Shown here in pieces: positions 1 through 42,955 of a DNA stretch of 42,955 nt. The translations under genes and the position numbers were made by a program. Under the pieces are notes generated by a model, which ran no database searches, was not told where the DNA came from, and saw only the letters and a program-made list of their open reading frames with translations. Each line of letters opens with the position of its first letter. Position 1 is the first letter of the stretch. The stretch comes from Sphingobacteriales bacterium (lineage in GTDB: Bacteria; Bacteroidota; Bacteroidia; AKYH767-A; OLB10): NCBI GenBank assembly GCA_021299095.1, contig JAJTFW010000017.1, positions 1-42,955 on the forward strand, given 5' to 3'.

Positions 1-2013
1 GCGTCTGATGTGGTTTTCATCATTGACGAAGCGGATGTAGATGCTCCTTTAAATGACACGTTGATTGAGTATCATTCTGTAAACCTTGTAACGGGCATCA
101 ATGCCGGCCAGCATTTTATAGTACCCGGAGCATTCATCACGGCAAATTACGACGTGCGTTACGAAGTTGGTAATCTCACGATCCTGCCCGACACATTGCT
201 GGTAAGTGCACGCGATACGCAGGCTACCTGTGATTCACTTCCTGAATTCGTAGCCGACATTACCGGGTATCATTACAGCGATGCCGATAGTAACCTGGTT
301 GATCAGCCCCTGTCCTTCAGTTTGCTCACATCATCCGGGAACGCCGTGCCGGCCGGATATCCTTCCGATGGCACCTATCGTATTGTACCGGGTGGAATGA
401 CGCTGAACGCACCAGCCGATTACCTGTTGGTGTTTGAAGAAGGGCAGCTTGTTATCCCTGATCACTTCACGTACTATGCCGATGCAGATGGTGATGGGTT
501 CGGTTTATCGTCCGATACGGTTGTGACCTGCGATTCACTTGCACCTTCCGGATATACAGCCGTTGCGGGTGATTGCAATGATTCAAACGCTTCTATAAAT
601 CCTTCGGCCAGCGAAATCTGTAACAATGGAGTTGATGATGATTGCGATGGGCAAACCGATGAGAACTGTCTTCCTACCTGCACATTGGCTGCAATAAGTG
701 GTCCTGCCGCATTATGTAATCCGAATGCCCAGGTCATTGTTTACTCCGTGCCCCCTGCGGTTGGCGCGAGTAGTTATACATGGTCGGTGCCTGCGGGTAC
801 AACAATACTTTCCGGCCAAGGTACTTCTTCCATTTCGGTGTCCTGGCCATATTCGGTGATTCATTCAGGATTAACAGGAAGCGTTTGTGTGGTGGCCAAC
901 TTCGGCGATACCTGCGTCTCAGCTCCTAGTTGCATGTCAATCAGTGTTCAGGCTTCAACACCGGTCACTCCGCCTTATATATCTGGTCCGCCCCGTGCGT
1001 GTCCCGGTGAGGAAGCTACGTACTCCATTGCCAATGTTTCCCGTGCTACTTCCTACGTGTGGACCCCGCCTTCCGGAGTCACACTCTTGAGTGGTCAAGG
1101 CAGCAATGTGATTACAGTCCGTTTTGAAAGCGGATTCACAGGCGGATCCATGGCTGTTTCAGGTGTTAACCAGTGCGGAGTGAGTCCACAACGAACAAAG
1201 ACACTTAGTTTGAACATTCTTTCGGCTCCATCATCCATTGCCGGATTCCGAAATGGCGTATGTGGCATGAGTGGTGTGGTCTATAGCATACCCGCTGTAA
1301 ATGGTGCAACCTCTTACTTGTGGACTGTTCCCGCTGGTGCAAGCCTAATTGGTGCTGCAAATGGAACTTCCGTCGTAGTCGACTTCAATGGCAACTTTAG
1401 CAGTGGCAGTATTTCCGTGAAGGCCTTGAATTTGTGCGGAAACGGGGCCACCCGAACCGTAACTGTGGTGGGCCGACCCGTTGTAGCCGGACCAATCAGC
1501 GGACCTGTCAGTGTTTGCACAGGAAGCTCGGTTCAGTACAGCATTCCCACGGTAAATGGTGCCAGCAGTTATACTTGGACGGCACCTACAGGGGCTGTTG
1601 TGTCATCGGGCCAGGGGACGAAATCAATAACCGTCACCTATGGCGCAACGCCATTCACCGGCTTGCGGGTCAATGTTTCCGCAGCCAATGCATGTGGAAG
1701 CAGTAACCTGAACCTGTTTAATGTGGTTGCAACTAACTGTCCTCGTTTTGGAAATTCGAATTCGAACAGCTTACATGCGTATCCAAACCCCTTCACCGAT
1801 CGCGTGCAGGTGCAGTTCGATGCCGATGTTGAATCCGAATCGAACCTACGTCTCATCAACATGATTGGCGAAATTGTGATTAGCCGAACATTACAACTTC
1901 AATCCGGGACTCAACTCATCGAACTTGACGCCGGAACGATTCCTTCGGGAACCTATCTCCTGGAGTTGGAGTCGAATCAGCAGGTGTATCGTACTACACT
2001 TGTCAAATTCTGA
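1..2013 (+). CDS. Secreted T9SS cargo protein, 3' part (MBG-like, MopE-like and PKD-like modules)
   Basis: The frame is open to the left edge, so the gene starts outside the window; a GTG at position 10 is internal. The visible 670 residues begin with MBG-like segments (NYDVRYEVGNLTI is typical), followed by a MopE-like metal-binding motif (YYADADGDGFG, then DCND and CNNGVDDDCDGQTDENC), the Asp/Cys-rich form seen in many Bacteroidota surface proteins. Four PKD-like repeats follow (positions 694-1737). The last ~80 residues are a type A sorting domain (AYPNPFTDRVQV, then SGTYLLELES, ending in VKF), which in the T9SS family directs export across the outer membrane and attachment to the cell surface. 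The role is probably structural or adhesive; no catalytic motif is visible. A strong terminator follows directly. Confidence 0.88.
   Translation, partial: ASDVVFIIDEADVDAPLNDTLIEYHSVNLVTGINAGQHFIVPGAFITANYDVRYEVGNLTILPDTLLVSARDTQATCDSLPEFVADITGYHYSDADSNLVDQPLSFSLLTSSGNAVPAGYPSDGTYRIVPGGMTLNAPADYLLVFEEGQLVIPDHFTYYADADGDGFGLSSDTVVTCDSLAPSGYTAVAGDCNDSNASINPSASEICNNGVDDDCDGQTDENCLPTCTLAAISGPAALCNPNAQVIVYSVPPAVGASSYTWSVPAGTTILSGQGTSSISVSWPYSVIHSGLTGSVCVVANFGDTCVSAPSCMSISVQASTPVTPPYISGPPRACPGEEATYSIANVSRATSYVWTPPSGVTLLSGQGSNVITVRFESGFTGGSMAVSGVNQCGVSPQRTKTLSLNILSAPSSIAGFRNGVCGMSGVVYSIPAVNGATSYLWTVPAGASLIGAANGTSVVVDFNGNFSSGSISVKALNLCGNGATRTVTVVGRPVVAGPISGPVSVCTGSSVQYSIPTVNGASSYTWTAPTGAVVSSGQGTKSITVTYGATPFTGLRVNVSAANACGSSNLNLFNVVATNCPRFGNSNSNSLHAYPNPFTDRVQVQFDADVESESNLRLINMIGEIVISRTLQLQSGTQLIELDAGTIPSGTYLLELESNQQVYRTTLVKF
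694..1737 (+). repeat. Four tandem PKD-like repeats inside the left-edge surface protein
   Basis: Protein-level repeats begin at 694, 979, 1237 and 1495, giving spacings of 285, 258 and 258 bases. Each carries an ISGP-type opening, a cysteine, a VYSI-type strand, a SY(T/V/L)W strand and a LSGQG-like turn. The DNA is diverged, so this is an old domain duplication rather than a recent tandem repeat. Confidence 0.8.
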
Positions 2014-2037
2014 CACGAAACTTTTATTTATCACAAC

Positions 2038-2070
2038 AAGAAGAAGCCCCGTTTATCGGGGCTTCTTCTT
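2038..2070 (+). terminator. Rho-independent terminator after the surface protein
   Basis: A 14-bp perfect stem (2038-2051 with 2057-2070) encloses a TTTAT loop. The descending arm ends in a pyrimidine-rich CTTCTTCTT run followed by TATCTTTT. It lies 24 bases after the stop codon at 2013. Confidence 0.9.
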
Positions 2071-2356
2071 TATCTTTTCAGAATGCGCAAATGGGATTCA
2101 CTGCAAATCTGCATCACATCCCTGTGTTATCGAGCGTTGTTGCTTTAGTGGATTGAGATCCTAGTTTACTCAGACGTAATCCAGGCCGTTTAAACTGGAT
2201 TGGATTTTACAGCTCGGCTAGACTCTACCTGGACGCATTCCGATCCGACCGGGTCAAACGTTGTTTGATTACTTTTGCAAAATCGTTCTCGTCCTTTCAA
2301 TTTGAAATATCATTTGAAAACTACTGATATTCAGTCGGTAGCAATTCAAATCCCAG

Positions 2357-2430
2357 GCACCCGTAGTTCAATTGGATAGAATGACAGATTCCGATTCTGT
2401 TGGTTGTGGGTTCGAGTCCCGCCGGGTGCA
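2357..2430 (+). tRNA. tRNA-Arg (anticodon CCG)
   Basis: The cloverleaf can be folded by hand. The acceptor GCACCCG (2357-2363) pairs with CGGGTGC (2423-2429) and the discriminator is A. The D stem is GTTC/GAAT, the anticodon stem ACAGA/TCTGT has loop TTCCGAT, and the anticodon CCG is at 2391-2393 (reads CGG). The T arm is GTGGG-TTCGAGT-CCCGC. The 3' CCA is not encoded. A TACTTTTG box at 2270-2277 could be its promoter, but no -33 element is evident. Confidence 0.93.
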
Positions 2431-2440
2431 CGATGAGTCA

Positions 2441-2470
2441 CAGGCCGTTGCGTAGCAACGGCCTGTTTTT
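2441..2470 (+). terminator. Terminator of the tRNA-Arg transcript
   Basis: An 11-bp perfect stem (2441-2451 with 2455-2465) with loop GTA is followed by a T run (2466-2470). It lies 10 bases after the tRNA, so the tRNA is probably a single-gene transcript. The remaining gap sequence on either side (2071-2356, 2471-2600) holds only a weak 7-bp inverted repeat at 2178-2201. Confidence 0.88.
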
Positions 2471-2543
2471 ATTGTGAGGGAATGAAGTGACGTTTTACGC
2501 TCGTCTTGCAACGGTATACGGATTTCGAATTGCCCAAGTCTAA

Positions 2544-4235
<1,692 letters not shown>

Positions 4236-4256
4236 GCTTTTTTCTGAGGTCCGTCG

Positions 4257-4838
4257 TTAGCCTTCCCGGTGTTTACGGTAGGCGTCTGCCACTTCGCGAA
4301 GTTCCTGGTACCATTCGCTTCCATATTTACGCGTGAGTGCATCCTTCAGGAAGACATACAGCGGTACATCCAGTTTTTTTCCGAGTGAGCAGGCAGGAGC
4401 ACATATAGACCACTTGTGGTAATTTACGGCATCGTAGTGCGTGTGCTTCTCGATTCGAACCGGATATAAGTGGCAGGATACCGGTTTCCGGAATCCAATT
4501 CGCCCTTGGTTGTACGCTTTTTCAAATGCGCAAGTGGCAACTCCGTTTTCAAAAACGGTGTAAACACATTCGCGGTTACCATTGACCAGGGGTGTAACGC
4601 GATCGCCATCGGCATCCACCGTATGTAGTCCGATTTTATCAATTGACATCAGTGCTTCCGGCTGCAACATATCCCGAACTGCAGGAAAAGCGTTTTCAAT
4701 CTGTGCGAGTTCGTCTTCCTCCAGCGGCGCCCCGGAATCCCCCTCCACGCAGCAGGCGCCCTTGCAGCGCTCTAGGTCGCAAACAAAGGGGGTGTCAATC
4801 AGGTCAGTAGAAACCAGTGCGGATCCAATTTGCAGCAT
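4257..4838 (-). CDS. DUF3109 family cysteine-rich protein
   Basis: 193 residues starting MLQIGSALVS. Cysteines cluster at the N-terminus (C20, C25, C29, C30 in VCDLERCKGACC) and again in the C-terminal half (ATCAFEK, VSCHLYP, ICAPACSLG). This is the DUF3109 pattern, reminiscent of YkgJ-type zinc or iron-sulfur binding proteins; the metal and the reaction are not known. No signal peptide is seen, so it is probably cytoplasmic. It is convergent with the ABC-F gene (21-base gap) and divergent from the SOUL gene. A TACCTTTG box ends only 4 bases before the ATG, so the transcript may be leaderless. Confidence 0.9.
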   Translation of the reverse strand: MLQIGSALVSTDLIDTPFVCDLERCKGACCVEGDSGAPLEEDELAQIENAFPAVRDMLQPEALMSIDKIGLHTVDADGDRVTPLVNGNRECVYTVFENGVATCAFEKAYNQGRIGFRKPVSCHLYPVRIEKHTHYDAVNYHKWSICAPACSLGKKLDVPLYVFLKDALTRKYGSEWYQELREVADAYRKHREG

Positions 4839-4842
4839 ATGG

Positions 4843-4850
4843 CAAAGGTA
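4843..4850 (-). promoter_or_regulatory. Candidate -7 promoter box TACCTTTG for the DUF3109 gene
   Basis: Read on the minus strand this is an exact TAnnTTTG, the Bacteroidota sigma-ABfr -7 element, followed by CCAT and then the start ATG. No good -33 TTG is visible 17-23 bases upstream, which lowers confidence. Confidence 0.5.
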
Positions 4851-4892
4851 GTCGGCAATAAACCAGCAGGGCTATTCGTCTGTTAAACAAAT

Positions 4893-5495
4893 ATGAATCG
4901 CAAAAAAATGCTTCTCCTTTCCATCGCAGTGCTTTCTGTAATCTTTTTATTCTGGAATCTGCGCCTCAGTGCAGGCACCGAACAGCAGCCCTATCGGGTG
5001 TTGGATAAAGCCGATGGCTATGAAATCCGCTTATATCCGCCTGCAATGTTTGCGTCGGTCACCAAGTCTGGGCAAATGATGGATATCGGTAGTGATGGGT
5101 TTCGGGAACTTGCCGGTTACATTTTTGGCGGTAACTCCAGTGGCGAGAAGATTGCGATGACCGCACCAGTGGTTTTCTCGCCTGCAAAAGAGAACGAAGC
5201 AAGCACCGAGATGCGTTTTGTGATGCCCGCCGGGTATACGGCTGAGGCGCTGCCTGCACCACGTTCGAAGCAAGTGCAGCTCTGGGAGTCCGATACGGTA
5301 TTCATGGCCGTCAGACGTTTCGGTGGATTCGCATCAAACAAAGACATCGAGCGTGAAGCCGACGAATTGCGTGCTTGTTTACGCAAGGCTGGAATTGCTT
5401 TTGAAGACAAGGTGGTGTTTATGGCCTATAATCCGCCGTACCAGCTGGCAGGTCGGCGCAATGAAGTGGCCTTTGTGGTTCAACCAAGCCAATAA
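4893..5495 (+). CDS. SOUL family heme-binding protein
   Basis: 200 residues. The N-terminus MNRKKMLLLSIAVLSVIFLFW is a membrane anchor or uncleaved signal, so the protein is probably exported. The body is a SOUL domain, recognisable from YEIRLYPPAMFASV, the Gly-rich GYIFGGNSSGEKIAMTAPV segment and the C-terminal VVFMAYNPPY. SOUL proteins (p22HBP type) bind heme or tetrapyrroles; the bacterial role is not settled. It is single and divergent from DUF3109, with a strong terminator just downstream. Confidence 0.9.
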   Translation: MNRKKMLLLSIAVLSVIFLFWNLRLSAGTEQQPYRVLDKADGYEIRLYPPAMFASVTKSGQMMDIGSDGFRELAGYIFGGNSSGEKIAMTAPVVFSPAKENEASTEMRFVMPAGYTAEALPAPRSKQVQLWESDTVFMAVRRFGGFASNKDIEREADELRACLRKAGIAFEDKVVFMAYNPPYQLAGRRNEVAFVVQPSQ

Positions 5496-5508
5496 GGTCC
5501 CATAAAGT

Positions 5509-5534
5509 CAAAAGCCCGGCGAGCCGGGCTTTTG
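5509..5534. terminator. Bidirectional terminator between SOUL and DUF4382 genes
   Basis: An 11-bp perfect stem (5509-5519 with 5524-5534) has loop CGAG and is flanked by A and T runs on its two arms. It serves the convergent genes ending at 5495 (+) and 5556 (-). Confidence 0.88.
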
Positions 5535-5555
5535 AACTTCAGTGTGAATCAGTCA

Positions 5556-6347
5556 TCAGAGGTTTACCGCTCCAACGTTGGTGACCTGTCCGTTGGTTAC
5601 GTTCACGTTTTGGATGGTATCACCGATCCAGGGAGCCGGAGGCGCAACAACGACCGTGTAGTTGCCGGCTGGAACTGCGGGGATGATGAATCCTCCTGTT
5701 GAATCACTGAATGAACCAAATAGGTTGGTGCCATCGCTGGCGGTAATGGTACAAATCACAGAGTCCGGTACAATGGAGCCGGCAATCGCTCCACTGACAG
5801 CCTGGTCCACGACACGGATGACCGGCTTGAGGATGTATCGGCCGTTTCCGGTCTGTACGATAGACTGTTGAGCGTCAAAATCCAGCAGAACCACATACGC
5901 TACACCTGCAGAAAAGTCGCGGTGTACCTGCAACTTGAGCCCCGATTGCTGCGCACTTGGGGTCGATAAAGGATAGGTGACGCTGTCAACCACCACCGAA
6001 TTGTTGGGGCCTAGGATTACCCTAACCTGTTCGATTTTACCAGCAGGCACTGGGCCTCCGGCAATGAGTGTATCGGTTCCGTTGACGAAATCCAATAGGT
6101 TGTAAATACCTGCGTTGACCGGCAGGTTGAGGGTGCCGATCTGAGGCCCCTTGATCTCAACACCCTGAACATCAACATAAACTGCGTTGAAGTTTCCAGG
6201 GGCATCGGTCATGCGGATAGAAAGCAGGGCCTTGCCAGGTTTGATCTCGTTGCTGGAGGAAGCACCCTCTTCGGGCTTGGAGCAGGAGGAAAGCAGGAAG
6301 GCGAAGCCGGTACACAGTCCGGCAATGGCAAAAAGCAGTTTTTTCAT
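5556..6347 (-). CDS. DUF4382 domain lipoprotein
   Basis: 263 residues from the ATG at 6347, chosen over the in-frame ATG at 6368 because it gives a clean lipoprotein signal: MKKLLFAIAG, a hydrophobic core, then LLSSC with the acylated Cys at 22. Residues ~35-165 match the DUF4382 pattern (ALLSIRMTDAPGNFNAVYVDV, then VRVILGPNN). The last ~75 residues resemble a carboxypeptidase-regulatory-like beta sandwich (SGAIAGSI...GGFIIPAVPAGNYTVVV). It should be anchored in an envelope membrane; ligand and function are unknown. It is divergent from prs across a gap with a large inverted repeat. A TATTTTTG box at 6371-6378 on the minus strand could be its promoter. Confidence 0.9.
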   Translation of the reverse strand: MKKLLFAIAGLCTGFAFLLSSCSKPEEGASSSNEIKPGKALLSIRMTDAPGNFNAVYVDVQGVEIKGPQIGTLNLPVNAGIYNLLDFVNGTDTLIAGGPVPAGKIEQVRVILGPNNSVVVDSVTYPLSTPSAQQSGLKLQVHRDFSAGVAYVVLLDFDAQQSIVQTGNGRYILKPVIRVVDQAVSGAIAGSIVPDSVICTITASDGTNLFGSFSDSTGGFIIPAVPAGNYTVVVAPPAPWIGDTIQNVNVTNGQVTNVGAVNL

Positions 6348-6392
6348 GGTGAATAGTTCTTTTGACAAGGCAAAAATAAGCTAGTTGGAGCC

Positions 6393-6444
6393 AAAGCACC
6401 TGTTTCTCCGTGAATTTTCACGACTGATTTTCAACAGGTGCTTT
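6393..6444. repeat. 12-bp inverted repeat with nested hairpin between divergent genes
   Basis: AAAGCACCTGTT (6393-6404) pairs perfectly with AACAGGTGCTTT (6433-6444). The 28-base interior carries a second palindrome, CGTGAA-TT-TTCACG (6409-6422). It sits upstream of both the DUF4382 gene and prs, outside the likely prs promoter. It could be an operator or a transcript hairpin; no copy was noticed elsewhere in the window. Confidence 0.7.
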
Positions 6445-6480
6445 TCAGGCCCCGGAGGGTGGAAGTTCCGTGCTTTTCTA

Positions 6481-6511
6481 TTTGACAATCTGTGCTTTTT
6501 TTGTTTCTTTG
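6481..6511 (+). promoter_or_regulatory. Promoter of prs
   Basis: TTTG (6481-6484), a 19-base spacer and TTTCTTTG (6504-6511) match the Bacteroidota TTTG-N17-23-TAnnTTTG promoter at all but one key base. The start codon lies 25 bases downstream. Confidence 0.6.
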
Positions 6512-6536
6512 CAGCCCCTTAAAAGGCGGGAAATCC

Positions 6537-7472
6537 ATGGCACGTCAGGTGAAAATATTCTCAGGAACAGCTTCCAGGTACCTGGCGGAGCAAATTGCCG
6601 ACAGTTATGGTTCGTCCCTGGGCGATGTCAAGGTGGCCCGTTTTAGCGATGGAGAATTTTCGCCCAGTTTTGATGAGAGTGTACGCGGATGCGATGTGTT
6701 TTTAATTCAAAGCACGTTTTCACCCACCGATAACCTTTTCGAACTATTGCTGCTAATCGATGCCGCCAAGAGGGCTTCTGCTCATTACATCACGGCCGTA
6801 ATACCCTACTTCGGGTATGCGCGTAGTGACCGGAAAGACAAACCAAGGGTGGCAATTGCCTCCAAAATGGTAGCGAATTTGCTGAGTGCGGCCGGAGTTA
6901 CCCGCGTAATGACCATGGATCTCCATGCTCCTCAGATTCAGGGATTCTTTGATGTGCCCGTAGATCACCTCGATGCTTCGGCCATTTTCGTGCCCTACAT
7001 CAAAACCCTCGACCTACCCAACATGATGATTTGCGCTCCCGATATGGGCGGCGTGCACCGGGCAAGGACGTATGCCTCTTATTTCAATGCCGACATGGCC
7101 ATCATTGACAAACACCGTAAGCGTGCCAACGAAATCGAAGGCATGCAGGTGATTGGCGACGTGTCGGGCCGTGATTGCATCCTGGTGGATGACATTGTCG
7201 ATACAGCGGGCACCCTCACCAAGGCCGCAAGTCTGTTGGTTGATCGTGGTGCTGCCAGTGTACGTGCATTTTGTACCCATCCTGTACTCAGTGGCCAGGC
7301 TTACGAGCGAATTGCCGATTCACACCTTACAGAGGTTGTGGTTTGTGACACAATTCCGCTGCGTAAGGATGCCAAGAAAATCAAGCAACTCCCTACCGCT
7401 CAGTTGTTCGCAAAGGCAATTCAGCGTGTGTATGCCTACGAATCCATCAGTTCACTCTTTGTAAAAGAATAA
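6537..7472 (+). CDS. prs: Ribose-phosphate pyrophosphokinase
   Basis: 311 residues from the ATG at 6537; a longer in-frame start at 6492 would overlap the predicted promoter. It makes PRPP from ribose 5-phosphate and ATP for nucleotide, histidine and tryptophan synthesis in the cytoplasm. Diagnostic segments are RFSDGEFSP near the N-terminus, the DLHAPQIQGFFD binding region, the flexible-loop region YFGYARSDRKDKPR, and the PRPP motif CILVDDIVDTAGT. Length fits the family. It is followed after 14 bases by rplY and is probably cotranscribed with rplY and pth. Confidence 0.97.
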   Translation: MARQVKIFSGTASRYLAEQIADSYGSSLGDVKVARFSDGEFSPSFDESVRGCDVFLIQSTFSPTDNLFELLLLIDAAKRASAHYITAVIPYFGYARSDRKDKPRVAIASKMVANLLSAAGVTRVMTMDLHAPQIQGFFDVPVDHLDASAIFVPYIKTLDLPNMMICAPDMGGVHRARTYASYFNADMAIIDKHRKRANEIEGMQVIGDVSGRDCILVDDIVDTAGTLTKAASLLVDRGAASVRAFCTHPVLSGQAYERIADSHLTEVVVCDTIPLRKDAKKIKQLPTAQLFAKAIQRVYAYESISSLFVKE

Positions 7473-7486
7473 TCCCAGAAATACCA

Positions 7487-8062
7487 ATGAAAACGTTTGA
7501 AATCCAAGCCGCCTTGCGTCCCGACTTGACCAAGCAAAGCGTTAAGGCCATCCGTAACGGCGAAGGTGTGCCCTGCGTACTCTACGGTACCGGTTCAGAT
7601 CCCGTGCATTTTTCCGCACCCCTCAGTGCCTTCAAAGGCCTGGTGTACACCCCCGATGTGTATATGGTGAAGCTGATCGTCGACGGTAAAGAGCATCAGT
7701 GCATTCTCCAGGACATCCAGTTCCATCCTGTTACCGACATCATCCAGCACGCCGATTTCCTTGCCGTGAGCAACGATCGTCCGGTGACCATCCATATTCC
7801 GGTGCGCATCACCGGAGCCTCTGAAGGCGTGAAGCAGGGTGGCAAGCTCGTGACCAAAGTGCGCAAGCTGAAGGTGAAAGCCTTGCCCGCAAAACTTCCC
7901 GATTCAGTAGCGGTGGATATTACGCCTCTCAAGATCGGTGATGACGTACGCGTGCGTGATCTCAGCCTCGAGGGTGTTACCTTCCTGGATTCCCCATCGA
8001 ATGTTATCGTGGGTGTGCGTACCACACGTAACGTGGTTGCAGCCGCCGAGACGAAGAAATAA
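7487..8062 (+). CDS. rplY: 50S ribosomal protein L25/general stress protein Ctc
   Basis: 191 residues, the long (CTC/TL5) form: an N-terminal L25 domain that binds 5S rRNA (EIQAALRPDLTKQSVKAIRNGEGVPCVLYG) and a C-terminal beta domain (PVTIHIPVRITGASEGVKQGGKL, then VDITPLKIGDDVRVRDL). The 14-base gap after prs and the 69-base gap before pth give the common bacterial order prs-rplY-pth, supporting an operon. Confidence 0.97.
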   Translation: MKTFEIQAALRPDLTKQSVKAIRNGEGVPCVLYGTGSDPVHFSAPLSAFKGLVYTPDVYMVKLIVDGKEHQCILQDIQFHPVTDIIQHADFLAVSNDRPVTIHIPVRITGASEGVKQGGKLVTKVRKLKVKALPAKLPDSVAVDITPLKIGDDVRVRDLSLEGVTFLDSPSNVIVGVRTTRNVVAAAETKK

Positions 8063-8081
8063 TCCTGATCGGACCTGCTTA

Positions 8082-8109
8082 GAGAGGAACCCCGATGGCG
8101 GTTCCTCTC
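8082..8109 (+). other. Intergenic hairpin between rplY and pth
   Basis: A 10-bp perfect stem (8082-8091 with 8100-8109) with an 8-base loop lies between the two genes. There is no T run after it, so it may protect or partly attenuate an operon transcript rather than terminate it. Confidence 0.4.
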
Positions 8110-8131
8110 GGCATTTGATGACCTTTCACGC

Positions 8132-8695
8132 ATGAAATACCTCATCGTCGGACTGGGCAATATCGGGCCTGAGTATGTGCATACCCGGCACAACATCGGT
8201 TTCGATGTGGCGGATGCCTTAGCCAAATCGCTGGATGTTTCTTTCAGCAGCGACCGAAAAGTCTGGAAAGCAGAAGGAAGGTTTAAGGGACGGAGTCTTG
8301 TCATTATCAAGCCCACCACTTTTATGAACTTGAGCGGTGAGGCTGTAAGGTATTGGCTCGGATTTCTGAAAATTCCCCAAGAAAATCTGTTAATTGTAAC
8401 CGATGATCTCGCCCTTCCGTTCGGCACCCTTCGCCTCAGACCTTCGGGTGGTGCTGCCGGTCACAACGGGTTGACGAGTATCATTGAGTGTATTGGTAAT
8501 GAACGTTTTGCGCGCTTGAGATTTGGAATAGGCAACGATTACCCCAAGGGTCGACAAGCCGATTATGTGCTCGGCCACTGGACCACGGAAGAGGCTTCAG
8601 CCCTGACCGGAAGGGTGGAAACCGCGGTAGAAATCGTTAAGACCTTTGCAAGTACAGGCATACAGGCGGCCATGAACGCCTACAACAACAAATAA
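8132..8695 (+). CDS. pth: Peptidyl-tRNA hydrolase
   Basis: 187 residues. It releases peptides from prematurely dissociated peptidyl-tRNA. All key residues are visible: N10 in GLGNIGPEY, catalytic H20 in TRHNIGFDVAD, the TTFMNLSGEAV segment holding the substrate-binding Asn, and VTDDLALPFGTLRLRPSGGAAGHNG with the Asp that activates the His. It ends just upstream of the small T9SS gene. Start ATG at 8132. Confidence 0.97.
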   Translation: MKYLIVGLGNIGPEYVHTRHNIGFDVADALAKSLDVSFSSDRKVWKAEGRFKGRSLVIIKPTTFMNLSGEAVRYWLGFLKIPQENLLIVTDDLALPFGTLRLRPSGGAAGHNGLTSIIECIGNERFARLRFGIGNDYPKGRQADYVLGHWTTEEASALTGRVETAVEIVKTFASTGIQAAMNAYNNK

Positions 8696-8720
8696 TCATG
8701 GCAGGATTCTTGCTCAAGAG

Positions 8721-9098
8721 ATGAACGAAAAAATGGTGAAAAGCATGAAAAAGATCCTCTACTCCTCCATTGCATGCATTTGTCTTTCTTTCTTTTCTCA
8801 ATCTGCTTTAGCGCAGCATGATGAGCGGCTGTCGGCGAAAGGGCGCGATTGCAGCATCTCCATGTATCCTAACCCAACCACCAGCCGTTTGTTCATCGAC
8901 CTTGGTCAACCCACCGTTACTGAGCCGGCTGTCTTGATTTTCGATATGCTGGGAAATAAAATGGATGGACTTTATCCCGAACGTAAGGACCCACAAACTT
9001 GGATGGTGGATTTCAGTGGAATCAAACCCGGTTTCTATTTCGTCAAGATCCGTACTTCCGAGGAGTCAATCTCCCGCCGGATCACCATCAATCCCTGA
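8721..9098 (+). CDS. Tiny secreted protein consisting almost only of a T9SS sorting domain
   Basis: 125 residues from 8721; an in-frame ATG at 8745 (117 residues) fits a signal peptide better. Residues MKKILYSSIACICLSFFSQSALAQ form a signal peptide. Only about 20 residues separate the cleavage site from a full type A sorting domain (ISMYPNPTTSRLFID, then DMLGNKM, KPGFYFVKIRT, SRRITINP). The protein therefore carries the address label but essentially no cargo. Such short proteins could be free CTDs, decoys or remnants of a larger gene. It follows pth by 25 bases and is convergent with aspS (6-base gap). Confidence 0.85.
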   Translation: MNEKMVKSMKKILYSSIACICLSFFSQSALAQHDERLSAKGRDCSISMYPNPTTSRLFIDLGQPTVTEPAVLIFDMLGNKMDGLYPERKDPQTWMVDFSGIKPGFYFVKIRTSEESISRRITINP

Positions 9099-9104
9099 TT
9101 CTCC

Positions 9105-10859
9105 TCAAGACGTTTTTTCACTGATGGCGATGCCCAATTCATCCAGCTGAGCGGATTGAATCGGAGATGGGGCGTCAATCATAACATCGCGCCCCGAATT
9201 GTTCTTCGGAAATGCAATGAAATCGCGGATGCTTTCTGATCCACCGAATAAGGAACACAACCTGTCGAATCCGAAAGCGATACCTCCATGTGGAGGAGCG
9301 CCAAACTCGAAGGCGTTCAGCAGGAAACCGAACTGGCTCTGAGCCTCTTCTTCACTGAATCCCAGCAAACTGAACATCCGTTTCTGTAATCCCTTGTCGA
9401 AAATGCGGATACTGCCCCCACCCACTTCTACACCGTTGATGACTATGTCATAGGCATTGGCGCGAACCGCACCGGGATCCGAATCCAGCAGATGCAAATC
9501 TTCGGGAAGGGGCGACGTGAAGGGGTGGTGCATCGCAAACCAGCGCCCCGATTCCTCATTCCATTCAAGCAACGGGAAATCTACCACCCATAGACAGCTA
9601 TACTGGTCTTTGGGACGTAAACCGAGTCGCTCTCCCATTTCCAGCCTGAGTTCTGATAGGGCTTTCCGGGTCCTTGCTGCATCACCGGCCAAAATCAGCA
9701 ATAAATCGCCAGGTTCTGCTCCCATCGCTTCAGCCCAACCGCGTAGTTCTTCGGCCGAGTAAAATTTGTCGACACTGGATTTCAAACTTCCATCGCTGCC
9801 GTATTTAACATAGACAAGACCGTTAGCTCCGATTTGCGGACGTTTCACAAAGTCGGTCAGTTCGTCGGTTTGCTTTCGCGTGTATTCGGAACATCCTTTG
9901 GCGCAAATACCCGCTACCAGTGCTGCATCATCAAATACCTTGAAGCCCTTACCTTTTACAAGTCCGTCAAGTTCAACGAAGGTCATGCCGAAGCGTGTGT
10001 CTGGCTTGTCCGATCCGTACAAGCGCATCGCATCGGCATAGCTCATACGTGGTAGTGAGGCGAGGTTCAGGCCTTTTACCGTGTTAAAAAGGTGTGCTGT
10101 AAGTCCTTCGAAGGTGGAAAGGACATCGTCACGCTCCACGAAACTCATCTCGCAGTCGATCTGAGTGAACTCCGGCTGGCGGTCAGCACGGAGGTCCTCA
10201 TCGCGAAAACACTTTACAATCTGATAGTAGCGGTCGAATCCGGCTACCATGAGCAATTGCTTGAATGTTTGTGGGGATTGAGGCAGGGCATAGAACTCGC
10301 CCGGATTCATGCGGGATGGAACCACAAAGTCGCGGGCGCCTTCTGGCGTTGATTTAATCAGAACCGGTGTTTCAACCTCCAGAAATCCCATTTTATCCAG
10401 GTAATTCCGGGTTTCAATCGCCATACGATGGCGTAACTCCAAATTGGATCTTACATTGGATCGGCGTAGGTCAAGGTAACGATACCGCATCCTCAGGTCA
10501 TCTCCACCATCAGTTTGTTCTTCAATGGTAAACGGTGGTACCTCTGCCGCATTCAGGATGGTCAGGGTTTCAACGATGATTTCGATTTCACCTGTTGGCA
10601 GTTTGGAGTTTTTGCTTTCGCGCTCACGAACCATTCCGGTCGCCTGAACCACATATTCGCGACCCAAGGTTCGTGCCACAGAGCAAGGCTCGGGTCTGCT
10701 TTCCGAACTGAAAGCCAACTGCGTGATTCCGTAGCGATCGCGAAGGTCGACAAAGGTCATGCCCCCGAGGTCGCGGGAGCGCTGCACCCATCCGGAGAGG
10801 GTTACTGTAGTGCCGGCGTGACTCAGGCGCAATTCGCCGCAGGTATGTGTCCTGAACAT
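9105..10859 (-). CDS. aspS: Aspartyl-tRNA synthetase
   Basis: 584 residues, a bacterial-type class II enzyme. It has an N-terminal OB-fold anticodon-binding domain ([20 protein letters not shown]), motif 1 around [14 protein letters not shown], motif 2 in [19 protein letters not shown], an inserted GAD domain, and motif 3 [16 protein letters not shown] near the C-terminus. It charges tRNA-Asp in the cytoplasm. It is divergent from porZ with a 116-base gap. A TAACTTCG box at 10878-10885 on the minus strand is a possible promoter element. Confidence 0.98.
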
Positions 10860-10975
10860 GTGAATCGGATTGAAGCGCGAAGTTACTTCCTTTCGGGCGG
10901 CGGGCCCCCGTGGCGAGGGTTGATTTTCCCATCTTTGAGGAACAATAGTCGTCCGGTTTTAGCGTAGAATATCCA

Positions 10976-13309
10976 ATGAATCGCCAGTTGGTCCGAATTG
11001 CACTCCTTTCCGCTGTATTCATTCTCAATGCTTACCTGTGTCTTCGGGCTCAGCAGGCTGCAATCGGTAGTTGGCGGGAGCATCTTCCATATCACCGCGG
11101 ACTTCAGGTTGCTGTTGCGGCTGATCGGGTGTATTGTGTGACATCGGATGGCTTTTTCGCATACCAGCGCAGCGACGGACAATTGCTCAGGCTTTCACGC
11201 ATTAGCGGACTTAGCGATTTTGGCGTCAGCAAGATCGCCTATTGTCCAGCGGTTAAGGCCTTGGTTGCGGTATATGCCAATACGAACATCGACCTGATTT
11301 ACGATGATGGCAGGGTGGTGAATCTCAGCGATATCAAACGGAAAAATATTCCCGGCAACAAGGTGGTTAACAGCATCCATATACGTGGCGACCAAGCCTA
11401 TCTGGCCTGCGGTTTTGGAATCGTTTCTTTGAACCTATCTCGTCGCGAAGTGACCGATACCTATGCCATCACATCTGGCGTTTCTCCCGATATCCTCTCC
11501 GTAGCTTCCGATGATACGGCCCTGTTTGCGGCCTGCGATGATGGGGTATATACCGCTCAGTTGAACAGCCCCTTGATTTCCAATTTCACGGGCTGGTCAA
11601 AAATCTTGGCCGATACAGGTAGTGTCGGTGATTTTCAGGAGGCCGTTTCCTTTGGTGGTGTACTCATCGTGAAATATCGGCGCAGCAGTGGTGATCAGCT
11701 ACTGGCATGGAACGGATTGGATTGGAATACAGGATTGCCCTCCGGTTTGCAAACCTTCAATACGCGATATAGCATGCGTAGCGATCTTAGCTACCTCTGC
11801 GTCACAGAGGAGTTTGGGTTCACCGTGTATGACAGATGGTTCAACCTCATCCGCACAGTGGGTACATCCTTGCTGGGTCAGCCTTTTCTGCGCGATGGGA
11901 TGCTTGATGCCGGCGGACAAATTTGGCTTGCCGATAATCTAAAAGGAATGCTGCTAGTCGATCAGGCCAATACAAGCTGGGAAAAGATTGCTCCCAGAGG
12001 TCCGTTTTCTTCGCGCAATGCTGCAATGCAGGTGGTGAATGGAACCTTGTGGACCTTGCATGGCCCACGGAATCGCAATTGGAGTAATGCTTACCGTTAC
12101 GATGGTTTTTCCCGATGGAATGGTACCGACTGGATTACTTACGACGGATACGCAGCACAAACTCCGTTCTTTCAGGCACGGAATTTCTTTGACAACATGT
12201 CATTGGTTGTAGATCCTTCCGATAAAGAACACCTCTTCATCGGGTCTGCCGGAGCCGGTATGATGGAGTTTCGCAATGGTGATACCGTCCGTTTTCATGA
12301 CACCATCAATTCACCACTTCAGGCTCAGGTAGGGAATCCCACTCAGTATAAAGTGCATGGTATCGCACTCGACAATGACCGCAATCTTTGGGTAACGAAT
12401 TCGGGAACGCCCTCCGTCATAAAAGTCCTACGTACCAATGGAACTTGGAAGACGTTCAGTTTGGCCGGCGCAGTAAACTCATCGGCCAATACCGGCGATA
12501 TGGTCCTGGATGCATCCGGAGCCGCATGGGTTGTGTTATTTGGTAATGTCGGCGGAAAAGAGGGCTTACTCTACTACGATGCAAAAGGAACGGTAGACAA
12601 TGTTTCGGACGATAGCTACAAGGTGATTGACTTTGCCTCCAACCGTGTTCGCTGCCTTGCCCGCGATCGCGATGGAACCATATGGGTGGGAACAGATGTG
12701 GGGATCTATGTTTTTTATCCACCTTCTTTGACACCCCAGCAGATTCTGATTCGTCAAAACAATACCAACCAATATCTGCTTTCAGGCGAGGCGGTAACGG
12801 CAATCGCCGTTGATGCGGCCAACCGCAAGTGGATTGGTACGGAAACCGGAGGTCTCTATTTGTTTTCGGCCGACGGCCAGGAGCAGGTCCGGCATTTCAC
12901 CGTCGCAGGGAGTCCTCTGTTTTCCGATAATATCACCAGTCTTGCCATAGATGGTCGATCCGGTGAGGTATACATCGGTACCGAAAAAGGGCTGATGAGT
13001 TACCGAAGCGATGCCATCGAACCCGATCCTGAAGTGCTGGGCTGTAAGGATCTGCTTGTATACCCCAATCCGGTTACAAGTACTTACACCGGCCCCATCG
13101 CGATTCGTGGTTTGGTGCCCAATGGCTCAGTGCGCATCACAGATATTGCAGGTGGTTTGGTGTATCAGACAGAAGCACAGGGAACACAAGCTGTTTGGAA
13201 CGGGCAGGATCTGAACGGGAATTTGGTTGCTTCGGGTGTCTATATGGTGATGGCCTCTGATGAGGCGGGGGAGTTTGGCTGTGTTACCAAAGTCCTGATT
13301 ACGCGATAA
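10976..13309 (+). CDS. porZ: PorZ-like type IX secretion attachment-complex protein
   Basis: 777 residues, close to the P. gingivalis PorZ length. A signal peptide (MNRQLVRIALLSAVFILNAYLCLRAQQ) is followed directly by IGSWREHLPYHRG, typical of the PorZ beta-propeller start. Two propellers of WD/two-component-regulator type follow, with repeated short strands such as TIWVGTDVGIYVF, RKWIGTETGGLYLF and GEVYIGTEKGLMSY. The C-terminal ~90 residues form a CTD-like domain (LLVYPNPVTS, then SGVYMVMASD). In the known system PorZ sits on the cell surface with PorU, PorV and PorQ and delivers A-LPS during cargo attachment. PorU/V/Q are not in this window. It may be a related propeller protein, but the N-terminal sequence favours PorZ. 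Confidence 0.85.
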   Translation: MNRQLVRIALLSAVFILNAYLCLRAQQAAIGSWREHLPYHRGLQVAVAADRVYCVTSDGFFAYQRSDGQLLRLSRISGLSDFGVSKIAYCPAVKALVAVYANTNIDLIYDDGRVVNLSDIKRKNIPGNKVVNSIHIRGDQAYLACGFGIVSLNLSRREVTDTYAITSGVSPDILSVASDDTALFAACDDGVYTAQLNSPLISNFTGWSKILADTGSVGDFQEAVSFGGVLIVKYRRSSGDQLLAWNGLDWNTGLPSGLQTFNTRYSMRSDLSYLCVTEEFGFTVYDRWFNLIRTVGTSLLGQPFLRDGMLDAGGQIWLADNLKGMLLVDQANTSWEKIAPRGPFSSRNAAMQVVNGTLWTLHGPRNRNWSNAYRYDGFSRWNGTDWITYDGYAAQTPFFQARNFFDNMSLVVDPSDKEHLFIGSAGAGMMEFRNGDTVRFHDTINSPLQAQVGNPTQYKVHGIALDNDRNLWVTNSGTPSVIKVLRTNGTWKTFSLAGAVNSSANTGDMVLDASGAAWVVLFGNVGGKEGLLYYDAKGTVDNVSDDSYKVIDFASNRVRCLARDRDGTIWVGTDVGIYVFYPPSLTPQQILIRQNNTNQYLLSGEAVTAIAVDAANRKWIGTETGGLYLFSADGQEQVRHFTVAGSPLFSDNITSLAIDGRSGEVYIGTEKGLMSYRSDAIEPDPEVLGCKDLLVYPNPVTSTYTGPIAIRGLVPNGSVRITDIAGGLVYQTEAQGTQAVWNGQDLNGNLVASGVYMVMASDEAGEFGCVTKVLITR

Positions 13310-13316
13310 ACAAAAA

Positions 13317-13350
13317 AGCGAACCCCGAGGAGTTCGCTCTTGCGTTTTTT
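13317..13350. terminator. Terminator between porZ and the small membrane protein gene
   Basis: AGCGAAC (13317-13323) pairs with GTTCGCT (13332-13338), with an A run before and CTTGCGTTTTTT after it. It lies 8 bases after the porZ stop and before the convergent gene ending at 13363. Confidence 0.7.
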
Positions 13351-13362
13351 CGAAAGAGGGGA

Positions 13363-13545
13363 TTATCCTTTGTATGACATGTAATTGTCTCCGCCGCGGC
13401 GTACCTTGGCGTCATACCATAGCCAATAGGAAGTTCCGACAGCGATCGTGAGGCCGAACATCCAGTTCAATAAAGCGCCGATGGAAGGGAGGAGTCCGAA
13501 GATGGGTTGCATTGCGTCAGCGATACCGTAGAAGACCTGCGTCAT
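13363..13545 (-). CDS. Small membrane protein, DUF6341-like
   Basis: 60 residues. There is a single clear hydrophobic segment (LLNWMFGLTIAVGTSYWLWY, about residues 25-44), preceded by an amphipathic start (MTQVFYGIADAMQPIFGLLP) and followed by a short polar tail (DAKVRRGGDNYMSYKG). The layout and the YW motif resemble the DUF6341 family, and a DUF6427 gene lies divergently 56 bases away, a pairing I recall from Flavobacteria. It is a real gene rather than a chance frame: it has its own terminator and no overlap with another gene. Function unknown. Confidence 0.68.
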   Translation of the reverse strand: MTQVFYGIADAMQPIFGLLPSIGALLNWMFGLTIAVGTSYWLWYDAKVRRGGDNYMSYKG

Positions 13546-13601
13546 GTTTTTCCTGTATTTTGGGGACGAATTTACATAAAATCCCCAATCAAGTCCCTTT
13601 T

Positions 13602-14588
13602 ATGCTAGTCCGGATTTTCAGGTCTACCTCTCTACTTCCACCGGTCTTGCTTTTTTTGCTTGCGGGTCTGGCCATGGTGGCAACTTTACCCGTTTTTTCT
13701 CCGGCTGTCTCCGAAAATGGTTTGTACCTCTACGATTCATTGGTCAGAGCACTTGGATACCTACCAACTTGGTGCACTGCCCTATGCTCTTCCCTGCTGA
13801 TCTTTGGTCAGGCTGTTCATCTTAACATCGTATTAAATAAGCACAGTGTACAGTTCAAGGCATCCTGGCTGCCTGCTTTGCTATACCTCGTTTTAGCGAG
13901 TCTGCTAGTGCCAGTTCATGGATTTAGCCCGGTGACAATTGTAAATACCCTGCTGATTTTCGTGCTCGACAAATTATTTGGATTGTACAAGAACCCCACA
14001 GCCTGGGGAATGATTTTCGATGCAGCACTTCTGCTGTCGATCGCAGCCTTGGTTTATTTGCCAGTCTCAGTGCTATTTGTGTACCTCTTCATCGCTCTGG
14101 CCTTACTTCGACCTTTGTCGTGGCGTGAATGGATCATTGGGCTAATGGGATTGGCAGCTCCTTTCTTTTTTCTATTCGTGTACCTGTTTCTGAATGATAG
14201 TCTTCAGGTATTCCTGAACACGGTCCTGATTCCCGGCATTCGAATCGAGCCGCACAGTGGTCAGGTGTTTCGCTCAGGCCAGCTGATTAGCCTGATTGTC
14301 GTTGCGGTGTTTTTTCTGATGTCGGTCCTTAACGCTCAGTCGAATTACTACCGCAACGTAGCCAAGACCCGGGTTGCGCAACAACTGTTGTTAATCTTGG
14401 TGCCTTTCACATTGCTCACCTTGTGGGTTGCTCCGGATGCAGCAGCCTATCGTGTTGGATTGATGATCATCCCACTGGCTGTTTTCCTTTCCTATTTTTT
14501 TCTGGCCGGAAAAAAATCCTGGCTTATGGAATTGTATTTTCTAGCGTTGATTGGCGTTTGGGTCTGGAATCGCCTTATGCCGTCCTGA
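13602..14588 (+). CDS. DUF6427 family integral membrane protein
   Basis: 328 residues from the ATG at 13602; the in-frame extension to 13512 would run through the divergent gene and lacks family character. It has about nine hydrophobic segments, starting MLVRIFRSTSLLPPVLLFLLAG, with short loops such as KNPTAW and LRPLSWREWIIGLMG, typical of DUF6427. It is an inner-membrane protein of unknown function. Its 3' end overlaps the convergent PH-like gene by 14 bases. Confidence 0.85.
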   Translation: MLVRIFRSTSLLPPVLLFLLAGLAMVATLPVFSPAVSENGLYLYDSLVRALGYLPTWCTALCSSLLIFGQAVHLNIVLNKHSVQFKASWLPALLYLVLASLLVPVHGFSPVTIVNTLLIFVLDKLFGLYKNPTAWGMIFDAALLLSIAALVYLPVSVLFVYLFIALALLRPLSWREWIIGLMGLAAPFFFLFVYLFLNDSLQVFLNTVLIPGIRIEPHSGQVFRSGQLISLIVVAVFFLMSVLNAQSNYYRNVAKTRVAQQLLLILVPFTLLTLWVAPDAAAYRVGLMIIPLAVFLSYFFLAGKKSWLMELYFLALIGVWVWNRLMPS

Positions 14589-15081
14589 TCATTTCGTTCG
14601 CAGCCTCAACAAAGGCTTCAGGGTCCTCCGGGCTGAAAATCACTGGGAGACTTTCACGCAGTTGAATGACGACAAGTCCTGTTCTTCTGCTGCAATACCA
14701 ACTTTGTTGGCCTAAAGACGGCGAGTAATAACGACCTGTATAACCGAAAAGACCACCGTTTCCGAAGGTCCTGATCAGACCTTTCGTTTCGGCAGCATCC
14801 ATCTTTCGGATGAGTAGCAGTTTTTCTAGTTGGAATTTCTTTAGCCCGACCATTCTTCTTACTGCAATCCCATCGGATTGAATCAAATATTCCTTTGGCG
14901 CGTAGAGCAGACAAGCTCCGCTCAAAACAAGCATAAGTAAGGCTGCAGCAACCAGGCTGCTTCGGCTTTCTTCAGGTGAAACAAAAGTCAAAACCAGCAT
15001 CACGACAGCGCCGGCCGGAACAGCATTGCTGACTATTCTTGAAAAGAAGTCACTTGTGCAAGTGAATGTTCTTGTGATCAT
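14575..15081 (-). CDS. Membrane-anchored bacterial PH-domain-like protein
   Basis: 168 residues. Two hydrophobic segments (VPAGAVVMLVLTFV and VAAALLMLVLSGACLLY) are followed by a cytoplasmic beta domain (YLIQSDGIAVRRMVGLKKFQLEKL, then GLFGYTGRYYSP and GLVVIQLRESLPVIFSPEDPEAFV). The GLFGYTGRYY and SPEDPEAFV pieces fit the bPH-type (PF10882-like) domain. Role unknown. It lies downstream of nothing on its strand and overlaps the end of the DUF6427 gene. An 8-base gap separates it from the M1 peptidase gene upstream, so it is probably cotranscribed with that gene. Confidence 0.8.
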   Translation of the reverse strand: MITRTFTCTSDFFSRIVSNAVPAGAVVMLVLTFVSPEESRSSLVAAALLMLVLSGACLLYAPKEYLIQSDGIAVRRMVGLKKFQLEKLLLIRKMDAAETKGLIRTFGNGGLFGYTGRYYSPSLGQQSWYCSRRTGLVVIQLRESLPVIFSPEDPEAFVEAANEMIRTA

Positions 15082-15089
15082 TCACTTGC

Positions 15090-17699
15090 TCACAAAGTAG
15101 TTTGAAACATGCGCTGAAGTCGGGGATTGCTTTCAGCGGCACGCATTTCTTCACGGTATTTGGATGATGCTTTGGCAATTTCGTCCCAGCGTGTGGCCTC
15201 ATTCGTTCGGCCTTCCTTTCGCATGGCTTCCGCTTTTTCAGTAGCGGATTCGCCAGCCTCCTTGAAAAACTGAAATGCACCCATACGGACCATCCAGCCG
15301 GGAGCTGTTGATGAAGGTTGTACTGCTTTGAGAGCACTCAGTACATGGGCGTCGTCGTTGCAACGGCGGACGAATCGACCGTATTTTTGCAGCATGGAAA
15401 ACCGGCTGTTCCCGGAACTTTGTTCAAACGCCTTTAGCATGTAACCCGCATTGCGGTCGCTACCAACAGATGCATAGATACCCGCAATGATGCCGAACAT
15501 TCGGCGATGCGTATCGATCTCCTTCAATGCGCAGAGTTTGAGTGCGCCGGCTGTATCAATTTTGGCCAGAGCTTCCAGTCCGGCTTCACAAACACGAAAG
15601 GAACTGTCGTTGGCGACATTACTGAAAAAAGAGGCCATTTCATCGCCGGAAAAATGCTTGGACAGCATTTCAACAGCGGTTTCCCGAACCTCCGGAAGTG
15701 AGTCACGTGAGGCCAGCTTGAACAGCATTTTTTTCGCTTCTTCGTTTTTATCCGTTCCGACAAACACATCGGTGTGTTCGATGGCCAGTATGCGGATTCT
15801 CCAGTTTGGATCTTTTAGTGCATCCAGTACTACAGGTGCGTCGATGTCCCCGGCTTTCAGATTTTTGGTCAGAGCGCTGAGTGCATCAAATCGATCCTGG
15901 TATAGTGGGCCTTTGCGGTATAAGGCAACCCATTCCTCATTGCTGTGCAGGTCTGTTTTGATAGCAGGCAAGCATTTTTCGGCATCGGCATTGATCAGGA
16001 TCGGTTTAGTGGTGCAGGCAAAACGAAATACCTGCTCCCGTTCCGTAACAAGAATCCTTTCCCGCTTGGTTCGGCCGTCCGCAAAATAGAGGTCAACGTC
16101 AAGTGGCAGGGTGTAAAGAGGGGTAGACTGCATATTCTGTTTTTGCTGGACACGCAAAACCGCCGTTTGACTACTGTCAGTCCATCCGTAGCTGAATTCC
16201 ACTTCGGGGTGTCCTTTGTCCAGGAACCAGGCGTTGAAAAACCAGTTCATGTCCTCCCCTGTTACAGCCTCAAACGCTATCCGAAGTTGGTGCACTTCTG
16301 CGGGCTGAAAGCGGTTGTCGTTTAGGTATCGTTTCAGACTTTCGAAAAAGGCCTGATCGCCGATGCATTTGCGTAGGTAGTGTAGAATGGTACCCCCCTT
16401 GGCATATGAATGTCGATCGAACATATCCTCCCGGTCCTCGTAATGGAATCGAATCAGGTCAACCTGCTTGTTTCGCGCTTCGCGCAGGTAGCCATTGAGG
16501 TCGCTTTGCAGACCGATATCGGCCATCTCCCGGCCGTACTTATACTCGTTCCAAAGGTATTCGCCATACGTTGCGAAGGATTCGTTTAGCGGCAGGTTCG
16601 ACCAAGATTCGCAGGTGACCAAGTCGCCGAACCAGTGGTGATAGAGTTCGTGTGCAATAACATCTTCACCACTGCCATCGATGAGTTCGCGGGCATCGCG
16701 CTGAAGAAATTCACCATGCAGCGTTGCTGAGGTGTTTTCCATAGCTCCACTCACGAAATCACGGACTACAACCTGATGGTATTTCTCCCAGGGATAATCC
16801 ACGCCAAGTTGTTTCGAAAAAAAACTGAGCATTTCTGGTGTGTTTCCGAAAATGCGGCGGGCAACAGGCTCATAAGCAGGCTCAACGTAATAGTCTACAT
16901 CAAGCGACCTCCAGCGGTCGTGGATGACCGAAAAGGGTCCTACAGCCAACATGGCTAGATAGGGTGCATGTGGCTTGTCCTGTTTCCAGTGGTCGGTACG
17001 TGTGCCATCTCCATTTGTCTTGCTGGAAATCAATAGGCCATTCGATAGGGTTTTCAGCGAAGAGTCTACTGTGATGCGGATGTCTTGCCGCATTTTCTGG
17101 TTCGGCACGTCGATGGTTGGAAACCACACGGAATTCGACTGGGTTTCGCCCTGTGTCCAAAGTTGACGCGGCTTTCCGGGTTCTTTTCCATCAGCATTGA
17201 TGAAATACAAACCCTTGTCGCTACTGATGGCCGAACTTCCACCCAGTGCCTTCAATTCCTCGGGACAGGCCGTGTAGCGGATGCGTAAACCGAAAGTGTC
17301 TGTTGCCCCAAAGGATGGTGTGGTGACCTGAATCGTGTCGTTCTGATACACATAGCGTGCGGGAACCGTGTCTTTGTTGTATAGTAGTTCAACTGATGCG
17401 ATGATCATACCGCGTGCATCAAGATTGACACGTTCGCTCGACTTGAACCAGGGCCTGAGCGTGATGGTGGCTGTACCTTCCATGCGGCGCTTACCCCAGT
17501 CGGGTCTCAGATCGAGTCCAGTGTGGAGGATTTCATGTTGCTTGGTGACTGAGGCGCGGTAGGGACCTGCTTCATTCTCAGGTTTAACTTTTAGTTCGGG
17601 GAGCGTTCGGATTTCACCGATACTCTTTTTACCAGTACTGCATGAATGAAATAAGCCTGCTGATGTCAGCAGTAGGACAACTAGGACAGATTTACGCAT
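15090..17699 (-). CDS. M1 family metallopeptidase (aminopeptidase), lipoprotein
   Basis: 869 residues. A lipoprotein signal (MRKSVLVVLLLTSAGLFHSC, Cys at 20) suggests envelope anchoring. The M1 catalytic core is intact: GAMEN at residues 318-322, the zinc motif HELYH at 350-354 and the third ligand E373 in NESFATYGEYLW. The C-terminal ~300 residues form alpha-helical HEAT-like repeats (DPNWRIRILAIEH, then LPEVRETAVEML). It would trim N-terminal residues from peptides outside the cytoplasm. A TACTTTTG box lies 4 bases before the ATG, suggesting a leaderless mRNA. The PH-like gene follows 8 bases downstream, and tonB lies upstream on the same strand. Confidence 0.96.
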   Translation of the reverse strand: MRKSVLVVLLLTSAGLFHSCSTGKKSIGEIRTLPELKVKPENEAGPYRASVTKQHEILHTGLDLRPDWGKRRMEGTATITLRPWFKSSERVNLDARGMIIASVELLYNKDTVPARYVYQNDTIQVTTPSFGATDTFGLRIRYTACPEELKALGGSSAISSDKGLYFINADGKEPGKPRQLWTQGETQSNSVWFPTIDVPNQKMRQDIRITVDSSLKTLSNGLLISSKTNGDGTRTDHWKQDKPHAPYLAMLAVGPFSVIHDRWRSLDVDYYVEPAYEPVARRIFGNTPEMLSFFSKQLGVDYPWEKYHQVVVRDFVSGAMENTSATLHGEFLQRDARELIDGSGEDVIAHELYHHWFGDLVTCESWSNLPLNESFATYGEYLWNEYKYGREMADIGLQSDLNGYLREARNKQVDLIRFHYEDREDMFDRHSYAKGGTILHYLRKCIGDQAFFESLKRYLNDNRFQPAEVHQLRIAFEAVTGEDMNWFFNAWFLDKGHPEVEFSYGWTDSSQTAVLRVQQKQNMQSTPLYTLPLDVDLYFADGRTKRERILVTEREQVFRFACTTKPILINADAEKCLPAIKTDLHSNEEWVALYRKGPLYQDRFDALSALTKNLKAGDIDAPVVLDALKDPNWRIRILAIEHTDVFVGTDKNEEAKKMLFKLASRDSLPEVRETAVEMLSKHFSGDEMASFFSNVANDSSFRVCEAGLEALAKIDTAGALKLCALKEIDTHRRMFGIIAGIYASVGSDRNAGYMLKAFEQSSGNSRFSMLQKYGRFVRRCNDDAHVLSALKAVQPSSTAPGWMVRMGAFQFFKEAGESATEKAEAMRKEGRTNEATRWDEIAKASSKYREEMRAAESNPRLQRMFQTTL

Positions 17700-17703
17700 G
17701 CCT

Positions 17704-17711
17704 CAAAAGTA
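17704..17711 (-). promoter_or_regulatory. Candidate -7 promoter box TACTTTTG for the M1 peptidase gene
   Basis: This is an exact TAnnTTTG on the minus strand, followed by AGGC and the start ATG at 17699. No -33 TTG is visible at the usual distance. Confidence 0.5.
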
Positions 17712-17750
17712 CGACCCACAGCGGGATTGTCATTCCGCGTTATACGCTTC

Positions 17751-18551
17751 TTAGCGTAAGCTGAACCGAACTGGCAGATGAAAGAGCACATTCACCTCTT
17801 GTCCGTTTTGCTTGCCGGGGGCCCAGCGCGGCATCCGTTTCACCACCCGAATGGCTTCATCCGCGCATCCGCCGCCAATATCGCGCAGCGATTCCACCTC
17901 TCGGATATTTCCTTCCCGGTCTACCACAAATCGAAGGTAAACGGTGCCACTAATGCCGCTTTCTCGTGCAAGGCGCGGGTAGTGGATTTCACGGGCCAGA
18001 AAGGCAAAGAGGGCAGCTTCTCCCCCGGGGAACTCGGGCATAAGCTCCGAGCGCATGAATACATTTCCTGAGCCCGAAGTTCCGGTTCCGGTTTCCGTGA
18101 ACCCGGTCTGGACATTTGAGCTGTCACTTTTACCCTTTCCATCGTTAATGGTGTTGTTGCTCAGTACGGATTGCGTTGGTATGCTGTCATTCTGCACAGA
18201 GTCACGGACTAGCGGTTTGCTGAAATTCAGCCCCCCTGCGGGCTTCGATGTATTTGGGCGTATTTCACGCAACGGCTCGGGAATCAGCACTTTCTCCGGA
18301 TTGGTCAGCTCTACCACCACTTCACGGGCTAGCTTTGCAATATCAGTAACCGCAGGTTCGGCTTTGAGGAGCCACACGAGGATGGGGATGCCTGCCATCA
18401 TGGTTAGGCTGATGGCGAATGCCAAGTTCAGGCTTTTAGCGTAATTCTGTCGGAGCAAATAGGCACCGTAGTCGCGAAAGCGGTGTTCAAAAACGAGGTC
18501 GAGGCGTGCGGGAGAGCAGGGGTCATCCCAGGAGTTCATCAGGTTTTTCAT
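17751..18551 (-). CDS. TonB family energy transducer
   Basis: 266 residues. The cytoplasmic start includes FRDYGAYLLRQNYAKSLNLAF, typical of Bacteroidota TonB proteins, followed by one transmembrane helix (LTMMAGIPILVWLL, about residues 48-62). Then comes a long linker rich in Asn, Ser and Thr and the C-terminal TonB domain (GGEAALFAFLAREIHYPRLARE, then GTVYLRFVVDREGNI and VLFHLPVRFSLR, residues ~173-266). It passes proton-motive energy to outer-membrane receptors such as the one at 36633-38847. An alternative start is M5. No ExbB/ExbD genes are nearby. Confidence 0.94.
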   Translation of the reverse strand: MKNLMNSWDDPCSPARLDLVFEHRFRDYGAYLLRQNYAKSLNLAFAISLTMMAGIPILVWLLKAEPAVTDIAKLAREVVVELTNPEKVLIPEPLREIRPNTSKPAGGLNFSKPLVRDSVQNDSIPTQSVLSNNTINDGKGKSDSSNVQTGFTETGTGTSGSGNVFMRSELMPEFPGGEAALFAFLAREIHYPRLARESGISGTVYLRFVVDREGNIREVESLRDIGGGCADEAIRVVKRMPRWAPGKQNGQEVNVLFHLPVRFSLR

Positions 18552-18672
18552 GGCAAAGCGATTTTATCAGTTCAACGATGCCGGTGCAATTGAAATTCCA
18601 TACACCTGTCGGAACATTGTCAGAATCGGATTGAACGCTGAATGAATTATACTTGCATCAAAGAATCTTGTC

Positions 18673-19131
18673 ATGTACACCGGACTCCTCCATTTTCACA
18701 GCCTCCTGCGCTGGGTTTTATTGCTGCTACTGATTGCCGTGCTGGCCAAAGCCTTCATGGGCAGAAAGGGCGGTAAGGTGTTCGGACCTGGCGACCGAAA
18801 ACTTTCTCTGTTTACCATGATCACTGCGCACCTTCAATTGGTGTTCGGTGTGGTCCTGTACATGATCAGTCCAATCGTACAAGGTGCCATCGCGAATATG
18901 GGTTCTGCCATGAAAAATGCCCCCTTGCGTTTTTGGGCCGTTGAGCACCTGAGCATGATGCTGTTGGCCATTGCATTTCTGACCATCGGCCACATCAAAG
19001 CCAAGAAGGCGGCTACCGATAACGCCAAGTTCAGTGCCCAGTTCCTATGGTTTGGCCTGGGTCTCTTACTCATCCTCCTTGCGATTCCATGGCCGTTTCG
19101 TGAAGTTGGTGCCGACCGTGGGTGGTTTTGA
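18673..19131 (+). CDS. Four-helix membrane protein, cytochrome B-like
   Basis: 152 residues with four hydrophobic helices and regularly placed histidines: LLHFHSLLRW in helix 1, MITAHLQLVFG in helix 2, AVEHLSMMLLAIAFLTIGH in helix 3. The C-terminal loop is PWPFREVGADRGWF. Bacteroidota homologues are often labelled cytochrome B; heme binding is plausible from the His pairs but not shown. A TATACTTG box ends 17 bases before the ATG and could be the promoter. Confidence 0.8.
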   Translation: MYTGLLHFHSLLRWVLLLLLIAVLAKAFMGRKGGKVFGPGDRKLSLFTMITAHLQLVFGVVLYMISPIVQGAIANMGSAMKNAPLRFWAVEHLSMMLLAIAFLTIGHIKAKKAATDNAKFSAQFLWFGLGLLLILLAIPWPFREVGADRGWF

Positions 19132-19196
19132 TGACGAAACTTTGCCTTTGTTTTCACTTCTTGCCTAAGGGGCGTTTCATTTACGCCTGATTTACC

Positions 19197-20432
19197 GTGC
19201 CGCATACGCCTCTTGAATTGATTAATCAGCCTGAACGGGTTGTCCTTGTTGGATTGATAACCCGTCAGCAGGATGCGGAGCGTGTACGCGAATACCTGGA
19301 TGAGCTGGAGTTCCTTGCTACGACAGCCGGAGGGATTACTGTGCGCTGGTTTACGCAACGCCTCGATCATCCTGATGTGCGGACCTATGTCGGCAAGGGA
19401 AAGATGGAGGAAATCATTGGATTTGTAAAAGAAAACAACATCCAGGTTGCTGTTTTCGATGATGAGCTTTCTCCTTCACAGCTGCGTAACATTGAAAAGG
19501 TCATTGGATGCAGAGTGCTTGATCGCACCACATTGATCCTTGATATTTTCGCTCACAGAGCCCGAACAGCCCAGGCCAAGGTACAGGTCGAACTGGCACA
19601 ATACCGATATCTGTTACCGCGACTTACCCGCATGTGGACCCACCTCGAAAAACAACGGGGCGGAATCGGCCTGCGGGGTCCGGGTGAAACGGAAATAGAA
19701 ACCGATCGACGTGTCATTCGCGATAAACTGGCACGCCTGCGCGAGCGTCTGTCCGAAATCGACAAGCAAAGCGGAATACAACGTAAACGCAGAGGTGAAG
19801 TAGTTCGTGTAGCGTTGGTTGGGTATACCAATGTCGGTAAAAGCACACTCATGAATCTCCTGAGCAAGAGTGATGTTTTTGCTGAAAACAAGTTGTTCGC
19901 TACGCTCGATACAACCGTGCGGAAAGTTGTGGTGAGTGGTATTCCTTTTCTACTTTCCGATACAGTAGGGTTCATTCGGAAATTGCCCCACGATTTGGTA
20001 GAATCTTTCAAATCGACTCTTGACGAAGTACGGGAGGCCGACATTCTTGTGCATGTCGTAGACGTTTCTCATCCCCAGTTCGAAGACCAGATTCACATTG
20101 TGAATGAAACCCTTCAATCGCTGGGTGCACTCGACAAGCCCGTGCTGATGGTATTTAATAAGATTGATGCTTTACCGCAAATCCCTCAGGAAGATTGGCA
20201 GGTTGATGAATCTTCTGCAGCACAACAGTCATTGGAAGATCTTAAGCGGACCTGGATCGGTCGGGGAGGACAGCCCTCAGTATTTATTTCAGCAACAAGT
20301 CGGACCAATATCGACGAACTTCGAGCAGCTTTGATGGGGCTTGTAAAGCAAGTGCATTACGAGCGATACCCCCACAGTAAATTGCCTGACCCCGAGCGCT
20401 GGAGCAATCTACAGGAGCCCGAGACTGAATGA
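19197..20432 (+). CDS. hflX: GTPase HflX
   Basis: 411 residues. The start is a GTG at 19197; no ATG is available before the conserved PERVVLVGLITR. It has an N-terminal HflX domain (VGKGKMEEI, then GPGETEIETDRR before the coiled coil) and a G domain with G1 GYTNVGKST, G3 DTVGFIRKLPHDLVESFKST and G4 NKID. HflX binds 50S or 70S ribosomes and splits stalled ribosomes under stress. It stands alone, with a weak hairpin after its stop. Confidence 0.96.
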   Translation: MPHTPLELINQPERVVLVGLITRQQDAERVREYLDELEFLATTAGGITVRWFTQRLDHPDVRTYVGKGKMEEIIGFVKENNIQVAVFDDELSPSQLRNIEKVIGCRVLDRTTLILDIFAHRARTAQAKVQVELAQYRYLLPRLTRMWTHLEKQRGGIGLRGPGETEIETDRRVIRDKLARLRERLSEIDKQSGIQRKRRGEVVRVALVGYTNVGKSTLMNLLSKSDVFAENKLFATLDTTVRKVVVSGIPFLLSDTVGFIRKLPHDLVESFKSTLDEVREADILVHVVDVSHPQFEDQIHIVNETLQSLGALDKPVLMVFNKIDALPQIPQEDWQVDESSAAQQSLEDLKRTWIGRGGQPSVFISATSRTNIDELRAALMGLVKQVHYERYPHSKLPDPERWSNLQEPETE

Positions 20433-20433
20433 T

Positions 20434-20447
20434 CCGTTTACAAACGG
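20434..20447 (+). terminator. Weak hairpin after hflX
   Basis: CCGTT pairs with AACGG around loop TTACA-like bases, followed by TTTACAG. The stem is short and the T run poor, so any termination would be partial. Confidence 0.3.
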
Positions 20448-20490
20448 TTTACAGACTGGTTTCTCCACATATTTAATGTAACCTCGCGGT

Positions 20491-21198
20491 ATGTTGAGGT
20501 CTCTTCTTCTCCTACTTCACGACGTTACCGACTTTTTCCTTCCAAACCTGTGCGCTGCATGTGATCATCAGTTACTTCGGGGCGAAGCCTGTATATGTAC
20601 TTCCTGTCAGATGCGGTTGCCGCTCACCCGATTCCGGAATGGATGGGATAACCCGCTCTTTCGTCAGTTTGCCGGAAGGGCCAGAATAGAGCAGGCCTCT
20701 GCGTTTTGCCATTTCACCAAGGGTGGTCGTATTCAGCGGCTCATGCATCGGTTGAAGTATGCCAACCGACCTGAAATCGGACTGCGTTTGGGTCAATTAT
20801 ATGGACATGCCTTGGTTCAATCGGATGGTTTTCCCACTGCAGACCTCATCCTTCCTGTACCCTTGCACAAGCATCGGCAAAAGGTGCGAGGATACAACCA
20901 GTCGGCTTGTATTGCGGAAGGGTTAAGTCAAACACTGTCGATTCCGGTTCGAACCGATTTGCTCAGCAGGTCGAGGAATACCGCTTCACAAACCCGAAAG
21001 TCGCGTTTCGATCGAGCGGGAAATGTCGACAGCGCCTTCCATGTTGTCGATCCCATTTGCTTGCAAGGCCTCCACGTGATTCTTGTAGATGATGTGGTGA
21101 CAACGGGATCAACCCTGGTTGCGGTGGCGGAAACACTGTTGGGGCAGGTTCCGGGGGTTCGGGTGAGTATTGCGGCTCTCGCATTTGCCCGCGCCTGA
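20491..21198 (+). CDS. comF: ComF family phosphoribosyltransferase-like protein
   Basis: 235 residues. An N-terminal zinc finger (C21, C24, C36, C39) is followed by a type I phosphoribosyltransferase fold with LILPVPLHKHRQKVRGYNQSACIAEGL-type helices and the PRPP loop VILVDDVVTTGSTL. ComF proteins work in natural DNA uptake, where they help with single-strand DNA handling; many carriers are not known to be competent. dprA is also in this window but 18 kb away. The predicted promoter of the next gene lies inside the last codons of comF. Confidence 0.93.
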   Translation: MLRSLLLLLHDVTDFFLPNLCAACDHQLLRGEACICTSCQMRLPLTRFRNGWDNPLFRQFAGRARIEQASAFCHFTKGGRIQRLMHRLKYANRPEIGLRLGQLYGHALVQSDGFPTADLILPVPLHKHRQKVRGYNQSACIAEGLSQTLSIPVRTDLLSRSRNTASQTRKSRFDRAGNVDSAFHVVDPICLQGLHVILVDDVVTTGSTLVAVAETLLGQVPGVRVSIAALAFARA

Positions 21199-21214
21199 GC
21201 CCCGACTATCTTTG
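21184..21214 (+). promoter_or_regulatory. Promoter of the fRMsr-type GAF gene
   Basis: TTTG (21184-21187), a 19-base spacer and TATCTTTG (21207-21214) form an exact match to the Bacteroidota promoter consensus. The -33 element lies in the 3' end of comF. The box ends 6 bases before the ATG at 21221, so the transcript would start at or next to the start codon. Confidence 0.72.
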
Positions 21215-21220
21215 CGGCTG

Positions 21221-21709
21221 ATGGCCGAGAGTTTGCAAATACCTGGAATGGAATTAACCCGCGGGGAGCGATATGCACTGCTGTTGCCTCAGTTGCAGGC
21301 TTTGGTAGCGGGTGAGACGGACCGAACGGCTAATCTTGCTAACCTCATGGCTGCATTGAAGGAGGCTATGGGTTTTTTCTGGGTTGGCATGTACATAGTG
21401 CGTGCAGAGGAACTCGTGCTTGGCCCCTTTCAGGGTCCGGTAGCTTGCACACGCATTGCTTATGGGAGGGGCGTTTGTGGATCCGCATGGAAAGAAGCTC
21501 GTGTGTTGATTGTTCCGGATGTGGATGCATTTCCAGGGCATATTGCATGCAGCAGTGCATCCCGTTCGGAAATTGTACTGCCTGTATTTGCCAACGACCG
21601 TGTAGTTGCCGTTCTGGATGTTGACAGCGATCGGCTGAATGATTTTTCTGATGAGGATGCGATTGGTTTAGGAGAAGTGGTCAAACTGATTTCCGGCATG
21701 TTCTTTTGA
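21221..21709 (+). CDS. Free methionine-(R)-sulfoxide reductase-type GAF protein
   Basis: 162 residues from the ATG at 21221, chosen because MAESLQIPG aligns with the family N-terminus; a frame extension upstream overlaps comF. A single GAF domain carries the three fRMsr cysteines, C76 (VACTRI), C86 (GVCGSAW) and C110 (HIACSS). Their spacing of 10 and 24 residues equals that of E. coli MsrC/YebR. The enzyme reduces free Met-R-sulfoxide, a thioredoxin-linked oxidative-repair reaction in the cytoplasm. Its stop overlaps the start of the next gene by one base (TGATG). Confidence 0.92.
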   Translation: MAESLQIPGMELTRGERYALLLPQLQALVAGETDRTANLANLMAALKEAMGFFWVGMYIVRAEELVLGPFQGPVACTRIAYGRGVCGSAWKEARVLIVPDVDAFPGHIACSSASRSEIVLPVFANDRVVAVLDVDSDRLNDFSDEDAIGLGEVVKLISGMFF

Positions 21710-23304
21710 TGAGGGCTCTTGTTATTGTCCTGGTTGTCTCTGCTCTGCTAATGAACGCTTGTGCAAACCGTGTAACACCAACGGGAGGCCCACGCGACAC
21801 ACAGGCTCCAATGCTTCTGCGCGTAAGTCCTGATAATGCATCGATAAATGTTCGACCCGAGCGGATCGTTTTCGAATTCAACGAGAACATTCAGCTTGCT
21901 CCAGGTCGTGGGTTGATACGTTTGTCGCCACCAACTGTGGAGCCGGTCAGGGCGCGGGCAGAGCGAAACCAGCTTACTATTGATATTCCGGATTCCTTGC
22001 GTGAAAACACCACCTATATCCTTTCGCTTGGTCAGTCGGTTTCGGATGTGAACGAGTCCAATATCCTTAAAGGCCTGAGTTACCGGTTTTCGACCGGAGC
22101 TGTTTTGGATACCTTTCGAATTTCCGGTGTGGTTCGCGATGCATTCACCTTGCAGGCGGTGAAGGGCGCTGAAGTACTGGCGTTTTTGGCTGACAATTCC
22201 TGGAACGATTCGCTGGTCTTTCAGCGGATGCCCGATTTTGTTGCACAATGCAATGACAGTGGAAAATTTGTTCTCGAGGGTTTGCCTGGCATTTCTGTCC
22301 GACTAGTCGCGCTTGCTGATAAGGATGGAGATCTTCAATGCGATGATCCAGCGGTAGAAGCTATCGGAAAGTTTCCGCGTGAAGTGAAACTTCCGCAGGA
22401 TTCAATCATCGATGTTGTTTGCTCTGGCGAATGGCCCTTAAAACCCCGGCTCACCCGCTCATCCCGATCGGACCGTCATGCCGCTGTTCTGGCATTCAAT
22501 CGTCCCATTCCGTCTCTTCAACTTCGCACCTTCGATGAGCGGCTATCGCCACTGTGGTATGCATCCGCCAGTGGGGACACAGTGTATGTGTTTACCGATC
22601 AGGACAGCCTCAATCTCTTGCTGATGGAGTCCGGTGTATGTTTCGATACGCTTAGCATTCGCCTATCTGCAGCCTCGGGTATGACGGATGTGCCTCCCGG
22701 AATTCGTTTGCAGGTAAGCGCTCTTCCATTGTTCGCGGGTGATGATGCTCCAGTAAGGATTACCTGCGGTAGGCCGATCGCCTCGGTGAAGGATCCTGTG
22801 CTGATGGTGACAGAGAAGGGTGATAGCCTTACTGCAGTGCCAACCATAGCTGACAGTCTCCGTGGTATTATCGAGCTACGTGCCCCCTGGGTCCGATCGG
22901 GAAATTATACGCTCAGGTTCATGCCCGCCCAGGTAATTGATCGCTTCGGCGCGCGCAATGATTCCACCGAATTGGCTTTCCGTATTGCATCCGAGGAGGA
23001 CCTGGGTGCTATAGATCTTACCATTAAAGGGTGGTCAGGTAAGGGTCAAGGGTTGCTCCAATTGCTTAGTTCAGGTGATGACGTTTTGAGAACGGTTTCA
23101 ATTTCGGGCGACTCAGTGTTGCATCTTGCTCACCTTCCTCCGGGACCTATTCGCCTTCGTCTTATTGCCGATAAAAATTCGGATGGACGGTGGACCCCCG
23201 GGCAAATCGCCCGCAATATTACCGCTGAGCAGGTATGGATTCATTCTGTAGCAGTCCTTGTCAGAGCCCGCTGGGATACGGACGCAGTGTTCACGGTTGA
23301 TTGA
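21709..23304 (+). CDS. Ig-like (Big_5/SbsA-type) domain lipoprotein
   Basis: 531 residues from the ATG at 21709, which shares its A with the preceding TGA. It has a lipoprotein signal (MRALVIVLVVSALLMNAC, Cys 18), then NRVTPTGGPRDTQAPMLLRVSPDNASINVRPERIVFEFNE-like sequence typical of the Bacteroidota Ig-like family. The first ~110 residues form the Big_5 fold (FSTGAVLDTF at its end), followed by carnitine-type and further beta sandwiches. The C-terminal piece LIADKNSDGRWTPG recurs in this family. Envelope location is expected; function is unknown. It is probably translationally coupled to the fRMsr gene. Confidence 0.86.
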   Translation: MRALVIVLVVSALLMNACANRVTPTGGPRDTQAPMLLRVSPDNASINVRPERIVFEFNENIQLAPGRGLIRLSPPTVEPVRARAERNQLTIDIPDSLRENTTYILSLGQSVSDVNESNILKGLSYRFSTGAVLDTFRISGVVRDAFTLQAVKGAEVLAFLADNSWNDSLVFQRMPDFVAQCNDSGKFVLEGLPGISVRLVALADKDGDLQCDDPAVEAIGKFPREVKLPQDSIIDVVCSGEWPLKPRLTRSSRSDRHAAVLAFNRPIPSLQLRTFDERLSPLWYASASGDTVYVFTDQDSLNLLLMESGVCFDTLSIRLSAASGMTDVPPGIRLQVSALPLFAGDDAPVRITCGRPIASVKDPVLMVTEKGDSLTAVPTIADSLRGIIELRAPWVRSGNYTLRFMPAQVIDRFGARNDSTELAFRIASEEDLGAIDLTIKGWSGKGQGLLQLLSSGDDVLRTVSISGDSVLHLAHLPPGPIRLRLIADKNSDGRWTPGQIARNITAEQVWIHSVAVLVRARWDTDAVFTVD

Positions 23305-23328
23305 TTCGGATCGCGAATCATACCTTTG
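23297..23328 (+). promoter_or_regulatory. Promoter of the RidA gene
   Basis: TTG (23297-23299), a 21-base spacer and TACCTTTG (23321-23328) fit the Bacteroidota consensus. The ATG follows 17 bases later. Confidence 0.6.
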
Positions 23329-23345
23329 CCCTATTCCAAAACACC

Positions 23346-23762
23346 ATGTCTGATTCCCCCATCCATTCATCGAAGGCACCTGAACCAGTTGGACTGTATC
23401 CGCATGCACGTCGTGTAGGCGATTTGCTTTTCTTATCGGGTGTAGGGCCCCGCGAAAGAGGCACAAAAAAAATTCCGGGTGTAGAATTGGATGATCAGGG
23501 TAATATCCTTTCGTACGATATCGAAGCACAGTGTCATTCAGTTTTCCGGAACATTCGATACATTCTCGAGGATTCAGGAAGCAGCTGGGATAAGATTGTT
23601 GATGTGACCGTTTTTCTGACGAATATGAAAGACGACTTCAAAACCTACAACCGGATTTACGCGGAATATTTTAAGGACAATCAGCCTTGCCGCACAACAG
23701 TAGAAATCAATTGCCTTCCCACACCGATTGGGATTGAGTTGAAGGTGATTGCCACCGTATGA
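23346..23762 (+). CDS. RidA family protein, 2-aminomuconate deaminase-like
   Basis: 138 residues from the ATG at 23346 (MSDSPIHSSKAPEPVGLYPHARRVGD). The RidA fold is clear from LLFLSGVGPRERG, QCHSVFRNIRYILEDSGSSWDKIVDVTVFLTNM and the C-terminal VEINCLPTPIGIELKVIATV. The long GVGPRERGTKKIPGVELDDQGN insert and the QPCRTTVE segment (active-site Arg) match the subgroup annotated as 2-aminomuconate deaminase, of the kynurenine/2-nitrobenzoate route. The general RidA role is hydrolysis of reactive imines/enamines. It is convergent with the ABC importer operon, with a 3-base gap. Confidence 0.9.
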   Translation: MSDSPIHSSKAPEPVGLYPHARRVGDLLFLSGVGPRERGTKKIPGVELDDQGNILSYDIEAQCHSVFRNIRYILEDSGSSWDKIVDVTVFLTNMKDDFKTYNRIYAEYFKDNQPCRTTVEINCLPTPIGIELKVIATV

Positions 23763-23765
23763 TCT

Positions 23766-24521
23766 TCAGGATTTCGCGAACCAGGATCTGAGAGTATCAG
23801 TATCCAGGGATTTTTTTGCATCCCCACTTGCTTCCCGGATGATTTTACCACGCTCCATTTGGATGACTCTGTCGCCATAGCGCAAGCAATCTTCCAGTTG
23901 ATGGGTCACGAGCAGTGCTGTCAGTTTTCGTTCGCGAATAATCTCATCGGCCAGATTCATGACGAGTTCAGCCGATCGCGGATCGAGCGCCGATGCAGGT
24001 TCATCCATCAGGATGACGCTGCATTCGTCCATTGTTCCCATAAGCAAGGTGAGCGCCTGCCGTTGTCCGCCACTTAGGGCCGACATGGGTAAGTCGAGTC
24101 TGTTTTCAAGCCCCATACGAAGTCGACTGATTTGGTGTGCCACCCGTTCACGGAATGCTTTGTCGATACCGATACGCAATCCTTTCGACTTGCTTCGCAG
24201 TGCTGCGAGTCGAAAATTTTCCAGAATACTTAATGCAGGGGCTGTGCCCAGCAGTGGATTTTGAAAGAGACGCGCAAGCGAATGGCTTCTCCTGTGCTCG
24301 GGCACCTTGGTTACATCCAGTTCATTCAGGACCACCCGGCCGCTGTCCGGTATAACACTACCGGCGATCACTTGCAGTAGACTTGATTTTCCGCATCCGT
24401 TGACACCGATTAGGATATTGTAGTCGCCTTGTGCAAGATCGATGCTGACCTGATCAAGAGCTACTGTTTCTCCGCCGAAGCTGCCATAATAGGTCTTGCA
24501 GACTGATTCAAGCCGGATCAT
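23766..24521 (-). CDS. ABC importer ATPase (TrpXYZ-like)
   Basis: 251 residues, one ABC domain. Walker A is GVNGCGKS (residues 39-46), the signature LSGGQRQALTLLM, Walker B VILMDEPASALDP and the switch His is in LLVTHQLEDCL. Its gene overlaps the permease gene by 4 bases (ATGA), so the two are translationally coupled. It is the last gene of a three-gene operon whose partners are of the BPD_transp_2 and PF04392 types. That combination is found in tryptophan/tyrosine importers; the substrate here is inferred only. Confidence 0.93.
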   Translation of the reverse strand: MIRLESVCKTYYGSFGGETVALDQVSIDLAQGDYNILIGVNGCGKSSLLQVIAGSVIPDSGRVVLNELDVTKVPEHRRSHSLARLFQNPLLGTAPALSILENFRLAALRSKSKGLRIGIDKAFRERVAHQISRLRMGLENRLDLPMSALSGGQRQALTLLMGTMDECSVILMDEPASALDPRSAELVMNLADEIIRERKLTALLVTHQLEDCLRYGDRVIQMERGKIIREASGDAKKSLDTDTLRSWFAKS

Positions 24522-25390
24522 GCGTGTTGTTTTTTACGGATACGCCCAAGGGTAATGATACCGAGCACAATCAAGGCAGTCATCAATCGCAGGTAGTTCG
24601 GATCGATGCCAAGGGAAAGGGCTGTTGCGATGGCAAATCGGAACAGAATACTGCCCAGTACGACCGCAAGCAGTACACCTGCGATTCCTTTTCGAAGCAA
24701 GGGGATGGGCAGCGCTTCACCAACCATCACGGCTCCAAGTCCACCGATCACAATGCCAATTCCCATATTGATATCTGCAAAGCCTTGGTATTGGGTTAGC
24801 ATCGAGCCGCTGAATGCAACCAATGCATTGGAAATCCCTAGCCCGGCCACTTTCATGCTGTTGACTGCGATTCCGGAGGCGCGAGCCATGCTTGGACTAT
24901 TGCCTGTCGCCCGCAAGGCAATACCGAAATCGCTACGCAGAAAGAACAACAAGGCAACTAGTACCGATCCGATCAATACCACTGCGCTTAGCATGGCGGC
25001 GGTCTGTGAATCATCAGCCCCGATCATATTCAGTACGCTTACATCATTGGCTACGGGAAGGTTTGGTCTTCCCATCAGCATGAGATTGATGGAGTACAAT
25101 GCGGTCATCACGAGGATTCCAGACAAGAGTGCATCTACGCGAAGTCTGGTGTGGATCATTCCGCTGCAGATTCCGGCAAGCGCTCCGGCTGCGCAGGCCA
25201 TTACGCTCGCAGCCAACGGGGGCCATCCGGCAGTCATGCCAATAGCGGTTACCACACCACCCAATGTGTAACTTCCATCGGTGGTGATATCCGGTATGTT
25301 GAAAATGCGAAGCGAGAGGTAAATGCCAAGACCAAGTCCCCCGAAAGCAAGGCCCTGCACCAATGCGGACAGATAAAATCCTGGATCCAT
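24518..25390 (-). CDS. ABC importer permease (BPD_transp_2 type)
   Basis: 290 residues with about nine hydrophobic segments, starting MDPGFYLSALVQGLAFGGLGLGIYLSLRIFNIPDITTDGSYTLG. The IPDITTDGSYTLGG segment is characteristic of the permeases that accompany PF04392 binding proteins (TrpY type). The start follows the binding-protein stop by 3 bases. It is an inner-membrane protein and probably functions as a homodimer. Confidence 0.93.
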   Translation of the reverse strand: MDPGFYLSALVQGLAFGGLGLGIYLSLRIFNIPDITTDGSYTLGGVVTAIGMTAGWPPLAASVMACAAGALAGICSGMIHTRLRVDALLSGILVMTALYSINLMLMGRPNLPVANDVSVLNMIGADDSQTAAMLSAVVLIGSVLVALLFFLRSDFGIALRATGNSPSMARASGIAVNSMKVAGLGISNALVAFSGSMLTQYQGFADINMGIGIVIGGLGAVMVGEALPIPLLRKGIAGVLLAVVLGSILFRFAIATALSLGIDPNYLRLMTALIVLGIITLGRIRKKQHA

Positions 25391-25393
25391 GGT

Positions 25394-26359
25394 TCAGGGA
25401 ATCCGCGTGTAGGTGGAGTCAGGTAGGAGGGAATAGCGTTCAATGGCCTTACGGCTGATCACTTTTTGTCTTTTTTGGACAAGCTCCTGACCGAGCAGAT
25501 TGCGATTTCCGGAAAGATAAGCAGCGGCTTGTTGTCCGGATTGATAACCCCATGCATACATATCCGCTCCGAAACTTGCTACTGCGCCTCGCATCACCAA
25601 GCCTGCCTCGCTGGTCATCACAGGAACATTTTTATCTGCACATGTTTTCGCGATTGTCTCGAAAGACGCGAATACGACATTGTCCGGCAATGCGAAAAAC
25701 ACATCGATTCCTTTGGACAAGAGCGCCTGCGTCAACAGCTGTGTCTCGCTCGAATTACTAACCGGTAACACTTCAAGGCTAAGTCCCTGCCGCTCGCAGC
25801 CGCGTTTCAAGATGTTCATCGCCTCAACACTTTGCACTTCCGACTGACTGTAAATGGCTCCAACACGTTTTGCATTCGGGAACAATTCGCGAATGAGAGA
25901 GGCAGAGGTGTCGATATAGTCCGGCGTTTCGTACACTCCGAACAAATAGGGCAGTGCTTTGCACGTTTTTGCATTGATACCGGCCAGGTCGGGTCGGGGT
26001 GCCACCATCATGAACACGGGAATATCCGTATTCCGCTGAATGGTGTTGATCATGGCTAATGTCGTGTTGGTGGCAATCAATGCGGGCTTCTGACCAATCA
26101 CATAGTCAACAGCTTGCAGCAGTGCGGGTTGATCTCCCTGCGCATTCTTGTGGATGACTTCGATGGTTCCACTATCCGTGCTGAAACCATTTTGGCTGAG
26201 TGCATCAAAAAAGCCCTGGCGCGCAGAAGCAAGCGTCGGGTCTTCAACATAGTCGATGAACCCGACCACTGGAACCGCGTCCTTGTCTTGTCGTTGGGTT
26301 GAACAGGCGTATAAACAAAGGAATAAGGCCAACAGGGCCGGCAGGTGATACGGCTTCAT
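25394..26359 (-). CDS. ABC importer substrate-binding lipoprotein (PF04392, TrpX-like)
   Basis: 321 residues. A lipoprotein signal (MKPYHLPALLALFLCLYAC, Cys 19) is followed by a two-lobed periplasmic binding fold of the PF04392 family (VPVVGFIDYVEDPTLASARQGFFDAL, then IATNTTLAMINTIQ and VGAIYSQSEVQSVEAMNIL). It is the first gene of the operon, so expression should be driven from about 26360-26407. Known relatives bind aromatic amino acids or other small organics; the ligand here is not provable from sequence. Confidence 0.93.
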   Translation of the reverse strand: MKPYHLPALLALFLCLYACSTQRQDKDAVPVVGFIDYVEDPTLASARQGFFDALSQNGFSTDSGTIEVIHKNAQGDQPALLQAVDYVIGQKPALIATNTTLAMINTIQRNTDIPVFMMVAPRPDLAGINAKTCKALPYLFGVYETPDYIDTSASLIRELFPNAKRVGAIYSQSEVQSVEAMNILKRGCERQGLSLEVLPVSNSSETQLLTQALLSKGIDVFFALPDNVVFASFETIAKTCADKNVPVMTSEAGLVMRGAVASFGADMYAWGYQSGQQAAAYLSGNRNLLGQELVQKRQKVISRKAIERYSLLPDSTYTRIP

Positions 26360-26407
26360 GAGATTAGAGATTGGTGCTGTTTGTAGAACAGCCGGAAGTC
26401 AAGAAGG

Positions 26408-27697
26408 TTATTCCTGCTGTGCCTGGCTCGGGACTGCTGAGGCGGCAAGCTCAAACATACGTTCGCAAGCAACGGAGTAGAAAGGTTCCTGCATTTCTTT
26501 CATCAGTAATGCTTCGGTTGCAGCTGCCCCAGGGCCGGATTGCGGATTGATCAGGCAGCTGAAGTAGCGGTCGATGAGCAGCCACGGGGTAAGTGAGCGC
26601 TCCGTACGATACTCGAGTGCCTTGTTGAACAATCGCAGTGCTTCTTCGGGTTTACGGTTCAGGAATTGCTCGAGAGCACGCCATTCCAGCGTGATAATGG
26701 CACTATCCTGTCGGCCGGATCCGTGGTCCTCGGCTGTTTGCTGTAATAGAGCCAGCTGTTGCAGAGCATCGTGCTGACCATTCAGAACATTCGCAGCATA
26801 CAGCAGGGTCTTCATCTCACATAACCTGACCCAGTAATTTCGAATTGCTGGTGTTTTGGAAGTCGATTTGTGCAATAGGTGCTCCACTTCGTTGAGGTGC
26901 TTGAGGGCCTGTTCGGAATTACCACTATCGCTTTCGATACAGGCGCGAATGAAGCGCAATCGTATCCGGTCGTCTCCTTGGTCTTGCACCCGCACGATCT
27001 TCTCCGCTTCCTCGAGCCAGTTCATTCGCATTGCTTTTCCGGCAAGGACATGGTAATGGGCCATGATGCCAAGCACGTATTTGCGCGATTCGGGTGAATG
27101 TGCGAAAATCGTTTCCGTATTTGCTGCGAGGTGATCGAGGTAAGGACGGATATGCTTGCCCGGGAGTTCAGACAGGCTTGCGGCCCGAAACAAAAGAGTC
27201 ATCAGCACAAGCTTCCGGTTGCTGTCGGGTTCCAGTGTCAAAAGTGCTCCCAATTCCTCCAGGAAGCTACCGACTTTTTCCTGATCGGAGGAGTTCGGTG
27301 CCGGGTCGTGTTCAAGCATGTGAAGTTCGAGCGAGATACGGAATTGCCGGTGGAGTTGTCTGAAGCGCTCCATTCCGGCATCGTACTGAGCTAAAAGTTG
27401 GTGGGGCTGATCCTGCATCAGCTCGCTTTGGATGATGGATCCGATTTCGCTATCAATCTCTGCGAGTGCTTGCTTGAAATCACCCGCTTTCAGTCTTTTG
27501 AAACGCACCTTGGCCATAACCGAAGGGTCGAATCCGGCCGATGTGCGATACATCTGGAAGATGGATTCGACGATTTCGTACTTCTCGGGAGATAAGATTT
27601 CTGCAAGCCTGCTTAGGACGTAGTCCAGCATGGGCTTGTCTTTGGGCAGCAGATAGAGCTGAAGGCTGGGGTTGGTGGCCGGGCGTTTGGATGCCAT
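26408..27697 (-). CDS. Uncharacterised helical-repeat protein, cytoplasmic
   Basis: 429 residues, no signal peptide and no membrane segment. The sequence is almost wholly helical with TPR-like pieces (AMRMNWLEEAEKIVRV, SDSGNSEQALKHLNEVEHLL, FLNRKPEEALRLFNKALEYRTE). The N-terminal part (LQLYLLPKDKPMLDYVLSRLAEILSPEKYEIVESIFQM-like) is charged and has no family I recognise. It is divergent from the large amidohydrolase gene and lies 48 bases upstream of the ABC importer operon on the same strand, so cotranscription is possible but unproven. It is probably a scaffold or regulator. Confidence 0.7.
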   Translation of the reverse strand: MASKRPATNPSLQLYLLPKDKPMLDYVLSRLAEILSPEKYEIVESIFQMYRTSAGFDPSVMAKVRFKRLKAGDFKQALAEIDSEIGSIIQSELMQDQPHQLLAQYDAGMERFRQLHRQFRISLELHMLEHDPAPNSSDQEKVGSFLEELGALLTLEPDSNRKLVLMTLLFRAASLSELPGKHIRPYLDHLAANTETIFAHSPESRKYVLGIMAHYHVLAGKAMRMNWLEEAEKIVRVQDQGDDRIRLRFIRACIESDSGNSEQALKHLNEVEHLLHKSTSKTPAIRNYWVRLCEMKTLLYAANVLNGQHDALQQLALLQQTAEDHGSGRQDSAIITLEWRALEQFLNRKPEEALRLFNKALEYRTERSLTPWLLIDRYFSCLINPQSGPGAAATEALLMKEMQEPFYSVACERMFELAASAVPSQAQQE

Positions 27698-27789
27698 AGA
27701 GCAGTTTTTCGATCAGCAGCTGTTAAGCGGACTGACACGAAATGACGGAGATAAAACTATTACCTTCGTTTCCGGCCGATTTGATGCAC

Positions 27790-30700
27790 ATGAGGAAAAT
27801 ACTAACATTGTTTTACACGGGTCTGATACTGCCTGTGATGACCCTTGCTCAGGATAGTTCACCACTGGAGGGTTTGTCAGATGTGCGTGAGCAACTGACC
27901 ATAATCAGGAACGTGGATGTGACCACTGAGCCCGGAAAGACCATTCGTGCGGCGGAATTGCGGATTCAAAAAGGCAAGGTTGTATCTGTCGGCACCCCGG
28001 CCGCCCTACCACCTGGTGCTGTGGTAATCGATGGTGGCGGCATGCATGTCTACCCTGCATTCATCGAATTGTGTTCGGACTATGGAATGCCAGAGGCATC
28101 GGCAACTTCCGGTGGCTCTGGCCGTAGGGAGGCTTCAAGGAATACACCCGTACGGGCTACATCCTCCTACTGGAATCGTGCAATCCACCCTGAATTTTCA
28201 GCTGCCTCGGTATTTCAACCCGATGGCAAGCGTGCAGATGAGTTACGTAAAGCAGGATTCGGCGCGGCATTGACAGTGGCACGTGATGGAATTGTTCGTG
28301 GTAGTGCTGCCGTGGTACTGCTGGGTGATGGACAGGCCACACTGCAGATAGTGCGCGCAGAAGCCATGATGGGAATGTCGTTTGATAAGGGAAGTTCCGG
28401 CCAGGATTATCCCTCCTCCTTGATGGGTAGTATTGCTCTGCTACGACAAAGCATGCTCGATCGAAACTGGTATGGCCAGCCCAACCTGGTCCATGATTTC
28501 AATGTTTCGCTCGAAGCCATGCATGCGAAACGCAACCTGCCGGTTGTGTTCGATGTTTCCGATTACCGCTCGGCCTTGCGCGCTGTTCGTGTCGCAAAAG
28601 AGTTCGATCTCAAATTGGTCATCAAAGGTTCTGGCGATGAATACAAACGGGCCGATGAACTAGCCGCAACTGGTGCTTCGTTCATTTTGCCCTTGCAATT
28701 CCCCAAGGCCTACGATGTGAGCGACCCCTTTGATGCCTTGAACATCACATTGGCTGATATGAAGCATTGGGAAGCTGCTCCAGCAAATGCAGCGATTATG
28801 GCGTTGCAGAAGTCTGCAGTTTTTGCATTTACCTCAGATGGATTGAAAGACCGCAAGGAAATGCTTGCGGCCTTGCGGAAAGTTGCACGCTATGGCCTTG
28901 ATACAAACCGAATTCTTTCAGCCCTGACCACGGTGCCTGCCCGGCTCGCCGGTGTAGAAGACAAACTCGGTGCATTAAGGCCTGGTATGGTGGCCAGTTT
29001 TATCCTTTGTACAAAGCCGCTGCTCGACAAAGAATGCGTCATTGCTGAATCCTGGATTTCGGGAAAAAGGTATGTACTGAAAGAAGCCGACACCTTGGAA
29101 ATCGCCGGTCGTTTTGCCCTCCAATTGGATACGCTGAAAGGGTATACGATGCAGGTGAGTGAAGACCGTACGGCGCCGAAGTTCACTTTGAAAAAGGATA
29201 CGATAGAAATTGGTGTAGAGGCTTCACAAAATGGGTTACAATGGACACTGCGCGTTGAGTTGCAAAAAAGAAAAGGAGCCTATCGATTAAATGGTATGTA
29301 TGATGCCACAACGAACCGCTGGTCCGGTATTGGGCAGGATCCTGCTGGGCGATGGATTTCCTGGTTCGCCACGCGCGATGGAGCCGCTTCCGTTCCAAAG
29401 CCTACAGGAAAGGACTCGGTTGTGCGCGATAGCGCAGTACAAATGCCGTCGGTTTGGTGGCCCCAAACTGCCTTTGGCTGGGATAAGGCAATTCAAACAA
29501 TTCCTACCCAAGCCACCGTGTGTTTCCGCAATGCCACAGTCTGGACCTGCGAGAGCCAGGGAAAGCTTATGCAAGCGGATGTATTGGTCCGTGATGGCAA
29601 AATCAGCAAAGTGGGTGCATTGTCGCCCGATGAATTGAAAGGAGTTCGGGTGATCGATTGCACCGGGAAGCACATCACGCCCGGGATCATCGACGAGCAT
29701 TCGCACATTGCAATCAACCAGGGGGTGAACGAAGGAACGCAATCCATTACCTCCGAAGTCCGTATCGGTGATGTGATTGATCCGGACGATATCGATATAT
29801 ACCGGCAGCTTGCTGGAGGCGTCACCACCTCACACTTATTACACGGCAGTGCCAATGCCATCGGAGGTCAAACCGCGTTGATCAAGTTGCGCTGGGGTCG
29901 CTCAGCCGAAGCCCTGAAGTTCGAAGGGGCTCCTCCATTCATCAAGTTTGCACTCGGTGAGAATGTGAAGCAAACCAACTGGGGCGATAATAACGTTTCA
30001 CGCTATCCGCAAACGCGTATGGGTGTAGAACAGCTGTATATCGATGCCTTCAGCCGGGCCCGTGCCTATGAACGTAGCTGGAAGGATTTTGCAGCCGGTA
30101 CAACGAAAAGTGCACCGCGTAAAGATCTTGAGTTGGAGGCTCTGATGGAGATACTCAACAGCAAGCGCTTTATAACCTGCCACAGTTATCAGCAGGGTGA
30201 AATCAATATGCTGATGCATGTTGCCGACACATTCGGATTCAGGGTAAATACCTTCACGCATATTCTTGAAGGCTATAAGGTGGCCGATAAAATGAAGCGT
30301 CATGGAGCAGGCGGATCTTCTTTTGCCGATTGGTGGGCCTATAAATACGAGGTGATCGATGCCATTCCGTACAACGGCGCCCTGATGCACCGTTGTGGCG
30401 TACTCACCGCATTCAATAGTGATGATTCCGAGATGGCACGACGACTTAACCAGGAGGCGGCAAAGGCAGTGAAATACGGCGGGTTGAGTGAGGAGGAAGC
30501 CTTGTGTTTTGTGACTCTCAATCCAGCGAAACTCCTGCGAATTGACCAACGTGTAGGAAGTATCAAAGCGGGCAAGGATGCTGATCTGGTCGTGTGGAAC
30601 GGGCATCCCTTGTCGGTAGGATCGCGACCAGTGCAGACCTATGTTGATGGAATCTGCTATTTCGACATCGTTCGTGACGAGGAACTCCGAAAGCGGAATG

Positions 30701-30828
30701 AATCCGAACGTCAGCGTCTGATCCGTAAAATGTCGGACGATAAACAGCAAGGGGGAGCCAGTCAGCGGCCCACCACCACCTTGCGCGAAGAATTTCACTG
30801 CAATGACATGGAACACCTCCCGCACTGA
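27790..30828 (+). CDS. Secreted double-module amidohydrolase
   Basis: 1012 residues from the ATG at 27790 (MRKILTLFYTGLILPVMTLAQ is a good signal peptide; the ATG at 27784 would add two residues). It contains two amidohydrolase-like modules. In the N-terminal one (~residues 30-440) the place of the HxH motif reads YPAFIELCSDYGM, so it is probably inactive, although the fold-typical GALRPGMVASFILC remains. The C-terminal one (~570-980) has a full metal set: H637 and H639 (DEHSH), H798 (ITCHSY), H824 (FTHILEG) and D878 (FNSDDSE). It resembles the imidazolonepropionase/prolidase-type branch. The substrate is unknown. It is followed after 5 bases by a paralogue, so the two form an operon. Confidence 0.9.
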   Translation: MRKILTLFYTGLILPVMTLAQDSSPLEGLSDVREQLTIIRNVDVTTEPGKTIRAAELRIQKGKVVSVGTPAALPPGAVVIDGGGMHVYPAFIELCSDYGMPEASATSGGSGRREASRNTPVRATSSYWNRAIHPEFSAASVFQPDGKRADELRKAGFGAALTVARDGIVRGSAAVVLLGDGQATLQIVRAEAMMGMSFDKGSSGQDYPSSLMGSIALLRQSMLDRNWYGQPNLVHDFNVSLEAMHAKRNLPVVFDVSDYRSALRAVRVAKEFDLKLVIKGSGDEYKRADELAATGASFILPLQFPKAYDVSDPFDALNITLADMKHWEAAPANAAIMALQKSAVFAFTSDGLKDRKEMLAALRKVARYGLDTNRILSALTTVPARLAGVEDKLGALRPGMVASFILCTKPLLDKECVIAESWISGKRYVLKEADTLEIAGRFALQLDTLKGYTMQVSEDRTAPKFTLKKDTIEIGVEASQNGLQWTLRVELQKRKGAYRLNGMYDATTNRWSGIGQDPAGRWISWFATRDGAASVPKPTGKDSVVRDSAVQMPSVWWPQTAFGWDKAIQTIPTQATVCFRNATVWTCESQGKLMQADVLVRDGKISKVGALSPDELKGVRVIDCTGKHITPGIIDEHSHIAINQGVNEGTQSITSEVRIGDVIDPDDIDIYRQLAGGVTTSHLLHGSANAIGGQTALIKLRWGRSAEALKFEGAPPFIKFALGENVKQTNWGDNNVSRYPQTRMGVEQLYIDAFSRARAYERSWKDFAAGTTKSAPRKDLELEALMEILNSKRFITCHSYQQGEINMLMHVADTFGFRVNTFTHILEGYKVADKMKRHGAGGSSFADWWAYKYEVIDAIPYNGALMHRCGVLTAFNSDDSEMARRLNQEAAKAVKYGGLSEEEALCFVTLNPAKLLRIDQRVGSIKAGKDADLVVWNGHPLSVGSRPVQTYVDGICYFDIVRDEELRKRNESERQRLIRKMSDDKQQGGASQRPTTTLREEFHCNDMEHLPH

Positions 30829-30833
30829 ACACC

Positions 30834-32126
30834 ATGAAAAACATCCTGAGTTTCGCTTTCCTTTTCTTTTCTCTACAAGCTGTAGCGCAGCGTCCTGTGC
30901 CGGCAGATGGTAAACCTTCACGCATTTTACTGCTCAATGCCACGGCACATGTGGGTAACGGTAAGGTAGTGGAGAACAGTGCCATCGGATTGGCTGATGG
31001 TAAGATCACCTTCATCATGGATGCACGAGGATTCAAACCAGACCCTCGTTCCTTCGATACAATCATGACCTTGCCGGGGAAACATATTTACCCGGGATTT
31101 ATCTCTACGGGCTCAATCATCGGCTTAAGTGAAATCGAGTTGGTACGGGCAACGAACGATTTCCGCGAGAGTGGAACAATCAATCCCAGTGCCCGTGCTC
31201 TGATTGCATACAATACCGATTCGCGGGTTATACCGACTGTGCGCGATAACGGTGTGTTGATGGCGCAAATCGCTCCTCAAGGCGGTTTGTTTTCGGGCAC
31301 AAGTTCCGTTGTGCAACTGGATGCCTGGAATTGGGAGGACGCTGCCGTATTTGCGGATGATGGTATCTGGCTCAATTGGCCTTCTATGCGCACGTTTAAA
31401 TCCCCTTGGTCTGATCCGGAAGATGAACAGCGCGAACGCATGCAGAAATCGCTTGCCACATTGAACCGTCAGTTCGAGGAGGCGGCAGCTTATGCCGATG
31501 CCACTGATCCTTTATTCAACCCGCATTTGCAGGCGATGAAGGGACTATTTGATAGCACCAAAACGTTATTCGTTCGTTGCGATTTTGCCCGTGAGATTCT
31601 CGAAGCACTTGCGCTCTCAGAACGGTATGGAATAAAGCTGGTGATTGTAGGCGGTGCTGACAGCTGGCGAATTGCCGACAGGCTCAAAGCCGGAAAAGTT
31701 CCTGTGATCATCGAACGTACCCATGCATTGCCTTACCGGGAAGATGAAGATGTAGCGCTTCCGTACAAATTGCCATCCCTGCTTCGCGATGCCGGAGTTG
31801 AATTCGCCATCACAGATCAGGGATTCTGGCAACACCGCAACCTGCCTTTTCAAGCAGGCATGGCAGTAGGTTTCGGTCTGAGCAGCGAAGAGGCTTTGAA
31901 AGCCATCACATTGAGCCCTGCACGGATACTGGGCATTGATTCCCGATGCGGTTCTCTGGAAGATGGGAAAGACGCAACCCTGTTTGTTTCAAGCGGCGAT
32001 GCGCTGGAAATGACAGGAAACCATGTGGAACTCGCTTGGATTGCTGGCCGTGAAATCAGCCTCGACAACTATCAGAAAGCATTGTACGACCGGTATCGGA
32101 CAAAATATGGGCTCTCGCCACGCTGA
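30834..32126 (+). CDS. Secreted amidohydrolase-like protein lacking the metal motif
   Basis: 430 residues with signal peptide MKNILSFAFLFFSLQAVAQ. It resembles the N-terminal module of the preceding protein: YPGFISTGSIIGLSEIELV stands where YPGxIDxHxH is expected, so both His ligands are gone. Conserved parts include RATNDFRESGTINPSARALIAYNTDSRVI, APQGGLFSGTSSVVQLDAWNWEDAA, and the end SRCGSLEDGKDATLFVSSGDALE. It starts 5 bases after the upstream stop. It may be a non-catalytic partner of the upstream enzyme. Its stop abuts the stop of the convergent gene with no gap. Confidence 0.88.
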   Translation: MKNILSFAFLFFSLQAVAQRPVPADGKPSRILLLNATAHVGNGKVVENSAIGLADGKITFIMDARGFKPDPRSFDTIMTLPGKHIYPGFISTGSIIGLSEIELVRATNDFRESGTINPSARALIAYNTDSRVIPTVRDNGVLMAQIAPQGGLFSGTSSVVQLDAWNWEDAAVFADDGIWLNWPSMRTFKSPWSDPEDEQRERMQKSLATLNRQFEEAAAYADATDPLFNPHLQAMKGLFDSTKTLFVRCDFAREILEALALSERYGIKLVIVGGADSWRIADRLKAGKVPVIIERTHALPYREDEDVALPYKLPSLLRDAGVEFAITDQGFWQHRNLPFQAGMAVGFGLSSEEALKAITLSPARILGIDSRCGSLEDGKDATLFVSSGDALEMTGNHVELAWIAGREISLDNYQKALYDRYRTKYGLSPR

Positions 32127-32807
32127 TTATTTTTTAATCGAATCGAGTAGTGCCTCGCAGCGTTTCTTCCCCCACGCCGGCCATGCCGGATCCTCGTGTG
32201 ATTCCTGGTCGAAAAGCGGAAGTGCAGCAAGCAGAGCCTCTTTGGCACGCTTTTCATCGCGTCCTTTACCTTCCGGCAGGTTCAGCAGATCTTCGGCCAA
32301 CATAAGTTGACTTCGTGCACAGCTCTTGCCCTTTTTATGGAGTTGCTCAATCGTTTTAAGGTTTGCGGCAATCAGGCTGTCGTTCGAGCGCTTCAGCAGC
32401 TTGCCTACTACCTGAATCGATAGACCTTTTAATGCAGTTAACTCGGCCGCATCTGCATTGGCTTTTTCAGCTGCATCCAGGTAAAAGCGCGAGCGTTCAA
32501 GTTGGTAATTTCTATTGATGGTGTCAGCGCATGATTCTGCAATCATCAAATGATGATACGAGGCTTGGTATTGCGCCACCCAATCATTGGCATCGGCGTT
32601 GGCAACCATGGCGATACCCTTCACGATGTTTAATCTGGCCTCTGTATCAGGAATGGTGTCGAAGAAGGTGATGTAGCGCATGAGGAACCTCCGTGATTTT
32701 TCAAGTTGTGTAGGAGGTTTTGCTGCACTTGCATCCTGTGATGAAGCAGCGTGCGGGAATGCACAAGCGATAACACCGATGAAGGTCAAAATTCTAATCT
32801 GTCGCAT
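32127..32807 (-). CDS. Uncharacterised exported helical protein
   Basis: 226 residues with signal peptide MRQIRILTFIGVIACAFPHAASSQ. The rest is helical with TPR-like pieces (ANDWVAQYQASYHHLMIAES, QLERSRFYLDAAEKANADAAEL, SQLMLAEDLLNLPEGKGRDEKRAKEALLAALPLF). I recall similar small proteins in many Bacteroidota but no function. It lies 19 bases downstream of the tryptophan 2,3-dioxygenase gene on the same strand, so the two are probably cotranscribed. Confidence 0.78.
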   Translation of the reverse strand: MRQIRILTFIGVIACAFPHAASSQDASAAKPPTQLEKSRRFLMRYITFFDTIPDTEARLNIVKGIAMVANADANDWVAQYQASYHHLMIAESCADTINRNYQLERSRFYLDAAEKANADAAELTALKGLSIQVVGKLLKRSNDSLIAANLKTIEQLHKKGKSCARSQLMLAEDLLNLPEGKGRDEKRAKEALLAALPLFDQESHEDPAWPAWGKKRCEALLDSIKK

Positions 32808-32826
32808 GGTCTGATGAAGTATTTGA

Positions 32827-33792
32827 TTAGGATTTTACCTGACTTGAAAGAACATTTTCCACCCATATTTTACCCCAGTTTTCCTGTTCTTCGGCCGACC
32901 AGAGTTCGGGGTAGAATATGCGTTTCTGGAATCGTGGTGGAAGGTACTTCTGCCAATTGGTACCTCCGGTAGCAGCGATATCTGCAGGGTTAGCTTGTAA
33001 ATAGCGCACAGCCGATTTGTAATGCACAAGGGGCCAGTTGATGTTGACATTCACATCAAGTTGTTTTAGGGCAACACGCAGTTCATCGCTATTCCGATCA
33101 GCTTCCGGAAGGGCATGATACAAGGCCAGCATATTATTTCGCTCAAGGGATTCGGCAAGGCGAACCAATTCAACAGAGTACTTTTCTTCGAATTGACGAA
33201 GTGTGAGTGTCTTTTTTCCACTTGATAATTCAGTGGCACCGGCTTTCCAATAAATGTGTTCGAACAGTTCTGCTACTGGGTGGTTTCCGTTGCGCATCGA
33301 TTCGCGTACGTCTTTGTCGACCAAATGAATGAAGTCTGTTGCGTAAATTTCAATCATCCGGTATTGTGCACTCTGGAATCCAGAGGCCGGAAGCAGGCTC
33401 ATCCTGAACTTCTGAAACTGTTCGCGCTCCATACCCTCCACCATGATGTCGAATGAACTGGTGAGTACCGAGAAATACCTGTTCACACGCTGCAAGCGTT
33501 CAGTCATGAAGGCTGCATCCGGTCCGCGTTCCACAATCTGCTTCAGTTCATGTAAGGCAAGTTTGAAATAAAGCTCAGTGACCTGATGATACATGATGAA
33601 TACGGTCTCATCGGGGAACTGCGTGCGTGGTTGCTGCAGGCTCAGCAAGGTATCGAGGCGGATATAATCCCAGTAGGTACACACATCGGCGTACAGGAGA
33701 CCATCGAGATAGGACAACAGGTCCTGTCCCATGGCCGTATATTTTTCTTCCAGGAGTTTGATCCTGTCGACAATCGGTTGGGGTAGACTCAT
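32827..33792 (-). CDS. kynA: Tryptophan 2,3-dioxygenase family protein
   Basis: 321 residues. It opens the indole ring of L-tryptophan to N-formylkynurenine using heme, the first step of the kynurenine pathway. Family features are YWDYIRLDTLLSLQQPRT, the active-site His in MYHQVTELYFKLALHEL (H69), the helix around LLPASGFQSAQYRMIEI, the likely heme-ligand His in WPLVHYKSAV (H257), and TGGTNWQKYL with FYPELW near the end. The C-terminus is of the divergent Bacteroidota type, so activity on tryptophan is likely but not certain. Other kyn genes are absent here. Confidence 0.93.
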   Translation of the reverse strand: MSLPQPIVDRIKLLEEKYTAMGQDLLSYLDGLLYADVCTYWDYIRLDTLLSLQQPRTQFPDETVFIMYHQVTELYFKLALHELKQIVERGPDAAFMTERLQRVNRYFSVLTSSFDIMVEGMEREQFQKFRMSLLPASGFQSAQYRMIEIYATDFIHLVDKDVRESMRNGNHPVAELFEHIYWKAGATELSSGKKTLTLRQFEEKYSVELVRLAESLERNNMLALYHALPEADRNSDELRVALKQLDVNVNINWPLVHYKSAVRYLQANPADIAATGGTNWQKYLPPRFQKRIFYPELWSAEEQENWGKIWVENVLSSQVKS

Positions 33793-33796
33793 ATTA

Positions 33797-33824
33797 CGAA
33801 AGTAATCAATCGTTGTGAGGGCAA
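33797..33824 (-). promoter_or_regulatory. Candidate promoter of the tryptophan dioxygenase gene
   Basis: On the minus strand, TTG (33824-33822), a 17-base spacer and TACTTTCG (33804-33797) precede the ATG at 33792 by only 4 bases. One base differs from TAnnTTTG. Confidence 0.5.
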
Positions 33825-33859
33825 TGGCTATGTTAATTATACGTTGGTGTGAAAAACCA

Positions 33860-33887
33860 AAGGGGAGGCTGTTTCCAACCTCCCCTT
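33860..33887 (-). terminator. Terminator downstream of the zinc metallopeptidase gene
   Basis: A 9-bp GC-rich stem (33860-33868 with 33879-33887) has a 10-base loop. On the minus strand it is followed by TTGGTTTTTC. It lies 22 bases beyond the stop of the gene ending at 33910. Confidence 0.82.
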
Positions 33888-33909
33888 CATCGTATCTGTG
33901 TAATCAGAA

Positions 33910-34590
33910 TCAGTCTCTGCGTCCCATATAAATCAAGACATAGTACATAAGCGTTGCGATTGCAGACAGAGCAGCTACTACATAGGTCATGGCTGCCCAC
34001 CACAAGGCATCTTTTGATTGTTCATGCTCCATGGAATTGGTGATGCGGGCACTTTCGAGCCATATGAGTGCACGCTTGCTCGCATCAAATTCAACCGGGA
34101 GTGTAATCAGACTAAACGCCGTGGTCATCGCAAACAGGCAAATTCCGGCGAGTAACAACTGTGGGAAGGTGTTGACTGTAAGGATTCCGCCGAGAAGAAT
34201 CCAATGCATCCAGTGTGAGGCAAAACTAACGACCGGTACCAGCGCTGATCGCAACTTCAGGAAGTGATAGGCACGGGCATGTTGTACGGCGTGACCGCAT
34301 TCGTGCGCTGCAACGGCTGCAGCGGCAGCATTGCGACCGTAATACACATCGTGGCTCAGGTTTACGGTTTTTTCAAGGGGATTGTAATGGTCGGTCAGTT
34401 GTCCCTGAACGGAAATCACCTTTACATCGAAAATGCTGCTGTCACGAAGCATTTTCTCGGCAATTTCCTGGCCGCTCATTCCAGAGCTGATCGGCGTTTG
34501 AGCATAGCGGGTAAAACGGCGTTTAAGCTGGCCGCTCACGAGCCAGCCAATCAGCATGAATGCAATGGAAATGACATAAATTCCTAACAT
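33910..34590 (-). CDS. Neutral zinc metallopeptidase, YugP/PF04298 family
   Basis: 226 residues. An N-terminal membrane helix (MLGIYVISIAFMLIGWLVSG) precedes a catalytic domain with HECGH (96-100) in AAAAVAAHECGHAVQHARAY. It also has TVNLSHDVYYGRN, and then several further membrane segments (VNTFPQLLLAGICLFAMTTAFSLI, and a C-terminal helix). This is the layout of membrane-embedded Zn_peptidase_2 proteins such as B. subtilis YugP. The substrate is unknown, probably membrane proteins. The gene stands alone with its own terminator. Confidence 0.94.
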   Translation of the reverse strand: MLGIYVISIAFMLIGWLVSGQLKRRFTRYAQTPISSGMSGQEIAEKMLRDSSIFDVKVISVQGQLTDHYNPLEKTVNLSHDVYYGRNAAAAAVAAHECGHAVQHARAYHFLKLRSALVPVVSFASHWMHWILLGGILTVNTFPQLLLAGICLFAMTTAFSLITLPVEFDASKRALIWLESARITNSMEHEQSKDALWWAAMTYVVAALSAIATLMYYVLIYMGRRD

Positions 34591-34678
34591 GGCAGTAGAG
34601 GTGTAAGGTGTTTAACGGATGAAATGCAAAATTATTTGGAGTGATGGGCATACCCAAACGGCATGCCGCTGTAAAAGT

Positions 34679-34695
34679 ACTGCCAATCAGGCAGT
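34679..34695 (-). terminator. Hairpin after the ABC-2 permease gene
   Basis: A 6-bp stem ACTGCC/GGCAGT (34679-34684 with 34690-34695) has loop AATCA. On the minus strand it follows the permease stop closely, with an ACTTTTAC tail. Flanking A/T runs are present on both sides. Confidence 0.6.
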
Positions 34696-34698
34696 TTT

Positions 34699-35820
34699 TT
34701 ATTCCCACCGGAAAAAGCGTACGGCTAGCGCATACACCAGTAATCCCCAGGCAGCAACAATCAACACAGGTAGCCAGAGCTGATCTGGTCCAGCTCCATC
34801 GTAAGCGACAAGCCTTAGTGCATTATTTAGGTAAGTCAACGGAAGTATTTTGCAGATGGGTTGAAGCCATTCTGGAAAATTCTCGATACCGAAGAAGGTT
34901 CCGGAGAGGAGGAATTGTGGAAGTGTAATCAGGTTGGCCAGTGGGGGGATGGTGCTTTCGCTTTTGGCCAGACCGGAAACAAGGAATCCGAAACCCATGA
35001 AGACAATCAAACCAAGGGCAGAGAGCCCGAGCATGGCAAGGAATGTACTGAGGCCATTCACTAACGTGAATCCGAACGCAAAATGACCCACAGCAATCAG
35101 GAAGCAGGCTCCGCTGAGCGAAAAAACCAATCGGCTGAGTGCTTCACCCATGACGATATAAGGCCGCCGAATCGGTGTAGCGAAGAATCGCTTGACAACC
35201 AGCGTCTGTCTGAGGTTAAAAAATACAAATGCCGTTCCGAACACCCCCGAACTTAGCAGTGAAAACCCGAGCTGTCCAGGCAGAATGAAGTCAATGGTGC
35301 GGTACTCGCGCGATTGTATCACCTTTTGTGAAATGGATGCGAGTCGTTGCTGAGGTTGCATTGCATCGAGACTGGCTTTATCGACTAGGTGCTCAAGCAT
35401 CGATCGCAGGATGACCGCACCCTCACCACCTGTCACTGCTGTGGTCAGTTCAAGTCGATAGGCAGAGCTGTCACCTGAATCGCTTTTGATCAGCCGTACG
35501 ATTCCGTCAATATTCCCTTTTCGCAACTGTTCAAGTTGCACTTCGGCATCGGATTCAGGGATAAGATTGATTCCCGGCTGAGCCGATAACACATCGAAGA
35601 GACGGTTCTGGGTATCGCTTCGCAGATCAAGTCCGACATCGAGTTGTACTCCGCCACCCCGTATGAATCCGAATACAAGTATAAAGATCAGGGGGAATAG
35701 CAAGGTGAATATGACCGCAGACGGACTTCTAAGCATGGAACGCAGGCTCGCCTTGCTAATGGCCAGCATCGCTTTCCACTGAGAATAATGTGCGTGATTC
35801 TTCGGGTTTGAAGGTTCCAT
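34699..35820 (-). CDS. ABC-2 type exporter permease
   Basis: 373 residues. A short cytoplasmic start is followed by a first transmembrane helix (PSAVIFTLLFPLIFILVFGFI). A ~150-residue extracytoplasmic region comes next, then five helices including TAFVFFNLRQTLVVKRFFATPIRRP-type coupling sequence and LANLITLPQFLLSGTFFGIENFPEWLQPICKILPLTYLNNALR, which is diagnostic of ABC-2 (YhhJ/DrrB-like) permeases. It starts 15 bases after the stop of the ATPase gene, forming a two-gene operon. The substrate is unknown. Confidence 0.93.
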   Translation of the reverse strand: MEPSNPKNHAHYSQWKAMLAISKASLRSMLRSPSAVIFTLLFPLIFILVFGFIRGGGVQLDVGLDLRSDTQNRLFDVLSAQPGINLIPESDAEVQLEQLRKGNIDGIVRLIKSDSGDSSAYRLELTTAVTGGEGAVILRSMLEHLVDKASLDAMQPQQRLASISQKVIQSREYRTIDFILPGQLGFSLLSSGVFGTAFVFFNLRQTLVVKRFFATPIRRPYIVMGEALSRLVFSLSGACFLIAVGHFAFGFTLVNGLSTFLAMLGLSALGLIVFMGFGFLVSGLAKSESTIPPLANLITLPQFLLSGTFFGIENFPEWLQPICKILPLTYLNNALRLVAYDGAGPDQLWLPVLIVAAWGLLVYALAVRFFRWE

Positions 35821-35835
35821 TCGATTTGGAGCGCT

Positions 35836-36594
35836 TTATTCTTCAGTCCAGGCGTGACCTGTCAGGTTAAGAAACACATCTTCCAAGCTTGCTTTACGTA
35901 CCTCGCGGGGGCGCTCGAATCCACTCGCAACCAATTTGTCTATCAACTTCTCAGGTGAATCGATGGAAATGATTTTGCCCGAGTCCATGATGGCCACCCG
36001 GTCGCACAGTTGTTCTGCTTCATCCATGTAGTGGGTTGTGATGACCACAGTGGTTCCCTCGTCCCGCACTTTTCGGATCAGGTCCCACAGGTTTCTGCGC
36101 GCCTGCGGATCAAGACCGGTTGTAGGCTCGTCCAAAAAAATGATGGAGGGCTTATGGATGAGTGTAGTGGCGATGCTGAATCGCTGCTTCTGCCCGCCGC
36201 TCAGCTCCTTGAACCGTGATTTGCGTTTTTCTTCCAGGCCGACACTTTTCAGTAAGGCTTCTGCATCCACCTGCATGTTGTATAATCCGGCAAACAGGCC
36301 GATGAGCTCGGTAAGCGTCAGACTAGGGTAATATCCAGCAGCCTGCAATTGCACGCCGATAATGCGTTTGATGGAGTCCGCATCGCGGTCGATGTCATGC
36401 CCGGCGACGTGTACGCTACCGGCTGACTTTTCCCGAAGTGTCTCGATGATTTCCAGTGTGGTTGTTTTGCCTGCACCGTTAGGCCCAAGGAGTCCGAAAA
36501 TCTCCTGTTTGTATACCTCGAAGGAAATACCCTTCACTGCCTCGAACGAGCCGTAGCGTTTGACGAGTCCGTTGACACGAATGACCGGTTCCAT
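35836..36594 (-). CDS. ABC exporter ATPase (drug/polysaccharide-type)
   Basis: 252 residues. Walker A is GPNGAGKT (37-44), signature LSGGQKQRFS, Walker B IIFLDEPTTGLDPQARR and the switch His is in VVITTHYMDEAEQL. The C-terminal tail ASLEDVFLNLTGHAWTEE is typical of CcmA/DrrA-like ATPases. It is the partner of the ABC-2 permease downstream. A TATATTTG box ends 5 bases before the ATG, suggesting a leaderless transcript. Confidence 0.94.
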   Translation of the reverse strand: MEPVIRVNGLVKRYGSFEAVKGISFEVYKQEIFGLLGPNGAGKTTTLEIIETLREKSAGSVHVAGHDIDRDADSIKRIIGVQLQAAGYYPSLTLTELIGLFAGLYNMQVDAEALLKSVGLEEKRKSRFKELSGGQKQRFSIATTLIHKPSIIFLDEPTTGLDPQARRNLWDLIRKVRDEGTTVVITTHYMDEAEQLCDRVAIMDSGKIISIDSPEKLIDKLVASGFERPREVRKASLEDVFLNLTGHAWTEE

Positions 36595-36599
36595 ATGGA

Positions 36600-36607
36600 C
36601 AAATATA
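36600..36607 (-). promoter_or_regulatory. Candidate -7 promoter box TATATTTG for the ABC exporter operon
   Basis: This is an exact TAnnTTTG on the minus strand, followed by TCCAT and the ATG at 36594. No -33 TTG is seen at 17-23 bases. Confidence 0.5.
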
Positions 36608-36632
36608 GTGTTCTAAGCCGCGGTAGAGGTGG

Positions 36633-37646
36633 CTAAAGTCTTACAATGACCGACAGGAGTACTGAGCGCGGAGCTTGCAGGTCGGCAGGTCGTGTCATGA
36701 ACTCCGTGTTGAATACATTTCGCACGTTAAGCATGATGGTGGCCCCATCGTTTAAGACATAGCCTGCACGCACATCGGCCAGCCATGAACCTTCGGGCTG
36801 CCGTTCCCGGTAGGACTTGACACCGGCAATTGCAAGCTCAAAGATTTTATCGATGTTTTCGATGCGGCTGTAATATCGTAGACTAAATCCGCCAATCCAT
36901 TTTCTGTAACGGCTTTCGCTGTCGAATTTGAACATATTGCGGAACCGGTATTTCAGGACGTTCTCCTTACTTGTATTGTAAATGGTATCGGTAGCCAGAT
37001 CGAAATCCGTTTGAACCGGATCAATCCAGGTGTATCCTCCGAGAATGCTTTGTTCCACTTGTCCGATTTTCCCCTGACCGGTAAGTGTCATTTCGAGCCC
37101 GGTAATGCGGGCGTTGCCGATGTTTACCGATCTAAACCCGAGACCTCCGAATGGATCCACAAAGGGATTACCCCACAAGCCGAAGCTGAATTCCATCATG
37201 TCTTGGTATTCCATCTGGAACAGGCTGAAATCGGCCATGCCTTTCCACGAGGAAATCGAGAGTAATTGCCTTACGCCGACTTCGCCCGACCAGCCTCGTT
37301 CGGGAAAGAGTGAATCGTTTGGATAAATGACGATATCTCCGACCCGCGTGCGCACGTATTGCTCAGCGATACTCGGGAAGCGAAAGCCCTGACCATACGA
37401 AGCCCGGACATAGCCGCCTTTCCAGGCCTCATAGTTCATACCCGTTCGAAACAGCAGCTGCGGATCGAATTGTTTTCCGGAGATGGATCCACCTTCAACC
37501 CGTGCACCCAGGCTGAGTTTCAGTTTCCCGAAAGAGCCATCACCCTGAAGGTAGCCTGCCATGTTGCTGCCGCGCTGCTTGTCGAACAATTCACCGGCGA
37601 CCCGTGTAGTGGACGCGCTAGCGCCGATTGTAAAGTCAATCGGCAT
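36633..37646 (-). CDS. TonB-dependent receptor, C-terminal part (split by frameshift)
   Basis: 337 residues of outer-membrane beta-barrel: GASASTTRVAGELFDKQ, LSLGARVEGGSISGKQFDPQLLFRTGMNYE, YVRASYGQGFRFPSIAEQYVR, then the end VRNVFNTEFMTRPADLQAPRS and LLSVIVRL. There is no signal peptide, so it cannot reach the outer membrane alone. Its first ATG (37646) lies 10 bases before the stop of the N-terminal part, in the +1 frame relative to it. Together the two parts (740 residues) make one receptor. About ten residues expected between them appear to be missing, so this is probably a disrupted gene or a sequence error rather than two genes. Confidence 0.85.
   Translation of the reverse strand: MPIDFTIGASASTTRVAGELFDKQRGSNMAGYLQGDGSFGKLKLSLGARVEGGSISGKQFDPQLLFRTGMNYEAWKGGYVRASYGQGFRFPSIAEQYVRTRVGDIVIYPNDSLFPERGWSGEVGVRQLLSISSWKGMADFSLFQMEYQDMMEFSFGLWGNPFVDPFGGLGFRSVNIGNARITGLEMTLTGQGKIGQVEQSILGGYTWIDPVQTDFDLATDTIYNTSKENVLKYRFRNMFKFDSESRYRKWIGGFSLRYYSRIENIDKIFELAIAGVKSYRERQPEGSWLADVRAGYVLNDGATIMLNVRNVFNTEFMTRPADLQAPRSVLLSVIVRL
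37623..37644. repeat. 8-bp inverted repeat at the receptor frameshift junction
   Basis: GCCGATTG (37623-37630) and CAATCGGC (37637-37644) are perfect inverted copies around a 6-base loop TAAAGT. The premature TGA of the N-terminal part lies inside this hairpin. Confidence 0.75.
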
Positions 37647-38847
37647 AAAACACTTCTGATCGAGATCCTTGGGCGGTATTGTTGGTGTTGTTGCTGAGAA
37701 AATACCGTGTTTTCAACTTATGGATCCATGGCCCACTCGTGTAAGTTAAATACGGATCGAATGTGAAGCGGTCGGATGTGTACGTGCTCAGCGTGCCTCC
37801 AAATGGAAGTAATGCGCCTGTCGTATCGTTTTGCCAAATCAGAAAACTACCTCCTTTCGCACGTTGTGCATTAACGGCCAGTCCGGCAGTAAGCCCGCTC
37901 AGCTTTTCTATCGGAAAGCGGACATGTGCATTCGCTCGAACACGTTCTTCCGTTTCCCCTTCCCGGTATCCGCGGTCGTTCACGTATTGTCCGCCACTGA
38001 CCAATGCAACTTTACCGAAGCGTTGCCGATGCGAGAGGCTGAAGCCGCTTGTCATGCGTGCTTCATCCCACCAACGCATACGCACATCCGAAGGTTGATC
38101 ATAAGCGCCAACGAAGGCATTGATGAGGGTAAGGGCCGTGTCGCCAGGCATCGCAGTACGCAGGTTAATAACGCCGTTTAGTGCCGATGATCCGAATAGG
38201 GCAGACGAGGCGCCTTTGAGTACTTCGGCCTGCTCCATTTGTTCCACGGGGATGAAGTTCCACTTCACATCGTTGGCATCCCCGGCCAGCATGGGCAGGT
38301 CATCCACCAGCACCAATACACGCGATCCGGCACCGTAGCTGAATCCACTTCCTCCGCGGATATTCGCTTGTCCATCGATAACGGTGACGCCCGGTACTTG
38401 TTCTACAGCGGTTTCGATGGTGTTGTCGGCCCGTCTTTCAAGCAGCTGTTGTGGCAGTACGTCCATCGAAGTGACCGTTTCCTCAATCCGTTGCCTACTA
38501 CGGTTGCCTGTAATGACAATCTGCCGGAAATCCAGCATATCGGGTGCGAGCAAAATATCCAGTTCGACCAGCTCGCCCGGAGCCAGGTCCAGAAGTCTTG
38601 ACTCCGATTTGTATGAGATGTAATTAAAAAGCAACACGAATTTTCCGGCAGGGAGCACAAGTTTGAATCGCCCTTCCTGATCGGTCTGCACACCATGCTT
38701 CCGGTCGGCCGACATGACCGTCGCGAAAGGCAGGGGCTCGCGGGTTTTTTCATCCCTAACCCTTCCTTTCAGGGTTGCATCCTGTGCCTGGCTGAAGGTC
38801 GACAAGGCCAATAGTACAGTGATAAGCGAATACAAACGTTTAAGCAT
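37636..38847 (-). CDS. TonB-dependent receptor, N-terminal part (split by frameshift)
   Basis: 403 residues. After a signal peptide (MLKRLYSLITVLLALSTFSQAQ) comes a carboxypeptidase-regulatory-like domain (LKGRVRDEKTREPLPFATV, to LDILLAPDM), then a plug domain (IRGGSGFSYGAGSRVLVLVDDLPML, then EVLKGASSALFGSSALNGVINLRT) and the first barrel strands. It stops early at EVFYAD-TGA, in the middle of the barrel; the continuation is in the next frame. The full receptor would import a siderophore, vitamin or similar ligand with TonB energy; no substrate clue is present. It is divergent from dprA. Confidence 0.88.
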   Translation of the reverse strand: MLKRLYSLITVLLALSTFSQAQDATLKGRVRDEKTREPLPFATVMSADRKHGVQTDQEGRFKLVLPAGKFVLLFNYISYKSESRLLDLAPGELVELDILLAPDMLDFRQIVITGNRSRQRIEETVTSMDVLPQQLLERRADNTIETAVEQVPGVTVIDGQANIRGGSGFSYGAGSRVLVLVDDLPMLAGDANDVKWNFIPVEQMEQAEVLKGASSALFGSSALNGVINLRTAMPGDTALTLINAFVGAYDQPSDVRMRWWDEARMTSGFSLSHRQRFGKVALVSGGQYVNDRGYREGETEERVRANAHVRFPIEKLSGLTAGLAVNAQRAKGGSFLIWQNDTTGALLPFGGTLSTYTSDRFTFDPYLTYTSGPWIHKLKTRYFLSNNTNNTAQGSRSEVFYAD

Positions 38848-38891
38848 GACTTCAGAGCGTAATCGAGCAAAAGATCGGAATTTTACGGCAG

Positions 38892-38899
38892 TATCTTTG
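38892..38899 (+). promoter_or_regulatory. Candidate -7 promoter box TATCTTTG for dprA
   Basis: This is an exact TAnnTTTG, 25 bases before the GTG start. No clear -33 TTG lies at the expected distance. Confidence 0.45.
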
Positions 38900-38924
38900 G
38901 CGCCCTTTTAAATGGATCTCAACG

Positions 38925-40061
38925 GTGTCTGAAGTGCTTTTATCTTCGTCATGCACGGAACAGGAATTGCTGGCCCGTATCGCCCTCTCCTTCCTTCCTG
39001 CAGTAGGACCTGTGCTAACGCGGGCACTTGTTGGACATTGCGGTTCCGCCGAGGCGGTGTTCAGGGAGAAACGTAGCCTACTGGCACGCATTCCGGGTTT
39101 AGGCGCCCGCAGGGTTGCCAAAGCATTTTCCGAACCGGTATTTCCGCTTGCCGAGCGTGAGCTTGCATTCATCCGTCGGCACCGCATCACCCCAATTTTC
39201 TTTACCGACGCATTATATCCGCAACGACTTATCCATTGTCATGATGCTCCAGCCTTGTTGTATTCCAAGGGGAGTATCGACTACAATGCGGGCCGCTTCG
39301 TAGCCTTGGTTGGTACCCGGCATGCGACCGATTACGGTGCATCCTGCGTAGAGACGTTGGTTGCAGGGCTTGCACCCTATGGCGTGTGTGTTGTTAGCGG
39401 ATTGGCGTATGGCATTGATATACGTGCCCACCAGTCAGCGCTCGACCAGGGATTATCGACCATCGGCGTTACTGCGCATGGACTCGATCGAATTTATCCT
39501 CCAGCACACCGGGGCACAGCAAAAAAAATGATAGCGTGCGGGGGCTTGCTGACTGAATATCCGAGCGGGACACAGCCTGACCGGGAGAATTTTCCGTCCA
39601 GAAACCGCATTGTTGCCGGCATTAGCGATGCTGTAGTGGTTGTTGAGGCAGCCGAAAAAGGCGGCGCACTCATCACGGCCGATCTGGCCAACGGCTACGA
39701 CCGGGATGTGTTTGCCGTTCCTGGTCGGGTTGGTGATCTACGTAGCATGGGATGCAACCGGCTCATTCGCGAACACAAAGCCGCACTTATCACATCGGCC
39801 GAAGATTTGGTTTGGCTGATGGGGTGGAATGATGATAAGCCGGAGACGAAGCGGAAGGCTCAACAGATACAACTCTTTCCCGAGCTCAATCCTGAGCAAC
39901 AACGTATCGTTGATGTGCTTCGACAGATGGGTGAAAGCGGACAGGATGCTATTGCTTTTCACAGCGGAGTAACCCTTTCACGGATTTCGGGGGTGCTCCT
40001 TGAGCTCGAGTTGAATGGGGTTCTAAAACTACTTCCTGGCAAACGCTACCGATTGAATTGA
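38925..40061 (+). CDS. dprA: DNA-processing protein DprA
   Basis: 378 residues. The start is a GTG at 38925; the ATG at 38912 is in another frame. An N-terminal HhH/SAM-like region (LPAVGPVLTRALV, then IPGLGARRVAKAF) is followed by the Rossmann core with FVALVGTRHATDYG, VVSGLAYGIDIRAHQSAL, TEYPSGTQPDRENFPSRNRIVAG and EKGGALITADLANGYDRDVFAVPG. The C-terminus is a winged-helix domain (LNPEQQRIVDVLRQMGESG to the end). DprA loads RecA on incoming single-stranded DNA in transformation. Confidence 0.96.
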   Translation: MSEVLLSSSCTEQELLARIALSFLPAVGPVLTRALVGHCGSAEAVFREKRSLLARIPGLGARRVAKAFSEPVFPLAERELAFIRRHRITPIFFTDALYPQRLIHCHDAPALLYSKGSIDYNAGRFVALVGTRHATDYGASCVETLVAGLAPYGVCVVSGLAYGIDIRAHQSALDQGLSTIGVTAHGLDRIYPPAHRGTAKKMIACGGLLTEYPSGTQPDRENFPSRNRIVAGISDAVVVVEAAEKGGALITADLANGYDRDVFAVPGRVGDLRSMGCNRLIREHKAALITSAEDLVWLMGWNDDKPETKRKAQQIQLFPELNPEQQRIVDVLRQMGESGQDAIAFHSGVTLSRISGVLLELELNGVLKLLPGKRYRLN

Positions 40062-40166
40062 ATGCCCCTGCATGTACACCGAACACTATCGGGCCGAATT
40101 TTCACATGTTTAATTCCTGAGCTACAGGATTCAGAGTTTGGTTTTTCGGTCCGTTGAATGAACAGT

Positions 40167-40174
40167 TATCTTTG
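40167..40174 (+). promoter_or_regulatory. Candidate -7 promoter box TATCTTTG for kbl
   Basis: This is an exact TAnnTTTG, 18 bases before the kbl ATG at 40193. Its presence supports that start over the in-frame ATG at 40160 (the ATGAACAG stretch at 40154 onward), which lies upstream of the box. Confidence 0.5.
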
Positions 40175-40192
40175 ACGAATCATCCCAGCCCT

Positions 40193-41392
40193 ATGTACGA
40201 CACCCTAAAACCGGTTCTTGAAAAAGAACTTCAGGAAATTAAATCTGCCGGACTTTTTAAGCAAGAGCGCATTATCACATCGCCCCAAGCAGCTGATATC
40301 CGCGCCAACGGCCGCGATGTCGTCAATTTTTGCGCGAACAATTACCTGGGCCTCTCATCCCACCCCAAGGTTATAGCTGCTGCCAAAGAGGCCATTGATA
40401 CCCATGGATTCGGTATGAGCAGTGTGCGTTTCATTTGCGGCACCCAGGACATCCACAAGGAACTCGAGGCGAAACTTTCGACATTTCTCGGTACAGAAGA
40501 TACCATATTGTACGCGGCGGCTTTTGATGCCAATGGCGGTGTATTCGAGCCCTTGCTCAATGAACAAGATGCGATTATCAGCGACGAACTCAATCACGCT
40601 TCCATCATAGACGGTATACGTCTGTGTAAGGCTCAGCGCCATCGCTACAAGCACAACAACATGGAGGATCTGGAGGTGCAGTTGCAGGCGACGCAGCACT
40701 TGCGCCACCGGATGATCGTGACCGATGGTGTATTCAGTATGGATGGTACGATAGCACAACTTGACAAGATCTGTGAGCTGGCCGACCGATACAAGGCATT
40801 GGTCATGATTGACGAATGCCATGCCTCCGGATTCATGGGAAAAACCGGTCGTGGGACACACGAGTTCCGCAATGTGATGGGTCGCGTAGACATTATAACC
40901 GGCACCTTGGGTAAAGCACTTGGCGGTGCCATGGGCGGGTTTACATCGGGTCGGAAAGAAATTGTTGAGATGCTGAGGCAGCGCTCCCGTCCATACCTGT
41001 TCTCCAACTCACTTGCTCCTTCCATCGTTGGTGCGTCAATCGCTGTCATTGACATGTTGAGTGAGACCACTGAATTGCGTGACAAGCTTTGGGAAAACAC
41101 CCGCTATTTCCGCCAACAAATCACCGCTGCCGGATTCGATATAAAACCGGGCGAACATCCCATTGTGCCTATCATGCTCTACGAAGCAACACTGGCTCAG
41201 GAGTTCGCTGCACGACTGTTGGAGGAAGGCATCTATGTCATCGGCTTCTTCTACCCCGTTGTGGCCAAGGGTAATGCCCGCATCCGGGTTCAATTATCGG
41301 CGGCGCATGAACGTGAACATATTGACAGGGCGGTATCGGCTTTCACCAAAGTGGGCCGGGAGCTGGGCGTAATCGGCTCCGTATCGGCCTGA
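40193..41392 (+). CDS. kbl: Glycine C-acetyltransferase (2-amino-3-ketobutyrate CoA ligase)
   Basis: 399 residues from ATG 40193 ([26 protein letters not shown]), matching the family length. It is a PLP enzyme of the alpha-oxoamine synthase group that converts 2-amino-3-oxobutanoate plus CoA to glycine and acetyl-CoA in threonine breakdown. PLP is held by K241 in [13 protein letters not shown]; other family marks are [42 protein letters not shown] and [10 protein letters not shown]. No tdh gene is in the window. A CAT-anticodon tRNA follows 22 bases after the stop. Confidence 0.95.
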
Positions 41393-41396
41393 GTCC

Positions 41397-41404
41397 TACT
41401 TTTG
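41397..41404 (+). promoter_or_regulatory. Candidate -7 promoter box TACTTTTG for the CAT tRNA
   Basis: This is an exact TAnnTTTG, directly after the kbl stop and 10 bases before the mature tRNA. No good -33 is visible. Confidence 0.45.
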
Positions 41405-41414
41405 CACCCCATTC

Positions 41415-41490
41415 GGGCCTATAGCTCAGCGGTCAGAGCAGCGGACTCATAATCCGTTGGTCGCAGGTTCAAATCCTGCTGGGCCCACCA
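41415..41490 (+). tRNA. tRNA with CAT anticodon, probably tRNA-Ile2
   Basis: The acceptor GGGCCTA (41415-41421) pairs with TGGGCCC (41480-41486) with one G-T pair. The D stem is GCTC/GAGC, the anticodon stem GCGGA/TCCGT with loop CTCATAA, and the anticodon CAT is at 41448-41450. The T arm is GCAGG-TTCAAAT-CCTGC, the discriminator A, and CCA is encoded (41488-41490). The body, including TTGGTCGC before GGTTCAA, resembles E. coli tRNA-Ile2, whose C34 is changed to lysidine. Elongator Met cannot be excluded by eye. Confidence 0.9.
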
Positions 41491-41507
41491 ACAAATTCAT
41501 CCTCTTT

Positions 41508-41521
41508 TTGGTAATTACCAA
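41508..41521. repeat. 14-bp perfect palindrome in the gap after the CAT tRNA
   Basis: TTGGTAATTACCAA is fully self-complementary and lies 18 bases after the tRNA. It could be an operator half-site pair; it has no loop, so it is a weak hairpin. Between here and 41685 I see only AT-rich sequence with T runs. Confidence 0.6.
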
Positions 41522-41685
41522 CAGGACGGGCTGGATTTTCTAGAATTCCGGAAGGTTTTTTCGGTGTAAATGAACCGGCTCTTTTTTCTATTGGTTTGAT
41601 AGCGAATAATTTACATTTATTTATCCCAACAGTTCGAAGAGAATATTAACCTGTTGTTAAGGTTTGTTTCACACGGCTTTGCCTC

Positions 41686-41717
41686 TTGACACGTATTGGG
41701 TTGCCGGCCTACCTTTC
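41686..41717 (+). promoter_or_regulatory. Candidate promoter of the right-edge surface gene
   Basis: TTG (41686-41688), a 21-base spacer and TACCTTTC (41710-41717) lie about 108 bases upstream of the ATG at 41826. One base differs from TAnnTTTG. The resulting long 5' leader would contain the inverted repeat at 41724-41789. Confidence 0.45.
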
Positions 41718-41723
41718 GCGCCT

Positions 41724-41789
41724 GGAGAATTGAGCCTGTTCCCTGCGGAGGGGCGCTCTTCATTTGGATTGTTTGGCTCAGTATTCTCC
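41724..41789 (+). other. Long-range hairpin in the leader of the right-edge surface gene
   Basis: GGAGAATTGAGCC (41724-41736) pairs with GGCTCA-GT-ATTCTCC (41775-41789): 13 base pairs with a 2-base bulge, closing a 38-base loop. It lies between the candidate promoter and the ATG at 41826, with 36 bases left before the start codon. It could be a structured leader or an mRNA stabiliser. No known riboswitch consensus was recognised. Confidence 0.55.
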
Positions 41790-41825
41790 CCAGTGATCAA
41801 GTAAACCTCAACACCCTCATATCCC

Positions 41826-42955
41826 ATGTACCGATTCTCTAACCACCAGGCGAAAACATGCGTTCACCGGAAGTATGCGTTCATAGCTAAAGCGCTCCTC
41901 GTCCTGATGTTGAGCACATTGGCGATTAACGCACAGGCTCAATTGCTCACCCAGGACTTCAACTTCAGTGGAGCCCTCACTTCAAATGGTTTCACTGCGC
42001 ACAGTGGTGGAGGTACCAACGCTCTTTCAACCACCACGGGTCTGACCTACACCGGTCATGCGGGTAGCGGAATCGGCAATGCTGTGCTGGTGAACAACCT
42101 AGGTGGCGAAGACGCTAACATCACCTTCACTTCCACTACCGGACCAACTGTCTACTATTCCTTTCTGGTGAATGTGACCGATCCTGCTTCCGCTAAATCA
42201 GGCGATGTGGTCTTTCACGTTGGTAGTCCGGGTGGGGCTGGTTGGACAGCATTTGCCGGGCGCGTTTCTGCTCGCATCGTGAGCGGTAATGTGAACTTCG
42301 GTATCAGCAACACGAGTACTGCTACGTATGGTACAACCAATTTCAGCAAGAATACCACTTACCTGATTGTTGTAAAGCATAGCATCGTAACTGGAGCGAC
42401 TGCTGATCCCTTGTCGATGTGGGTTATTCCGAGCGGCATGCCGGCCACTGAAGCAGTCGCTGGTACAGCGGAACTAACCAATACTACGACCAATGGTACC
42501 GATGCCATCAGTGCTGTGGGTTTGCGTCAGGGCAGTGCGACGAACTCTCCACAAGTTGTTGTAGACGCCATTCGTGTTGGAGCTTCCTGGGGTGATGTGA
42601 TGCCACTCTCCTCAGTTCCGCTCAGTGTTTCCTCTAGTTCTGGCACCATAGCATGCGCGGGTGGCAGTACAACTGTAACAGTTTCAGCTAGCGGAGGTCT
42701 ACCTCCATACACCGGAACGGGTACCTTTACGGCCCAGGCGGGTGCATATTCCTATACTGTGACTGACGCCAATGGAAATACGGCTGTTGCTTCTGGAAGT
42801 ATTTCGGACGGAGCTGCAGTAACGAGTAATACCACTACAGCTACAGCTTGTGGGTCTTACACATGGAGTGTGAACGGGGTAACATACACACAAAGCGGAA
42901 CCTATAGTAGCGTTAGTGTGTGCCATACCGAAACTTTATCGTTGACTGTAACACC
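41826..42955 (+). CDS. Large secreted surface protein, 5' part (runs off the right edge)
   Basis: The frame is open from the ATG at 41826 to the end of the window (376 codons). A long signal peptide has a basic n-region (MYRFSNHQAKTCVHRKYAF) and core AKALLVLMLSTLAINAQAQ. Residues ~40-265 are a beta-rich LamG-like domain common in Bacteroidota extracellular proteins (DFNFSGALTSNGFTAHSG, then YYSFLVNVTD and SPQVVVDAIRVGASWGDV). Next is a SprB-like repeat (AGAYSYTVTDANGNTAVASG), then the start of a CGSYTWSVNGVTYTQSGTY repeat, usually present in many copies. A T9SS sorting domain is expected beyond the edge. Confidence 0.85.
   Translation, partial: MYRFSNHQAKTCVHRKYAFIAKALLVLMLSTLAINAQAQLLTQDFNFSGALTSNGFTAHSGGGTNALSTTTGLTYTGHAGSGIGNAVLVNNLGGEDANITFTSTTGPTVYYSFLVNVTDPASAKSGDVVFHVGSPGGAGWTAFAGRVSARIVSGNVNFGISNTSTATYGTTNFSKNTTYLIVVKHSIVTGATADPLSMWVIPSGMPATEAVAGTAELTNTTTNGTDAISAVGLRQGSATNSPQVVVDAIRVGASWGDVMPLSSVPLSVSSSSGTIACAGGSTTVTVSASGGLPPYTGTGTFTAQAGAYSYTVTDANGNTAVASGSISDGAAVTSNTTTATACGSYTWSVNGVTYTQSGTYSSVSVCHTETLSLTVT

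Follow-up and report, generated by a model that had tools for sequence, protein, structure and literature searches.

The window analysed here (42,955 nucleotides) is an entire contig of its own genome, an assembly of 93 contigs that is 96% complete and 1.4% contaminated. It contains a gene for a TonB-dependent outer-membrane receptor that is divided between two reading frames. Judged by comparison with related sequences, the gene is probably an inactivated copy (a pseudogene or a loss-of-function allele), disrupted by a deletion of about 32 bases in the region coding for the barrel. Assembly permitting, the inactivation is probably an ordinary and recent one. If the lesion is real, a receptor retained by most relatives in the order has recently disappeared from this lineage. 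With respect to annotation, gene callers will list two proteins for what is one broken receptor.

Layout and setting of the split receptor gene

The split consists of two minus-strand ORFs in different frames, at positions 37636-38847 (403 aa) and 36633-37646 (337 aa), which overlap by 11 bases. The first comprises a signal-like N terminus (by eye), a CarboxypepD_reg-like domain, the plug and the first barrel strands, and terminates prematurely in the sequence SEVFYAD; Pfam places both CarbopepD_reg_2 (E 5.5e-16) and Plug (E 3.5e-21) within it. The second begins with MPIDFTIGAS, is read in the +1 frame relative to the first and accounts for the remainder of the β-barrel (TonB_dep_Rec_b-barrel, profile positions 161-436 of 436, E 3.6e-31); in the comparison with relatives it aligns directly after the N-terminal part. 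The overlap itself (37636-37646, minus strand) contains the premature TGA and the ATG of the second ORF and, in view of the residues missing relative to other species, represents the junction region of the putative deletion. This arrangement, in which an N-terminal part ends at EVFYAD-stop and a barrel follows in the +1 frame with an 11-base overlap, had been described by a sequence-only reading of the DNA and is seen both in the ORFs and in the Pfam matches. The plug in the first ORF and the barrel in the second both score above the gathering thresholds and occur in the order characteristic of a TonB-dependent receptor, but no continuous frame encodes the plug together with a full barrel. Because the gene occupies two frames and about 10 residues are gone, we class it as a broken rather than a working receptor.

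The neighbouring genes serve as anchors of synteny. Upstream and divergent lies dprA (38925-40061, plus strand; Pfam DNA_processg_A), which adjoins the receptor in the same manner in six of the relatives' loci (L038-L042 and L062, the last from genome G036). Downstream, on the minus strand, are an ABC transporter ATPase (35836-36594; ABC_tran) and an ABC-2 type permease (34699-35820; ABC2_membrane_3). These two genes, together with a Zn-peptidase, follow the receptor in two same-genus loci, L039 and L040. On the basis of this synteny, the window receptor is the orthologue of the receptor of the relatives, and intact syntenic orthologues, as expected for a loss of function, are thereby available for comparison.

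Intact orthologues and the missing residues

Both halves of the window receptor align, in order, to one single ORF of the relatives, such that the split is not a chance adjacency of two genes. The N half is 54-57% and the C half 56-61% identical to three single-frame receptors of the same genus. In a search at the order level (42 genomes, including the window's own), 37 genomes matched the N half at E <= 1e-75. Leaving aside the window's own genome, the frame continues past the junction in every one of the 36. The open frame measures at least 673 aa in 35 of them; in the remaining one (G009) it measures 495 aa and extends 64 residues beyond the junction, where the contig ends. In 28 of the 36 matches, both halves were observed in a single frame, and seven (G019, G029, G030, G034, G037, G039 and G041) were judged from the length of the open frame alone. 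The comparison with orthologues that the sequence-only reading had called for thus finds the frame of the relatives intact across the junction, and the two-gene split, which that reading had named as the sign of a genuine split gene, occurs in none of the 36. A conserved programmed frameshift or split gene is rejected on the same grounds.

Five of the 41 other genomes fall below this threshold. Three of these (G010, G018 and G026) have weak matches only, and a fourth (G025) has an open frame of 794 aa, yet its alignment is in two pieces. In the fifth, G036, the receptor is broken at a different place from that in the window: beside dprA on the minus strand of L062 (G036:C42:13500-18500), at approximately locus position 2580, some 20 residues are missing and the frame changes. 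A same-genus contig shows a different peculiarity: its receptor frame stays open through GCPDKDGD-type repeats until the contig stops (L038:7485-7760), which may reflect either a fusion or chimerism at that end of the contig.

At the class level, the N half was matched in 135 of 247 genomes at E <= 1e-60. Among the matches listed, paralogues included, three rows besides the window have an open frame shorter than 600 aa; the short frames of G251 and G210 belong to matches that end about 500 bases from the contig start. The third row, a related receptor in a genome of one contig (G097:C1:1411185-1412411), has an open frame of 557 aa and is perhaps another broken copy. Within its own genome, the window receptor is without a close paralogue; the most similar other protein is just 31% identical. 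At the DNA level the junction region occurs once in the assembly, and the best match elsewhere covers 27 bases (E 0.3).

Between the sequences corresponding to the two halves, relatives have a stretch of about 10 residues that is absent from the window. In an alignment of 34 rows with a single frame, drawn from 30 distinct contigs (four appear twice), the extra residues, counted beyond the opening residues of the second ORF, which were allowed for, number 8 in 26 rows, 9 in five, 7 in two and 10 in one; two of the rows (L033 and L044) rest on alignments that end short of the junction. The expectation of the sequence-only reading that the family has some ten more residues at this point is borne out by the alignment, and its preference for a small deletion with a change of frame gains support. 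A one-base slip is ruled out, since the 10 or so residues are missing as well, and the lesion lies outside homopolymers and tandem repeats. A deletion of about 32 bases fits the aligned sequences best. Its length corresponds to some 10 missing codons plus the shift of frame and is to be read as an estimate, since the three same-genus relatives are just 54-61% identical and the sequence that preceded the deletion is not recoverable from them.

The location of the missing residues was assessed on an AlphaFold2 model of the L040 orthologue, built from eight sequences and of medium confidence (mean pLDDT 61.5; 71 and 72 for residues 411-430, and below 50 for most of the plug, residues 110-238). 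They correspond to model residues 418-427, namely the second half of the strand 408-425 and the turn before the strand 428-443. Since half a strand and a turn are missing, a ribosome that switched frames would still produce a damaged barrel; on the model, ribosomal frameshifting would leave the barrel abnormal.

Origin and age of the break

In the proposed course of events, a deletion of about 32 bases in the barrel region would have placed the downstream part out of frame, with a stop right at the junction. Slippage or a misaligned template close to a small hairpin may have caused it. The truncated product would consist of the plug and approximately seven and a half barrel strands, as counted on the model, and would presumably be degraded rather than inserted into the membrane. 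Uptake via the receptor would then be lost, either in every cell or in one strain of the sampled population.

The hairpin in question is a perfect inverted repeat (37623-37644) whose 8-bp arms enclose a loop of 6 bases; the junction is situated inside it, and one of its arms lies within the ORF overlap. Inverted repeats with 8-bp arms (loop 3-10) are more numerous in the window (20) than in five mononucleotide shuffles (2-8) and cover about 1.1% of its bases; some of the 20 may be terminators. Three same-genus relatives were scanned over 90 bases around the matching place, and perfect inverted repeats there (loop 3-49) reach an arm length of at most 6 bp, in one of the three. Between 37400 and 37900 the window has short repeats only, the longest distant inverted pair having 9-base arms. 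The position of the repeat on the junction, a coincidence noticed post hoc, is suggestive of a role in the deletion, and a hairpin- or microhomology-assisted deletion is plausible. The hairpin was also considered as a regulatory structure and rejected as such: folded as DNA, it has a z of -0.22, and 78 of 200 shuffles fold equally well.

No further stops occur within the N half or the C half. Under free drift, about 45 would be expected in the N half and about 41 in the C half (about 87 in both) per substitution per site; their absence puts an upper limit of about 0.035 on the neutral substitutions per site since the loss (95% bound for zero events), if the pieces are unconstrained. In trees of each half, computed for the window and 14 chosen relatives, the root-to-tip distance of the N half (0.458) is similar to those of three same-genus tips (0.438, 0.446 and 0.482), with no acceleration, and that of the C half is slightly long (0.471, compared to 0.334, 0.313 and 0.438). 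The longer branch of the C half could represent ordinary loop variation or the onset of decay. The lack of extra stops and the normal branch of the N half indicate that the break is either recent or not real.

That the break is an artefact of assembly or consensus is possible but unlikely: the receptor would be intact in the organism, and a short stretch would have been lost, for example through a join of strain variants or at the hairpin. The fragmentation of the assembly into 93 contigs, the perfect 8-bp inverted repeat around the junction and the retention of the gene in most order-level relatives are compatible with such an error, and undecayed flanks fit it equally well as a recent loss. 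Against this, the lesion resembles a multi-base deletion rather than a homopolymer slip, and the other contigs contain no alternative copy of the region. The integrity of the contig as a whole was examined by tblastn of 36 window ORFs against same-genus DNA (L063, L064, L039 and L040). Of these ORFs, 24 were matched. In 22 cases a single alignment covered 70% or more of the ORF, these being the two receptor halves and 20 others; two more (w2565 and w15090) were matched in part, reflecting a paralogue and a contig edge, and the other 12 were unmatched. All 20 comparable ORFs are whole, which argues against general indel trouble. Positions 1-15000 are without a syntenic relative among the compared DNA. 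A Pfam scan of nine ORFs (eight starting before 15100 and one at 26408) gave family matches for seven and none for two, and no sign of a split was seen in the seven.

Among the three origins that the sequence-only reading had entertained, which also included an error of sequencing or assembly, recent inactivation, whether fixed or polymorphic, fits best, and phase variation finds no support at the junction. Phase-variable or population-level switching, with the off state assembled and selection exerted, for example, by phage or nutrients, appears very improbable. TonB-dependent receptors are known phage receptors, and the receptor of G036, a relative from another family, carries an independent frame-changing deletion elsewhere in the gene. 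Nevertheless, that genome alone shows a break among the 41 others of the order (three with weak matches only), and such a deletion is not easily undone. The junction has no tandem repeat; the nearest weak array, a 9-base unit present twice at 37675-37693, lies about 30 bases away. No reversible switch element, be it a repeat tract, an invertible segment or a second cassette, was found among the repeats of 37400-37900 or in a search of the window's own assembly. Site-specific inversion needs larger arms than 8 bp around 6 bases.

The order-level genomes that possess the receptor number 39 (the 37 matches, G025 and G036), and two of these, the window's own and G036, bear independent lesions in it. 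Two lesions in one gene may reflect chance, assembly trouble or recurrent loss. The last of these, whereby short deletions repeatedly remove a receptor that is a liability (for example, in phage entry) or dispensable in a given niche, and the loss in the window is recent and possibly polymorphic, we regard as a rather unlikely account. Hardly credible is a functional split, maintained by +1 frameshifting at the TGA or by coupled re-initiation of the second ORF at the overlapping ATG. The 11-base overlap with an ATG just ahead of the stop and the small hairpin at the junction would suit such a mechanism, but the same split occurs in no relative examined, a frame-shifted product would still be without half a barrel strand and a turn, the C half when made separately starts without a signal-peptide-like sequence (by eye), and the folding of the junction, as DNA, is no better than that of shuffles.

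Comparison with known receptors

The subfamily of the receptor was assessed with NCBIfam models, and none of those listed reaches its cut-off on either half. The SusC/RagA subfamily (TIGR04056) is rejected, with 101.8 bits for the N half against a cut-off of 368.25 and the C half not among the listed matches. Likewise, the vitamin B12 receptor (TIGR01779) is rejected: the halves, scored apart, obtain 68.8 and 63.5 bits compared to the required 599.7, and their sum is still far below it. The branch of BtuB, CirA and heme receptors is recognizable in the models TonB-B12, TonB-hemin and TonB-hemlactrns, which match both halves far under their cut-offs. The enterobacterial receptors of this branch are not known to have an N-terminal CarboxypepD_reg-like domain. 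Searches of PDB sequences with the N half and with a six-sequence profile gave matches mainly in the N-terminal domain, the plug and the first strands, and the profile also produced a few weak matches to the FhuA barrel; the C half had no match at E 0.001. The plug region of the window resembles those of the solved Colicin I receptor and BtuB chains. Within the part of the literature returned by our search, no paper was found that joins TonB-dependent receptors, pseudogenes, frameshifts and Bacteroidetes, and among the matches listed for the first three terms no title concerns the window receptor.

Like the TonB-dependent receptors with a CarboxypepD_reg-like domain (PF13715, PF07715 and PF00593), the window receptor possesses all three domains in order, and it has single-frame orthologues. 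Unlike the working receptors of this type, its barrel is interrupted by the putative frame-changing deletion. With bacterial pseudogenes produced by short frame-changing deletions, from which no difference is apparent, it shares a single lesion, open flanks and intact syntenic relatives.
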